DNA of 52,740 nt from Candidatus Poribacteria bacterium. Its GTDB lineage: Bacteria > Abyssobacteria > SURF-5. This document shows positions 1 to 52,740 of the stretch, one piece after another; within the stretch, counting starts at the first letter, position 1; the number at the start of each line of letters is the position of its first letter. The notes below the pieces were generated by a model, which did no database searches, was not told the DNA's origin, and worked only from the letters and a program-made list of their open reading frames with translations. The stretch is taken from the NCBI GenBank assembly GCA_016215705.1, contig JACRIR010000004.1:1-52740 (forward strand). Reading direction: 5' to 3'. A program made the translations under genes and the position numbers.

Positions 1-339
1 ATTCCCGGCCTGCATGTTTTGGGCAAACCCGACATGAGCGTCTTTGCCTTCACTTCCGAGGACATGAACATCTTCGCGGTCGGGGATGGAATGGAAGCTC
101 GTGGCTGGCACATCGACTGGCAGCAGAAGCCGTCGGCGCTTCACGTGATGGTCACAATGGCGCATGAGGGAGTCGCAGGAAAATTCCTCGCCGATCTCAG
201 GGAATCTGCTGATTACGTGCGCGCGAATCCATCGGTCGCTTCCGAAGGTTCTGCTCCACTGTACGGCATGATGGCGACTGTGCCGGACCGCGTGATGGTG
301 CGCGACTTTGTTATGAACGTGATGGACGACGTGTTTTAG
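1..339 (+). CDS. PLP-dependent group II decarboxylase, C-terminal end (partial)
   Basis: The reading frame is open at the left edge of the window, so only the last 112 codons are seen. The residues resemble the C-terminal domain of PLP-dependent group II decarboxylases of the sphingosine-1-phosphate lyase / tyrosine decarboxylase type: a glycine-rich start, a GKPDMSVFAF segment, then MEARGWHIDWQQKPSALHVMVT, which matches the usual 'M..RGW....Q..P..lH' pattern. The PLP lysine would lie upstream, outside the window. The class III aminotransferase follows 80 bases later on the same strand, so the two may be co-transcribed. The substrate cannot be told from this fragment. Confidence 0.7.
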   Translation: MPGLHVLGKPDMSVFAFTSEDMNIFAVGDGMEARGWHIDWQQKPSALHVMVTMAHEGVAGKFLADLRESADYVRANPSVASEGSAPLYGMMATVPDRVMVRDFVMNVMDDVF

Positions 340-350
340 CGATTGCGGAC

Positions 351-380
351 ATCGGCGTTCATCTGCGTTCATCGGCGGTT
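351..380. repeat. Three 10-bp tandem units in the spacer
   Basis: The spacer after the decarboxylase contains ATCGGCGTTC, ATCTGCGTTC and ATCGGCGGTT back to back. The units resemble the AATCCGTG tandem at 52,451-52,470 near the other end of the window. I read this as a dispersed intergenic repeat of this genome. No regulatory role is evident. Confidence 0.6.
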
Positions 381-419
381 CCCGTTGAATCGGTTTTAAC
401 ACGTAACAAGGAGAACAAG

Positions 420-1790
420 ATGATAGATTTGAAATCAATTCCTGTGACGAAGGAAGACCTTGACCGCTATGAGGTGGAAAACCTCTTTCATTCATGGTCA
501 TACCAGCCGGCGAAATCGCCGATGCGGGTCGTTTCGACAAAGGGAACACGCTTTACAAATGAAGAGGGGCGGACGTTTCTGGACTTCAGTTCCTGTTTCG
601 TGAGTCATAACATCGGTCATCAGGACCCGAGAGTGCTGGATGCTCTGACGGAGCAGGCAAAGAAGCTCTGTTCATTTGCTCCGAATTTTTCGACCAGACC
701 CAGGGCCACATTGGCGAAAATGGTGGCGGAGATAACGCCCGGGGACTTATCCCGAACGTTCTTCTGCCTCAGCGGCACAGAAGCCAACGAGGCGGCCATA
801 AAGATTTGCCATCAATACACCGGCCGGCGCAAAATCATATCGCGCTATAGTTCCTATCACGGCGGGACCTCCACATCCATGACTCTTTCTTCAGGCGACC
901 CGAGAAGTTGGGCGCAGGTTCCCGGCGGGGTGGAACGTTTATCGGTTCCGTTGCCTTATTGCTATCGCTGCATGTTCGGGCAGAAATATCCCGAGTGCGA
1001 CCTGCGATGCGTGACATATATCGATCAGGTGATTGAACTTGAAGGCGGAGGCGACAAGGTGGCGGGCATTCTGTTTGAGCCTGTCACGGGCGCCAACGGA
1101 ATCATTGTTCCACCCGCTGAGTATTTCCCGAGGCTCAGAGAGATATGCGACAAGTGGGGCGTGCTCATGATCGCGGACGAGGTCATGACCGGCTTTGGCC
1201 GCACGGGGAAATGGTTCGCGATGGATCATTGGAACGTCGTTCCTGACATCATGACAATGGCAAAGGGAATCACCGCCGCGTATATGCCGATGGGCGCGAC
1301 CGTCGTGCGAAAACACATAGGCGACCGGTTCAAGGAACAGTTCTTCAGTCACGGCGCAACCTATGCGGGGCATGCGCTCGCCTGCGCGACCGCCATACGA
1401 GTTGTCCGGATTTATCAAGAGGACAATCTCATCGAGAACGCCGCCAAAATGGGAAAGTATCTTCTTGAGAAAGCTTTGGAGCTTAAGGACAAGCATCCGT
1501 CGGTGGGTGACGTTCGCGGGCTGGGCCTCTTCGTCGGGCTGGAACTGGTGAAGAACAAAAAGACCCGTGAGCCATTGATTCCGGTGGCGGCAAAGATACG
1601 TCCCGAGTCCAACCCGAAAGTTGAAGTCGGGAAACGTCTTGTCGAATTAGGAATGATTGCGATGGCCGCGAACCCGTCAAACATTGTCGCGATGGCGCCG
1701 CCGCTCATAATCACCAAGGGCGAAATCGATGAAGGTATCGGCATCATGGATAAGGCGCTTGAGGTTGCGGACGCCCATGCGGAGAAATGA
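420..1790 (+). CDS. Class III (omega-type) aminotransferase
   Basis: This is a 456-residue PLP enzyme of aminotransferase class III, the family of taurine-pyruvate, beta-alanine-pyruvate and 4-aminobutyrate aminotransferases. SGTEANEAA near residue 118 forms part of the cofactor site, D253 in ADEVMTGFGRTG should contact the PLP nitrogen, and K282 in MAKGITAAYMPMG is the expected Schiff-base lysine. A cysteine cluster (YCYRC, then CDLRC, near residues 180-200) occurs in some members of the family. The ATG at 420 has an AAGGAGAACAAG site just upstream. The start of the protein resembles taurine-pyruvate aminotransferases, but no sulfoacetaldehyde acetyltransferase lies beside it, so I leave the substrate open. 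Confidence 0.88.
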   Translation: MIDLKSIPVTKEDLDRYEVENLFHSWSYQPAKSPMRVVSTKGTRFTNEEGRTFLDFSSCFVSHNIGHQDPRVLDALTEQAKKLCSFAPNFSTRPRATLAKMVAEITPGDLSRTFFCLSGTEANEAAIKICHQYTGRRKIISRYSSYHGGTSTSMTLSSGDPRSWAQVPGGVERLSVPLPYCYRCMFGQKYPECDLRCVTYIDQVIELEGGGDKVAGILFEPVTGANGIIVPPAEYFPRLREICDKWGVLMIADEVMTGFGRTGKWFAMDHWNVVPDIMTMAKGITAAYMPMGATVVRKHIGDRFKEQFFSHGATYAGHALACATAIRVVRIYQEDNLIENAAKMGKYLLEKALELKDKHPSVGDVRGLGLFVGLELVKNKKTREPLIPVAAKIRPESNPKVEVGKRLVELGMIAMAANPSNIVAMAPPLIITKGEIDEGIGIMDKALEVADAHAEK

Positions 1791-1852
1791 TGAATGATGA
1801 GGCGAAGTGCGAGGTTTTCCCTTTCCTCTTGTTCCTTTCGCTTTGTCTGTGA

Positions 1853-2176
1853 TTATTCGAGGGCTTTCATGGCGATGCAACTGTGCGCCATCGAGGCGCC
1901 GGCATTCAAGGCAACGGCCACCATGATCGCCTCGGCTATTTCCTCGTTCGTTGCGCCCGCGTCTTTCGCCTTGCGTGTATGCCCGTCGATGCAGTAGGGA
2001 CATTGGGTGATATGCGCACATGCGAGCGCAATCAGTTCCTTTGTTTTTGAAGGGAGAGCGCCTTCTTCAAAAACCTTCTGGTTGAAGGCAGCAAACGCGC
2101 CCAACAGGTCGCCCTTCACTTCAGCGAATTTTCCCATCGAGAGCAGCCCATCTGTCGAATAAAAGTGATCGCCCAT
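1853..2176 (-). CDS. AhpD-like / carboxymuconolactone decarboxylase family protein
   Basis: This is a 107-residue all-helical protein of the AhpD/CMD family. It carries the full AhpD redox motif with exact spacing: E47, eleven residues, C59, two residues, C62, three residues, H66 (QCPYCIDGH). Members with this motif act as small peroxidases or thiol-disulfide partners in the cytoplasm. AGAGGAGAA precedes the ATG at 2176, which supports the start. The gene stands alone on the minus strand, convergent with the aminotransferase and divergent from the next small gene. A role in oxidative stress fits an anaerobe but is inferred. Confidence 0.85.
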   Translation of the reverse strand: MGDHFYSTDGLLSMGKFAEVKGDLLGAFAAFNQKVFEEGALPSKTKELIALACAHITQCPYCIDGHTRKAKDAGATNEEIAEAIMVAVALNAGASMAHSCIAMKALE

Positions 2177-2241
2177 CTTTCTTTCTCCTCTAAAGTTTTG
2201 TAGGGTTTATGTCGATATAATGATTGAAGAAATCCCCCTTG

Positions 2242-2260
2242 CCCCCTTTGCGAAAGGGGG
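2242..2260. repeat. Short perfect inverted repeat between divergent genes
   Basis: CCCCCTTT and AAAGGGGG flank a three-base GCG loop, making a perfect 8-bp stem. It lies between the starts of two divergent genes, so it is not an obvious terminator for either. It looks like one of the small C/G-rich palindromes scattered between genes in many bacterial genomes. A possible -10 box, TATAAT, sits at 2216-2221 on the plus strand, but I find no good -35 partner. Confidence 0.6.
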
Positions 2261-2295
2261 ATAACAATTGAGCACCGGCCCAAGAGAGCCAAACA

Positions 2296-2520
2296 ATGGA
2301 TATCGGGACTAGCGCTTCAATATTGAGTGCACTAAATAGCGGGAGCGGCTCGCTCGTCAATGGCATAGCCCAGATATCCATGCAGCATGCTGCGATGGCC
2401 AATCAGCTTCTCATCCAGATGTACGCTCTTAAGATGTCGATGGATACGGAACAAGCTGCTACTCTCTCGCTTATCCAACAGGCCCTCGGCATCGGCCAGA
2501 ACCTCGACTTTCTCGTCTGA
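2296..2520 (+). CDS. Small hypothetical protein, possibly YjfB-like
   Basis: This 74-residue protein has no signal peptide, membrane segment or cysteine. It is rich in Ala, Ser, Gln, Met and Leu and looks entirely helical. The MDI start and the pattern of a short acidic end followed by amphipathic helices recall the YjfB family of small putative motility proteins, but the resemblance is weak. The ATG at 2296 has only a poor ribosome site (AGAGAGCCAAACA). The gene is isolated, with a convergent neighbour downstream. It could be a small structural protein or a spurious open frame. Confidence 0.45.
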   Translation: MDIGTSASILSALNSGSGSLVNGIAQISMQHAAMANQLLIQMYALKMSMDTEQAATLSLIQQALGIGQNLDFLV

Positions 2521-2587
2521 AAAGAAGAGTCTGGATCACGAATCACGAATAGGACGAATTGCGAGCAGGAATCAGTTCTTGGTTTCG

Positions 2588-2635
2588 GGTTTATGGTTCA
2601 AAACCATAAACCATGAACTATGAACCATGAACCGA
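2588..2635. repeat. 11-bp hairpin followed by degenerate AACCATGAAC repeats
   Basis: GGTTTATGGTT (2588-2598) and AACCATAAACC (2602-2612) form a perfect 11-bp stem with a three-base loop. The right arm runs on into degenerate copies of CATGAACTATGAACCATGAACC. The element lies between convergent genes, so it could act as a bidirectional terminator, although it has no U-tract. A related tract with CATGAACCATGAACC is found near 50,120, pointing to a dispersed repeat family. Confidence 0.55.
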
Positions 2636-2663
2636 CTAGGTTCCTTTCGTCTTTTGCCCCCTC

Positions 2664-4541
2664 TTATGGCATATCTCTCACGGCAAAGTCCAGCCCGAGT
2701 TCTCTCAGCTTTTCATCTGTCGGGCAGCCGGTTCGCTTGTCCCATCCGCGTTCATCGTAATAATCATCGAGCAATCTCTTGAGGTCTTCGCGCGTGAGCT
2801 TTCGCGTCTGGAAATAGTCGCGCATCTCGAATTCGCTGCCTGCAGCGTTCAGGGGCTCAAACCATTTGTCGGGCGGTGTGTCGTCTTTGCGTGTAAAACC
2901 CTCACGACAGTTGAGCGCTTTATACAGGTTCCAAACCCTCTCGGCTGCCGACATGAGGGCAGTCTTATCCATCTCTATGCCGGTTGCGGTCGAGAACAGG
3001 CGGGCGCAGATGTCAGCGCTGTAAAAGCGATTATTCTGACTTCGGATGCAGATGCCGAGCGAATCGAACACGGCAAACCAATCTTCTGAATAGCGCGTGA
3101 ACCGGCCGACGTTGAACCCGAAGGGGCTGTCCATGATTCGTTTGACGGCCTCGGGCGGCGCGCCCATGCGGCCTGCGTGCTTCTCGAACATTTCGAGCGG
3201 TGCGCCCTGGTTATATGAAGGCGAGCCGCCGGATTGATGGTGTCCGCCGCGCGGATTAACCAGTTGCTCGAACTCCATCGTGCCCAAGCCTTTCTCGCGC
3301 GGGTCGAACTCCGTGCCAAGCCCCTTCACGTGCGAGGTATATTTGGCGGGGTCGAGTCCGAATTCCTTCACCGTTTCGACCCATCCCTCGGCGAGAACGT
3401 CGCCAACGCCCCGGCGGAAAGTAATCTTCTCGATAAGGTCATGCATAGTCTCGTAGTTACGCTCGATCTTTCCGACTTTGTCTTCGCTCAGTGCGCCTTT
3501 GCTGGTTGCCTCGATTAGCAGGTCGAACAAGCCGTCAAACTCCTGCTGGCAAAGGCCGTAGCGATTTTGCATGTTCACTATGCGCGTGGCTCTCGAGCAC
3601 TCGGGGATTTGTCCTTTCATGGCCGTCTGAGCGACCATGCCGAAGCTGTGGGTGTAAGTCTTCATGCCGCTGAATTCGCCCTCGGGAGTTACGAGCATGT
3701 CCTTGTCGGCGATGAAACATGATGGGCAGGCGATGCGGGCTTTTCTCAGCTTCTTGTACGCGCTGAGACCGTAAGGGCCCTCTTCGCCGAGCATGAATGA
3801 GCCGCCGGCATTGAGGATGCCATAGTCCACTGCCGCCGAATGAAGCGGATATCTGCGCGCGCGACCAAATAGCGTGTTAACCTCGTGCATGAATCCTTTC
3901 GGATCGGCAACGCGGATGCCGCCACTGCCTCGAACGAGCACAGCCTTCAGCTTCTTCGAGCCCATGATTGCGCCGAAGCCGGCGCGTCCGATGGTCGCCA
4001 TTTTGTCAACCATTCCGAGAGAGAACTTGACCAGGTTCTCACCGGCTTGTCCGATCGAGATCGAGCCGCAGCGTGCATGGCGTTTCCATAATGCGTCGAC
4101 GGCCTCGTAGTTGTCTTTGCCCCATATGTCGGTCGCATCGAGGATTTGCACGCGATCATCTTCAATGAAGACGTAAACGGGTTTTTGCGCCGTGCCGGTT
4201 ATGACGACGTGGTCGTGGCCTGCGCGCTTCATATTGAACGCAAACGTCATGCTGCCACTGCCGGCGGATACTGCGCCCGAGAGCGGAAACTTAGATGTGC
4301 CGATCACTCGCGCGGCGCCCGGTACCATTGTTCCGATGAGGGGGCCTGCGCCGATGATTATCGGATTTTCGGGCGCAAGAGCGTCAACGCCGGGTTTGAT
4401 CAAATCCCATGCGAGCTTATTGTTGAGACCCAGGCCGCCGAGGTATTTTTCGGCATCGGCTTTATCGAGAGGCTTCTTCTCTATCTTTCCATCGGACAAA
4501 TTGATGAACAGGATATTGCCGGCATAACCGAAATGATCCAC
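2664..4541 (-). CDS. Aldehyde:ferredoxin oxidoreductase family tungsten/molybdenum enzyme
   Basis: This is a protein of about 625 residues from the AOR family, whose members oxidise aldehydes or carboxylate-level substrates with a bis-pterin W or Mo centre and reduce ferredoxin. The N-terminal FGYAGNILFINLSDG and the GLGLNNKLAWDL segment are typical of AOR domain 1. Of the four usual 4Fe-4S cysteines I see C272 and C275 in ACPSC and C498 in DSLGIC. The expected third cysteine is D279. The start is uncertain: GTG at 4541 lies nine bases after GGAGGT, while GTG at 4547 overlaps the ferredoxin stop (GTGA). A longer frame to 4613 would overlap the ferredoxin by 70 bases and is rejected. It forms an operon with the ferredoxin. 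Confidence 0.88.
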   Translation of the reverse strand: MDHFGYAGNILFINLSDGKIEKKPLDKADAEKYLGGLGLNNKLAWDLIKPGVDALAPENPIIIGAGPLIGTMVPGAARVIGTSKFPLSGAVSAGSGSMTFAFNMKRAGHDHVVITGTAQKPVYVFIEDDRVQILDATDIWGKDNYEAVDALWKRHARCGSISIGQAGENLVKFSLGMVDKMATIGRAGFGAIMGSKKLKAVLVRGSGGIRVADPKGFMHEVNTLFGRARRYPLHSAAVDYGILNAGGSFMLGEEGPYGLSAYKKLRKARIACPSCFIADKDMLVTPEGEFSGMKTYTHSFGMVAQTAMKGQIPECSRATRIVNMQNRYGLCQQEFDGLFDLLIEATSKGALSEDKVGKIERNYETMHDLIEKITFRRGVGDVLAEGWVETVKEFGLDPAKYTSHVKGLGTEFDPREKGLGTMEFEQLVNPRGGHHQSGGSPSYNQGAPLEMFEKHAGRMGAPPEAVKRIMDSPFGFNVGRFTRYSEDWFAVFDSLGICIRSQNNRFYSADICARLFSTATGIEMDKTALMSAAERVWNLYKALNCREGFTRKDDTPPDKWFEPLNAAGSEFEMRDYFQTRKLTREDLKRLLDDYYDERGWDKRTGCPTDEKLRELGLDFAVRDMP

Positions 4542-4543
4542 GG

Positions 4544-4792
4544 TCACTTCACCTCCGTCCGGCTTAGCGCGCCGTACACGCAGTAGTCCGCGCAGATCGA
4601 ACATTGAAGGCATTCGTCGGTGAAGCTTGCGCCCTTATCGTCGTCTACGGTTCTCTCGATTCTGATTCGCGCGAGCGCCGGATTGAAGATGTCGTGGTAC
4701 GTGAACGAGCATATCAACTGGCAGTTTAGGCAGCCCGTGCACTTATCGAGATCAATCAGGATTTTCGGGTTGTTTTCGTTTACAAACGACAT
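4544..4792 (-). CDS. 2[4Fe-4S] ferredoxin, electron partner of the AOR
   Basis: This 82-residue ferredoxin has two CxxCxxCxxxC motifs, at C18/C21/C24/C28 and C61/C64/C67/C71, each able to ligate a 4Fe-4S cluster. It lies directly upstream of the aldehyde oxidoreductase and its stop codon abuts or overlaps that gene's GTG start, indicating translational coupling. The arrangement is the common AOR-plus-ferredoxin pair, in which the ferredoxin accepts electrons from the tungsten enzyme. The loop between the motifs is longer than in clostridial ferredoxins, as in polyferredoxin-like AOR subunits. Confidence 0.87.
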   Translation of the reverse strand: MSFVNENNPKILIDLDKCTGCLNCQLICSFTYHDIFNPALARIRIERTVDDDKGASFTDECLQCSICADYCVYGALSRTEVK

Positions 4793-4856
4793 ACGAATTG
4801 GTCCCTTCGCACAATGGAGATGTCTCGGACGACTTGGGAGGGCAACAGCAAAATCT

Positions 4857-4865
4857 ATTATATCA
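4857..4865 (-). promoter_or_regulatory. Extended -10 promoter for ferredoxin-AOR operon
   Basis: Read on the minus strand the bases are TGATATAAT, an extended -10 element with a consensus hexamer, about 65 bases before the ferredoxin ATG. No strong -35 box is visible at 17 bases (TCTCAC), which an extended -10 can tolerate. Confidence 0.5.
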
Positions 4866-4970
4866 GAAAGACGGCTAAAGTGAGACGTCCCCCGCTATCG
4901 AGGCGAGTTTTGCAGTATGTCGGTGATGGTAAACAGAATGATCGAGGAGATTGTGGCGAAGGATCGTTCT

Positions 4971-5177
4971 TCACACAGACTTTTTCCATTTGGTCCAACG
5001 ATAGACATTTATCATTGTCGGGGTTTTACATTTGGCGCACAAGACCGATCCGCTGGGATATACCTTATCTCCTGCTACAACGACTTGCTCCTCGAGGACT
5101 ATCTTGTCGAGGCCGCTGCAAGTGGAGCATTCAAGTGTTTGCACGAGGTATTTCGATACGTCGGAACAATTCTCCAT
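4971..5177 (-). CDS. Small zinc-ribbon-like protein
   Basis: This 68-residue protein has a CSTC pair near residue 17 and a CAKC pair near residue 47, the spacing of a small zinc ribbon. Between the pairs lies a run that looks like beta strands (KIVLEEQVVVAGDKVYPSGSVL). It is the last gene of a run of four minus-strand genes and starts 20 bases after the PilZ gene ends, so it is probably co-transcribed with it. The name of the family is unknown to me. A weak GAGAG site precedes the ATG. Confidence 0.55.
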   Translation of the reverse strand: MENCSDVSKYLVQTLECSTCSGLDKIVLEEQVVVAGDKVYPSGSVLCAKCKTPTMINVYRWTKWKKSV

Positions 5178-5197
5178 CTCTCACGGAATCCTTTCGG

Positions 5198-5650
5198 TCA
5201 GAAATCTTCGGCCACTGATTCTTGCTGAGGGGACGATTGTTGGAGTACCTTCAATAAATCATCGAGATATTTGGCGTCCTCGCGAGATATATCCGCAAAC
5301 TCGAGCCCGAGGATGTAGGTGTCGGCGGAATCTTTGAGTCTCTTGACCCAGGCAACGCGCGCACGCGCGCGAATCTCGGTGTCGAAAGCGGTCCTTATTG
5401 TCACCGAGAGAGATGCCCCTTTGACTGCCGGAAATCGTGACACGAGCGCGACCCCACCCTCGCTGACGTTGAGCACGCGAAGATGGCTCTGGCCGACCGC
5501 TTCACTTTTCAGGTAGCCCGCGTGAACCCCTCGGTTCCATTTGTCCTCGCGGTCGTATTCGAAGGCGGTTGTCACCGAAGCGTCGCAGGCATGCCGAAAG
5601 AAGTGACGCCGGTTCTTGTTTCCGAGCAAATCTTTTCCAGGGTGTGGCAT
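5198..5650 (-). CDS. PilZ-domain protein
   Basis: This protein of about 150 residues is a PilZ domain, the usual receptor for cyclic di-GMP. The arginine motif is NRRHFFRH and the second motif is NVSEGG, close to the (D/N)xSxxG consensus. A C-terminal helix follows. I start it at the ATG at 5650 because AAGGAGA lies seven bases before it; an ATG-initiated frame from 5683 would overlap the upstream gene. Two HD-GYP proteins in the same window could degrade the same second messenger. The target of this PilZ protein is unknown. Confidence 0.85.
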   Translation of the reverse strand: MPHPGKDLLGNKNRRHFFRHACDASVTTAFEYDREDKWNRGVHAGYLKSEAVGQSHLRVLNVSEGGVALVSRFPAVKGASLSVTIRTAFDTEIRARARVAWVKRLKDSADTYILGLEFADISREDAKYLDDLLKVLQQSSPQQESVAEDF

Positions 5651-5669
5651 GGGGTGGTCTCCTTGGTTC

Positions 5670-6014
5670 TTACCTGTTCGCAAACCTCCTCATTCCCAAT
5701 CCAATCGAGAAAAGTGAAACTGCGCCAAGAATCAGTAGAAGCCCGGTCTTGAAATGGTTACCCCTCGTGAGCATGAAAACTCCGAGTGCAAAAAGGCCTA
5801 CGGCCCCCATCATATAGAGGCTCCCATAAGCGCGCACTCTTCTGGTTTGTTGTTGAGGGATGATTTCTCTCGCGGGAAACTTTGTCCGGCCGGGATGGCG
5901 TTCAGCCCAGTGTCTGCATTGGTAGCATAGGACAAGTGCGCCTTTCCCCGGTATGTTGTGTCGGTAGGCGCTGTAGTCCCCGATGTAGTGTCCGCATCCC
6001 TGGCAATAGGCCAT
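5670..6014 (-). CDS. Zinc-ribbon membrane protein, function unknown
   Basis: This 114-residue protein begins with a zinc-ribbon-like module (CQGCGHYIGDY, then CYQCRHW about 20 residues later) and ends with two adjacent hydrophobic segments, near residues 66-80 and 88-106, that look like a transmembrane hairpin. It sits between the FHA-domain membrane protein and the PilZ protein and shares their strand. The combination of an N-terminal zinc ribbon with C-terminal membrane segments resembles many small bacterial envelope proteins of unknown role. Its start has no strong ribosome site. Confidence 0.65.
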   Translation of the reverse strand: MAYCQGCGHYIGDYSAYRHNIPGKGALVLCYQCRHWAERHPGRTKFPAREIIPQQQTRRVRAYGSLYMMGAVGLFALGVFMLTRGNHFKTGLLLILGAVSLFSIGLGMRRFANR

Positions 6015-6068
6015 TTTGTTGTTCTTCGTTTCTCGCTTGTCAGCACACTCCCATTTGACGTCAAGGAT

Positions 6069-6905
6069 TCACTTTTCGTGCGCGTGTACCTCAAATACGA
6101 TATCGCCGATGCGGACTTTGTCGTGGTTCTTCAACTGGGGGTTATACTGAAGCTTGTCGTTGACGCTGATCGGCTGGTTCGATTTCCCGTGGAGATATGC
6201 ATGTGTCTTCCCGCCGACGTGCACAAAGGAAAACGAGCACTGAGCTCCTTTCAACGAAGGGTCTCGAATGACGATGTCATCGTTTGTCGATGCCCCCAAT
6301 GTCAGCCGTTTCCTTTTGATGAGTCGTTTCGATAAGTCGATTCTTTCTTTGCCTGAACGCGCGCCCTGTATGGGCTCGAGTGACATTATTACTCGATTCT
6401 CGAGGAAGATATATATACCCGCAATCGACGCGGCAAGAACTCCCATCACCCCGAGAAAGAGTTTTCCCATATTCGCTCTCAGCATGCTGATGAGGCGAGG
6501 AGGCGGCTGCTGCAAGTCAATCGTTGCGGGAGCAGTCAGGTCAATTGATTCCCCGCAATATGGGCATTTCCCCAACTCATGTGTCTGATAGGCAAAGAAC
6601 AGCTTCTTGCATGCCGGAGAAAAGAACCACACGAAATCGGAGTCGTCTGCGCCTGCGCCCATTACTTTCTTATCTTCGGTCACCAGCATCATCTGGAATC
6701 CGCAATATGGGCAATTCCCCTTTCTCGTGGTCGCTTCCGCCATGAACAATTTACCGCAATTGGCGCAGGTGAACCATGAAAAGTTCTCCTTCGACACCCC
6801 GGCCACTACTTTTCTTGACGGATCAAAGAATCCCCCTGCAATCATTCGCCACAGCACGAATCCTATGATCAGCATCAGCAGGCCGAACACAAACGCTTTT
6901 TTCAT
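6069..6905 (-). CDS. Membrane protein with two zinc ribbons and a C-terminal FHA domain
   Basis: This protein of about 278 residues has an N-terminal membrane helix (FVFGLLMLIIGFVLW), two zinc-ribbon-like segments (CANCGK with CPYCG, and a second SPACKK with CPYCG, in which one cysteine pair is reduced to a single Cys), a second membrane helix near residue 155 and a C-terminal FHA-like domain. The FHA part shows LTLGASTNDDIVIRDPSLKGAQCSF, matching the 'GR...nDI.l.d..vS..HA' pattern, although the usual SxxH is altered. FHA domains bind phosphothreonine. AAAGGTGG precedes the ATG at 6905. It heads the run of four minus-strand genes. Confidence 0.75.
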   Translation of the reverse strand: MKKAFVFGLLMLIIGFVLWRMIAGGFFDPSRKVVAGVSKENFSWFTCANCGKLFMAEATTRKGNCPYCGFQMMLVTEDKKVMGAGADDSDFVWFFSPACKKLFFAYQTHELGKCPYCGESIDLTAPATIDLQQPPPRLISMLRANMGKLFLGVMGVLAASIAGIYIFLENRVIMSLEPIQGARSGKERIDLSKRLIKRKRLTLGASTNDDIVIRDPSLKGAQCSFSFVHVGGKTHAYLHGKSNQPISVNDKLQYNPQLKNHDKVRIGDIVFEVHAHEK

Positions 6906-7141
6906 GGTAGGTACCACCTTTGGGGAAAAGACCCCCGATAGCGTACCAGTCTCCCCTCCTAAGTGTATTACAATATATATTTTACATCATGCGAGCCAAC
7001 CTGTCAACGCGAGCACAATGATTTTGCAGAAATCTGCTTGACGGAATCTTTCCTCAAAGATGCACAATGAACGACGGCTACAAGACGTTTCAGCAAAGAG
7101 GAAGCCTTAGCTGTTACTGGTTTTGCGGCGTGACCTAACCA

Positions 7142-7194
7142 GGTTGTGGGGTGCGTTCATCTTCTTCCACAACCCCTTGTATGCTTGTCATACA
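7142..7194 (+). promoter_or_regulatory. Two dyads upstream of the sigma-54 promoter, possible activator sites
   Basis: GGTTGTGG (7142-7149) and CCACAACC (7167-7174) form perfect 8-bp arms 17 bases apart. TGTATG (7178-7183) and CATACA (7189-7194) form 6-bp arms 5 bases apart. They lie about 65 to 110 bases before the predicted start site, where activators of sigma-54 promoters often bind. The protein that would bind is unknown. Confidence 0.4.
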
Positions 7195-7227
7195 TACTGG
7201 ATCGGAGATGTAGATAATGGAGATTCG

Positions 7228-7243
7228 TGGCACATATCTTGCT
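7228..7243 (+). promoter_or_regulatory. Sigma-54 promoter (-24/-12)
   Basis: The bases TGGCACATATCTTGCT match the -24/-12 consensus TGGCACG-N4-TTGCW at almost every position, with the invariant GG and GC correctly spaced. The predicted start site is near 7254. The first sizeable downstream gene begins about 300 bases later. Confidence 0.7.
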
Positions 7244-7559
7244 TTAAGTGCAGTATAATACGTCACTTGCGCCTTGGCGGCACAAGTGTGACAACAGGAA
7301 AGGGATCGCTTAGCTCCATATGGATCAAGGGGTTGGGAGAGACCGACAGATCATTTCAGTAGAAAAAAAGTCTTTCCGTTCAGCCACCGGGTCGGCAACG
7401 AAGGGACCGGTAATGAACGAAATTGACCGGCATCCATGCCTACAGGCAGCGATTGTAGGAACACACAAGATTCAGGAAGCTTTCTACCGGGGTCTTGAGT
7501 GAAATGAGGAAAATGTCTCGGCGCGTGTGTCTCGACGCGAGTGTCCGGGACAGTCACCT

Positions 7560-8621
7560 ATGGTTGAAGCGCTGAACGTATTATTGGGTTGCGATGTCGA
7601 CCCGGACCGTCCTCGTTACGGAGGCGCGCGGTATGACACGCGCGACGATCAACTGACGTGGCGCAGCATAAGCGAGGGCATTCAACTGCTTCAGCAGGTC
7701 TTGGATGGAATCGGTATCCAGGCCGGTGTCAAGCCCAAGGTTATCTTTTGTCTCCGGGCTGACACCCAGATGCGAGATATTTATGGGGACGCAGCATGGC
7801 CAATCACGAAATATGCAGACCTTTGGCGCTCGCTCGAACAGGACGGCCATGAGCTTGCATGGCATCCACATCTTTGGCGTTGGAGCAACGAATCCGGATG
7901 CTGGTATCAAGAGACAGAGGATGAGAATTGGATTTCCGAATGCCTCGAGACCGGACATGCCGGATTCACTAAGGCACTTGGAAAAACTCCGGTTACTTGC
8001 CACATGGGCTGGACGTTTCACAACAATGTTTCAATGAGAAGAATCTCCGAGTTGGGTCTAAGAGTCGATTTCTCCGGCTGCCCGGGTGTTTTCTTTGGAG
8101 GTGGGCCGGGGAGCGCGGGGACTGTTTTCGACAACAAGATTGACTGGTTGGGAACGCCGCTGCGCTGGTATCGCCCATCGGAAGTTGACTACAGGCGTCC
8201 GGCGGGCGGGGGGGAGGCCGGATTATCCGTTGTGGAGATTCCAAAGTTCACGACTCGCTCGGGCGTCTTAAGAAAAGTCAAGGGCCTCGCGGCGCGCGGG
8301 AAAAGAGCGCCGGGCACAGGCGCAGCGACTGCCGCTTTCTTGCAGATAACGTCCCTTCCGATGCTTTATTCGCGAGTCATTGCAGAGCGGCTTGCCTGCC
8401 GGGAGGCCGATCCTTTCTTTGCGACCTATTTTCACCCTGACGAACTGCTTGCCGACCGGCCGCGGTCCGCGAAGAATTTTCTGTATTCCCTTGCGAATCT
8501 GGAGAAGAACGTGAAAGGGTTAGTGCGAGCCGCGAGACAAGACGGCAGAGAGGTTTCTTTTGTCACCGGCGCTGAGGCGCTTGAATATATGGTTGGCGGA
8601 ACAAGAAACAGTGGCGTTTAG
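7560..8621 (+). CDS. Polysaccharide deacetylase-like protein
   Basis: This protein of about 353 residues seems to be cytoplasmic. It resembles the NodB-type carbohydrate esterase / glycoside hydrolase deacetylase fold: LLGCDVDPDR near the N-terminus fits the acidic motif 1, HELAWHPHLWRW fits a metal-binding HxxxH-like motif 2, and FVTGAEALEYM near the end is typical of the last strand and helix. The match is to the fold rather than to a characterised enzyme. The start is uncertain, since neither ATG 7560 nor GTG 7527 has a clear ribosome site. It is followed 70 bases later by an HD-GYP response regulator. A sigma-54 promoter about 300 bases upstream may drive it. Confidence 0.55.
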   Translation: MVEALNVLLGCDVDPDRPRYGGARYDTRDDQLTWRSISEGIQLLQQVLDGIGIQAGVKPKVIFCLRADTQMRDIYGDAAWPITKYADLWRSLEQDGHELAWHPHLWRWSNESGCWYQETEDENWISECLETGHAGFTKALGKTPVTCHMGWTFHNNVSMRRISELGLRVDFSGCPGVFFGGGPGSAGTVFDNKIDWLGTPLRWYRPSEVDYRRPAGGGEAGLSVVEIPKFTTRSGVLRKVKGLAARGKRAPGTGAATAAFLQITSLPMLYSRVIAERLACREADPFFATYFHPDELLADRPRSAKNFLYSLANLEKNVKGLVRAARQDGREVSFVTGAEALEYMVGGTRNSGV

Positions 8622-8691
8622 ACGTGTGCATGAAACGCGACAAGACTTCTGAAAAGGGGTACCCGGGTTCAACGCGCGGAGAATAGAGCAC

Positions 8692-9693
8692 ATGGCTGAA
8701 GCAAAGATTCTGGTGGTTGATGACGAACAGATCATCGTGGAACTTCACAGAAAGCTTCTTGAGAAACAAGGCTATCGCGTGATCATGGCTTCCAATGGCC
8801 GCGAAGCCCTCGAGAGAGTCCTGACTGAGAAGCCTGACCTTGTGCTCACCGACGTCTTCATGCCCGAGATGGACGGGCTTCAACTTTGCGACCAGTTGAA
8901 GAAGGGTGAGCGCACAAACCTCATACCCATCATAATGGCCACTTCAGCCGACGACTTCGACCACAAGATACGCGGCATCGAAACCGGCGCGGATGATTTT
9001 CTCGCAAAGCCTGTCCGCCCAAAGGAGCTTTATGCCCGGGTCAAATCGCTCCTTCGCATCAAGAGTCTCACTGACAGCCTCGACAGCGCCGAGACGGTGA
9101 TATTTTCACTTGCAAACGCGATTGAGGCGAAGGATCAGTTCACCAAAGGGCACACTGATCGCGTATCGTCACTGGCGGTGAGTCTCGGGGAACATATTGG
9201 TCTCAACTCAGATGATATCGGGACGCTCTCGAAAGGCGGCATCCTTCATGATATCGGCAAAATAGGCATCAAAGATACCATTCTCAACAAGCCTGGAAAA
9301 CTGACCGCCGAGGAGTTCGAGGAGATCAAGAAACATCCTGAGACCGGCGAGAGAATATGCCTGCCCCTGCATTCACTCCAACCTGTTCTTCCGATAATAA
9401 AGCACCACCATGAGAAGTATGACGGGAGCGGATATCCCTGCGGTTTTGCAGGAGAACATATTCCGTTGCTGGCGAGAATCATGGCTATCGCCGACGTTTA
9501 CGATGCTCTTACTTCACGCCGCGCCTACCGTGACGCCATGCGTCACACGGAGGCAATGGAAATCCTCAGAAGTGAAACCTCTGACAACAAGTTCGATCCC
9601 CTCCTGTTCGAGAAATTTGAAGAGCTGATAGAATCGCGCGAGGACCTCCGGAAGCTTTTTGATTGCGAACAAATGGCAGCAAAAGGCGCATGA
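8692..9693 (+). CDS. Response regulator with HD-GYP cyclic di-GMP phosphodiesterase domain
   Basis: This 333-residue protein has an N-terminal receiver domain (acidic pair in VVDDEQ, phospho-acceptor Asp in VLTDVFMPEMDG, Lys in AKPVRP) joined to an HD-GYP domain. The latter keeps HTDR, HDIGKIG, the HHHEKYDGSGYP signature and DVYDALTSRRAYR. Such RpfG-like proteins hydrolyse cyclic di-GMP under control of phosphorylation. GGAG lies nine bases before the ATG. No histidine kinase is adjacent. It may be co-transcribed with the deacetylase-like gene. Confidence 0.93.
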   Translation: MAEAKILVVDDEQIIVELHRKLLEKQGYRVIMASNGREALERVLTEKPDLVLTDVFMPEMDGLQLCDQLKKGERTNLIPIIMATSADDFDHKIRGIETGADDFLAKPVRPKELYARVKSLLRIKSLTDSLDSAETVIFSLANAIEAKDQFTKGHTDRVSSLAVSLGEHIGLNSDDIGTLSKGGILHDIGKIGIKDTILNKPGKLTAEEFEEIKKHPETGERICLPLHSLQPVLPIIKHHHEKYDGSGYPCGFAGEHIPLLARIMAIADVYDALTSRRAYRDAMRHTEAMEILRSETSDNKFDPLLFEKFEELIESREDLRKLFDCEQMAAKGA

Positions 9694-9837
9694 GAATTAC
9701 CCGTCGCGTCGCCTAAAGACCGCATTCCGGGTTCCGCTTCCGGGGGCGAAGAATTCCTGTTTGGACGGGCTTTTCGCGCAGTCTTCCTTGGGCAGACGAA
9801 ACGTCTCTTTTCGGAACTGCCTTTTCCGCATTCAATC

Positions 9838-9846
9838 TGCTATAAT
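9838..9846 (+). promoter_or_regulatory. Extended -10 promoter upstream of the ThDP enzyme
   Basis: TGCTATAAT is an extended -10 with a consensus hexamer, about 93 bases before the ATG at 9939. The -35 region is weak. The 245-base gap after the HD-GYP gene otherwise shows nothing I recognise. Confidence 0.5.
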
Positions 9847-9938
9847 AAGAATCTCTCTCAGTAAGTGGAGCGCATGTTCCGCAGTGGTGCGTGTTGACTG
9901 CGCGACTCTACAGACGGCTTAAGCGAAAGGAAGAAGAA

Positions 9939-11582
9939 ATGGCCAAGGTAACAGGTGGCGCGCTTGTCGCGCAAGTGATGAAGAACGACGGCATAAAACA
10001 TCTCTTCGGCCTGGTTGGCGGGCATATATATCCCATTTTCGAGAGTTGTGTCGAGATGGGCATCCGGGTTATCGACGTCCGGCACGAGGAGTCGGCTGCG
10101 CATATGGCCGAGGGGTGGGCGCTTGCGACGGGAAAGCCAGGAGTTTGTACAGGGACTGCCGGGCCCGGTTTCACGAACATGCTGACCGGCATCGCCAATT
10201 CATTTATGGGCGGAACGCCGCTCCTGGCGCTGGGCGGGCGCGCATCGGTGGAGGAGTTTGACACCGGTGCACTGCAGGACTTCAATCAGATCGACGTGGT
10301 CAAGCCGATGACCAAGTTTGCGCGCGCGGTCTATCAGACGGAGCGGATTCCGGATTACATGGGCATGGCGTTGCGACACGCAACGAGCGGGCGACCGGGT
10401 CCGACATATCTCGAAATACCGAAAGACCTTGCATTCAAGGAAGTTGATGTAAGCGCCGTCCAGGTTTCTGAATGCCACCGCATGCAGTCGGCGCCGGCCG
10501 GAAATCCTAAAGATGTAGAGAAGGCGCTTGAACTCATCGCGAAGGCGAAGAAACCCGTAGTTGTCGCAGGAGGCGGCATCTGGTGGTCACAGGCGCAAAA
10601 AGAACTGAAGGAGTTTGTTGAAAAAGCTGACATCCCGATCTATACGCGGAGTTCCGCGCGAGGGTCGGTCCCTGACGATCACCCGTTGTGCATGGGCCCC
10701 GGTTTTACGCTGGACCCCGGCTTCCAAGGAGTATTGGCGGAGGCCGACTTGCTCATTATGTTGAGCACCCGTTTTGCGTTTACCTTCAGAGCACGATTCC
10801 TTCCGCCTTCTTTGAAAGTTATTCGGGTGGATATTGAGCCGTCCGAAATCTGCGCAGGGCGCGCGCCGGATGTCGGCATTGCGGGCGACGTTCGAATGGT
10901 TCTGCAACAACTCGTCGGCGGCATCAAGAAGATGTCGCATAAGGAATGGGTCGCTCAGCTTCGCGATGGTCGCGAGCGGATGCGCGAAGCGTTCGAGCCG
11001 ATGCTTGCATCCGAACAAATCCCGATCAATCCACTCAGACTATGTCGCGAAATTACCAAATTCCTGGATCGAGAGACCATAGTTTGCACTGACGGCGGCG
11101 ACATGTGCGTGTGGGGGAATCTGGCGTTGCCGGCATTGGGCCCGGGACTGTTCCTCTCGCAGGCGTCATCCATTTTTGGATGTCTCGGCGTCGGTATTCC
11201 CTACGGAATAGCCGCGAAGCTGGCGCACCCGGAGAAGAGGGTCATAGTCTTTACCGGCGACGGCAGTTTTGGCCTCACACTAATGGAATTCGACACCGCC
11301 CTGAGACATAATATCCCGTTTGTAACCATAATAGGAAACGACAAGTGTTGGGGAATGATTCACCGCTCACTGAAAGGTCAGCGACCAATGACTGTCGGTT
11401 GCGAGTTGGTTCACAGGCGGTACGACAAGATTGTCGAGGCTATGGGCGGCCACGGCGAATACGTCGAAAAGCCGGAGGACATTGCCCCGGCAATCCAGAG
11501 AGCGCTCGATTCAGGCTTGCCCGCCTGCGTGAATGTCATGACTGATCCGGAGATTGGGCCAGGACTGGGGGGAGCTCTTTAG
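9939..11582 (+). CDS. ThDP-dependent enzyme of the acetolactate synthase / 2-hydroxyacyl lyase family
   Basis: This 547-residue protein has the three-domain layout of the pyruvate oxidase / acetolactate synthase superfamily. The catalytic glutamate is E50 in RHEESAAHMAEGWA, the flap GTAGPGFTNMLTG follows, and the ThDP-binding motif begins at G440-D441-G442 (GDGSFGLTLMEF) with the GNDKCWG asparagine some 27 residues later. The ATG at 9939 follows AAAGGAAGAAG; a longer frame from 9891 has no ribosome site. Candidates include acetolactate synthase-like, 2-hydroxyacyl-CoA lyase and sulfoacetaldehyde acetyltransferase-like enzymes. No small regulatory subunit is adjacent, which argues against a biosynthetic acetolactate synthase. 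Confidence 0.82.
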   Translation: MAKVTGGALVAQVMKNDGIKHLFGLVGGHIYPIFESCVEMGIRVIDVRHEESAAHMAEGWALATGKPGVCTGTAGPGFTNMLTGIANSFMGGTPLLALGGRASVEEFDTGALQDFNQIDVVKPMTKFARAVYQTERIPDYMGMALRHATSGRPGPTYLEIPKDLAFKEVDVSAVQVSECHRMQSAPAGNPKDVEKALELIAKAKKPVVVAGGGIWWSQAQKELKEFVEKADIPIYTRSSARGSVPDDHPLCMGPGFTLDPGFQGVLAEADLLIMLSTRFAFTFRARFLPPSLKVIRVDIEPSEICAGRAPDVGIAGDVRMVLQQLVGGIKKMSHKEWVAQLRDGRERMREAFEPMLASEQIPINPLRLCREITKFLDRETIVCTDGGDMCVWGNLALPALGPGLFLSQASSIFGCLGVGIPYGIAAKLAHPEKRVIVFTGDGSFGLTLMEFDTALRHNIPFVTIIGNDKCWGMIHRSLKGQRPMTVGCELVHRRYDKIVEAMGGHGEYVEKPEDIAPAIQRALDSGLPACVNVMTDPEIGPGLGGAL

Positions 11583-11643
11583 ACAGAATCCGTGAATCGT
11601 CCTTATAGGCGATGCCGCAAGAGGAAGCAAGGAAGCTGGTTTA

Positions 11644-12795
11644 TTGAGCGGAGAAACAGAGAGCGAGAAGGCCAAAGCATACAACCGCGCCAAGCGCGTT
11701 CTATTCCTGATTGAGCTTGGCGTCGGTTTCTTATACCTCGTGGTGTTGCTGTTTTCCGGCGTGTCTGTCGTCATAACACAGAAGCTGGAAACAGCAACGT
11801 ACAACGTGTGGTTTGTCATTCTTCTGTATCTGCTTATCATTGGCGTCGCTTACGACCTCGTCGCGTTTCCCATCGACCTGTATGGAGGTTTTGTCCTCGA
11901 GCACAAATTCGGACAATCCACTCAGTCGCTCCGCGCATGGGCGTGGGACCGGTTGAAGTCAGCGGGGATCGGTTTTGCGATAGGAGCGTCACTTGCCGAA
12001 GGCCTGTACTGGTTTCTCCGAAGGTATCCGACCAACTGGTGGCTGATAGCCGCTGCGATGTTCATCGCCGTGGCCGTCATCATGGCTAATCTGGCGCCGG
12101 TTGTGCTTATGCCGCTCTTCTATAAATTCACACCGCTTCGGAACGAGGAATTGAAGAAACGTCTACTCGCGCTTTTTGAGAAGGCGAACACGAAAGTGAG
12201 AGGCGTCTATGAGATGGACATGAGTCGAAAGACTCACGCTGCCAACGCGGCTCTGGTCGGGTTGGGCAACACGCGCCGGATTGTCCTTGCAGATACGGTT
12301 CTGGAGCGCTACGAACCGGATGAAATCGAGGCTATCCTTGCCCATGAGCTGGGTCATCATGAGAATTGGGATATCTGGAAAGGCATTCTCTTCCAGTCGG
12401 TATTGTCGACTGTTTCGTTCTACCTTGCCCACGTGATTTTGGGAACATATTCGTTCTCCTTTGGAATGCGGGGGCCTTCCGACATAGCTGCTTTCCCTCT
12501 CCTCATGGTTACAATTGCAGCGGTATCACTTTTCTTCTTGCCTGCGGTCAATGGCTTCACGAGACGATTGGAACGCCGCGCCGATGCTTTTGCGCTCACT
12601 CTGACTCGTAATCCGGAAGCGTTTGTCTCCATGATATCGAAACTCGGCCGGCAGAACCTTGCAGAGTTTGAGCCCAACCCGATTCTCGAATTCCTGCTGT
12701 TCTCGCACCCATCAATCGGCAAGCGGATGCAACGGGCGCGGGAGTTGTTTCCGGAAGATTTCAGGGGAACAGAAAAAGTTGAAAAAGAAGGCTGA
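11644..12795 (+). CDS. M48 family membrane metalloprotease (Ste24/CAAX protease 1-like)
   Basis: This 383-residue integral membrane protein has several hydrophobic helices and the zinc-protease motif HELGHH, with H234, E235 and H238. A second glutamate, E310 in LERRADAFAL, is the expected third zinc ligand. The size and the layout of membrane helices around the catalytic domain match Ste24-type M48 proteases rather than HtpX. The start is probably the TTG at 11644 after an AAGGAAG site; the next in-frame ATG would remove the first membrane segments. The gene follows the ThDP enzyme by 61 bases. In bacteria these proteases are thought to take part in membrane protein quality control. Confidence 0.87.
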   Translation: MSGETESEKAKAYNRAKRVLFLIELGVGFLYLVVLLFSGVSVVITQKLETATYNVWFVILLYLLIIGVAYDLVAFPIDLYGGFVLEHKFGQSTQSLRAWAWDRLKSAGIGFAIGASLAEGLYWFLRRYPTNWWLIAAAMFIAVAVIMANLAPVVLMPLFYKFTPLRNEELKKRLLALFEKANTKVRGVYEMDMSRKTHAANAALVGLGNTRRIVLADTVLERYEPDEIEAILAHELGHHENWDIWKGILFQSVLSTVSFYLAHVILGTYSFSFGMRGPSDIAAFPLLMVTIAAVSLFFLPAVNGFTRRLERRADAFALTLTRNPEAFVSMISKLGRQNLAEFEPNPILEFLLFSHPSIGKRMQRARELFPEDFRGTEKVEKEG

Positions 12796-12855
12796 TTTCG
12801 GATAGAGTGTGAATCAGTGGTGAGACGGAATGAATACATGATTGGAGAACAGCGG

Positions 12856-13413
12856 ATGCGGATATCACGTTATCGTGTGATTATTCTTGTGTTTCTTTTG
12901 TTCACCGGTTGCTCGAATCTGACTGGTTGGCGGATTCCGGGAACGGAGAAAGGCGTCGGCGCGACAACAAAGGTATATTTGGTGCTGGAGAACGTGGAGA
13001 CAATGCCTGAGGATATAAGGACGCATGGTGAGATATATGTCGATGACGCCTTTTTTGGAAACACAAAAAGGCCGACCTACTACAAGTTCGTCGGCAACGC
13101 GCTCGTAGTGGGGGAGGTGCAAATCGAGAAGGACAGGATTCACACGATAAAGGTTGTCTTCCCGGGCTATGAGTCATTCTCGCAGACACGCCATTTTGGA
13201 ACCCTGGCGGAGTATTCTGTCCCGTTCCGCCTGAAAAGGCTGCCCGGAGAACTTCCCGTAATTCCCGAGCCACAGCCGCCGGAGAAAAGGTGGTACGAAT
13301 TCTGGAAGCCATCCGAGTCCGGGCAACCGCCGCAACAACCTGTCGCTCCCGTACAGTCTGAGCCACAACCGGAGCAGCCCGCGGAGAAGAAGTGGTATGA
13401 GTTCTGGAAATAA
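12856..13413 (+). CDS. Lipoprotein with a PEGA-like domain and repeated WYEFWK motif
   Basis: This protein of about 185 residues starts with a lipoprotein signal (arginine-rich head, VIILVFLLFTGC lipobox) cleaved before the cysteine, so it should be attached to an envelope membrane. The central part resembles a PEGA-type beta domain (GEIYVDDAFFGN, then HTIKVVFPGYESFSQ). A proline- and glutamine-rich tail carries RWYEFWKP and, 38 residues later, the C-terminal KWYEFWK. I choose the ATG at 12856 because GGAGAA lies eight bases before it and because this places the signal at the N-terminus. Its function is unknown. Confidence 0.75.
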   Translation: MRISRYRVIILVFLLFTGCSNLTGWRIPGTEKGVGATTKVYLVLENVETMPEDIRTHGEIYVDDAFFGNTKRPTYYKFVGNALVVGEVQIEKDRIHTIKVVFPGYESFSQTRHFGTLAEYSVPFRLKRLPGELPVIPEPQPPEKRWYEFWKPSESGQPPQQPVAPVQSEPQPEQPAEKKWYEFWK

Positions 13414-13462
13414 TTCGGCGGTGGTTGACCTGATCCATGCGGCGACTTTTTTCTTTCCGCAA

Positions 13463-13482
13463 GAGCGCAGCACGCGGCGCTC
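13463..13482. repeat. REP-like short hairpin
   Basis: GAGCGC and GCGCTC flank an 8-base loop, followed by CTACAGG. Read on the other strand this gives CCTGTAGGAGCGC, which resembles the heads of REP elements known from other bacteria. It lies in the spacer before the rhomboid gene. I cannot tell from one copy whether it is a true family member. Confidence 0.35.
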
Positions 13483-13567
13483 CTACAGGCCTCATTGAAC
13501 GCTTTCGCCGCCGAAAGCCATCCCGATCTGGCAGGAGGCTACTGATGATTGCAAAGGTGACCACATA

Positions 13568-14377
13568 ATGGGCCTTTATTACGGTGGCTCCGAATATCGT
13601 TTCTCTGTCCGCATATCATATGCAGTCAAGCTTCTGATAATCGCGAACATCGCGACTTTCTTCATTCAGCAAATCTGCTCGCTGGCTTTTCGGACCGATT
13701 ATCTGGCGCTTTTTCTGGGCCTCAACTCCTTCAGGGTTCTTCAGGGGATGATATGGCAGCTCGTCACGTACATGTTCCTGCACTACGATCTCTTTCATCT
13801 CCTCTTCAATATGCTCGCCCTGTGGATGTTCGGCTCCGATGTAGAGGAAGAGTTGAGCACCCGCCAATTCCTGCGCTTCTATTTCTTTACCGGAATTGGG
13901 GCGGGGCTGTTGAGTTTCTTAACCAGCATCGGAGTGAATACCGTCACGATTGGCGCATCGGGCGCGATCTTCGGGATTTTGGTCGCATTCGGCATGTTGT
14001 TTCCCAACCGTATTGTGCTCGTATTCTTTTTCTTCCCGATGCGAGCAAAAAATTTTGTCATCCTCTTTGGCGCAATCGAATTATGGATGACCCTGAGTGC
14101 CGGACCCCGCATGGGCGGAGTCGCGAGATTCGCCCACCTCGGCGGAATGTTGTTCGGGTATCTCTATCTCAAGTTCGGTGACAGAATTCGCTGGTCGATC
14201 CCGCGCATAAGGTTCTCCCGGCATTCCGGAGTGCGGGAGACTGAAGCGGAATGGATGCGTTTCATGAGGGAAGAAGTGGACCCGATCCTTGACAAGATCG
14301 GTCGCGAAGGAATACATTCGCTCTCGCGCAAAGAACGTGGAATTCTGAAGAAAGCGCGCGGACGGCGGAAGACATGA
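13568..14377 (+). CDS. Rhomboid family intramembrane serine protease
   Basis: This 269-residue protein has about six hydrophobic segments and the two catalytic elements of rhomboids: S131 in GASGAIFG and H190 in FAHLGGMLFGYLY. The conserved region HYDLFHLLFNMLALW matches the loop with the H-x-N motif near the oxyanion hole. It has a C-terminal cytoplasmic tail of about 60 basic and acidic residues, longer than in the minimal rhomboids. Rhomboids cleave substrates inside the membrane; the substrate here is unknown. The DUF4416 gene begins three bases after its stop. Confidence 0.92.
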   Translation: MGLYYGGSEYRFSVRISYAVKLLIIANIATFFIQQICSLAFRTDYLALFLGLNSFRVLQGMIWQLVTYMFLHYDLFHLLFNMLALWMFGSDVEEELSTRQFLRFYFFTGIGAGLLSFLTSIGVNTVTIGASGAIFGILVAFGMLFPNRIVLVFFFFPMRAKNFVILFGAIELWMTLSAGPRMGGVARFAHLGGMLFGYLYLKFGDRIRWSIPRIRFSRHSGVRETEAEWMRFMREEVDPILDKIGREGIHSLSRKERGILKKARGRRKT

Positions 14378-14380
14378 ATC

Positions 14381-14923
14381 ATGGGGGAAATCTGCGCTCC
14401 CGGTCCGGTAAAGTTGTTTGTAGGAATGCTTGCCCGGAGTGTGGACATGTTTGAAATCGCACAGAATGAGATGTCGGCCCGATTCGGCCCGACAGATTCC
14501 TCAAGTGACGTGATGCCGTTTGATTTCACTGATTACTACGAGCGGGAGATGGGGCCGGGCCTGCTGCGAAAATTTGCGGTATTCGACAAGATGATAAATC
14601 CGGCGGACCTGGTTATGGCAAAACTGTTCACAAACGAGGTCGAGCGAAGGATATCGAGGCAGAGGGGAAGCGAACGACGCCTTATCAATCTCGACCCGGG
14701 CTACATCGCTCCATCGAAACTGGTATTGGCCTCGACGAAGGACTACTCTCACCGTATCTATCTGGGTGAAGGCATCTTTGCCGAAGTGACGTTGTACTAT
14801 GCCAACAAGCGCTTCAACCCGTGGCCATGGACTTATCCGGATTATAAGACCGACGCATACTGCCAGTTCTTCGATAATGTCCGAAAAAGGTATCTGGAAA
14901 AACTCAGAGCGGTCGAAGCGTAG
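14381..14923 (+). CDS. DUF4416 family protein
   Basis: This 180-residue cytosolic protein matches my recollection of DUF4416: it opens with PVKLFVGMLA, has DYYEREMGPGLLRKF in the middle, and continues with LDPGYIAPSKLVLASTKDYSHRIYLGEGIFAEVTL and WTYPDY near the end. The family is found mainly in deltaproteobacterial and related lineages, and its function is unknown. The rhomboid gene ends three bases before this ATG, so the two are almost certainly co-transcribed. Confidence 0.85.
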   Translation: MGEICAPGPVKLFVGMLARSVDMFEIAQNEMSARFGPTDSSSDVMPFDFTDYYEREMGPGLLRKFAVFDKMINPADLVMAKLFTNEVERRISRQRGSERRLINLDPGYIAPSKLVLASTKDYSHRIYLGEGIFAEVTLYYANKRFNPWPWTYPDYKTDAYCQFFDNVRKRYLEKLRAVEA

Positions 14924-15044
14924 TAGTCGAAGAGATCCTGCTGAGCCGGATACGTGGTTCCGGCGGGCTTCCGCTAGATTTGAAACCTGGAATTTGTGAC
15001 CTTGGGTTCTGGACTTGAAACCATTTCTTGGGAGGGAAGAAGCC

Positions 15045-15773
15045 ATGGGAACAAAGAGATTCTTGATAGTTCTCAGTGTGGCCATGTCTTTCATATCATG
15101 GTTTTCGCATGGGGCCGTCGGAGATATCATTAAGTTCACGCGCGGCGCCCGGAAACAATGTGTCGTAATAGAGCAGACTGAGAAGTCTGTGCGCTTCTTG
15201 ACCTCGATGGGAGAAATCGAGATGCCTCTTGCCAAGATCGAGTCCATAGAGCGCGAGTCGGATGAAGTAAATGCGGCGCTTAAAAAGGAATGGGCCGGCA
15301 GGAAGACCAAGGCGCCCAAAGAGCCCGAAGTAAAGCCGGAGCCGGTTGACGAAAAACCGAAGATACTTCGCACATATAACATTGACATTACCAAGAGGAG
15401 GATTTCATTAGGAGGAAAGGGCGGAGTCGGAGAAGCGCAGCCGATGGTTTCATTCGTTGTTCAGGACTACGGAATGGTCGAGGGGAGCAGGCTTTTCAAC
15501 ATCAGTGTCACTTCTTACAAGAGCACGTCCGCAGACCTGTCGCCCGCCAATTTCCATGCTTTATTGACCAACGGCGCCCGCGTTGACCCGAAGCCTCTTG
15601 AAGGATATGACGCCCTTGACAAACGGGTTGGTCTCAATCAAACCGTGACAGGGTATCTGGCATTCTCGACGGACGCAGACATCAAGACCATTGTCTTGAG
15701 ATCGGACCTGACGGATTTCGACTTGAACCTTGAAACAGGGGAATTTATCACTCCGCGCACGGGGTTGTTTTGA
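15045..15773 (+). CDS. Secreted protein of unknown function
   Basis: This 242-residue protein has an N-terminal signal peptide (KRFLIVLSVAMSFISWFSHGAVG). The next 60 residues resemble a small beta domain in which a chemical or mechanical stimulus is converted to a repeated unit (GDIIKFTRGARKQCVVIEQTEKSVRFLTSMGEIEMPLAKIESIE), as in many periplasmic proteins. A charged linker and a C-terminal beta-rich domain follow. GGAGGG lies eight bases before the ATG at 15045. It precedes another small secreted protein. I do not recognise a named family. Confidence 0.65.
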   Translation: MGTKRFLIVLSVAMSFISWFSHGAVGDIIKFTRGARKQCVVIEQTEKSVRFLTSMGEIEMPLAKIESIERESDEVNAALKKEWAGRKTKAPKEPEVKPEPVDEKPKILRTYNIDITKRRISLGGKGGVGEAQPMVSFVVQDYGMVEGSRLFNISVTSYKSTSADLSPANFHALLTNGARVDPKPLEGYDALDKRVGLNQTVTGYLAFSTDADIKTIVLRSDLTDFDLNLETGEFITPRTGLF

Positions 15774-15878
15774 AGCCGTCAGCATCGGGAGATAGTAAAT
15801 ACTTGATGGTGAAGTCGTATGCGAAAGAAGGGCAATGAAACGGGTTGCTCTTGCGCGTCATTCTCCAGGAATAGCCTA

Positions 15879-16301
15879 ATGCGCGGCAACTCGAAGCGAG
15901 TGCGTTCGTTTGGCGTTGCGCTTCTGTCGGGCGCTCTCTTACTGGCGGAGGCTATCTGCTTTCTCGCGTTTATCTCCGGGGAGGCCTGTGCCGAAAACCG
16001 TCTTTACTACTTGCGCGTTACACTCCGGAACGGTGAGCGATACGAGACTATCTCGGCGCTAAATCCCGCGAACTATTGTTCGGTCAACGGGGGCTCAGTC
16101 ATTTTTTTTCGCGATTATTCCCTCATTTACAGTGCGGAGATGAAAGTGAAAGTATTGCGGACGTGGGTCGATCGCAGCGACAATCTGAGCGCGAATTGGC
16201 GGAAAGTCCTCGCGGCCTACAACATGCTTTCAAATAACAACCATAAGCCATTGCCGCGTGTGCCGCCATTGACGACGGCTGAAATGCGACGGCCGGAGTG
16301 A
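15879..16301 (+). CDS. Small secreted protein of unknown function
   Basis: This protein of about 140 residues begins with a basic head and a hydrophobic segment (VALLSGALLLAEAICFLAFISGEACA) that ends in a plausible signal-peptidase site. The mature part (YYLRVTLRNGERYETISALNPANYCSVNGG) has the same style of short beta domain as the preceding secreted protein. The exact start is uncertain; an AGGAAT site precedes the ATG at 15879, and a longer frame begins at 15819. The two secreted genes may form one transcription unit. Confidence 0.55.
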   Translation: MRGNSKRVRSFGVALLSGALLLAEAICFLAFISGEACAENRLYYLRVTLRNGERYETISALNPANYCSVNGGSVIFFRDYSLIYSAEMKVKVLRTWVDRSDNLSANWRKVLAAYNMLSNNNHKPLPRVPPLTTAEMRRPE

Positions 16302-16451
16302 CTGTCTGCGCGAGAGGATTGAATGACGGCGGGAGCGGGGAAGAGGGATAAAGGCGAAAAGGGGACTCAAGGAATTGCTGGTCATGAATCGCGGATCACG
16401 AGCTCGCTGACGGCTGCTTCAGTGATTGGGGAGAAAGGGAGAAGAGTGCAG

Positions 16452-17237
16452 ATGCCGAAAGGTCAATCGAAACCGGGGAAGAAAGCTTTGATGAAGGTCA
16501 CTGACGTCGGCCATTCTACGATGCTAATCGAATTAGCGGGCTTGAAGATTCTTACCGATCCTTGGTTTACCGACCCGATTTTGGGCATCGTCACGCATTC
16601 GCGCGAAATCGGAATGAGCATCGATGAGCTTCCCGAAATCGACCTGATTCTCATTTCCCACAGCCACTTCGACCACTGTGATATGAAAGCCCTCGCGAGA
16701 CTGAACAGGTCCGCAGTTGTGATCGTTCCGGAGAGCAAGACGGCGACGCGCATCAGAAGGCTGGGTTACTCGGATGTCTCTGTTCTCAGCCCCTGGGAGG
16801 CGAGGAAAGTCTCGACGCTGCGAGTGACGGCGCTGCCTGCCGACCACCTTGCGCCTGAATGCACGTATGTGATATCGGGAGACGAGCGGGCGCTATTCTT
16901 CGGCGGTGATACGCGATATATGAGAGACCTTCGCGAGATAGGGGAGAAGTTCGACATCACGGTGGCGCTGCTTCCAATGAACGGTCTCAGTTTCCCCTTT
17001 GTGGGCAAGTTGGTGATGGACCCTGCGGACGCGGCAGAGGCCGCGATTCAACTGAAAACTCGAACGGTCATTCCTATCCACTACAACATATCGCTCACAA
17101 TTCCTTTGCTGAGGCAGCTTTTCGAGAGGGGCGCTCCAGGCTCACCCAAGCAGCTTGCCGCTGAACTCAAGAAACGCAATAGGCATGTGAGAATGGTCGC
17201 ATTGAGTCCGGGCGAGAGTTGGGTCTGCGAGCAATAG
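16452..17237 (+). CDS. Metallo-beta-lactamase-fold hydrolase (UlaG/NAPE-PLD-like)
   Basis: This protein of about 261 residues has the metal site of the metallo-beta-lactamase superfamily: H70, H72, D74 and H75 in SHSHFDHCD, an ADHLAPE histidine, a GGDTRY aspartate and a late histidine in IPIHYNIS. The opening MKVTDVGHSTMLIELAGLKILTDPWF matches UlaG-like and NAPE-PLD-like enzymes. Its substrate cannot be told. I start at the ATG at 16452; the frame upstream to 16323 reads as low-complexity spacer sequence. It is convergent with the HD-GYP gene, only 10 bases apart. Confidence 0.8.
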   Translation: MPKGQSKPGKKALMKVTDVGHSTMLIELAGLKILTDPWFTDPILGIVTHSREIGMSIDELPEIDLILISHSHFDHCDMKALARLNRSAVVIVPESKTATRIRRLGYSDVSVLSPWEARKVSTLRVTALPADHLAPECTYVISGDERALFFGGDTRYMRDLREIGEKFDITVALLPMNGLSFPFVGKLVMDPADAAEAAIQLKTRTVIPIHYNISLTIPLLRQLFERGAPGSPKQLAAELKKRNRHVRMVALSPGESWVCEQ

Positions 17238-17247
17238 GAAGACAGGG

Positions 17248-18240
17248 TCACGCGCCAGTGCTTGAGCCCAGCAGAATGACGAATTCCCTGAAAAGCTCCT
17301 CATCCAGTTCTTTTGCCATTTCGTCGCGCATGATCTGGAGCGCCGGGAAGGAGTGTTCGGCCAGCTTGTAAGGGCGTTTTGTGGTGAGCGCATCGAATAT
17401 GTCTACGACAGCCGCCAACCGGGCGTACGGATGCACCGCGTCGCCCCTCAACCCTCGGGGGTAGCCAGAGCCGTCAATCTTCTCGTGGTGCCCAGCCACT
17501 ATCAGAAGGGAGTCTTCGTTGACATGCGGTGAGGTCCGAAGCAGCCTCACTCCGTTTTCCGGATGCTCCCTGACCACTTCCCACTCTCCCTTATTCAGAG
17601 GGCCTCGCTTGTTAAGAATCCGCTGGTCTATGAGGCTCTTGCCGATGTCGTGAACGATGAGGCCCGTGCCTATCGTGTTGATCTCCTCTCGGCTGTAACA
17701 TCCGAGCCTGTGCGCAAGCGCAATTCCGAAAACGGCGACGTTCACGGAATGTGTGTAGGTGTAGTAGTCGAACGACGTCGTAGCCATCAGGCCGAAGAAC
17801 GCTTGTGACTCATTCAGCAGATAGTTGACGAGGTTGGTGATGACATCCTTCGACCGTTTCACGTGTTCGCCCGACCGGGGGTTCTGTAGAAGGTCTTCCA
17901 CGAGTCCGGTTGCGCAGGTGTACGCTATTTTCGATTTCTCCTCCGTCGGCACGGATTCGTCCGCTATGATGGCATCAAGATTCTTCTCGAGGTATACCTG
18001 ATATTCCTTCTTTTCGGACACGTCGATATACAGAATTTCCGCGCCATGCTCATAGAGCGTCGTGCGGTTGCGCTCACTGAACGGTATGTTTCGCTTCCGA
18101 TACAATACATAGCGCTCGTTCCGATTACGTTGGGACCGCTTCATGTATATATCGAAATTAGTTATCGTGTTTACGCGAAGACTTTGAAGTAAGATGGGGC
18201 AGTAAGCTTTTCTTACGGTGGGATTCTCTTTGGTGGCCAT
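17248..18240 (-). CDS. HD-GYP domain protein (c-di-GMP phosphodiesterase-like)
   Basis: This protein of about 330 residues ends in an HD-GYP domain with HDIGK (H197), VREHPENG, GHHEKIDGSGYPRG and DIFDALTTKRPYK. The N-terminal 130 residues form a separate domain (CPILLQSLRVNTITNFDIYM, ILYIDVSEKKEYQVYLEKNL) that looks like the DUF3391-type sensor region often found before HD-GYP. It has no membrane segment and no receiver domain. The ATG at 18240 is a likely start; a TTG at 18267 is possible. A consensus-like promoter lies about 180 bases upstream. Confidence 0.9.
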   Translation of the reverse strand: MATKENPTVRKAYCPILLQSLRVNTITNFDIYMKRSQRNRNERYVLYRKRNIPFSERNRTTLYEHGAEILYIDVSEKKEYQVYLEKNLDAIIADESVPTEEKSKIAYTCATGLVEDLLQNPRSGEHVKRSKDVITNLVNYLLNESQAFFGLMATTSFDYYTYTHSVNVAVFGIALAHRLGCYSREEINTIGTGLIVHDIGKSLIDQRILNKRGPLNKGEWEVVREHPENGVRLLRTSPHVNEDSLLIVAGHHEKIDGSGYPRGLRGDAVHPYARLAAVVDIFDALTTKRPYKLAEHSFPALQIMRDEMAKELDEELFREFVILLGSSTGA

Positions 18241-18419
18241 GAACCGCGTCAAATCCGGGGTCCGCAAGGAACCCGCTCAATATTTATTCTCAAGCTCAAT
18301 GTATCCGGAAAACGTAGGAATAGACCAGCGCTTATCCACGCCAATCCGCTGCCGAGTGGCGCATTCTTCGATCCCTGTCTTGCCGATGAGAAACTCGCCA
18401 ACCGAATAAATTCAAGGAT

Positions 18420-18448
18420 ATTCTAGTAAAAACAACCCGCGCTGTCAA
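18420..18448 (-). promoter_or_regulatory. Sigma-70 promoter for the HD-GYP gene
   Basis: On the minus strand the bases read TTGACA, 17 bases, TAGAAT, one mismatch from the full consensus. The start site would be near 18412, giving a leader of about 170 bases. The promoter lies just beyond the stop of the upstream alcohol dehydrogenase, so the HD-GYP gene is probably expressed independently. Confidence 0.65.
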
Positions 18449-18482
18449 TCGCGGCAGCACGCCGCATGTATGGCATAAGCCT

Positions 18483-19487
18483 TCAATCCCTGAAGGAGAC
18501 AACGACCTTTATCTCCTGATCGGATCGTTGCAGTTTCTGAAACATGGCGGGCGCATCCTCGAGCGGTATCGTGCTCGTGATCATGCGCTCCGGCGCGCTT
18601 GAGTCACGTTCCAGCATTTCAACGGCATCCACGATGTCAGGGTCAACATACCCGAAGCCGGCTTGTACGTCTATCTCTTTCAGAATCCATAACATGGGAA
18701 TTGCAGTGACGGGCTGCATAAAGATACCGAAGAGCACCACCTGGCCGCCGCGCTTTACATATATGGTGGCCTCTTGCATCGTGTCTTCCTTGCCCGCACA
18801 CTCGAATACGATGTCCGGGCCGAGCCCGGTAATCTTCTGCAGTTCTGAAAGCATTTCACACGCGGTCGGGTCGAGAGTCTCATCGGCGCCGAACAGGATT
18901 GCCATCTCGCGCCTGATTCTTGATGGGTCTGAAGCGATCACCTTTGAGGCTCCCGCAAGCTTCGCGGCGCGAATAACAAAAAGCCCGATCGGGCCCACTC
19001 CCATTATGAGAACCGTGGCGCCCCGCTTGAAACGGCCCAATTTCCACGCATGAATAGCGTTTGCAAGCGGATTCCACAAGACGGCGCGTTCGGGCGCCAG
19101 GCTGTCGGGGAGGCGCATCAGCATGTCCGGTGTGGCGAGCATGTAGTCGGCGTAGCCGCCGCCCATTTCGCCTGCTTTTTCGTCGCAAAGATGCGTTTGC
19201 CCCATTCTGCAATAGGCGCATTTGCCGCAAATACGCCTTGTTTTGACGAGGACCTTGTCGCCTTCATGCCAACCGCCGGCGCCTCTGCCGATCTCGGCGA
19301 CCCTCCCGATAAGCTCGTGGCCCAGAATGCTCCCCGGCTCAGCCATTCCGTGTTTGACCATGCTCACATCAGAGCCGCAGATACCGCTAAGTTCCGCGCG
19401 AATCAGAATTTGTCCTGCCCCGGCCGTTGGCCTTGGCAAATCCTGTATCTCGAGCGTGTTTGCATCCTTGTAAATGAGCGCTTTCAT
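18483..19487 (-). CDS. Zinc-dependent alcohol dehydrogenase (MDR family)
   Basis: This 334-residue medium-chain dehydrogenase has the catalytic zinc ligands C37 (GICGSD) and H57-E58 (LGHEL), and four structural-zinc cysteines C87, C90, C93 and C101. The nucleotide-binding fold shows MGVGPIGLF. It resembles sorbitol/threonine dehydrogenase-type enzymes that use NAD(P). The ATG at 19487 lies nine bases after GGAGG; an in-frame extension to 19538 is not needed. No metabolic partners flank it, so its substrate is unknown. A second enzyme of the same family is found at 50,232. Confidence 0.88.
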   Translation of the reverse strand: MKALIYKDANTLEIQDLPRPTAGAGQILIRAELSGICGSDVSMVKHGMAEPGSILGHELIGRVAEIGRGAGGWHEGDKVLVKTRRICGKCAYCRMGQTHLCDEKAGEMGGGYADYMLATPDMLMRLPDSLAPERAVLWNPLANAIHAWKLGRFKRGATVLIMGVGPIGLFVIRAAKLAGASKVIASDPSRIRREMAILFGADETLDPTACEMLSELQKITGLGPDIVFECAGKEDTMQEATIYVKRGGQVVLFGIFMQPVTAIPMLWILKEIDVQAGFGYVDPDIVDAVEMLERDSSAPERMITSTIPLEDAPAMFQKLQRSDQEIKVVVSFRD

Positions 19488-19975
19488 CTCCTGGGTCCTC
19501 CGTGGAAGTTCTTGCGCATGATGCTCTTCATCAGGCATGACCGGCCTGGTTGGCAGAAGACACCCCGAACATATCCGCCCGACCGGCGCGGGAAACCTTT
19601 TACCATTAACACTGTGCAGAAGTCAAGGCTTTGTCCTTTCGAATGAGTGAACCAACTTGTCCTCATCGGCATGTTCATTGCGTCTCCTGCCCATCAGTCC
19701 CGAAATTTCAGTATTTTGCCTATTGACAGGAACCGGTTTGTATACTATAATTATATGTATTGCTGGTAAGTGAAACAAGGGCCCGGCATGGAACAGCGCC
19801 CTCGGCTGCGTTTGATGTACTGAACCTGAATCCGTCAGAACCTTATGCGAAACTATACCGGAGGCGGATATACTACTGTGCCGTGTCCTCCTGCTGTAAG
19901 CGCGCAGCAAGCACAGATGCAGTTTATACCGAACCAAATTATTCGGCTTTCGCAGTCCGGTCATATCGCTTCGGG
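19488..19975. other. Divergent intergenic region ahead of the gas vesicle locus
   Basis: These 488 bases separate the minus-strand alcohol dehydrogenase from the first plus-strand gene of the gas vesicle locus. They hold one excellent sigma-70 promoter and a leader of about 217 bases. A weak minus-strand TTGACT is present near 19,625 without a good -10. The open frame starting at TTG 19,760 runs into the next gene, but its first 72 codons look non-coding. Confidence 0.55.
19723..19751 (+). promoter_or_regulatory. Fully consensus sigma-70 promoter
   Basis: TTGACA at 19723-19728 and TATAAT at 19746-19751 are separated by exactly 17 bases, a perfect match at all positions. The start site should be near 19,758. 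It is well placed to drive the regulatory and chaperone block of the gas vesicle locus. Confidence 0.75.
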
Positions 19976-20617
19976 ATGAGAACGCTGCTCTATATTCCCA
20001 TTATTCACACCAGCGCCGACATGGGCTCGCTGGCTGACCCGGTTCGAAGAATCACCGTTGAAAGACTTGGGTGGAGAAGGTGGAAAAATAATGCCGAGGC
20101 AATTGATCAGTTGTGGCAACTGATTCGAGGGGAAATCGAGAATCTGGACCTGCCTTACTCAAAGGTGCGCCTCTATCAGGACGGACTCCCCGTTTGCGGG
20201 CGCGAGGTCGCCATCGTAGACGATTTGGCCAGGGCGGAAAGCCCTAATCACAAACTTCTCTTTTATCTGATGGGGCGGGGGGCAACCCTGATGGGAACAG
20301 AATCGCCCGATCTTCTGATGGAGGAGTATTCTCTGCTTCAAAGGGTCGTGGCCTCCCGGGGGTTGGCGGGCGCCGCCAGGATCGAACAACAGCAAAAAGC
20401 GTTACGACAAAGCTTGTTGGAGCGGCGGGACCGATTCATTGCGGCTCGAATCAATGAGACTCTCGGCGATGGGGAAACAGGGGTCATTTTTCTGGGTATG
20501 CTTCACTCGCCTCAGCGTTGGCTCGAGCCGGATATCAAGGTTCTCTATCCGGTTTCGACAATCGCCTCGCTCAACAAACAAGGGGCCCGCAAGCCCGAAG
20601 GGAAGAAGGCGCAATAG
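19976..20617 (+). CDS. Protein of unknown function at the head of the gas vesicle locus
   Basis: This 213-residue protein is predicted to be cytosolic. It opens with RTLLYIPIIHTSADMGSL and has a mixed alpha/beta look, with a long helical stretch near residues 120-165 and a late GVIFLGMLHSPQRWL segment. I do not recognise a family. The ATG at 19976 has no clear ribosome site, but it is the first codon from which the sequence looks like protein. Its stop codon overlaps the GTG of the NtrC-type regulator by one base (TAGTG), so the two are coupled. It might sense or modulate the regulator. Confidence 0.6.
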   Translation: MRTLLYIPIIHTSADMGSLADPVRRITVERLGWRRWKNNAEAIDQLWQLIRGEIENLDLPYSKVRLYQDGLPVCGREVAIVDDLARAESPNHKLLFYLMGRGATLMGTESPDLLMEEYSLLQRVVASRGLAGAARIEQQQKALRQSLLERRDRFIAARINETLGDGETGVIFLGMLHSPQRWLEPDIKVLYPVSTIASLNKQGARKPEGKKAQ

Positions 20618-22071
20618 TGGCACGTCCCAAGGTTCTGATAGTGGATGACCAGCAGGATATGCGCTGGACAATTCGGATGATTGTTGAGAAGGCGGAGATG
20701 GATGCCATGGAGGCAACCGACGGCGATACTGCCCTCCGGATGATCCGGTCCTCATCGCCTGACGTTGTTCTGCTGGATATCCGGATTCCCGGCATTGACG
20801 GCTATGAGGTGCTGCGCTGCGCAAAGGCGCTGAACAGTAGCCTGCCGATCATCATGATCACCGGATTCGGTGGCATTAGAGACGCCGTCCAAACGCTGAA
20901 GGCCGGCGCATGTGACTACCTGCACAAACCCTTCCAAAATGACGAGCTTGTTCTGACAATCCGCAGGGCGCTGAATGGAAACCGTCTCAAACGAGACGGC
21001 GGATATAATGGAGGCTGCAAAGAAGCGCATCTATCCCTTCACGAACAAATGGGCTACAGCGCCAGAATTCAGTCCCTGGCTTCAGAAGTGACACGCGTTG
21101 CTTCCACAGATTTTTCTGTCCTCATCGTCGGGGAAACCGGAGTGGGTAAGGAAGTCGTCGCCCAGGCGCTCCATGCCCAAAGTCGTCGACACTCCGGCAT
21201 GCTTGTTGCTATGGATTGCGGAGCAATCCCGGACACACTGATCGAAAGCGAACTGTTCGGCCACGAGAAGGGGGCATTCACAGGCGCCGACCGCGTAAAG
21301 CAGGGGAAGTTCGAGGTGGCCGCGGGTGGGACCCTGTTCTTCGACGAGATATCTAATCTCTCGCTGACGTTACAGACAAAATTGCTCCGAGTGCTACAGG
21401 AAAGGCAGTTTTATCGGGTCGGCGGCAACATGGCTATCAGGGCGGATGTCCGTATTGTGACAGCGACAAACCGAGACCTCTCCTCCCCGTCTGAGGAGTC
21501 CTCGTTCCGCAGCGACCTCTATTATCGCCTCGCTGAATACGTCATCCATGTTCCGCCCCTGCGTGACCGCAAGGAGGACATCACATTTCTCGCAAACCGC
21601 TTCTTGAAGATCACAAATCTCGAGATTGGCAAGCGTGTCAGCGAAATATCGGAACCAGCGATGGAATTGCTCGCAGGATATGATTGGCCGGGTAACGTTC
21701 GGGAGCTTCGAAACGTTGTGCGGCGGGCTGTATTATTGGCGAGCGATGTCATAGTCCCTCAGCATTTGGGTCCACTTAGACTGATGGGCACGAATGTCCT
21801 CCCATCGACACTATCGGTCGAATTCGTGAACACGGACAGAATGTCCTTCAAAGAAATCATGCGCCACAATGCCATGGACGTCGAAAGAGCTTTACTCCGC
21901 CGGGTGCTGGAACGCACTAAGGGGAACAAGGCTGAGGCCGCACGCATTCTCAAGATAGACTACAAGACCATTCATACAAGAATAAAGAAATATGCGATTT
22001 CGGTGAAGGGAGACAATCATGACAATGAGGAAAAGCAGTTCCGATGCCGGCAAGGGAGCGAGGTCCTCTGA
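20617..22071 (+). CDS. NtrC-family sigma-54-dependent response regulator
   Basis: This 484-residue activator has a receiver domain (phospho-acceptor D54 in VVLLDIRIPG), an AAA+ sigma-54 interaction domain (GETGVGKE Walker A, GAFTGA loop in HEKGAFTGADRVK, GTLFFDEI Walker B, R-finger region FRSDLYYRL) and a C-terminal Fis-type helix-turn-helix (NKAEAARILKIDYKTIHTRIKKY). The retained GAFTGA loop means it should activate sigma-54 RNA polymerase. A sigma-54 promoter precedes gvpA 9 kb downstream. The GTG at 20617 overlaps the previous stop by one base. The C-terminus overlaps the next gene by 53 bases. Confidence 0.93.
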   Translation: MARPKVLIVDDQQDMRWTIRMIVEKAEMDAMEATDGDTALRMIRSSSPDVVLLDIRIPGIDGYEVLRCAKALNSSLPIIMITGFGGIRDAVQTLKAGACDYLHKPFQNDELVLTIRRALNGNRLKRDGGYNGGCKEAHLSLHEQMGYSARIQSLASEVTRVASTDFSVLIVGETGVGKEVVAQALHAQSRRHSGMLVAMDCGAIPDTLIESELFGHEKGAFTGADRVKQGKFEVAAGGTLFFDEISNLSLTLQTKLLRVLQERQFYRVGGNMAIRADVRIVTATNRDLSSPSEESSFRSDLYYRLAEYVIHVPPLRDRKEDITFLANRFLKITNLEIGKRVSEISEPAMELLAGYDWPGNVRELRNVVRRAVLLASDVIVPQHLGPLRLMGTNVLPSTLSVEFVNTDRMSFKEIMRHNAMDVERALLRRVLERTKGNKAEAARILKIDYKTIHTRIKKYAISVKGDNHDNEEKQFRCRQGSEVL

Positions 22072-22552
22072 GGGTGGCATGGGGGGACTCTTCAAAGGTT
22101 TGTCCGATTTATTGGAGAAGCTGGGAGACCTTGCTGACAAAGGACAAGAACTGCAGAAAACGGGGGAATTCCGGAAGGCGGTTGGGGCGAACGACATCAA
22201 AGGTGTCTATGGCTTCAGTGTCAAAGTGGGCCTTGGCGGCGAAGGAGTGAAGGTTGAACCCTTTGGCAATATCCACAAGGACGAAGCTTCCGGTGAGACC
22301 ATCGTGCAAGAAGTGCGTGAGCCGATAGTTGACGTTTTCGAGGAAAAAACACATGTGCTGGTCGTGGCCGAGATGCCCGGCATAGGTACTGATAACCTCC
22401 AGTTGGACCTGAAGGACGATATATTGACCATCTCGGCAAATAGGGAAGATCGGAAATATCGCAAAGAAGTGCTGCTTCCCGGAACCTTCACCCGCGACAA
22501 AATGACGGTCGCTTGTCATAACGGCGTCGTAGAGATCAGATTACGCAAGTAG
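22019..22552 (+). CDS. gvpH: GvpH-like Hsp20 / alpha-crystallin protein
   Basis: This 177-residue protein has a glycine-rich N-terminal part with an amphipathic helix (LFKGLSDLLEKLGDLADKGQEL) and a C-terminal alpha-crystallin domain (REPIVDVFEEKTHVLVVAEMPGI through DKMTVACHNGVVEIRLRK). This layout is that of GvpH, the small heat-shock protein of gas vesicle loci. It would keep vesicle proteins soluble during assembly. AAGGGAGACAATC precedes the ATG, which lies inside the 3' end of the regulator gene, so translation is likely to be coupled. The CDC48-type ATPase follows 11 bases later. Confidence 0.85.
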   Translation: MTMRKSSSDAGKGARSSEGGMGGLFKGLSDLLEKLGDLADKGQELQKTGEFRKAVGANDIKGVYGFSVKVGLGGEGVKVEPFGNIHKDEASGETIVQEVREPIVDVFEEKTHVLVVAEMPGIGTDNLQLDLKDDILTISANREDRKYRKEVLLPGTFTRDKMTVACHNGVVEIRLRK

Positions 22553-22563
22553 GGGGTTAAGAA

Positions 22564-24708
22564 ATGGCCACGAGCGACGGCGCAACGCTCAAGCTCAGGG
22601 TGACGGAAGCCCTCAGCAAAGACGTGGGGCGGGCATTCGTCCGGATGGACCCGCAGGACCTTGAGAAATTGCATGCGCAAATCGGCGACATAGTGGAAGT
22701 CAGCGGCAAGCGACAGACGGTTGGAAAGGCGATGCCTGCGTACAAGGAGCAGCGAGGTCAGTCCCGGATCCAAATGGACGGGCTCGCGCGGGAGAATGCC
22801 GGCGTCGGCCTGGACGAACACGTGCGGGTTCGAAAGGCCGAGACGCGGAACGCCACTCGCGTCCAGCTTGCTCCCACAACCGTAACTCCGGGAAACCGGG
22901 ACCTGAAATACATTGGGGCGCTTCTCGACGGCTTGCCTGTCGTTGAGGGTGACCGGATTCGGGCTGCGCTGTTCGGCAGCCGATGGGCCGATTTTGTCGT
23001 TGAAAGCGCCACGCCCAAGGGGACGGTGCTCATTACTCCTTCGACACAACTCGTCATAGGCAAGGCAGCCGAAGAAGCCAGGACGGGAACGATTTCTTAT
23101 GAAGATGTCGGGGGACTCAAACCTCAACTCCAACGTATACGCGAGATGATCGAACTGCCTCTTCGGTACCCAGCCGTATTCCAGCGCCTCGGCATCGACG
23201 CCCCTAAGGGAGTTCTTCTTTATGGCCCTCCCGGTTGTGGCAAAACGCTTATTGCCCGCGCCATTGCGCACGAAACGGAAGCCGACTTCTTCTCGGTCAG
23301 TGGTCCCGAAATTATTCACAAATTCTACGGCGAAAGCGAAGCGCATCTCCGGAAGATTTTCGAGGAAGCCGCCCGCAAAGGGCCAAGTATTATTTTTCTC
23401 GACGAGATCGACGCCATTGCTCCTCAGAGAGAGAAAGTCGTTGGGGACGTGGAGAAAAGAGTGGTCGCCACCCTCCTGGCGCTGATGGACGGTCTTAATA
23501 AACGGCAAAACGTAATTGTCATTGCTGCAACAAACATACCTCAAATGCTCGACCCTGCGTTGCGCCGCCCCGGCCGGTTCGACCGCGAAATATCTATTCC
23601 GATACCCGATCGAAATGGACGTCGGCAAATATTGGAGATTCACAGCCGTGGGATGCCGCTGGCCGACGATATTCGACTTGATCATCTCGCCGAGATCACG
23701 CACGGCTTTGTTGGAGCCGACTTGGAGGCGTTGTGCCGCGAAGCGGCCATGATCCGCCTGCGTCACATCATCCCCGACATTGATTTTGCCATGACCAGTA
23801 TTCCCTATGATCTGTTGGCGAAGCTTGAAGTGAAGATGGAGGACTTTCTTGAAGCTTTGCGCGAAGTCGAGCCGTCAGCGATAAGGGAGGTATTTGTCGA
23901 AGTCCCGGATGTACGCTGGCAACACCTTGGCGGTCTTAGCGAGGTAAAGGCCCGGCTGATCGAGGCTGTCCAGTGGCCACTAAAATATCCGCAACTTTTC
24001 GAGAGCGCGGGGATCAAGCCTCCAAAGGGCATCCTTCTATCGGGACCACCGGGATGTGGCAAAACCATGCTGGCCAAAGCCCTTGCCACTGAGAGCGCTG
24101 TGAATTTTATTTCAGTAAAGGGCCCCTCGCTTCTCTCCAAATGGGTGGGGGAGTCGGAGAAAGGGGTACGCGAGGTTTTCCATAAAGCCAGGCAGGCGGC
24201 GCCGTGCATTGTTTTCTTCGACGAAATCGACTCTTTGATTCCTGCCCGTGGCGGTCTCTCCTCGGATTCACACGTCTCCGAGCGGGTCCTCAGCCAGTTT
24301 CTGGCCGAACTCGACGGCATCGAGGAACTCAAGGGAGTTCTGGTGCTAGGCGCCACCAATCGAGCAGATTTGCTGGACTATGCCGTCCTCCGGCCGGGAC
24401 GCTTTGACGAGGTTGTGGAGATTCCCCTGCCTGACGAAAAAGAGCGTTGCGAGATATTTGAGGTGCATTTGCGTGGCAAACCGTTAGACGCGGAGGTCGA
24501 CGCAAAACAGTTGGCAGCCATGACCGATGGACTCAGCGGCGCAGATATTTTCGGCATTTGCCATAAGGCCGCATTGGAGGCCGTGCGAAGGGCCGTGGCA
24601 AAAATCGGCGACAGCGGAAAGAACCAGGAAAACATCGGCGTGCTTATTACAAAGGATGACCTGCTCCAGGCCGCGACGCGAGAGGCGAGGACAACAACGA
24701 ATCGCTGA
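22564..24708 (+). CDS. CDC48/VAT-type double AAA+ ATPase
   Basis: This 714-residue protein has the three-part layout of CDC48/p97: an N-domain (LKLRVTEALSKDVGRAFVRMDP, double-psi barrel-like), then two AAA+ modules with Walker A lysines at K227 and K500 (both GPPGCGKT), Walker B IIFLDEIDAI and IVFFDEIDSL, and arginine-finger regions. It is an unfoldase or segregase common in archaea and eukaryotes and sporadic in bacteria. Its position between two Hsp20 genes inside the gas vesicle locus suggests it helps assemble or remodel vesicle proteins, which is an inference. GGGGGTTAAGAA precedes the ATG. Confidence 0.93.
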   Translation: MATSDGATLKLRVTEALSKDVGRAFVRMDPQDLEKLHAQIGDIVEVSGKRQTVGKAMPAYKEQRGQSRIQMDGLARENAGVGLDEHVRVRKAETRNATRVQLAPTTVTPGNRDLKYIGALLDGLPVVEGDRIRAALFGSRWADFVVESATPKGTVLITPSTQLVIGKAAEEARTGTISYEDVGGLKPQLQRIREMIELPLRYPAVFQRLGIDAPKGVLLYGPPGCGKTLIARAIAHETEADFFSVSGPEIIHKFYGESEAHLRKIFEEAARKGPSIIFLDEIDAIAPQREKVVGDVEKRVVATLLALMDGLNKRQNVIVIAATNIPQMLDPALRRPGRFDREISIPIPDRNGRRQILEIHSRGMPLADDIRLDHLAEITHGFVGADLEALCREAAMIRLRHIIPDIDFAMTSIPYDLLAKLEVKMEDFLEALREVEPSAIREVFVEVPDVRWQHLGGLSEVKARLIEAVQWPLKYPQLFESAGIKPPKGILLSGPPGCGKTMLAKALATESAVNFISVKGPSLLSKWVGESEKGVREVFHKARQAAPCIVFFDEIDSLIPARGGLSSDSHVSERVLSQFLAELDGIEELKGVLVLGATNRADLLDYAVLRPGRFDEVVEIPLPDEKERCEIFEVHLRGKPLDAEVDAKQLAAMTDGLSGADIFGICHKAALEAVRRAVAKIGDSGKNQENIGVLITKDDLLQAATREARTTTNR

Positions 24709-24740
24709 CCAAACAAGAGTTTTCCTGCGGGTTTCTGAAT

Positions 24741-25283
24741 ATGCCGAGATCTATTCCTCCAAAGACTATGTCGAACGTGCGCCGGCAAGCGCGCAGCCGT
24801 GACCGTTCCAGGTCGCGGCCTGGCGGCGGCCTGTATCTGAAACTCGGTGGATGTGGTTCACAGGTTTCCCGACATCGGCCTCCCACCGAGACGAAATTCA
24901 GCGCTTCGGTTTTCCGGAAGCCCCGCAGTTGGCGATTCCAAATAAAGCCGCTGTTCAAGAGGATAAGAGGACTGGGGATCGATGTCTTTCATGAGGCCGA
25001 GGAAGTGCTCATCGTCATCGACCTAGGAGGGTTCCGCCGCGGCGATGTTTCGTTGAGTATGACTCCGGAGAAATACTCGGTATATGCGAGACAAGGCGAT
25101 GAGGAGTTTAGGGAAGAAATCGTTTTGCCGCCCGACGTGGATGTCGAGCGGTCCGTGGAGAACCTGAGAAACGGAGTCCTCGAGATTCTGCTCCCAAGGA
25201 AAAAGGGAGATACACAGGAGGTGAAATCTCATGAAGACCTGCCAGCAAGGAAGAAGCCAGACAATACTAATCGTAGAAGATGA
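24741..25283 (+). CDS. Second Hsp20-like protein with a basic N-terminus
   Basis: This 180-residue protein has an arginine-rich N-terminal region and a C-terminal alpha-crystallin-type domain (LGIDVFHEAEEVLIVIDLGGFRRGDVSLSM to VENLRNGVLEILLPRKKG). The core resembles GvpH but the N-terminal region is unrelated. The start is uncertain because neither ATG at 24741 nor 24768 has a strong ribosome site. Its 3' end overlaps the receiver gene by 53 bases, an arrangement also seen for the regulator and gvpH. It probably works with the CDC48-type ATPase as a chaperone pair. Confidence 0.75.
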   Translation: MPRSIPPKTMSNVRRQARSRDRSRSRPGGGLYLKLGGCGSQVSRHRPPTETKFSASVFRKPRSWRFQIKPLFKRIRGLGIDVFHEAEEVLIVIDLGGFRRGDVSLSMTPEKYSVYARQGDEEFREEIVLPPDVDVERSVENLRNGVLEILLPRKKGDTQEVKSHEDLPARKKPDNTNRRR

Positions 25284-25650
25284 TAAGAATGTGTATGACA
25301 CTCTTTCACAACTGCTTCGCGGCGAGGGCTACCGAACAGTCTGGGCTGAGAGTGGCGGCCAAGCGATTAAGACAATGGCGTCTGTCGCCCCTGCCCTAAT
25401 AGTCCTTGACTTGATGTTGCCCGACCGTCACGGTATCGAGGTGTTGGGCCAGATCAAGTCTATGACAAGAGACGTGCCAGTCATCATTCTGACCGGCTTT
25501 GGCTCAACGGATACGGTTCGAAGCGCCATGGAGATGGGAGCTTTTGATTACCTTACGAAGCCTTCCGATCTGAGTGAGTTTTGTGGAGTAGTTCGGGCAG
25601 CCCTCGAATCTGAACGCAGGTGTGGAGCCGCTTCACCGGCGGCGCAATAG
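25231..25650 (+). CDS. Stand-alone receiver-domain response regulator
   Basis: This 139-residue protein is a single receiver domain: acidic pair in IVEDDKN, phospho-acceptor D60 in IVLDLMLPD, Thr in LTGFGS and Lys in TKPSD. It has no output domain. An excellent ribosome site (AGGAGGTGAAATCTC) precedes its ATG inside the 3' end of the Hsp20-like gene. It could act as a phosphate sink or a relay intermediate between the PAS kinase and the NtrC-type activator in the same locus. Confidence 0.9.
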   Translation: MKTCQQGRSQTILIVEDDKNVYDTLSQLLRGEGYRTVWAESGGQAIKTMASVAPALIVLDLMLPDRHGIEVLGQIKSMTRDVPVIILTGFGSTDTVRSAMEMGAFDYLTKPSDLSEFCGVVRAALESERRCGAASPAAQ

Positions 25651-25664
25651 TCAAGGAGTGCACA

Positions 25665-26513
25665 ATGACCGACAACGGCCACAATCCGGAGGCCGGACGC
25701 GATCACGCCGAGGGCATCTATTTGTTCTGTTTTGCGCGTCAAAATGCAGCACAGGCTGTTGGGCTTCGCGGTCCGGATGACCGGAGTCCCGTGTCACAGC
25801 GGCAATTCAAAGATATCGTGGCGGTGCTGAGTAAGGTTCCTCTCGGCGAGTGGATCGGCCCTTCCTCAGAAGCAAACCTGCAAGACCTGAGTTGGGTGGG
25901 GCCTCGAGCTTGTCGACATCAAGAAATAATTGAACAGGCAATGCGATATTCCTCAGTCTTGCCGGCAAGATTCGGGACCATTTTTTCTTCCTCAGAACGA
26001 CTAGAGGATACGTTCTGCTCTCACTATGACTCGATATCCGAATTCCTCGATTATGCGGCCGATAAGGAAGAGTGGGCGCTTAAGGGCCTGTTGGATACAG
26101 CGAAGGCCGAGGATCACCTGCTTGCCCGTGGCTCTCGATCCACAAATCTCCCGCCATCTTCGGGGGCACGATATATGATGGAGAAGCAGCTTCGGATCGA
26201 GGCCAAGAGGAAAATGAAGACGTGGGCAAAAACACTAAGCGATACTATTGTCGAGGAACTTCAGCCTCTTGCGGTGGAATCACGCGCCTTGAAGACTTTG
26301 TCACGGTATGCATCGGGAAGAGAATTGGATGTGGCCTTCAACTGGGCCTTTCTCTTGACATGTGAGGGCCGAGATGGTTTCCTCTCAAGCGTAGAACGTC
26401 TCAACGATGACTACTCCCGGCATGGACTCGAACTCGAAATATCGGGGCCGTGGCCACCCTATAGTTTCTGCCCCTCCCTTTCGCATGACAAGGAACCCGA
26501 AAAGATCGAGTGA
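25665..26513 (+). CDS. gvpL/F: GvpF/GvpL family gas vesicle protein (copy 1)
   Basis: This 282-residue protein begins like GvpF/L (EGIYLFCFARQN), has VLPARFGTIFSS in the middle and ends in ISGPWPPYSFCPSLS, the GPWPPYSF signature of the family. GvpF/L proteins are accessory proteins thought to bind GvpA and prevent its aggregation before assembly. AAGGAG precedes the ATG at 25665. It is followed by a second, divergent copy. A long charged segment near residues 150-190 is less like the family consensus. Confidence 0.87.
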   Translation: MTDNGHNPEAGRDHAEGIYLFCFARQNAAQAVGLRGPDDRSPVSQRQFKDIVAVLSKVPLGEWIGPSSEANLQDLSWVGPRACRHQEIIEQAMRYSSVLPARFGTIFSSSERLEDTFCSHYDSISEFLDYAADKEEWALKGLLDTAKAEDHLLARGSRSTNLPPSSGARYMMEKQLRIEAKRKMKTWAKTLSDTIVEELQPLAVESRALKTLSRYASGRELDVAFNWAFLLTCEGRDGFLSSVERLNDDYSRHGLELEISGPWPPYSFCPSLSHDKEPEKIE

Positions 26514-26555
26514 CCACTCAGCGAGTGGCGGAGGATTTGGCGAGGGAGGGATCAA

Positions 26556-27362
26556 ATGAACGGGCCTTTCCTTGTTTATGGAGTCATCCCGACTAAACCG
26601 CTCGCACCCCCTGTGCCCTCCGCAGGAGTTGAAGGGCTTCCAGTCGAGTTGATCGAGAATGATGGGATAGGGGCAGCGGTCTCGCGTATTCATGCTATTG
26701 ACCCTGCTTTGTTGACGCCTGAGATTGGCCGTGTTCTGGCCTATGAAAAGGTAATCGAAGCATTGCACCGACTGAGCGCAGTCTTGCCTATGCGCTATGG
26801 GTGCGTTATGAAGAGTGAATCTCACGTCACCGAATTCCTCAGCAAACGCGGCCAGGACTATCAATACGCCTTGACGCATCTGGAGGGGTGCTCCGAGTAT
26901 GCGATCCGAATCCTGCTGCCACGCGGGAGCCACGAACCGCCAAACGGTGGACGGAGTATCGAAAATAGGGATCGAGCCCCCTGTCCGCCAGAGTCTCACT
27001 CCGGCAGGATGTATCTGAAAAACCGAAAGGAATACTATGCCCTGAAGGATCAATCTGCCGAGGAGGAGACTGAAGCGGTCGAGCGCTGCCGGGCCGCTTT
27101 TGCGCAGATGTACGTCGAGTGGAGGTCGGAATATTCGCCGGTTTGCCCGGCAGAGATAGCTCGCAAGCGGGTGAGCGGAGAATCCCGTAGATTTCGTGTT
27201 TCACCTGCGGCAGGAACGTCCCTGGTATCACTATATTTCTTGGTAGCAAGGGAAATGGAACAGTCCTTCATAGAACGCTTCAGGCGGCTGTGCGACACGA
27301 AATCCGCAAAGATGCTCATGACGGGTCCCTGGCCCCCATATAACTTTGTTCCACGCATGTAG
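26556..27362 (+). CDS. gvpL/F: GvpF/GvpL family gas vesicle protein (copy 2)
   Basis: This 268-residue protein has the family opening (PFLVYGVIPTKPL), the VLPMRYGCVMKSE segment of the first domain and the C-terminal TGPWPPYNFVPRM signature. It differs clearly from copy 1, so the duplication is old. GAGGG precedes the ATG at 26556. Its neighbours on both sides in the same direction belong to the same block, with the PAS kinase beginning 14 bases after its stop. Confidence 0.87.
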   Translation: MNGPFLVYGVIPTKPLAPPVPSAGVEGLPVELIENDGIGAAVSRIHAIDPALLTPEIGRVLAYEKVIEALHRLSAVLPMRYGCVMKSESHVTEFLSKRGQDYQYALTHLEGCSEYAIRILLPRGSHEPPNGGRSIENRDRAPCPPESHSGRMYLKNRKEYYALKDQSAEEETEAVERCRAAFAQMYVEWRSEYSPVCPAEIARKRVSGESRRFRVSPAAGTSLVSLYFLVAREMEQSFIERFRRLCDTKSAKMLMTGPWPPYNFVPRM

Positions 27363-27376
27363 TCCGGAGACAGGAA

Positions 27377-28888
27377 ATGACACAGCATGGCGCATCACTC
27401 ACGAACAATCACGGGACCGCATCCACGGATACCCTCGTTTCTGAGGGCCGCTATGAGAAGCTTTACAGAATGCTGATGGATGCTACTCCCTCATCGGTTC
27501 TTTTGCTCGACCAGGGTCTGCGGGTAGTTGTGGCCAACCATAACTTTCTCGAGAAAGCTCAGAGGTCCGAACATGACACCATAGGCCGAAGGCTCAACGA
27601 AGTATTCCCCATCGTCATCCTCCGCGAAATGGAGTTGGAGCAATGGATACAGCAGGTTTTCCAGAAAGGAGAGCCTGTGCGAGGCAAGCGCATGCGCTAT
27701 AGGGCGCCCGGGGTTGCGGACCGGATTTATTATTACAGTCTCATCCCTGTAACGTGGCATAGAAAGACCGAGAACGTGATGTTGCTCATGGATGATGTCA
27801 CGGAACAGGTGCGCCTGGGTGAGGAAGTGCTGCAGGCGGAACGCCATCTGGCAAGCATAGTCGAAAGCGCCAGCGACATTATTGTCTCGACCGATACTGA
27901 AGGACGCATCATGACGTGGAACAAGGCGGCTCAAGAGGCTACTGACTACTGTCTGCAGGAAGTCGCACACCATCCATTTTTTGATTTCTTTGCTTCAGAC
28001 TGCAAGACCGCAGTGAAAGGAGCCCTCGAGAATCCAGAGAGCCCCGGAAGGTCCGCATACACTGAGTGGAACCTCAAGACGAAACGTGGCCACGAGATAC
28101 CCGTCTCATGGGTGTGCTCCAGGATGAGGGATGGCAGAGGCAAGGTTCAAGGGATTGTGGCGGTCGGCAGGGACCTCACCGAACGCCGTAAACTGGAGAC
28201 CCAGGTGCTTCAGTCGCAGAAGCTGGCCGCACTGGGTGTCATGGCCGGAGGCATTGCCCACGAGATTCGAGGACCTCTGGCGATTGCTTCTTCGGCGGCG
28301 CAGTTTCTGATGGAAGATGAGGTCAGCCCTTCGCTCCTGATAGAGTGTACTCAGAGAATTCATCGAGGGATCCAGAGGGCGTCCACTATCATCGAAGACC
28401 TGCTGAGATTCTCGCGGCCCTCCATTCCCAAGAAGCCTACTGAAAGAGTCGATCTCGCGCTGGTTGTGAAAGATACCATCGCGCTTGTCCACAGCCAGGC
28501 TCAGATCGAGAAGGTCAATGTGACCGTCAAGGCGCCCGCTGCGCCGGTAATTGTTACAGGCGTTGCCAGCATGCTTCAACAGATGGTGATGAACATCCTA
28601 CTGAATGCATTTAACGCTCTGTCCGATGACGGCGGCAGAGTGGACGTTATCGTAAGTGACGAAGGCGAGTTTGCGGTCTTGAAAGTAACCGATAATGGCT
28701 GCGGCATTCCGCAAAGCGAGATTAACAAGATATTCGACCCGTTCTACACCACAAGCCCGCCGGGGAAAGGCACAGGATTGGGTCTTTCTCTTTGCTACTC
28801 CATCGTTAGACATCACAATGGAACTATTCAGGTTGAGAGCACGGAAGGAGCAGGCACCTCCTTGATCGTCCGACTGTCCTTGTCGTGA
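27377..28888 (+). CDS. Soluble PAS-domain histidine kinase
   Basis: This 503-residue kinase has two PAS domains (about residues 30-140 and 155-270), a HisKA domain with H295 in GGIAHEIRGPL and a HATPase_c domain (NILLNAFNAL N-box, DNGCGIP G1, GKGTGLGLSL G2). It has no membrane segment, so it senses a cytoplasmic cue, perhaps redox state or a ligand bound by PAS. It should phosphorylate one or both of the nearby receiver proteins or the NtrC-type activator. GGAGACAGGAA precedes the ATG. The signal is unknown. Confidence 0.92.
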   Translation: MTQHGASLTNNHGTASTDTLVSEGRYEKLYRMLMDATPSSVLLLDQGLRVVVANHNFLEKAQRSEHDTIGRRLNEVFPIVILREMELEQWIQQVFQKGEPVRGKRMRYRAPGVADRIYYYSLIPVTWHRKTENVMLLMDDVTEQVRLGEEVLQAERHLASIVESASDIIVSTDTEGRIMTWNKAAQEATDYCLQEVAHHPFFDFFASDCKTAVKGALENPESPGRSAYTEWNLKTKRGHEIPVSWVCSRMRDGRGKVQGIVAVGRDLTERRKLETQVLQSQKLAALGVMAGGIAHEIRGPLAIASSAAQFLMEDEVSPSLLIECTQRIHRGIQRASTIIEDLLRFSRPSIPKKPTERVDLALVVKDTIALVHSQAQIEKVNVTVKAPAAPVIVTGVASMLQQMVMNILLNAFNALSDDGGRVDVIVSDEGEFAVLKVTDNGCGIPQSEINKIFDPFYTTSPPGKGTGLGLSLCYSIVRHHNGTIQVESTEGAGTSLIVRLSLS

Positions 28889-28907
28889 CAGCGGTGTGTG
28901 AAACAAC

Positions 28908-29285
28908 ATGACCCGCAAACACGAGATGATCCTGATCGTTGATGATGAACCGGATATGTGCTGGGCCCTCGAGAGAATTCTCAGAGGGATGGGTTTCGCC
29001 ACGGAAACCGTCGGCGACGCGCAAAAAGCGCTCGGGCTGGTCAAACGGACCCGCTTCAGATTGGCCTTCCTCGACGCCAAGCTTCCCGATATGGAGGGTA
29101 TCGACCTGGCAATATGCCTGCAAAAAGCCATTCCGCCCGTGCCCGTCGTGCTGGTTTCGGCTTACTTCTATGAAGATGATGCGCAAGTCCAGCAGTGGAT
29201 CAGAGACGGATTCATATGTCATTTTGTGAGCAAGCCCTTTGTGATCAACCGCGTGCGGGAAGCGGCAGCCATGGCCATCAACTAA
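28908..29285 (+). CDS. Second stand-alone receiver-domain response regulator
   Basis: This 125-residue receiver domain has the acidic pair in IVDDEPD, phospho-acceptor D56 in LAFLDAKLPD, Ser in VSAYFY and Lys in VSKPFV. No output domain follows. It lies 19 bases after the PAS kinase, which is its likely partner. It is the last gene before the sigma-54 promoter of gvpA. Confidence 0.9.
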   Translation: MTRKHEMILIVDDEPDMCWALERILRGMGFATETVGDAQKALGLVKRTRFRLAFLDAKLPDMEGIDLAICLQKAIPPVPVVLVSAYFYEDDAQVQQWIRDGFICHFVSKPFVINRVREAAAMAIN

Positions 29286-29295
29286 TTTGAGCAAG

Positions 29296-29356
29296 AGCCG
29301 CATGCTCATGCATTACGGCTTATGGAACTTTCACCCTATATGGAACGCCTTCCATA
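29296..29356 (+). promoter_or_regulatory. Candidate enhancer (UAS) region for the NtrC-type activator
   Basis: Two dyads lie about 135 to 195 bases before the predicted gvpA start site, where NtrC-type activators usually bind. The first has AGCCG (29296-29300) and CGGCT (29316-29320) outer arms with ATGC/GCAT inner arms, offset by one base. The second, TATGGAA (29339-29345) and TTCCATA (29350-29356), is perfect. TATGGAAC also occurs as a direct repeat at 29321-29328 and 29339-29346. Confidence 0.5.
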
Positions 29357-29464
29357 GATTCTCAGAAAGGATCACCCATCTTCGGTCCTGTCCTCCGACT
29401 GTCTCAAAGTCCTTACCGCTTGTCCCATCCGGTGTTACCGAGATAGATGTTGGTTCGCCGCCAA

Positions 29465-29480
29465 TGGCATACCTATTGCT
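29465..29480 (+). promoter_or_regulatory. Sigma-54 promoter of gvpA
   Basis: TGGCATACCTATTGCT matches the sigma-54 consensus at the invariant GG and GC with correct spacing; the only deviations are T and A in place of C and G at positions 6-7. The start site should be near 29,491, giving a leader of about 111 bases before gvpA. The rest of the 316-base gap between the receiver gene and gvpA shows no gene. Confidence 0.75.
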
Positions 29481-29601
29481 TCCTCCGTTGTTACTCTCTG
29501 GAATTTCACAGTTTTGTCCGGATGGGAACGTTGCGGCCGCAGTCGTCATCCCATGGGTTCCAGAAGGATCGCCTTTTGGTGACGGAGGGAGGTGAGAATC
29601 T

Positions 29602-29820
29602 ATGGCGAAAGTACAGAAGTCAACTGACAGCTCCAGCCTCGCGGAAGTTGTGGACCGCATTCTGGACAAGGGCATCGTGATCGATGCTTGGGCGAAGGTC
29701 TCGTTGGTGGGCATCGAGCTCCTTTCCATCGAGGCGCGCGTGGTCATCGCTTCAGTGGAGACCTACTTGAAGTATGCGGAGGCTATCGGCCTGACTGCCA
29801 GCGCCGCTGCGCCGGCCTAA
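29602..29820 (+). CDS. gvpA: Gas vesicle major structural protein GvpA
   Basis: This 72-residue protein is GvpA, the ribbed-wall protein of gas vesicles. It shows the family core [51 protein letters not shown] without interruption, and a short Ala-rich tail. GGAGGTGAGAATCT precedes the ATG. It is the first gene after the sigma-54 promoter and is followed by a strong hairpin, an arrangement expected for a very highly expressed first gene. Confidence 0.97.
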
Positions 29821-29846
29821 CCGTTAAGAGTGCACGAAAGCCTGTT

Positions 29847-29881
29847 GCCAGGCGGGGCCTCATATGGTGTCCCCGCCTGGC
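29847..29881 (+). terminator. Strong hairpin after gvpA (partial terminator or mRNA stabiliser)
   Basis: GCCAGGCGGGG (29847-29857) and CCCCGCCTGGC (29871-29881) form a perfect 11-bp stem with a 13-base loop, 26 bases after the gvpA stop. No run of T follows, only TTCCGGCTT, so it may be an attenuator or a 3'-end stabiliser rather than a full terminator. Such an element would give more gvpA message than message for the downstream genes. Its right side shares ATGGTGTCCCC with the later hairpin at 32,049. Confidence 0.7.
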
Positions 29882-30024
29882 TTCCGGCTTGGCCTTCGCA
29901 CGTGATCCGGCAGAGATTCCGCGCACAAGGCGCAACCTTATGGGCGCGTCGGCATATCGTCGATCGTGGTCCTGAACATATAATCGATCTTTGTCCCAAC
30001 CGCAATGGGAGAAGGAGTGGCAAA

Positions 30025-30573
30025 ATGGGGCCTCTGACACAAGATTTGGCGCGGCTGCGCGATGAGATTACATCCGCGCGCGATGCGCGAAAGCAGCTCA
30101 TTGGCAGTGTGAAGGAGTTCGTCGGCAACCTCAAGGAATCCGTCGACGATTTGACATCGAACGCGGCTGCAATGCGGGCCGATTTTCGCAAAACCCACGC
30201 CGCGACAGTCAGGAAGGCGAAGGCGGAGCTTTCGGGATGCGTGTCCGACATAAAGCGCAACGTCTCGTCGATGCAATCCGCCTTCCGCAACGCGAACACT
30301 GAGGCGGCCAGAAAGACGAAGGCCGATTGCGCAGCTTTTGCGTCCGGCGTGAGACAGACGGTGGCTGGCATAAAACGGGCGACTGCAAGAACGAGGAAAG
30401 AAGTCGCAGCCGACATCAACGGCGCGCACCGCGCCTGGTTAGGCGCCCGGCCGACACGGATCGAGGTCGTGCACAAGCCCGAGCTCCACCGGACGGAGAC
30501 GGTGGCAAGAGTCGGGAGCCGATCCGAAGAGTCAGAGAAGCGTGTTTCCGCCAAAACCAAGAAGAGGAGGTAA
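30025..30573 (+). CDS. GvpC-like protein with 33-residue repeats
   Basis: This 182-residue helical protein has a regular 33-residue repeat: unit 1 at residues 17-49, unit 2 at 50-82, unit 3 at 83-115 and a partial unit 4 from 116. The unit starts MRADFRKTHAATVRKAKAEL and MQSAFRNANTEAARKTKADC align without gaps. A 33-residue repeat is the hallmark of cyanobacterial GvpC, which clamps the outside of the GvpA wall and strengthens it. The position right after gvpA also fits. GGAG lies seven bases before the ATG at 30025. The tail is basic. Sequence identity to known GvpC cannot be judged by eye. Confidence 0.65.
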   Translation: MGPLTQDLARLRDEITSARDARKQLIGSVKEFVGNLKESVDDLTSNAAAMRADFRKTHAATVRKAKAELSGCVSDIKRNVSSMQSAFRNANTEAARKTKADCAAFASGVRQTVAGIKRATARTRKEVAADINGAHRAWLGARPTRIEVVHKPELHRTETVARVGSRSEESEKRVSAKTKKRR

Positions 30574-30675
30574 TCACATAGTCTCCCCCGAGGCAGTCAA
30601 TATAGGCGCACGAGAACATGCCGTGCATGATGACGAATGGTTAACGACTTGGGAATCGCAAAGGAATCTGTGAAA

Positions 30676-31674
30676 ATGAACCGGGATGGCTTGACGGCGA
30701 GCGCATCGGCGACCACCGTGAGGATTCAGGTAGAGGGTGACGGAATCATGCCGGAACCGAGCGATGAGTTTGTCATGACGCCGCGCCTTGAGGAGCTGAC
30801 TGAACGTGCTCTCACTTATCTGGAAGTGGGATACCCTGTCCATTTTGCCGGTCCGGCGGGAACAGGGAAAACTACAATCGCCTTCCACGTCGCGAGCAAG
30901 CTGGGCCGACCCGTGATCCTCATTCACGGGGATGACGAGTTTGGCGGTTCCGATCTGGTGGGAAAGGACGCCGGCTACCGCAAGTCAAGACTTGTCGACA
31001 ATTTTATTCATTCCGTTCTCAAAACAGAGGAAGAGATGAGAACGCTATGGGTGGATAACCGGCTCACCACTGCTTGCCAGCATGGTTACACTCTTGTATA
31101 CGACGAGTTTAACCGAACGAGGCCTGAGGCCAACAATGCCCTCTTGAGTATTCTCTCGGAAAAAATGCTCAACCTGCCGAAGCTCCGAACCTCTGGCGAA
31201 GGCTATATGGAAGTGCATCCCAACTTCCGCGCCATTTTCACTTCGAATCCGGAAGAATATGCGGGCACCCACAAGACCCAGGATGCTCTTATGGATCGGC
31301 TCATTACCATCAGGCTCGGCCACTACGACCGCGAGACTGAAATCGCAGTCACAATGGCCAAGTCGGGCATCTCGAAAAAAGATGCCGAAATCATCGTGGA
31401 CATCGTCAGGGAACTGAGAGGTGTCGGCGTAAACAACAACCGGCCAACCATCCGGGCCTGTATCGTGATCGCCAAGGTGCTCGCACATCGTGGAATCCGG
31501 GCGCGGGCGGGCAACCCCGTTTTCAGGCGCATCTGCCAGGACGTGCTAAGTGGAATAGACACAGCCAAAGTCACCTGTGGCGGCCAATCGCTCATGCCGC
31601 AAAAAGTGGATGAAGCCACCCGGAAAGTGGTGCAAGCGGTCCTCAGAACGGATGAAATCAACGAGAAGGAATAG
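30676..31674 (+). CDS. gvpN: Gas vesicle ATPase GvpN
   Basis: This protein of about 332 residues is GvpN, a MoxR-like AAA+ ATPase needed for full-size vesicles. The Walker A motif is GPAGTGKTT with K65, Walker B is TLVYDEFNRTRPE, sensor 1 is AIFTSNPEEYAG, and the arginine region DALMDRLITIRLG follows. The ATG at 30676 follows AAGGA by ten bases and is preferred to 30637. It lies 100 bases after the GvpC-like gene and 3 bases before the next small gene. Confidence 0.93.
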   Translation: MNRDGLTASASATTVRIQVEGDGIMPEPSDEFVMTPRLEELTERALTYLEVGYPVHFAGPAGTGKTTIAFHVASKLGRPVILIHGDDEFGGSDLVGKDAGYRKSRLVDNFIHSVLKTEEEMRTLWVDNRLTTACQHGYTLVYDEFNRTRPEANNALLSILSEKMLNLPKLRTSGEGYMEVHPNFRAIFTSNPEEYAGTHKTQDALMDRLITIRLGHYDRETEIAVTMAKSGISKKDAEIIVDIVRELRGVGVNNNRPTIRACIVIAKVLAHRGIRARAGNPVFRRICQDVLSGIDTAKVTCGGQSLMPQKVDEATRKVVQAVLRTDEINEKE

Positions 31675-31677
31675 GAT

Positions 31678-31995
31678 ATGGCGATTCCAAAGAACAACGT
31701 ACGCGGCCTGCAAAACATTCGCACCTTTTCGGGAGCCGCGGAAAGCACGCATGAACCTTACAGGGCATATATGAAGGTCACCTGCCTCGAAATGGAGAAA
31801 GCCCGCCGAAAGGTGGAACGAGACAACGCGATTTCCACGATGAGAAATATTGATGCGCGCCTTCAGGAAATCGAGGCCGAAAAAGCAAGGCTCCTTCAGA
31901 CCTCTGCCGAGCAAAGGCAACAGGATATCGAGGCGCTGCCCAATTCCTCGCCTCGACGGGGCAATAATGCGGGTGCGTTCAGGCTGAAGTATTGA
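31678..31995 (+). CDS. Small coiled-coil protein of the gas vesicle operon
   Basis: This 105-residue protein has a long charged helical stretch (CLEMEKARRKVERDNAISTM to QEIEAEKARLLQTSAEQRQQ) that should form a coiled coil, and a basic tail. It starts four bases after gvpN with a GGAATAGGAT site, so it is co-transcribed. I do not recognise a named Gvp family; it is comparable in size and style to GvpO/GvpV-type accessory proteins but does not match the motifs I know. A role in vesicle assembly is inferred from position only. Confidence 0.65.
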   Translation: MAIPKNNVRGLQNIRTFSGAAESTHEPYRAYMKVTCLEMEKARRKVERDNAISTMRNIDARLQEIEAEKARLLQTSAEQRQQDIEALPNSSPRRGNNAGAFRLKY

Positions 31996-32048
31996 TCGCG
32001 CGCGTTGTTCGTCTCCCGAGACGGTTCCTCCCCGGTGCGCGCGAGCTC

Positions 32049-32120
32049 ATTGGGGGACGCCATGCCGCATGGTGTCCCCCAATAAGCGCTGGTTCCCGGG
32101 AGGCGCAATTCTTTGCGCCT
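32049..32120 (+). terminator. Two consecutive strong hairpins within the gas vesicle operon
   Basis: ATTGGGGGACGCCATG (32049-32064) and CATGGTGTCCCCCAAT (32068-32083) form a 16-bp stem with one G-T pair and a three-base loop. A second hairpin, AGGCGCAA (32101-32108) and TTGCGCCT (32113-32120), has a perfect 8-bp stem and a TTCT loop. They occupy the 184-base gap before the third gvpF/L gene. Neither has a proper T-run, so attenuation or RNA processing is as likely as termination. Confidence 0.65.
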
Positions 32121-32179
32121 GAGCAACAGATATGTTTTTCTATTTCAGGCACATCTGACAGGCGGGCGAAGGGAGTCAT

Positions 32180-32995
32180 ATGGGAAATAAACAAAATCGC
32201 GTGTTGGTCGGAAGAGGCGGGTCCGTTGCGCACACGACGGCGCAGGCGGAAACCAGTCGGCTGATCTACTTGTACGCAATAATAGGCGGAGCCGACGCAT
32301 GTCAGGGGTATGATCTCGCTGGTATTGATGGCCGCGTCGTCCAATGTATCTCCATCGGTCCGGTGGCGGCCGTCGTCAGTGAGACTCCCGGCGGGAAAAT
32401 GCGCCCTGAGCGCCGTCACCTCGCAGCCCATCACCAGGTGCTCAAACGGCTCATGGAGAAAAGCACCCCTTTGCCAATGGCTTTCGGCATCATTGCGGAC
32501 GGCCCCGGGGATATTGAAAGAATCCTGTCCTTGAACAGGGAGGTCCTTGTCGAACAACTCGAACGCGTTGGCGGAAAAGTCGAGATGAGCGTCAGAGTTC
32601 TCTGGGACGTTCCGAACATCTTCGAGTTCTTCGTCAATGTCCACCCCGAGCTGAAGGCGTTGCGCGACCGATTCTTCAGGGGCGGTCATGAGCCATCGCA
32701 CGACGACAAGATCGGGTTGGGTCGGCTGTTTGACCGTTTGATGAACGAAGACCGCGCAACTCACACTGACTGCGTGGTCAATCTCCTCAGCTCGAGATGC
32801 TGTGAAATCAAGGAGAACAAGCCCCGAACGGAGTGTGAGGTGATGAACCTGGCATGTCTGATTCGCCGGGACGCTCAAAAGGATTTTGAGGACGGCATCT
32901 TTGAAACTGCAAAGCTCTTCGACAACAACTACTCCTTTGACTTCGGCGGCCCGTTTCCCCCACACAGTTTTGCGGAAATAAACCTGCAGATGTGA
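32180..32995 (+). CDS. gvpL/F: GvpF/GvpL family gas vesicle protein (copy 3)
   Basis: This 271-residue protein has the GvpF/L opening (RLIYLYAIIGGADA), TPLPMAFGIIADG in the first domain and the C-terminal FDFGGPFPPHSFAEINL signature. It also has the RVLWDVPNIFEFF region found in longer GvpF/L members. AAGGGAG precedes the ATG at 32180. It follows the two hairpins and starts the last part of the operon with gvpG. Confidence 0.87.
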   Translation: MGNKQNRVLVGRGGSVAHTTAQAETSRLIYLYAIIGGADACQGYDLAGIDGRVVQCISIGPVAAVVSETPGGKMRPERRHLAAHHQVLKRLMEKSTPLPMAFGIIADGPGDIERILSLNREVLVEQLERVGGKVEMSVRVLWDVPNIFEFFVNVHPELKALRDRFFRGGHEPSHDDKIGLGRLFDRLMNEDRATHTDCVVNLLSSRCCEIKENKPRTECEVMNLACLIRRDAQKDFEDGIFETAKLFDNNYSFDFGGPFPPHSFAEINLQM

Positions 32996-33017
32996 CGCTG
33001 ACGGAGCGACACCGGCA

Positions 33018-33302
33018 ATGTTCATAGTCGATGACATACTGTTGTTCCCCGTGCGCAGTCTGCTCTTTGTTCTTCGCGGAATTCACAAGGCCGCCAGAGA
33101 GGAAATCGAAAACGAGGCGGAATCCATAAGAAGAGAACTCACCGACTTGTACATGATGTTGGAGACCGGAAGGATCAGCGAGGAGGAGTTCCAGGCGCAG
33201 GAGCAAGAATTGCTGGATCGACTCGAGGATGCCGAGTTTCACGGCACGGAGGTTGAAGACGACCAGCCCGAGTCCCTGGGGACCGATGAAATCGAAATGT
33301 GA
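33018..33302 (+). CDS. gvpG: Gas vesicle protein GvpG
   Basis: This 94-residue protein is GvpG: it opens with FIVDDILLFPVRSLLFVLRGIHKAAREE, typical of the family, then a helical segment (YMMLETGRISEEEFQAQEQELLDRLED) and an acidic tail. GvpG is a small accessory protein usually encoded near gvpF/L, as here. It starts 22 bases after gvpF/L copy 3 and ends 7 bases before the ArsA-like gene. Confidence 0.92.
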   Translation: MFIVDDILLFPVRSLLFVLRGIHKAAREEIENEAESIRRELTDLYMMLETGRISEEEFQAQEQELLDRLEDAEFHGTEVEDDQPESLGTDEIEM

Positions 33303-33309
33303 GGTTGAA

Positions 33310-35283
33310 ATGTCTGAAGGCGCGGTGGCGCACAAGGCATACGCCGCGACACCGACGAGGATGCCTGTATTCCTGCTGGAAACGGGGCTCAGGCTGCTCC
33401 TTTTTGGCGGCAAAGGTGGCGTGGGAAAAACCACCTGTGCCGTTGCCACAGCTCTTTATTTGTCCGCACGTTTTCCGGATGATAACGTCCTTCTGGTCTC
33501 CACCGACCCTGCTCATTCATTGAGGGATAGTTTGGGTGAATCCGTTCTCCCTCGAAATCTTGAACCTCTCGAGATCGACTCACGTGAGTGTCTTAGAAAA
33601 TTCAAGGAGGCTCATGTCGAGCACCTTCGCCAAATCGCCCTGCGGGGCACTTTTCTTGACAACGAGGACGTGTCGCAACTCTTGGATTTGTCTATGCCCG
33701 GCCTGGATGAGGTCATGGCGTTTAACGAGATTTCCACTCTTGTGCAGACGGGTGTCTACTCGCGCGTCATCGTTGACACGGCGCCAACGGGCCACACGCT
33801 CCGGCTGCTCGAATTGCCGGAGACTTTGAACAACTGGCTCCGTGCTCTTGACGCCATGCTGGCCAAGCATCGGTACATGGTGCAACTGTACCAAGGTTCT
33901 TATCGCAAGGATGAGGTAGACATCTTCTTGCTCGACCTTGCCAGGTCGATCGAAAACCTTTCCTCGCTCTTGCGTGATTCGGCCCACTGCCGTTTTGTCC
34001 CGGTCATGCTTCCCGAATGCCTGAGCACAAACGAGACCATGCGGTTGGTGCGCCAACTGGAGGCCATGAGAATCCCGGTGACTGATATCCTGGTCAACCG
34101 CGTCCGTCCTCTGGTTGGCCGATGCCCGGTATGCCGGTCTGTGGCGGACCGCCAAAGCATGGAACTTGAAACAGTGCTGAACGAATTCTCCTCCTATTCC
34201 GTCTGGGGCCTACCCCTTCGCTGCGTGGAAGCGCGCGGAGCAGAGCAACTGAGCATTTTCTTTAACAGCATTTGGCAAGTCCACAGATTCAACGGGGAAA
34301 TGCATGATTCGACGAGACTATTCCCCCGTGTTGAACACCCGGCCGAATTGCCGGGCCATGACATCTCGCTTTTGATCTTCGCAGGTAAGGGAGGGGTCGG
34401 CAAAACCACACTCGCATGTGCGACAGCGCTCCGTCTGGCTCGAGAGTATCCTGACAAAAGGATTCTGCTCCTTTCAACCGACCCGGCTCATTCGCTCTCT
34501 GACTGCCTGAACACAAGTGTGGGAGCGGGGGAAACACCTCTGCGGCCGTGTCTGACTGCAGTCGAGATCGATGCCGTGGCTGAATTTGAGGAATTGAAGA
34601 GGCAGTACGGCGATGAGGTCGGCAAAGTGTTCGATTCCCTCGCTGGACGCACCATGATCCAGTTGGAATTCGACCAGGAAGTCATGAAACGCATGTTGGA
34701 CCTTTCTCCTCCGGGGCTTGATGAGGTCATGGCGCTGACCAGAGCTATGAGACTTCTGCAAGCCCGGAAGTATGATATCTTTGTCTTCGATACGGCGCCC
34801 ACCGGTCATCTTATCCGGTTGCTGGAACTGCCCGAAATCATCGAGAAGTGGCTCAAGGTCTTCTTCGGTCTGTTCCTGAAGTATCGGGAAGTGTTTCGGT
34901 TGCCCAAGATCGCTGAGCGCCTGGTCGCCATGTCCAAGGAAGTCAAACTGTTGCGATCTTTGTTGGCAGACCCGCAAAAGGGACAGATTTACGCGGTAAG
35001 CATCTTGACGGAGATGGCTCTCGAGGAAACACGAGACCTCCTTGCATCATGCGCCCAAACCGGCATCCGCGTGCCGGCGCTTTTTCTTAATCTGGTCACT
35101 TCGGCTAATGATTGTCCCACGTGCCATCGCCTCGCCGAATCTGAATCAAGGGTCCGTAGACAATTCGACGAGTGCTTCAGAGAGTTACACCAGACAGTGG
35201 TGTTCCACGGTCCGGAACCACGGGGAGGCGACCATCTGTCCGAGTTGGGACAAGTTCTGTATGAGGTTGCAGCAAACTATTAG
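33310..35283 (+). CDS. Tandem Get3/ArsA-type ATPase
   Basis: This 657-residue protein consists of two Get3/ArsA ATPase units in one chain. Each has the deviant Walker A KGGVGKTT (K35 and K360), the switch DPAHSLRD/DPAHSLSD, a DTAPTGHTLRLLELPE / DTAPTGHLIRLLELPE stretch and a CxxC pair (C272/C275 and C602/C605), the zinc site of Get3 dimers. It therefore looks more like a fused Get3 dimer than an arsenite pump, and no arsenical transport gene is near. I start it at the ATG at 33310, after GAGG. Its place in the gas vesicle operon suggests it handles hydrophobic proteins such as GvpA, which is an inference. Confidence 0.88.
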   Translation: MSEGAVAHKAYAATPTRMPVFLLETGLRLLLFGGKGGVGKTTCAVATALYLSARFPDDNVLLVSTDPAHSLRDSLGESVLPRNLEPLEIDSRECLRKFKEAHVEHLRQIALRGTFLDNEDVSQLLDLSMPGLDEVMAFNEISTLVQTGVYSRVIVDTAPTGHTLRLLELPETLNNWLRALDAMLAKHRYMVQLYQGSYRKDEVDIFLLDLARSIENLSSLLRDSAHCRFVPVMLPECLSTNETMRLVRQLEAMRIPVTDILVNRVRPLVGRCPVCRSVADRQSMELETVLNEFSSYSVWGLPLRCVEARGAEQLSIFFNSIWQVHRFNGEMHDSTRLFPRVEHPAELPGHDISLLIFAGKGGVGKTTLACATALRLAREYPDKRILLLSTDPAHSLSDCLNTSVGAGETPLRPCLTAVEIDAVAEFEELKRQYGDEVGKVFDSLAGRTMIQLEFDQEVMKRMLDLSPPGLDEVMALTRAMRLLQARKYDIFVFDTAPTGHLIRLLELPEIIEKWLKVFFGLFLKYREVFRLPKIAERLVAMSKEVKLLRSLLADPQKGQIYAVSILTEMALEETRDLLASCAQTGIRVPALFLNLVTSANDCPTCHRLAESESRVRRQFDECFRELHQTVVFHGPEPRGGDHLSELGQVLYEVAANY

Positions 35284-35395
35284 TATATGGCCATAAGAGT
35301 ATTCATGGGTTTTAGGGCGTGCTCTTAGCGGGCGTGGTTTGCTGATGTCGCCTGCAAAGAGGGGCCCTTCTGGGCAATACTCTAAGGAGAGATCG

Positions 35396-35707
35396 ATGGA
35401 AGGAAAGAACTCGAATCCGGCTGGCGTTAGGGAGGCTGTCACAAATACCGACCTATCACCTGCAGCGACGCCACAGCCTTCGGAGGCTCAGTCGCGCGTG
35501 CTGGCTCGTCTTCTCGGTATGGCCGATCGATATCGCTCTGAAGACGCTCTGTGCCAGGCCGCGGACATATGCTTTGACCTCATAGAAAACCATGAGCACT
35601 CTCCTGAGGCCGGGCGGGCGCGCGAGCATCTGATGGAAATAGCCGAGCACTACGAAAACGGCGGCCAGCGCCGTCTGGCGCGACACCTCTATGAAAGACT
35701 ACTGTGA
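35396..35707 (+). CDS. Small helical (TPR-like) protein of the gas vesicle operon
   Basis: This 103-residue protein has a disordered N-terminal third and a C-terminal part made of helices in a TPR-like arrangement (VLARLLGMADRYRSEDALCQAADICFDLIENH, then HLMEIAEHYENGGQRRLARHLYERLL). An excellent AAGGAGAGATCG site precedes the ATG. It lies in the 425-base gap between the ArsA-type ATPase and the second GvpA-family gene, whose ATG starts one base after its stop. I do not recognise a named family. It may be a scaffold for vesicle assembly. Confidence 0.65.
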   Translation: MEGKNSNPAGVREAVTNTDLSPAATPQPSEAQSRVLARLLGMADRYRSEDALCQAADICFDLIENHEHSPEAGRAREHLMEIAEHYENGGQRRLARHLYERLL

Positions 35708-35708
35708 A

Positions 35709-35972
35709 ATGGGCGGCGATAGTTCGCATGCGCGTCCTCCGCTCGATGAACGAGATCATATATCGCTGTGTGAGACGCTGGATCGCGTTCTCAATAAGGG
35801 GGTTGTCGTCGCCGGCGATATCGTGATATCGGTCGCGGACGTCGATCTCATATATCTCGGCCTTCGACTTGTTCTGAGTTCCGTCGAGACAGCAAGGCGC
35901 GTGGGCGCGATAGATGATGTGCGTGAGAGAAAGAGTGTGAAGCATGAATGCCTGCCAACGACCCAAAGCTGA
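35709..35972 (+). CDS. GvpA-family minor gas vesicle protein (GvpJ/M/S type)
   Basis: This protein of about 87 residues has the GvpA-type core (LCETLDRVLNKGVVVAGDIVISVADVDLIYLGLRLVLSSVETARRVG) with an extra N-terminal stretch and a basic C-terminal tail. It lacks the exact GvpA core, so it is one of the minor homologues (GvpJ, GvpM or GvpS) thought to act in nucleation or at the tips. The ATG at 35709 lies one base after the preceding stop. Its 3' end overlaps gvpK by 29 bases. Confidence 0.85.
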   Translation: MGGDSSHARPPLDERDHISLCETLDRVLNKGVVVAGDIVISVADVDLIYLGLRLVLSSVETARRVGAIDDVRERKSVKHECLPTTQS

Positions 35973-36291
35973 GTCCCACTCACTGAGTGATTTTGCCGCG
36001 GCCATGACGCCAGCCGCATCTTCGTCTCCGAGGCGCATCGCACTGAAAAAAGATGACGTCAAGAACGGCCTCGGACAACTGGTCCTGACTCTTGTCGAAT
36101 TAATTCGGGAACTCCTGGAACGCCAGGCGATTAGGCGCATGGAGGCGAACTCGCTGACTAACGATGAGATAGAAAGGCTCGGAACCACGTTCTCACAGTT
36201 GTCGGAACAGATGGAAGAACTGAAGAAAGAATTCGGTCTGAAAGACGAAGACCTTAATATCGATCTCGGTCCCTTGGGCAAACTTCTATAG
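35944..36291 (+). CDS. gvpK: Gas vesicle protein GvpK
   Basis: This 115-residue protein is GvpK: the conserved block LKKDDVKNGLGQLVLTLVELIRELLERQAIRRMEANSLTNDEIERLG is complete, and a C-terminal FGLKDEDLNIDLGPLGKLL follows. GvpK is an accessory protein of unknown exact role. The ATG at 35944 overlaps the end of the previous gene by 29 bases; a later ATG at 36004 is a possible alternative. It ends 12 bases before gvpJ. Confidence 0.93.
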   Translation: MNACQRPKAESHSLSDFAAAMTPAASSSPRRIALKKDDVKNGLGQLVLTLVELIRELLERQAIRRMEANSLTNDEIERLGTTFSQLSEQMEELKKEFGLKDEDLNIDLGPLGKLL

Positions 36292-36303
36292 AGGGAGACG
36301 GCT

Positions 36304-36633
36304 ATGGTTACTCAGCAAACCGCAGTACAACACGCCATGCAAAGCGATAGGCTTGCAGATATCCTGGAACGTGTTCTCGATAAGGGCATAGTGATTGCCG
36401 GAGATATAAGGATTAAGCTTGTTGATATCGAGTTGCTAACGATTCAGATTCGCCTCGTGATTGCCTCGGTGGACAAAGCCCGAGAAATGGGTATGGACTG
36501 GTGGACGACCAGTTCATATTTCAGTTCAAAAGCCAAGGAATCTGAACGAGAAAGCGAAATCACCCAGTTGAAAAAGCGAATTGAACAACTCGAGGAAAAA
36601 GCGCCCGCAACAAAGGATTCCCGCAACGCATAA
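36304..36633 (+). CDS. gvpJ: GvpA-family protein GvpJ
   Basis: This 109-residue protein has the GvpA-like core (LADILERVLDKGIVIAGDIRIKLVDIELLTIQIRLVIASVDKAREMGMDWW) followed by a charged coiled-coil tail (EREEITQLKKRIEQLEEK-like). The longer tail and the WW after the core are typical of GvpJ-type minor components. AGGGAGACGGCT precedes the ATG. It is the last gene of the gas vesicle operon; no clear terminator follows in the next 200 bases. Confidence 0.87.
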   Translation: MVTQQTAVQHAMQSDRLADILERVLDKGIVIAGDIRIKLVDIELLTIQIRLVIASVDKAREMGMDWWTTSSYFSSKAKESERESEITQLKKRIEQLEEKAPATKDSRNA

Positions 36634-36788
36634 TTGCCCGGACGAGACTGTCCCTCAATTCCTAAAGTCCGATGCATGGGCGCTCCTCCCCCCTGCATGA
36701 GCGACCAGCCGATTGTTGGAAACATCGAAAAGGCCCGACCTCTCTCTTGCCCCCCCGACAAGCGCGTGTGGCCGGATTCCGCAAGTGT

Positions 36789-36797
36789 TGCTATAGT
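36789..36797 (+). promoter_or_regulatory. Possible extended -10 promoter of the rubrerythrin gene
   Basis: TGCTATAGT resembles an extended -10, 42 bases before the ATG at 36839. The -35 region (TGGCCG) is poor. It lies in a 205-base gap after gvpJ, so the rubrerythrin gene may have its own promoter. Confidence 0.4.
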
Positions 36798-36838
36798 TAA
36801 GCGAATCACCCGAGTGGAGATAAGATCAAGGAGGGTTT

Positions 36839-37381
36839 ATGAACGTCTACAAGTGCAGAATCTGCGGAGACCCTTACGTAGGCAACACAAAACCTTCGAA
36901 TTGCCCATTTTGCGGGGCCCCTGCCAAGTATATAATACTTGCCGAAAACTGGGTTGAATCGGCTGTTCCCGAATTGACTGAGGTTTCGCGAAAGAATCTT
37001 GAAGCCTCGCTCAAGCTCGAAATCGAGAACACTCAATACTATCGCTGCGCCGCGGACTCTTCAAAGGACCCAATGGCGCAGGCTATGTTCAAGGCGCTTT
37101 CTCGAGTGGAAGCGGAGCATTCCGCGAAGGTGTGCAAGCTTCTGAACCATACAAAGGTCGAGATCGAGGATGATCCCAGGGCCTGCCTCGGCGTAACGGA
37201 TGAAGAGCGATTGAAAGAAGCGTTGCGCCGCGAACAGAGCGCCGTGAAATTCTACACTTCAGCGGCCGCCTCTGCCAAGGAAGCGCCGGTGAAAGAGTTT
37301 TTCGATGCGCTTGTCGAGGTTGAAAGCGACCACATAAGCCTATCGAATCTGGGTCTGGGATTGCCGGTAGAGGTTGCCTGA
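36839..37381 (+). CDS. Rubrerythrin family protein
   Basis: This 180-residue protein has an N-terminal rubredoxin-like iron site (C6, C9, C22, C25) followed by a ferritin-like di-iron domain with EIENTQYY, RVEAEHS, EQSAVKFY and EVESDH supplying the glutamates and histidines. The rubredoxin part precedes the ferritin part, the reverse of classical rubrerythrin. Such proteins reduce hydrogen peroxide in anaerobes. AAGGAGGGTTT precedes the ATG. It is convergent with the beta-helix gene, 14 bases away. Confidence 0.9.
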   Translation: MNVYKCRICGDPYVGNTKPSNCPFCGAPAKYIILAENWVESAVPELTEVSRKNLEASLKLEIENTQYYRCAADSSKDPMAQAMFKALSRVEAEHSAKVCKLLNHTKVEIEDDPRACLGVTDEERLKEALRREQSAVKFYTSAAASAKEAPVKEFFDALVEVESDHISLSNLGLGLPVEVA

Positions 37382-37395
37382 CCTCCCGCCGCCGC

Positions 37396-40300
37396 TCAAT
37401 CGAATTTGACCGGTCCGGAAGCAAAAGGCGTAAACGTAACTTCGCCGAGTTGTGGATTTAGATGTCCGCCGGCAATTTCTCGCCGAATCGTATTCTCGTC
37501 GGTGGTGCCCCAATAGCATTCGGATGCGACAAAAGGCGATGCGGGTGCTTCGTTCCCGTTGTAGAGTTGAGTGCCGGAATTTCCATAAATATTGTTCCGC
37601 TCGAAGATCAGATATCCCACAACGAACACGCCTCCGTTATCTTCGTCCGAAAGACCGGTGTTTGCGCTCACTGTGTTCTGCGTGAAGACCTCGTTTTCGA
37701 TAGATGCTCCCCAGAAATTGATGTAGACGCCGCCGCCGAACCTGCTCAAAGCTTTGTTGGAGGACACACGGTTACGGGTCATGGCGCTGTTTCGTTCGGC
37801 GTAGACGCCGCCGCCGTGATTGGCCTCGTTATCATGCACCTTGTTGTTGTCGACGAGCCCGAACGTGGAATAGATGCCGCCACCGTCGCCATCGGCGCGG
37901 TTTGACTCCACGTCATTGCCGACGGCCGAGGACCGCGAGAGAAATACGCCGCCTCCATCACCATCCGCTTTGTTTCCGAAAATGTCGTTGCCTTCCACAC
38001 GGATGGTCGAGGTGTTCATGTATCCATATGCGAAAACGCCGCCACCGTCGCCGCCTGCCTTGTTGTGATGAATCTTGTTAGACGTTATGTGTATGATATC
38101 GTTTGTATATGCATAGACGCCGCCTCCGTTTGTGGCGGAAACGTTATCGTGAATATCGTTGCCTGTGATGACGGGACCGCCCTGACGGATTGCTAACCCG
38201 CTGCCCTCGTGATATGCAATTGTGGAGTCTTTTATCAGTGGCGACGCGGACTCTATAAGTATCCCCTTGCCTTTCTCTACAACGCATCTCTCGAGAATGC
38301 ATCCGTCAAGATAGTCTCCGCTGCTGTTAAACTGGACGTCCTGGCTCAAATCCGCAAATATTATCTTGCCCCATCTCGCATCTGAATCTGCCGTGAATGT
38401 TATAGGATTCGAGAGGGTCCCTTTTGCCGCCAGCTTGCCGCGCACCATCAAGTTCTTGCCGCCCGCAACGCGAACGTGGACGCCTGGCTCTATCTCGAGG
38501 GCGCCACCCGGCATGACAAGCACATTATCAACCATTACGTATGGGCTCAAGCTCTTCCGAAGCTTCAATGTAGTTGTTATCGGGCCGGCCAGCAGCGAGG
38601 GGCTGTCAGCGATAGTTGTGAAGCCGGTTGGTTTGCTCCACTGCGACCAACTGCCCCCGGTCTTGCGATATGCCACGCGCCAGAAATACGTTTGATTGGC
38701 GAGAAGGTCCAGACCGGCAAGATTGAAGTTCAGGAGTTTATCGCCTGTTAGCAGTACGTCGGCTGCAGGAGCAGTGAAATCGGCGGGGGATGTTGATATC
38801 TGCCACCGCGACGAGTCGATGGCGCCGATCATCTCAGGAGCGCCGGTCGCGGGAATGTTCGTCTGAGTACTCGCTGTCAGAACCGCATTTCGCGGCAGGG
38901 CCGTTTCTCCGTCGGACGGAGACACGTTTTGAGGCGGCGCGAGGGATTCATCTCTGCCGGTGAAACGTATTTTGAGTTCCTCGGAGAAGCCGGTTTCTAC
39001 GAGTCTGCTGTCAACGTGTTGATAGCCGGAGACCGCAAAGAAATACTCCTGTCCCTGCTTAAGGTCGCTTATCATGCATCGCTTATCGGGCCCAATTTGA
39101 ATCGCGGACTCGTAGGGATATCCGCTCCCGGTCCCTGCGTAAACCTTATGTCCCTCGAACAAGAGTCCCTGTGGCTCCTCCCATGAGAGTTCCACGCCTT
39201 CATTTTTTGCTGTGGCTATAACGTTCACAGGCGGAGGCGCGGGAGCAGTTGTCGCCAGACTGTCGAGGGAAGGCAGGCAACTGGCCAGGCCGACTTCGTC
39301 GTTATCGAGCCAGTCAAACGTCAGGTGGAGTATTGCTCGCTCCGCTGCTCCCCAATAATTACGCGCTGCCATCACGTAAGGGGCCTCGGCTACGTTCGCG
39401 ACGCGGAGCCCAAATCCCCGATTGTTCAAGAGGTTGTTTTCGTGGATATCCGGGTTGCCGGACACATAGACGCCTCCGCATGCGTTCTCGCCGTTCGCTT
39501 TGTTTCCGGCAAACGAGTTTTGGTGAATTTTGCCGGAGCCGAAATAGTAAAGTCCTCCGCCTTCAGGATTCAGCGCAATGTTTCCTATCACGCTGTTTGA
39601 GACGATTTCGGCGTTCTCGGCGTACGCGCCGCCACCTTGTCCGGCGGTGTTGGACTGTATAAGGTTTTCACGCACGAGGGAATCTACGGCATAAACGCCG
39701 CCGCCCTTCTCGGCTGCCGTATTCCCAATGACAGTATTCCGGAGAATCTGCGTTTCATAGGCGTACATGCCCCCGCCAAAGCGGTCACTGGTATTCCCGT
39801 ATATTACATTGTCCCTTACGATAATATGGCCGCCCTCATAAGCGTAGGCGTAAATGCCGCCGCCGCCATGTCGTCCGCCTTCAGATATGTTGTTGTTGAT
39901 CGTGTTGTCCGCTATGAGGACGTTCCTGTCGGTGTATGCGATTATGCCGCCTCCGTTGCCCGAGGCGAAGTCTTCCCTTGTCGAGTTTCCGTGAATGTGG
40001 TTTCCGACAATGCGCGGCGCGCCGAATTCGATTCGGATACCGCTCGAAACGTTGTCCCGGATATCGCATTGCGTGATGAAAGGCGCCCCGAACCGTATGA
40101 AAATACCTTGCCCCTTCTCGACGACGCAGTTCCGCATGATGCAGCCGCTGATGAAGTCTCCACTCTCTGAGAAGAGGGCGTCATCGCTGAAGTCCGTGAA
40201 ATGAATAGTTCCCCACGGTTTGTTGGTTTGAGCCGTAAAGATTATCGGCTTTTCGGGCGTACCAACCGCTGTCAGCTTGCCTCTCAACTCGATCGTCTTC

Positions 40301-40560
40301 TCCGGCCCCAGTTCTATTCTGACGCCCGGTTGAATTTGGAGCGTCGCGCCTTCCTCGAGGCGGATGTTGTTTTTCACGATATACGGGCTTTGCTTTGCCC
40401 GCCACACGGCATTCCCCGAGATGTTGCGATCAATTGTGGTCGCTGCCTGCGAGAGTGAGGGACCACTCGCCACAATTGCAGACAACACAACCACGCCGAG
40501 CAGCTTTCGAATGCAGGATGTCATCATCATATACCCCCCCATTTGCATATTCCGGTTCAT
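37396..40560 (-). CDS. Large secreted parallel beta-helix protein with internal duplication
   Basis: This 1,054-residue protein has a signal peptide (RKLLGVVVLSAIVASGPSLSQA) and two right-handed parallel beta-helix regions, about residues 45-430 and 655-1,050, built from repeats such as GGGVYAYTN, GGGIYAYAYEGG and NRADGDGGG. Both copies begin alike: SPYIVKNNIRLEEGATLQIQPG and SPYVMVDNVLVMPGGALEIEPG. A fibronectin-III-like domain and a second beta domain lie between them. Such proteins bind or cleave polysaccharides or act as surface structures; no catalytic motif is visible. The start is three bases after the octaheme cytochrome stop, with GGAG before the ATG, so they are coupled. Confidence 0.83.
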   Translation of the reverse strand: MNRNMQMGGYMMMTSCIRKLLGVVVLSAIVASGPSLSQAATTIDRNISGNAVWRAKQSPYIVKNNIRLEEGATLQIQPGVRIELGPEKTIELRGKLTAVGTPEKPIIFTAQTNKPWGTIHFTDFSDDALFSESGDFISGCIMRNCVVEKGQGIFIRFGAPFITQCDIRDNVSSGIRIEFGAPRIVGNHIHGNSTREDFASGNGGGIIAYTDRNVLIADNTINNNISEGGRHGGGGIYAYAYEGGHIIVRDNVIYGNTSDRFGGGMYAYETQILRNTVIGNTAAEKGGGVYAVDSLVRENLIQSNTAGQGGGAYAENAEIVSNSVIGNIALNPEGGGLYYFGSGKIHQNSFAGNKANGENACGGVYVSGNPDIHENNLLNNRGFGLRVANVAEAPYVMAARNYWGAAERAILHLTFDWLDNDEVGLASCLPSLDSLATTAPAPPPVNVIATAKNEGVELSWEEPQGLLFEGHKVYAGTGSGYPYESAIQIGPDKRCMISDLKQGQEYFFAVSGYQHVDSRLVETGFSEELKIRFTGRDESLAPPQNVSPSDGETALPRNAVLTASTQTNIPATGAPEMIGAIDSSRWQISTSPADFTAPAADVLLTGDKLLNFNLAGLDLLANQTYFWRVAYRKTGGSWSQWSKPTGFTTIADSPSLLAGPITTTLKLRKSLSPYVMVDNVLVMPGGALEIEPGVHVRVAGGKNLMVRGKLAAKGTLSNPITFTADSDARWGKIIFADLSQDVQFNSSGDYLDGCILERCVVEKGKGILIESASPLIKDSTIAYHEGSGLAIRQGGPVITGNDIHDNVSATNGGGVYAYTNDIIHITSNKIHHNKAGGDGGGVFAYGYMNTSTIRVEGNDIFGNKADGDGGGVFLSRSSAVGNDVESNRADGDGGGIYSTFGLVDNNKVHDNEANHGGGVYAERNSAMTRNRVSSNKALSRFGGGVYINFWGASIENEVFTQNTVSANTGLSDEDNGGVFVVGYLIFERNNIYGNSGTQLYNGNEAPASPFVASECYWGTTDENTIRREIAGGHLNPQLGEVTFTPFASGPVKFD

Positions 40561-40563
40561 CTC

Positions 40564-42780
40564 CTAGTACTCCTCCATCTGAGTCCAATCCACTTCCGGG
40601 CCTTTCGGCTTCTTCTCTTCCTCAGTTATAGGCGTGGGCACTTTGTCCATGATCATGAGGTACTTTGAGACCAGGTCGATCCACATCTCCGGGTCCGATA
40701 CTCTAGGCGCGCCGTCCGGAGTGTAGTATACGTAAGGCATTTTTGTGCCTGCGCCCGCGTATTTGTCCGGATTCCGCAGGAAATTCTTTATCCATTCGAA
40801 TCGCAGCCTGTTCTTGGAAAGCATGAGGTTTATGGACAGGTCTTCGAGCTTGACGTCCGCCGGCAGACCGCCTTCCACCGAGATGGGATGACATTGCATA
40901 CATTTGTCGGAACGCACTTTGTATTCTCCCATGTCGATGTCAAGTTTCGGCATTTCCTCTCGCTGGGGAAGGAGCACGTACGGCGCACGCGCAACCTGGG
41001 GCGAAGTCGCCGTAATCGAGAAATAGTCAATCAGGCTCTGGGCTTGCTCGTACGAGAATGAGAAAGTGGGCATCCTCATCTTGAGCCATGGCCTCATTGG
41101 GACAGGCTTGCTCAGATACTGAAACGCCCATTGCGGCTGCACTTTGTCGCCCTCGCCCACGAGACGCGGCGGCACATACGTCTTCAGGCCGATGAACTGG
41201 TCGATGCGCGGCTTCACATTTTCCTCGAACATGTGGCAGCCGCGGCAGTTACTCTCCGTGATAATCCTGTCCCCGGCCAGCGCCGCTCGCTGGCCCGGTG
41301 TGGCTGCAAACATATACTTTTCCGGCAGAGGGAACGCGCGATTGGAGAGATAGAAAGTTGTCAGGCTTTCCATCTCCTCTTTCTCGAATTGGTACTGAGG
41401 CATCTTGAGCGGCATGTCTTTGGTTTCATAGATTTTCGGATTCTTGATCTTGTTGTATATCCAGTCCCATTTTGTTCTCTCAACCTTCGAGTCACCGAAC
41501 GGGAGTTCGTCGAGCGTCTTCTTGGCGACCTCGGCAACCTCGACGCCGGGCATCGGCGCCTTATCAAGCGACTTGATTCTGTGACATCCGTAGCAGCCGA
41601 ACAACTGCACCAGTTTTTCGCCGTTCTGTATTGAAGCTCCCTTGGTTGTCAGCTTCTCGACGCTCACGATGTCGCGGCTCGCCTTGAGAGACATGAGGTA
41701 AACCGTAAGATTCTTCCTGTCCGTCTCCGTGATATCCAGTCTTGGCATCGGTGTCTCGGGATTGTATGCCTTCGGGTCCTTGAGGTACTCGAATAGCCAA
41801 TTGGCGTTCAGCTTAACGCCTGCGTCGGAAAGGTTCGGAACACGGCGGGCGAGAGAAGCCTCGTCCTTGCTTGTCGAATGGCACGCCTTGCACCCAAGTT
41901 CCGTGAAGAGGCGCTCTCCTTCGGTCTTTGACGCCGAAGCGAGATCGACCTTCGGGTAGGCGCTCTCCGATTTCAGCGAGAGTACAAAAGCGGTCAAATC
42001 TCTCATCTCATCATCGGTAAGTTTGAACGCAGGCATAACGGTGTTCGGCCGAACCTTCTCAGGTGTTCGCAGCCAGCTTAGCATCCATCGTTCATTCGCA
42101 AGCTTGTCTTTCAACCCCTCGAAAGTCGGCGCGAACTTTTGAAGTTTCTCGAATCCCCGGGCGCTGTGACAGGAATAGCAGCCGTACTTTGAAAACGCGA
42201 GACGACCCGCCTCAACTTTTTCCGCGCCTTTGAGTCCATGCGGGGTCTCGTGGCAGCCGATGCATGTAGCTTGCAGGTATTCCTTCGGAATGAGCGGGTT
42301 GAACCAGGTGTCCTGTCGTCCGTGGGCAGCGCGAGTTGATGTGCCTACTCCTTGTCCGCTATGACAGATGGTACAGCCGAACTTCTCCACGCGGTGCTGG
42401 TTCAAATATTCTCCCGGGTGTGTCCTGAACGGTTCGGGCGCGTCAGCAAACAGAGGGTTGTCGATTCCAAGGTGACAAGTTGTGCAAAGGTCTCTGATAT
42501 TGGCTTCAGGCAGGAATACCTGGCGCAGACGTAGGGGCGTCGATGCTACCTCGCGAAGCTGTTTTTCCCACTCTTCTTTGCTGGAAGGGTTGGTTCTTTC
42601 GATAGGGTTTTTGATTTTCGCCTGTAACCTGCTTTCATGGATTCTCTGGAATTTGCGCTGGTATTCGATCCATTCCTTCCGGGTCTCATCCTGGAACACG
42701 CGATAGCTCAACGCCGCGAATACAATCATCGCTGCCGAGAATAACAGACGATGGCTCATTTTTGCTCTGATTCCGCTCAT
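40564..42780 (-). CDS. Octaheme c-type cytochrome, membrane-anchored
   Basis: This 738-residue protein has a single N-terminal membrane helix that should anchor it, then a large periplasmic part with eight CxxCH heme c motifs, at C99, C136, C173, C201, C297, C396, C512 and C627. Between the motifs lie repeated segments like MPRLDITETDRKNLTVYLMSLK, typical of cytochrome c class I-like folds in bc-complex-associated cytochromes. It follows the cytochrome b genes, so it probably takes electrons from the Rieske/cytochrome b complex. The ATG at 42780 has only a weak ribosome site. Confidence 0.9.
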   Translation of the reverse strand: MSGIRAKMSHRLLFSAAMIVFAALSYRVFQDETRKEWIEYQRKFQRIHESRLQAKIKNPIERTNPSSKEEWEKQLREVASTPLRLRQVFLPEANIRDLCTTCHLGIDNPLFADAPEPFRTHPGEYLNQHRVEKFGCTICHSGQGVGTSTRAAHGRQDTWFNPLIPKEYLQATCIGCHETPHGLKGAEKVEAGRLAFSKYGCYSCHSARGFEKLQKFAPTFEGLKDKLANERWMLSWLRTPEKVRPNTVMPAFKLTDDEMRDLTAFVLSLKSESAYPKVDLASASKTEGERLFTELGCKACHSTSKDEASLARRVPNLSDAGVKLNANWLFEYLKDPKAYNPETPMPRLDITETDRKNLTVYLMSLKASRDIVSVEKLTTKGASIQNGEKLVQLFGCYGCHRIKSLDKAPMPGVEVAEVAKKTLDELPFGDSKVERTKWDWIYNKIKNPKIYETKDMPLKMPQYQFEKEEMESLTTFYLSNRAFPLPEKYMFAATPGQRAALAGDRIITESNCRGCHMFEENVKPRIDQFIGLKTYVPPRLVGEGDKVQPQWAFQYLSKPVPMRPWLKMRMPTFSFSYEQAQSLIDYFSITATSPQVARAPYVLLPQREEMPKLDIDMGEYKVRSDKCMQCHPISVEGGLPADVKLEDLSINLMLSKNRLRFEWIKNFLRNPDKYAGAGTKMPYVYYTPDGAPRVSDPEMWIDLVSKYLMIMDKVPTPITEEEKKPKGPEVDWTQMEEY

Positions 42781-42793
42781 ATTTGTCTTCTGC

Positions 42794-43513
42794 TCAGATG
42801 TTGAACCAGGGCGTCACCAATATGTATCTGACATTGAACGCCAGCCTGAGGATGATTTTCACAACGACGCCGTACATCAGAAGCACGAGCGTCACGGCAG
42901 CCACATACCGCGCGACGCCCATCTTTTGGAGGAATTTTCTGTAGAGGAGTTTGGGCAACGTCAGACCGAGCCCGAAATACAGGGCGAGCAGACCCATTCC
43001 TGACCATTGCGACATGTTCACCAGTGTTTCCTCGGCGCTCTTGGCGACGGACCAATCTTCCCATGGCCAGTAAAACTGCCAATTGGGGCCGCGCAAGAAT
43101 TGTCCAACCAGAATCAGAATTATCCACATGGAGAAACCGAAGATGAAGCTGGAAGCTGCCGCCTTCCGCCCGCGCAGGCGATAGGTTCCAACTCCGGATT
43201 TGCTCACGTCGAGATAGGGGATAAGCATAAGTCCGAGGATAATCAAGGTGGGGACGGTCACACCGGCGATCCATGGATCGAAATACACAAGCAACTCCTG
43301 GAGTCCGACGAAATACCACGGCGCCTTTGCCGGGTTTTCGGTTTTGTTCGCGTCTGCTATGCTGCGCAGCGGCGCATTCACAGTCATCGACCATAGGAGC
43401 AATCCGATGGAGGCAACAATCACGGCGATGGCCTCTTTGATCACAAGGTCAGGCAATACGAACGCATATTCGTCCCGATACACGTCATCGAGCTTCTTCT
43501 CTTCTATTCCCAT
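42794..43513 (-). CDS. Cytochrome b C-terminal half (subunit IV-like)
   Basis: This 239-residue membrane protein corresponds to the C-terminal half of cytochrome b (subunit IV of b6f). It has three or four hydrophobic helices and the segment ENPAKAPWYFVGLQELLVYFDPWIAGV, where APWY replaces the classical PEWY Qo-site motif. This variant is common in bacterial split cytochromes b. The ATG at 43513 follows AAGGA. It lies 92 bases after the b6-like gene, with the octaheme cytochrome 13 bases further on. Confidence 0.87.
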   Translation of the reverse strand: MGIEEKKLDDVYRDEYAFVLPDLVIKEAIAVIVASIGLLLWSMTVNAPLRSIADANKTENPAKAPWYFVGLQELLVYFDPWIAGVTVPTLIILGLMLIPYLDVSKSGVGTYRLRGRKAAASSFIFGFSMWIILILVGQFLRGPNWQFYWPWEDWSVAKSAEETLVNMSQWSGMGLLALYFGLGLTLPKLLYRKFLQKMGVARYVAAVTLVLLMYGVVVKIILRLAFNVRYILVTPWFNI

Positions 43514-43585
43514 CTCCACATCCTTGGAATACGTCAATACTCGCTAATCTGTGCCCTTCGCAAATGATGAATGAGAGAATTCATC

Positions 43586-43607
43586 ATTCCGCATTCATCG
43601 TAAACCT
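43586..43607. repeat. Short spacer repeat ATTCCGCATTCATC
   Basis: ATTCCGCATTCATC at 43586-43599 is identical to 52261-52274. It lies in a spacer rich in TTCATCATT between the two halves of cytochrome b. It is best read as part of the genome's degenerate intergenic repeats. Confidence 0.4.
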
Positions 43608-44373
43608 AAAGCGGGTGCGAAATCCCGCCGTCTTTTCTTATCCGCCAGAAATGAACCAACATAAGAACGGTCGCCGCCAGTGGCAGGAAGATGCAGTGGA
43701 GCACGTAGAATCGGAGAAGAGCGTTTTCCCCCACGGCGGTGTCGCCAAGTAGCAAGTAGCGAACGTCGTTGTCGGGCCGGATGCCGAGCACGGAATGGAA
43801 AGGTCCGTCTGCTCCCAGGAACGGAGTTGCGCCTCCCATTCTTGTGCCGACCGTGATGGCCCAGAACGAAAGCTGGTCCCACGGCAGAAGATAGCCGGTG
43901 AAACTGAGCAGTAACGTCAGCACTAGGAGGACTACTCCCACCACCCAGTTGAATTCCCTCGGCGGCTTGTACGAACCCGTCAGGAAAACGCGAAGCATGT
44001 GCATCATCACCAGAATCACCATCGCATGGGCGGCCCAACGGTGCAGGTTGCGCATAACCACTCCAAACTTCACCGAGTGCTCGAGCAGCCTCATATCGAG
44101 GTACGCATATTCCACCGTCGGGCGATAATAGAACATGAGAAGTACGCCGGTCACTACCTCCACGATGAACATATAAAACGTGAGCCCGCCCAGGCAGAAG
44201 GTATGCGTGATCCTTAAGCCGGTCCTGTGGACCTTGGGCGGATGAACGTGAAGGAAAAAGTTGGAGACTACCGTCAGAACCCTGTTGCGGGACGTGTCGC
44301 TAAACCGGTGTCGGAATATGGACCGCCATATCTGACTCTTTGTGACTTTTTCTGAAATCCTGTTCATCGTCAT
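43606..44373 (-). CDS. Cytochrome b N-terminal half (b6-like)
   Basis: This protein of about 255 residues is the heme-binding half of cytochrome b. Two histidine pairs bind the hemes: [16 protein letters not shown] (13 residues between) and [17 protein letters not shown] (14 residues between). The longer second spacing is that of b6f-type rather than mitochondrial-type proteins. Four hydrophobic helices are visible. The ATG at 44373 is a plausible start with no strong ribosome site; longer frames overlap the chaperone gene. It belongs to the same unit as the Rieske and octaheme genes. Confidence 0.92.
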
Positions 44374-44390
44374 ATCAAAGACATTAAGCG

Positions 44391-45098
44391 CTATTTCCCC
44401 GGATATAGCCCCCTGAGATACGCCATGTCCGCCGTGCAAAAATTTGCCGACAAACCAACGAGGGAGCAATAAAACGAAACGGCCGGCTCGCAAAGGTTAG
44501 GAATGTTCGCCTTGAAAACAGCCTCCGTCTTCTTGTGAAGTTGAGGCAGCCACTTCGCCGGGTGTCGTGAGAGAAAATCTATTTCGGCTGCGCAATAAGG
44601 CGCCGGGTCTTCTCCACGCTGGAGCGCAAGCACCTCTTTGAACGCCAGATAATGCATGAACTCAAGCTCGGTTGTTATGTGATCGGGCACTTCTCTTTCC
44701 CGCGCTTCGGCCACGCTGAGACCGAAATGGTTGTAGAAGCGCACAAGCTCTTCCATGTTTCCCATACGGTCGGCCGCGTACTTTCCCTCGATCAGGGGAC
44801 AGGGAGGGCCACCGGGCCCTCCTTCAAAAACCCTGACGAACTCGGCCTCAAAATCGTCCTGTGAGACGCCCTTGAGCAGTTGTCCGGAAAGGGCGCCCTC
44901 TTCTATCCGGACCTCAAACGGAATCTCGCGCAACACCGCCAGGGCCGACTTGAGGACGTCGCCGTCCCTGGCCATTTTGAGGAACTCCTCGTCGGGATAA
45001 CGGAATGATTCCGCCAGAAACCGGTACGTCTGGCTCCGGCGGGCTCGCGCCATCTGCTCCGGACCTTCTATTTGGCCTAATTCGGCGAATGGTTTCAT
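44391..45098 (-). CDS. TorD/DmsD-like molybdoenzyme maturation chaperone
   Basis: This protein of about 235 residues is an all-helical chaperone of the TorD/DmsD/NarJ group. It has [39 protein letters not shown] (the E..y..lF.gP..PC.p.es motif region) and [16 protein letters not shown]. These proteins bind the Tat signal of their Mo enzyme and help insert the cofactor. Its start, at 45098, is eight bases before the end of the beta subunit gene, with GAGG as ribosome site; upstream extensions read as nonsense. Its position in the operon makes it the dedicated chaperone of the alpha subunit. Confidence 0.88.
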
Positions 45099-45105
45099 GC
45101 TTGCC

Positions 45106-46245
45106 TCAAACCGCTGTTTCCGGGTCTTTGTCAAACGGCCCGAACATTTTCTTCCATCGTTTCGCCATGAGTATCTCCATGAGTTCCGATTTCTCTCCAT
45201 CGCGCGCCCGCTCCATCTCCTGCTGCAACAGTTTGAAAGACTGCTCGACCTCGGGGCCGAACAAGTCAACCATGTATTTCAGAGGGATGCGCGGCTTCGA
45301 GAGGTCCACTTTGCCGGTCTCGTCCAGTCGCGGCGGCGCAAGCGGCGGAACATAGAACACGTTGGGCTCTGTTCCGAATTTCGGGAAGAGCGGCAGAGCG
45401 ACTTTCCATTTCTTCACGAGTTGATATACCGGTCCCTGTTCGTTGTCGACGTAATCCACGAATCTCACGCGGCCGGTACACTGCCGCGCACATGCGTTCG
45501 GGACGCCTTTCTCTATTCTTGGATAGCAGAAGATGCATTTCTGGCTCGTGAGCTTCTCGAAGTTGAAATAGATTTTCTTATATGGGCACGATTCCAGACA
45601 AAACCTGTATCCCTTGCACCGGTTCTGGTCTATCAGCACGATTCCGTCTTCCTCGCGCTTGTAGATCGCGTGTCTCGGGCAAGCATCGAGACACGGCGGG
45701 TAGGTGCAGTGGTTGCATATTCTGGGAAGATAGAAGAAGAAGCTGTTGGGATACTTGATGCCAACGGCGCCCTGGTCCTCATCCCAATTCATTGACCACT
45801 CGGGCGCTGTTCCGTCCGGGTTCGTCGCCTTGAGCACGGACGTGCCGAACTTGCTGTTTATCACTTCCTCATGATTGAACTTCCAGAAGTCGCCGAACTC
45901 CTTGCGGGTCGGCAAATTCCCTCGAATCGGCTCGCGAACCTTGCCCTCGAACAACACTTTGTATCCGCCGCCGCTCTTCTCGAAGTCTTTGGGCGTTCCT
46001 TTGCCGGGCATGGTGTTGACCGTGTTCCACCACATATATTCGCGGCCTTCCTTTTTGGTCCACGTGTTCTTGCACGCCATGCTGCACAGTTGGCATCCAA
46101 TGCACTTGTTGAGGTCCAGGACCATTGCAAGTTGCCGCTTCGTCTTGCGCAGTTCATCTTTTATGGCGACCGTCTGTTGCGCAAGTTCCTCTTGTCTCTT
46201 CTTTTCTTCCGGCGATAATTGCTTGTTTGCTTCGACTTCTGCCAT
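45106..46245 (-). CDS. Iron-sulfur beta subunit of type II DMSO reductase family enzyme
   Basis: This 379-residue protein resembles NarH, EbdB and related beta subunits. It has four iron-sulfur motifs: CIGCQLCSMACKN, CNHCTYPPCLDACP, CKGYRFCLESCPYKKIYFN and CIFCYPRIEKGVPNACARQC. The third has Tyr where the second Cys would be, so that cluster should be [3Fe-4S], as in NarH where Trp stands there. The other three should be [4Fe-4S]. It has no signal peptide and would be exported with the Tat-targeted alpha subunit. AGGAGACAAAG precedes the ATG. Confidence 0.92.
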   Translation of the reverse strand: MAEVEANKQLSPEEKKRQEELAQQTVAIKDELRKTKRQLAMVLDLNKCIGCQLCSMACKNTWTKKEGREYMWWNTVNTMPGKGTPKDFEKSGGGYKVLFEGKVREPIRGNLPTRKEFGDFWKFNHEEVINSKFGTSVLKATNPDGTAPEWSMNWDEDQGAVGIKYPNSFFFYLPRICNHCTYPPCLDACPRHAIYKREEDGIVLIDQNRCKGYRFCLESCPYKKIYFNFEKLTSQKCIFCYPRIEKGVPNACARQCTGRVRFVDYVDNEQGPVYQLVKKWKVALPLFPKFGTEPNVFYVPPLAPPRLDETGKVDLSKPRIPLKYMVDLFGPEVEQSFKLLQQEMERARDGEKSELMEILMAKRWKKMFGPFDKDPETAV

Positions 46246-46318
46246 GAGCTTTGTCTCCTACATTAGTACTGCTGAGTTCCCCCAAGGAATCTGTCCCGCA
46301 AATCGCCAAGCGGCTCAA

Positions 46319-46338
46319 TGCGCCTTTGTAAGGGCGCA
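46319..46338. repeat. Short hairpin between gamma and beta subunit genes
   Basis: TGCGCC and GGCGCA arms flank an 8-base loop in the 150-base gap between the gamma and beta subunit genes. It has no T-run. It may influence the relative amounts of the two subunits or simply be a spacer palindrome. Confidence 0.4.
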
Positions 46339-46395
46339 ACATGCTGCGCTTCTGCAAATGGAATCATGATGATCGGACACATTCCGCTGATTTCC

Positions 46396-47076
46396 TCACG
46401 CTAACACCAGGTCGCGCCATTCTTTTGAGAACGCCTTGACACCGCCGCGCTCGCCTGCGGCTCCCTCCCACGCTGCAATACCAAGAGGCTTCTTGCCTCC
46501 GGCAGCGAGCTTGACGGCGTCTTCCTCGACCTGGAGGGCACGCCCCATTACTACCTTCCATTCGTTATCTTTCCATTCCGAGTTCGCAAAAACGGAGCTT
46601 TTCTCGGTGTACAGACTTGTCGAGAGCCCCTGCGTGACCTGGTTCTTCGGCTTGTTGTCGAAGTCGGCTCTCCAGTACCATGCGTTGGTCGGAGCGTCTT
46701 CTTTCCCCATTTCCTTTATCGGAGTGTCAATGCCTTCTTTCATGGGAAACAGCAGCGCCACTGCGTCGGGGAATATGTTCAGGTCGCCGATTGAGGTGCT
46801 TCTCTCTTTGGGTGTCCATTTGATGTAGAAGAACACCTCTTTGCCGTTGTGAAGGCACTTCATGCTGACCTTCGTTATCTTGCCGATTTCCTTTTCGTCG
46901 CGGGTTGCCTTGATGTAGGGTGACGGCTGGTTCGCCAAAGGAGTCGCCGCCATCTCGAGCACGTATTCCTTCGCGCCCGCCCAAGCGGGAGAATCAAGTT
47001 TGAGCAGTTCTTCCTTCGAGGCCGCAACCTTGTTTGCCACGAGCTGTTCCACGGTTGTCACTGTGTTCTCAGCCAT
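46396..47076 (-). CDS. Heme b-binding gamma subunit of the Mo enzyme (EbdC-like)
   Basis: This 226-residue protein resembles the gamma subunit of ethylbenzene dehydrogenase and of chlorate, selenate and dimethylsulfide dehydrogenases, which binds one heme b through Met and Lys. Family features include LDSPAWAGAKEYVLEMAATPL, FPDAVALLFPM, TNAWYWRADFD and AGERGGVKAFSKEW, where Lys is the likely second heme ligand. In place of the expected Met in the -FP segment I see Leu, with a Met three residues on. No signal peptide is visible. It lies 33 bases after the alpha subunit gene, an order (alpha-gamma-beta) that differs from the usual alpha-beta-gamma. Confidence 0.83.
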   Translation of the reverse strand: MAENTVTTVEQLVANKVAASKEELLKLDSPAWAGAKEYVLEMAATPLANQPSPYIKATRDEKEIGKITKVSMKCLHNGKEVFFYIKWTPKERSTSIGDLNIFPDAVALLFPMKEGIDTPIKEMGKEDAPTNAWYWRADFDNKPKNQVTQGLSTSLYTEKSSVFANSEWKDNEWKVVMGRALQVEEDAVKLAAGGKKPLGIAAWEGAAGERGGVKAFSKEWRDLVLA

Positions 47077-47109
47077 GAGTCAATAACCCCCTTATCGTTT
47101 GCTCCAACC

Positions 47110-50019
47110 CTATGCCTTTTCGACCTCGACCGACACGGCCCGGTCAATAGGTTGGATGCACCAATTCCAGCGGTAGTAGTTCAAGTGGCCGTAACCGGCT
47201 GCCAGGTCAAGCCACTTTATCATGCCGGGAATAGCCGTGTCGTAACTCTTCCAGCCCTCGAACTGGTACGGCTCCCATGCGTGATATATGATGATCTGTC
47301 CCGGACGGGTTTCATCCTGCGAGCGCGCGGCCGCCGTCAACTTCACGTGAATCTTGAAGTCGTCAAAGTCGTTGTGCACCCGCACGAGGTCGCCTTCCTT
47401 GATGCCCCGTTTCTCGGCGTCCTCCGGATTCATGAACATGAACGGACGGCCTTGATGCGTCCGCGCGAGCACGTCATCGGTGATCCAGATGGAGTGGACA
47501 CTCCATCTCTGATGCCCGCTCGTCATCAGCAACGGATAGTTGCCTCCCATCTTCGGGTTGTCCTTGTGGACCGGGAAACCCTCGCCTGCCTCAAGGAACC
47601 AGTCATGATCGATATAGAAACTGATTCTCCGGTTGTACGTGGGGTACGGTATCTTCTTGGCCGTATGATATGTCAGAGGCACAATCGGCTCATCCGGCTT
47701 GATGTCGGTCGCAAGATGCTTCCCGATGATGTCTATCTTCGAGATATTGGTGAACCGGATTATGCCTTCCTTGCGAAGGTCTTTAATAGTCGTGCCCTCC
47801 GGCAGCGTGCCCAATTGGGCGCTAAGTTGGAGCGCGTCATCGAGGGTGTCATCGGCATTGGTGCGGTTCAGCGTCTGATGCTTTACCAATACCGAGAGGT
47901 CGATCTCCGTTTCGTTGCGGCCCGTGTACTTCATGAATTTCCGCTCTTCGCCGAGTTTTTTCATTCTCTCGGCTAGCCGCCTGAACACTTCCCACTCATC
48001 CAGCGCTTCGGCGGGTGGAGGAACAGCCTGTTCGGTAAGCGTCACCCACGGGACGTGCGGAGTCGGGAATCGCGTGTCGGTCTTTTCATAGAAGCCGGCG
48101 CCGGGCAAGACCATGTCGGCCATCAGAGCCGTTGTGCTCCACCGGGTTTCAACTGTGAATATGAACTTGTACTTTTTCCACAACTCGGGATAGATGTTCT
48201 TCCACCAGCCGCGATTCTTGCGGGCCGGGCTCGTTCCTAAGAAGCAGTAGACCTGCGGATTCTGGTCCCGGGCCGGCCGCACATACGGTTTCCACCACCC
48301 CTTTTCGTCGACAGCTTCGTTCATATATTCCGCAAAGGTGCGTTTCATTGTGGGACAATGCCATGCCTTGTTTTCCCATGTCTGCTTATAGTTGGAATGA
48401 TAATAGTAGAGGAAAGCCGGAGGCACCATGCCCATTCGCTTCTTGTTGGCTTCCCGCTCGAGCTCTCTCTGCACGATTTCGTCGGTTATTTCCGGATCGG
48501 CCTCTCGCATGTCTTTTGCGTCTCCTCTCATGCTCAAGACCTGACGAACCGTTGCGAGTCCCTCTCTTTCGCGGATCATGAGGGCAGTCGCGCCGTCAAA
48601 CAACGATTCGTTCCAGCCGCGAATGCCGCTGCCCTTGTTGCCCACGCTGCCGGTAAGAGCGAGCAGCAGGCACATCGTGCGCTCCATTAGGTCGCCGTGA
48701 TAATACTTGGCCGAGTTCCAGCCCACGAGAACCTGCACGTGGCCGCGCGCCTTCCACGCCCGGTGTGCGAGGCGAACGATGGTTTCGGGGTGAACGCCGC
48801 AAATCTTCGACGCCTTCTCAGGCGTGTAATCACGGTTGATCATTTCCTTGAAAATATCAAACCCGGGTCTGACCTCGACTTGCTGCCCATTTTTTAGAGT
48901 GACCGTGAATTTACCCTCGAGCGCAGGATCACACGGCAGCGTCAATGTGCCGCGCGGAGCTTTGACGGGGGCGTTTGTCGCCGTGTCCCAGAAATACATC
49001 TGGTCTTCTCTTCCTGCGCCCGTCATATCGGGCTCGCGCAGGAACTTCTTTGTGTCGCTTCTGATGAGTAGCGGGAAATCCGTCTGTTCTTTTACGAACG
49101 CTTTGTCGTATGTGTCCTCCGCAATGAGGACCTGGCCCACGCCGAGGCCCAAAGCCGCGTCACCGCCGGTCTCTATCGGAATCCACTCGTCTGCATGAAC
49201 CGCCGATGGGGAAAAATCGGGCGCTATCGTCACTACCTCTGCGCCGTTGTATCGCGCAGCCGAGATGAAGTGACAGTCAGGAATCCGGGTATATATCGGA
49301 TTCATGTGCCAGATGAGAATAAGCTTCCCGAAGAACCAGCCGTCCACCGAATCGCAGAACTGGAATTTGCCGAAGGTCTCGTACACGCCCTTATTGAAGT
49401 CGCCGATAGTCGAGTTGACATCGAGTTCGGTTGCGCCGATACCGCTGAAGAAGCGGAAGCCGGCCATGAGGTGAATCCAGCCGCCGTTGCCCGGGCCGGG
49501 CTCAAAGATGACAGTCTCCGGACCCTCCGTCTGGATCGCGTCCATCAAGTGGGCGCAGACTTCATCAATTGCCTCGTCCCACGTGATTCTCTTCCATTTC
49601 CCTTCGCCGCGTTCGCCGACCCGCTTCATCGGATACTTCACGCGGTCGGGGTTATACATCATATTCGAGTAGGAGCAGCCTTTCTGGCAGCCGCGCGGAT
49701 TCCAGTCGGGGCTGCCCGGGTCAATGATAGGATATTTACCCGCCTGCTCTTCGCGCCAGACAACGCCGTCCTTCGTATACACTCGCCATAGGCAGTTGCC
49801 GGGATAACAGTCCACGAGATGTGTGCCATACGTGACCTTGTCCCATTTCCACTCATCTCTGTGCAGACTTTCCCATCCCTTGTACTCCCACTTCTGGAAC
49901 ACTTTCTCCGTCGCCTGCGCTGTGCCCCCCAGAAAACCCAGCGAGTCGAGCGAAAGCGCCAGCGTGGTTACTCCGGTAACCTTCAGAAACTGACGCCTTG
50001 TGAACCTGAAATCTGTCAT
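47110..50019 (-). CDS. Tat-exported molybdopterin alpha subunit, type II DMSO reductase family
   Basis: This 969-residue protein carries a Tat signal (FTRRQFLKVTGVTTLALSLDSLGFL) and so works in the periplasm. The N-terminal iron-sulfur motif is H-x3-C-x4-C (THLVDCYPGNCLW) followed by NPRGCQKGCSYS; His as first ligand marks the type II (NarG/EbdA/ClrA/SerA) branch. The IGDFNKG segment near residue 215 probably supplies the Asp ligand to Mo. Length matches EbdA, ClrA and SerA, about 900-980 residues. AAGGAGGTTGCT precedes the ATG at 50019. Candidate roles are hydrocarbon hydroxylation or oxyanion reduction. Confidence 0.92.
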   Translation of the reverse strand: MTDFRFTRRQFLKVTGVTTLALSLDSLGFLGGTAQATEKVFQKWEYKGWESLHRDEWKWDKVTYGTHLVDCYPGNCLWRVYTKDGVVWREEQAGKYPIIDPGSPDWNPRGCQKGCSYSNMMYNPDRVKYPMKRVGERGEGKWKRITWDEAIDEVCAHLMDAIQTEGPETVIFEPGPGNGGWIHLMAGFRFFSGIGATELDVNSTIGDFNKGVYETFGKFQFCDSVDGWFFGKLILIWHMNPIYTRIPDCHFISAARYNGAEVVTIAPDFSPSAVHADEWIPIETGGDAALGLGVGQVLIAEDTYDKAFVKEQTDFPLLIRSDTKKFLREPDMTGAGREDQMYFWDTATNAPVKAPRGTLTLPCDPALEGKFTVTLKNGQQVEVRPGFDIFKEMINRDYTPEKASKICGVHPETIVRLAHRAWKARGHVQVLVGWNSAKYYHGDLMERTMCLLLALTGSVGNKGSGIRGWNESLFDGATALMIREREGLATVRQVLSMRGDAKDMREADPEITDEIVQRELEREANKKRMGMVPPAFLYYYHSNYKQTWENKAWHCPTMKRTFAEYMNEAVDEKGWWKPYVRPARDQNPQVYCFLGTSPARKNRGWWKNIYPELWKKYKFIFTVETRWSTTALMADMVLPGAGFYEKTDTRFPTPHVPWVTLTEQAVPPPAEALDEWEVFRRLAERMKKLGEERKFMKYTGRNETEIDLSVLVKHQTLNRTNADDTLDDALQLSAQLGTLPEGTTIKDLRKEGIIRFTNISKIDIIGKHLATDIKPDEPIVPLTYHTAKKIPYPTYNRRISFYIDHDWFLEAGEGFPVHKDNPKMGGNYPLLMTSGHQRWSVHSIWITDDVLARTHQGRPFMFMNPEDAEKRGIKEGDLVRVHNDFDDFKIHVKLTAAARSQDETRPGQIIIYHAWEPYQFEGWKSYDTAIPGMIKWLDLAAGYGHLNYYRWNWCIQPIDRAVSVEVEKA

Positions 50020-50039
50020 AGCAACCTCCTTGCCCATAG

Positions 50040-50230
50040 TTTACAGTTTACAGTCTACAGTCCACGGTCATAACTCGAAACCGTAAACCATTCACTATTC
50101 ACCACGAACCACTCACCATGAACCATGAACCAATACTCCCCTTTCGCCTTCTTCTTGAGAGCGAAGCGAAGAATCTCTTCTTCTTTCCCCTTTCGCCTTG
50201 CTCCTTGCTCCCTTCGCCTTCTTCTTAGAG
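50040..50230. repeat. Degenerate repeat-rich spacer between Mo enzyme and dehydrogenase
   Basis: This spacer is made of loose tandem motifs: GTTTACAGTTTACAGTCTACAGTC near 50,040, then CATGAACCATGAACC near 50,120, and GAGCGAAGCGAAGAATC near 50,160. The last resembles GAGCGAAGCGAAAAATC near 52,230. The mix suggests repeat elements typical of intergenic regions in this genome. No promoter or terminator is clear, so the genes on either side may be separate units. Confidence 0.5.
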
Positions 50231-50231
50231 T

Positions 50232-51308
50232 TTATGGTTTGAGCGCAATCTTAATCACATTATCAAGCTTCTTATCGAACATCTCATACCCCCTCACGGC
50301 TTCTGCCAGGGGCATTGTGTGCGTGATGAGCGGTGTCATATCCAACAAGCCTGCCTCGATTATCCTCAAAAGCCGCGCCATGTGGATCACGTTCACAAGG
50401 CCCATCGTTATGCCGATGTTCTTGACGCAGAGCTGCGACATGAGGAGTTCCTGTGGTTCTTCAAACACGCCTACAATTGAAACGTTGCCGCCCGGTTTGA
50501 CTGCCTGAAAACAAGCGTCGAACGTCGGCTTTATGCCGACCGCTTCTATTGCCACGTCCGCGCCGCTGCGATTTGAGAATTCCTCGAGGAGACTGGTGGG
50601 CGCGCCGCCGGTAAGTTCCTTTATCTCGTTGACCGCGTCGGTTTTCGTGGGATCGATTGTGTGCGTTGCCCCGAGCTTCCTGGCTATCTCCAGCCGGTGC
50701 GGTATAGGATCGACCACGATCACTTTTGAGGGGCTGAAGAGTCTTGCGCACGCCGTCGCGCAGAGGCCCACCGGCCCCGCCCCGAAAACCGCTACGGCGT
50801 CGCCAGGCGCAAGCTTTCCGTTTGTCACGGCGAAGTATCCGGTTGATAGAATATCGCCCACGAACAGCGCCTGTGCGTCCGTCAAACCGGCAGGTATCTT
50901 GTGCATGGCGATCTGAGCAAACGGCACGCGCACAAAATCTGCCTGCGCGCCGGCAAGATTCCCCAGCAGGGGGCCGCATCCGAAGACGCCGCTGCGAACG
51001 CATTTGGGCAGAATCCCCTTCAGGCACATCTCGCATTTGCCGCATTGTACGGTGCACGCAACCGCGACCCGGTCTCCCACCTTGAACCCGTCAACATTGG
51101 AGCCGAGTTCCTCAATAACTCCGACGAATTCATGGCCGAGTACGTCTCCCGGCATCATCGGCGCCGCTCCATGAATCATGTGGATGTCGGTTCCGCAGAT
51201 GCTTGTGAGCGTCACTTTGATGATCGCGTCGTCCGGGCTTTGCATCGTGGGACGGGGAACATCCGCTAGCGCTACCTTGTTGATCTCCTGAAAGACTATC
51301 GCTTTCAT
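50232..51308 (-). CDS. Zinc-dependent alcohol dehydrogenase (MDR family)
   Basis: This 358-residue enzyme has catalytic zinc ligands C38 (SICGTD) and H59-E60 (LGHEF), four structural-zinc cysteines C89, C92, C95 and C103, and the GAGPVGLCA nucleotide-binding motif. It resembles NAD-dependent secondary alcohol or sorbitol/threonine dehydrogenases. GAGGGGTGAAA precedes the ATG at 51308, immediately after the ferredoxin stop, so the two are coupled. If the Mo enzyme is a hydroxylase, this dehydrogenase could oxidise the alcohol it makes; that link is an inference from position. Confidence 0.9.
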   Translation of the reverse strand: MKAIVFQEINKVALADVPRPTMQSPDDAIIKVTLTSICGTDIHMIHGAAPMMPGDVLGHEFVGVIEELGSNVDGFKVGDRVAVACTVQCGKCEMCLKGILPKCVRSGVFGCGPLLGNLAGAQADFVRVPFAQIAMHKIPAGLTDAQALFVGDILSTGYFAVTNGKLAPGDAVAVFGAGPVGLCATACARLFSPSKVIVVDPIPHRLEIARKLGATHTIDPTKTDAVNEIKELTGGAPTSLLEEFSNRSGADVAIEAVGIKPTFDACFQAVKPGGNVSIVGVFEEPQELLMSQLCVKNIGITMGLVNVIHMARLLRIIEAGLLDMTPLITHTMPLAEAVRGYEMFDKKLDNVIKIALKP

Positions 51309-51310
51309 TT

Positions 51311-51577
51311 TCACCCCTCACCGTTTTCTGAAGGAACCATTCTGATCGCGTTCCACGGACAGCCTTCGATTCGTGCGCCAAGATATCCTCTGGTGACACA
51401 ACTTCGACATCCCATGCATCTTTCGGTGTTCACCTGCATTCGCCTGAAATGAAAACTGCTCTCGTCGGAAACGTACTCGAGCGCTCCCTCGGTCGGGCAG
51501 AACAATTTGCAGACGGGTGTCCCCGCACACCCCGTGCAGCTTTCATCTACAAACGCAACAAATCTCTTCTTGGCCAC
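51311..51577 (-). CDS. Ferredoxin-like protein with expanded cysteine motifs
   Basis: This 88-residue protein has eight cysteines in two clusters but with unusual spacing: C-x2-C-x5-C-x3-C-P (C14, C17, C23, C27; CTGCAGTPVCKLFCP) and C-x2-C-x2-C-x12-C-P (CMGCRSC to EGCPW). Normal 2[4Fe-4S] ferredoxins have C-x2-C-x2-C-x3-C-P for both. Both clusters should still be possible. It lies between the Rieske protein and the alcohol dehydrogenase and may carry electrons between that dehydrogenase or the bc complex and other partners. Confidence 0.8.
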   Translation of the reverse strand: MAKKRFVAFVDESCTGCAGTPVCKLFCPTEGALEYVSDESSFHFRRMQVNTERCMGCRSCVTRGYLGARIEGCPWNAIRMVPSENGEG

Positions 51578-51606
51578 TTCTTCTCACTCACCGGACGCTT
51601 TACTCT

Positions 51607-51640
51607 TCGACCTCAAACCTTCGACCTTCGACCTTAGACC
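51607..51640. repeat. Degenerate ACCTTCG tandem repeat
   Basis: The bases CGACCTCAAACCTTCGACC and the following TTCGACCTTAGACC form loose tandem copies of a 7-base unit, (A)CCTTCG. The tract lies in the 57-base gap between the Rieske and ferredoxin genes and reaches the Rieske stop codon. It is another example of the short degenerate tandem repeats found in spacers of this window. Confidence 0.5.
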
Positions 51641-52200
51641 TTTATATAAGCCTTCTGCTTTTCGAACTCCTTGATATCGTATACGACACTCGTGTCAACC
51701 ACCAGGTTGCCTCGCGCATTCATGTATATCTTGAGCCTGTCCAGGGGCCGGGGCGCAGGCCCGGCGAAATTGACCCCATTCGAGTAGAACTGGCTCCCGT
51801 GACACGGACATTTGAATATCCGCAGCCCCGGAAACCAATTGACTGTGCACCCGAGATGCGTGCAACGGGCAAAGATCGCGTAGATGCGGCTGGTCTCTCG
51901 TATAACAAAGAAACGTTGCTCGCTTTTCCATTTGGATTCGACGTAGACGACTCCGCAGGTATCAGGATCAGCGCATATCAAGAAGTCGGCGACCATTCCG
52001 ATTTCGAAAGTGCTTGGCGGATGGAAAACCACAGAGGGCGAGAAAAAGCGAACTGTCTCCACTGCGCCGACGCCCGTCAATCCGAAAAGCGTTCCCCATC
52101 CGACTACCGAAAGGCTCTTCTGGAACATTTCTCGGCGTGTTATTCCGGGAGGAAGCGATTCGCTGCCCTGTTCGTTTATGGCCGGCCCCGTCTCCGACAT
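51634..52200 (-). CDS. Rieske [2Fe-2S] protein of a bc/b6f-type complex
   Basis: This protein of about 188 residues has a Tat-like head (RREMFQKSLSVVGWG), one membrane helix and a Rieske domain with CTHLGC and CPCHGS, the two Cys-His pairs that hold the [2Fe-2S] cluster. It ends in the KIYMNARGNLVVD segment typical of the family. With the two cytochrome b halves and the octaheme cytochrome it makes a full quinol:cytochrome c complex. GAGAGGAA precedes the ATG. A gap of about 290 bases separates it from the partial gene upstream. Confidence 0.92.
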   Translation of the reverse strand: MSETGPAINEQGSESLPPGITRREMFQKSLSVVGWGTLFGLTGVGAVETVRFFSPSVVFHPPSTFEIGMVADFLICADPDTCGVVYVESKWKSEQRFFVIRETSRIYAIFARCTHLGCTVNWFPGLRIFKCPCHGSQFYSNGVNFAGPAPRPLDRLKIYMNARGNLVVDTSVVYDIKEFEKQKAYIKV

Positions 52201-52490
52201 GTTCTTCCTCTCAGGATGCATTCATTGCGAGCGAAGCGAAAAATCCCCTCACTCTTCACTATTCCGCATTCATCATTGAGCAAGGGTCCGTCTCCGCCAT
52301 CTTCCCTCCACTCAATCTCTGGTTTCCTGCGCAACCTCACTGCCCTGTCAATCCGCTGCAACCCCTTTTCTTCTCTCCGAAATTCGCGTAATTCGTGTTC
52401 CCAATCTCTTCTCTTTCTTCTTACTTTTTCTTTTCTTCTTCTTTGTCCCTAATCCGTGTAAATCCGTGGTTGCATGCTTCTTCTTTTTCT
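52201..52490. other. Pyrimidine-rich non-coding spacer
   Basis: No gene is seen. The middle is strongly pyrimidine-biased on the plus strand (CTCTTCTCTTTCTTCTTAC and neighbours near 52,405-52,445), with another T/C run at 52,478-52,495. It contains AATTCGCGTA/ATTCGTGTTC (52381-52400) and AATCCGTGTA/AATCCGTGGT (52451-52470), 10-bp tandem units like those at 351-380, plus GAGCGAAGCGAA near 52,230. I cannot find a promoter of clear quality for the Rieske operon here. Confidence 0.55.
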
Positions 52491-52740
52491 TTATTGCGCG
52501 TTCATTCCGCGGTTTATCTCGCGGCTGACCTTGAGTATCGAACGCCTGTGCAGAATACCGAGCAGAGTGTTTATCAGATTCACGCCGGTCTCGGCCATTG
52601 TCGTCATTTCATCAAACGACAGCTTACCGGTGACGGCCTTGGAGAAAACCGTCACCTCTTGCTTCGCCAGAACTTCGATGAGGTCCTTGTACATCGACAA
52701 GAATTCATCCGTGAAACCGGACTCCACAGTGAAACCGGCC
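52491..52740 (-). CDS. Hypothetical protein, partial at window edge
   Basis: The frame is open to the right edge, so the N-terminus may lie outside the window; a GTG at 52727 is the first possible start seen. The 78 visible residues (FLSMYKDLIEVLAKQEVTVFSKAVTGKLSFDEMTTMAETGVN onward) look helical and soluble, with a basic end. I do not recognise a family. It lies upstream of the Rieske operon on the same strand but is separated by a 290-base spacer. Confidence 0.5.
   Translation of the reverse strand, partial: AGFTVESGFTDEFLSMYKDLIEVLAKQEVTVFSKAVTGKLSFDEMTTMAETGVNLINTLLGILHRRSILKVSREINRGMNAQ

Follow-up and report, generated by a model that had tools for sequence, protein, structure and literature searches.

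The ten intact genes on the reverse strand at 37396-52221 of the window (the whole stretch of DNA analysed, 52,740 nucleotides, which is the entire contig C267 of genome G000) probably form an ahy-type operon. In it, a periplasmic, oxygen-independent C-H hydroxylase would deliver electrons via an octaheme cytochrome to a dedicated bc complex, probably working in reverse towards menaquinone; we estimate the probability of this reading at roughly 0.6. The genes previously read from this DNA, i.e., those for a Rieske protein, a split b6-type cytochrome b, an octaheme cytochrome, alpha, beta, and gamma subunits, a chaperone, and an alcohol dehydrogenase (ADH), are all confirmed as intact and encoded on one strand (Table 1).

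Table 1. Features of the operon and its upstream neighbour, in the order in which they lie on the reverse strand (positions in the window).
Feature	Position	Strand	Basis or remark
MerR-type regulator, C-terminal fragment	52512..52739	-	upstream of Rieske; truncated by contig end
Rieske [2Fe-2S] protein, twin-Arg N-terminal anchor	51634..52221	-	PF00355
Zn-dependent MDR alcohol dehydrogenase	50232..51308	-	PF08240, PF00107; no signal peptide seen
Alpha: type II DMSO-reductase family Mo catalytic subunit, AhyA type, Tat signal	47110..50037	-	TIGR03479, 2IVF_A, tree
Gamma: heme b subunit, EbdC-like	46396..47076	-	PF09459, NF042980, TIGR03477, 2IVF_C; no signal peptide seen
Beta: Fe-S subunit	45106..46245	-	TIGR03478, 487.3 bits, above cut-off
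TorD-like assembly chaperone	44391..45098	-	PF02613; TIGR03482, 143 bits, slightly below cut-off
Cytochrome b N-terminal (b6-like) part	43606..44373	-	PF00033; alignment: four His ligands, Cys of heme ci type
Cytochrome b C-terminal (subunit IV-like) part	42794..43513	-	PF00032; alignment: APWY replaces PEWY
Octaheme c-type cytochrome, N-terminal hydrophobic anchor	40564..42780	-	8 CxxCH
Secreted right-handed beta-helix protein	37396..40560	-	PF13229; adjoins octaheme gene

From alpha onward, the intergenic gaps measure 33, 150, 7, 17, 92, 13, and 3 bp; the ADH-alpha gap is 194 bp, and the largest, between Rieske and ADH, is 325 bp. Promoter-like and terminator-like sites within the operon occur at chance level only, so they speak neither for nor against one joint transcript. 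Over 76 aa, the MerR fragment is 60.5% identical to the MerR gene that lies upstream of Rieske in G001; six other Ahy loci searched also have MerR homologues, and L105 has a MerR Pfam match. Since twin-arginine motifs are present in alpha and Rieske and no signal is seen in beta and gamma, the latter two are likely to be exported as a complex with alpha.

The strongest evidence for a link between the two halves of the operon comes from other genomes. The core set, consisting of Rieske, alpha, gamma, beta, chaperone, both cytochrome b parts, and octaheme (without ADH), is complete in 12 genomes from at least 2 phyla (G000, G001, G060, G062, G515, G567, G466, G753, G687, G470, G580, and G551); the loci of G138 and G002 are truncated by contig ends and lie outside this count. 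Among the 78 named loci of the genome scan, Rieske, both cytochrome b parts, and octaheme occur together only in L027 and L029. L028 is too short to judge, although a different contig of its genome (G061) carries cytochrome b and octaheme. The order of the genes varies: in L029, Rieske is located between the chaperone and cytochrome b. According to the Rieske profile search, every searched Ahy-operon locus whose contig covers the Rieske position has a match, and none of the 23 non-Ahy EbdA-like loci with long flanks (loci of at least 22 kb) has one. AhyA is present in 10 of the 389 genomes of G060's order (Desulfobacterota), and the same 10 carry a full-length octaheme (at least 666 bits), all others scoring at most 473 bits; these 10 genomes are related and do not represent a count of independent events. 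Chance neighbourhood was rejected on the basis of conservation in 12 genomes and the co-occurrence of AhyA and octaheme.

The same gene content and co-occurrence support the original prediction insofar as it proposed a genetically joined system. Calling it new, however, is too strong: the ahy locus of G515 (L164), which is presumably Desulfococcus oleovorans Hxd3 and is hereafter called Hxd3-like, is organised in the same way, and Rieske/cytochrome b genes also adjoin those of haloarchaeal nitrate reductases. As for the ends of the gene set, a beta-helix homologue follows the octaheme gene in most Ahy loci with enough sequence on that side. ADH within the operon was found only in G000 and G001, 2 of the 3 genomes that sample the window's phylum (G000 being the window's own); in the third, G002, the contig ends before that position. 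The earlier suggestion that this enzyme oxidises the product alcohol is plausible, but the gene falls outside the conserved core.

Regarding the identity of alpha, it scores 907.7 bits on TIGR03479 (type II DMSO-reductase), slightly under the cut-off of 984.75. The best relatives of solved structure are EbdA for alpha (2IVF_A, 766 bits) and EbdC for gamma (2IVF_C); scores on the NCBIfam ethylbenzene dehydrogenase models EbdA, EbdB, and EbdC (804, 448.9, and 133 bits, respectively) stay below their cut-offs (2000, 740, and 400 bits). In the alpha phylogeny, suggested earlier as a check and run here on 72 rows without SerA and DdhA (quick search, SH-aLRT support only, long outgroup branches), the window's alpha belongs to a 20-row clade with SH-aLRT support of 100. 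Its members come exclusively from the window's phylum, from genomes sampled in the phylum and order of L027, L028, and L029 (labelled Desulfobacterota), and from G515 (L164). Chloroflexi sequences with 48-50% identity are its sister (support 80), and EbdA falls inside the same larger group. ClrA, PcrA, NarG, haloarchaeal Nar, and the NxrA-like alpha are placed outside this hydroxylase group; this tree assigns the window's alpha to an AhyA clade of EbdA-like hydroxylases.

Active-site residues (EbdA numbering) generally agree with this placement. The Mo ligand D223 is universal in the alignment, and K450 is kept in every hydroxylase-like row and in ClrA; haloarchaeal Nar, NarG, PcrA, and the NxrA-like protein have Asp, His, or Gln instead. 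In the 20-row clade, Pro mostly takes the place of H192, with a gap in one paralogue. The same pattern at D223, K450, and H192 is reported for ahyA sequences (PMC7803848). As a sole hydroxylase marker K450 was rejected, since ClrA carries the same lysine and the residue alone is not decisive against an oxyanion reductase. Taken with the 2IVF matches of alpha and gamma and the AhyA-clade placement, the retained D223 and K450 favour the hydroxylation branch of the original prediction. The enzyme type and its presence in such a phylum are already published: reference sequences aside, the environmental ahyA sequences of one study have their nearest relatives in SURF_5 of the Abyssubacteria (PMC7803848), AhyA matches are reported in Abyssubacteria (PMC8767102), and Hxd3 proteomics implicate an AhyA-type enzyme in alkane growth, with its activity putative even there (PMC3653055).

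The Rieske/cytochrome b genes encode the cofactor motifs of a bc/b6f complex. CTHLGC (CTHLGCM in one) and CPCHGS are conserved in 13 aligned Ahy-operon Rieske proteins, and cytochrome b is present, with its four b-heme His spaced as in b6 and a Cys where heme ci would require one. The Qo motif PEWY is absent, being APWY in the Ahy cytochrome b and AAWY in L029. PEWY is a variable feature, and its absence does not by itself exclude a bc/b6f complex; the change of its glutamate to Ala nevertheless counts against the model. Elsewhere, the motif is PEWY in the third bc complex of the window genome and PDWF in haloarchaeal complexes, and its second residue correlates with redox potential and quinone type (PMC9162462). 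Two other Rieske/cytochrome b systems are encoded in the window genome, which makes that of the Ahy operon look dedicated. As for the octaheme, 8 CxxCH motifs are found in all 14 Ahy-type homologues; no PDB relative was detected by sequence, and the AlphaFold prediction from 3 sequences (pLDDT 32) was left unused.

Genome context is consistent with sulfate reduction in the window's phylum. Both aprA and DsrO score over cut-off in G000, G001, and G002; qmoC is confirmed beside aprA in G000, as is sat in G001. The assembly does not contain dsrAB in full, which counts against the model. In all 3 genomes, however, two contigs (including the apr contig) end on the first codons of dsrA, so dsrAB is probably present and was lost in assembly. 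For Abyssubacteria, no dsrAB is reported (PMC6121073); with AhyA and sat/apr, the window's phylum resembles Ca. Abyssubacteria. No haem-copper oxidase exceeds the cut-off in the five genomes searched, including G000, G001, G515, and G062, and qNOR, reported for SURF genomes, is unmatched in the PF00115 search, which tempers the resemblance to Ca. Abyssubacteria. G062, which carries the operon, has neither aprA nor dsrA over cut-off, so its acceptor is probably not sulfate. G000 also contains three more alpha genes with 78-79% identity, one of them with an in-frame TGA, and no beta or gamma nearby. Both the missing sulfate markers of G062 and these three stand-alone paralogues speak against the model.

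According to the proposed mechanism, the periplasmic AhyABC-like molybdoenzyme would carry out water-dependent hydroxylation of an unactivated C-H bond, most likely at alkane C2. The two electrons would pass from Mo through the Fe-S clusters to the gamma heme b, and then via the membrane-anchored octaheme cytochrome c to the dedicated Rieske/b6-type cytochrome b complex. With sulfate as acceptor, this complex would most likely run in reverse, the proton-motive force lifting electrons onto menaquinone, which would in turn supply Qmo/Apr and Dsr. The cytoplasmic ADH may convert the secondary alcohol to a ketone in the window's phylum. Reverse-running bc complexes are found in some chemolithotrophs. 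The heme b of EbDH has a potential of +256 mV, with cytochrome c as the probable acceptor (PMC8840923), and menaquinone one of -78 mV (PMC9162462); if the Ahy heme is similar, the step would be ~0.33 V uphill, or ~64 kJ per two electrons. The direction of electron flow is the weakest step of the model. Ahy potentials could be lower than those of EbDH, which counts against reverse flow, and the NarG/NxrA-like operon of the same genome, with a related module that may run in either direction, is another point against the model.

Respiration of an oxyanion (selenate, chlorate, or nitrate), the other branch of the original prediction, would send electrons from menaquinol forward through Rieske/cytochrome b and the octaheme to gamma and alpha. 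Although haloarchaeal nar-type operons share the layout of Rieske, cytochrome b, alpha, beta, EbdC-like gamma, and chaperone (PMC8301774), and ClrA has the K450 lysine too, this option seems very improbable and found no support: alpha groups in the hydroxylase clade and not with ClrA, PcrA, NarG, or haloarchaeal Nar, which makes it, judging by sequence, probably not an oxyanion reductase. In addition, four similar alpha paralogues, three of them without beta/gamma, suit an enzyme with a range of substrates, and Hxd3 proteomics link the enzyme to alkane growth (PMC3653055).

Two other alternatives retain the hydroxylase. The bc complex might run forward, with hydroxylase electrons going to another periplasmic acceptor and menaquinol electrons passing through the complex to the same octaheme for a separate sink. 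The presence of all residues of an ordinary b6-type quinol oxidase except the PEWY glutamate would agree with this, as would G062 with its lack of sulfate-reduction markers; we nevertheless hold it unlikely, given that no haem-copper oxidase is over cut-off in G000, G001, G515, and G062 and that the operon has no gene for another high-potential acceptor. Alternatively, the coupling may be as proposed and the natural substrate not an alkane, e.g., a steroid, terpene, or alkylbenzene. EbdA-like enzymes act on compounds of this kind, which was counted in its favour, together with the multi-alpha loci of Sterolibacterium-type bacteria and the AMP-binding protein and MFE-2-type hydratase near stand-alone alphas in G001. 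Set against these, the closest studied relative is the proposed n-alkane enzyme of Hxd3, and AhyA annotation is published for a related phylum (PMC8767102, PMC7803848), so a non-alkane substrate is rated as improbable.

Hydroxylation coupled to a reversed bc complex, the preferred reading, addresses a question to which no described answer was found in the literature searched, namely how sulfate reducers such as Hxd3 cope with a type of hydroxylase that in related enzymes releases electrons at ~+250 mV, far above the menaquinone and sulfate couples. The recurrence of the operon set in sulfate reducers suggests how electrons of excessive potential might be disposed of: a bc complex that is conserved and inherited together with the neighbouring hydroxylase is a concrete, testable answer, and one that also applies to a further, uncultured bacterial phylum carrying genes for sulfate reduction. 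No description of a bc complex coupled to ahy was found in the literature searched, the coverage of which did not include the main review (Heider et al. 2016), so an earlier mention is possible. The wider claim that sulfate reducers drive anaerobic C-H hydroxylation with a specialised bc complex operating in reverse, i.e., a pmf-powered menaquinone reductase with an altered Qo motif within a hydrocarbon-activation operon shared between phyla, is put forward tentatively, its chances being a little short of even.

Among the known systems, the Hxd3-like ahy locus is closest, sharing Rieske, alpha, gamma, beta, chaperone, two-part cytochrome b, octaheme, and beta-helix, with an alpha of the same clade that is 60% identical to that of the window. 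There, Rieske and alpha are separated by a small 4Fe-4S protein and not by ADH, whereas the window operon lacks this small ferredoxin and its genome has three additional alpha genes standing alone. AhyABC of Hxd3 is a putative alkane C2-methylene hydroxylase, of a type proposed to activate oil alkanes without oxygen. EbdABC of Aromatoleum aromaticum (2IVF) matches the window enzyme in subunit plan, heme b gamma, D223, and K450, and we know of no Rieske/cytochrome b operon for it. In contrast to that enzyme, the window alpha, ~41% identical to EbdA, does not keep H192; the probable acceptor of EbdABC is cytochrome c (PMC8840923). Haloarchaeal Nar-type operons, e.g., on the Haloferax larsenii plasmid, likewise place Rieske/cytochrome b beside a type II Mo enzyme with an EbdC-like gamma and chaperone. 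Their alpha, however, belongs to another clade with Asp at K450, their cytochrome b is a single chain with PDWF, and no octaheme is annotated. Contig C229 of the window genome carries the NarG/NxrA-like operon, which also contains Rieske, cytochrome b, multiheme c, alpha, beta, gamma, and chaperone, but has a distant alpha of 1158 aa, a fused cytochrome b, a GltD-like gene upstream, and 9-10 CxxCH in its multiheme ORFs.

The window's genome, G000, has a second operon in which a type II Mo enzyme, here NarG/NxrA-like with an alpha subunit of 1158 aa, is joined to genes for a GltD-like protein, a Rieske protein, a cytochrome b in fused form, and a multiheme cytochrome. This operon is kept in all 3 genomes of the window's phylum (G000, G001, and G002). 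As for the octaheme cytochrome of the window's ahy-type operon, 3 AhyA-bearing genomes from outside the phylum hold an additional, more distant homologue (354-473 bits).

Some of the AhyA-type alpha genes that stand alone are located close to genes for an AMP-binding enzyme, an MFE-2-type hydratase, or a 2-hydroxyacyl-CoA dehydratase-like protein. The L013 paralogue contains a single in-frame TGA at a position occupied by Gly in its relatives, reflecting either a pseudogene or a sequencing error.

In each genome of the phylum, 2 separate contigs carry the first 18-42 codons of dsrA at their ends, and apr/qmo adjoins this start on one of the two. The dsrAB genes probably occupy 2 genomic places and were dropped during assembly. 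Within the window, a double ArsA ATPase gene is followed by two Gas_vesicle genes and one GvpK gene, an unusual feature in this organism, possibly a subsurface bacterium.

Locations of the additional features
Feature	Location	Remark
Second type II Mo enzyme operon	L015 (G000 C229) 4822-17504; L126; L127	
Distant octaheme homologue	G551 C3:41053-42909; G687 C5:67060-68916; G470 C143:68197-69732	
Stand-alone AhyA-type alpha genes	L009, L011, L013, L106, L107, L173	without beta or gamma
Stand-alone alpha paralogue	L013 (G000 C77) 10911-13811	in-frame TGA
dsrA start fragments	L179, L180 (G000 C112, C12); L181, L182 (G001); L183, L184 (G002)	contig ends
Double ArsA ATPase gene, then gas vesicle genes	window 33229-36633
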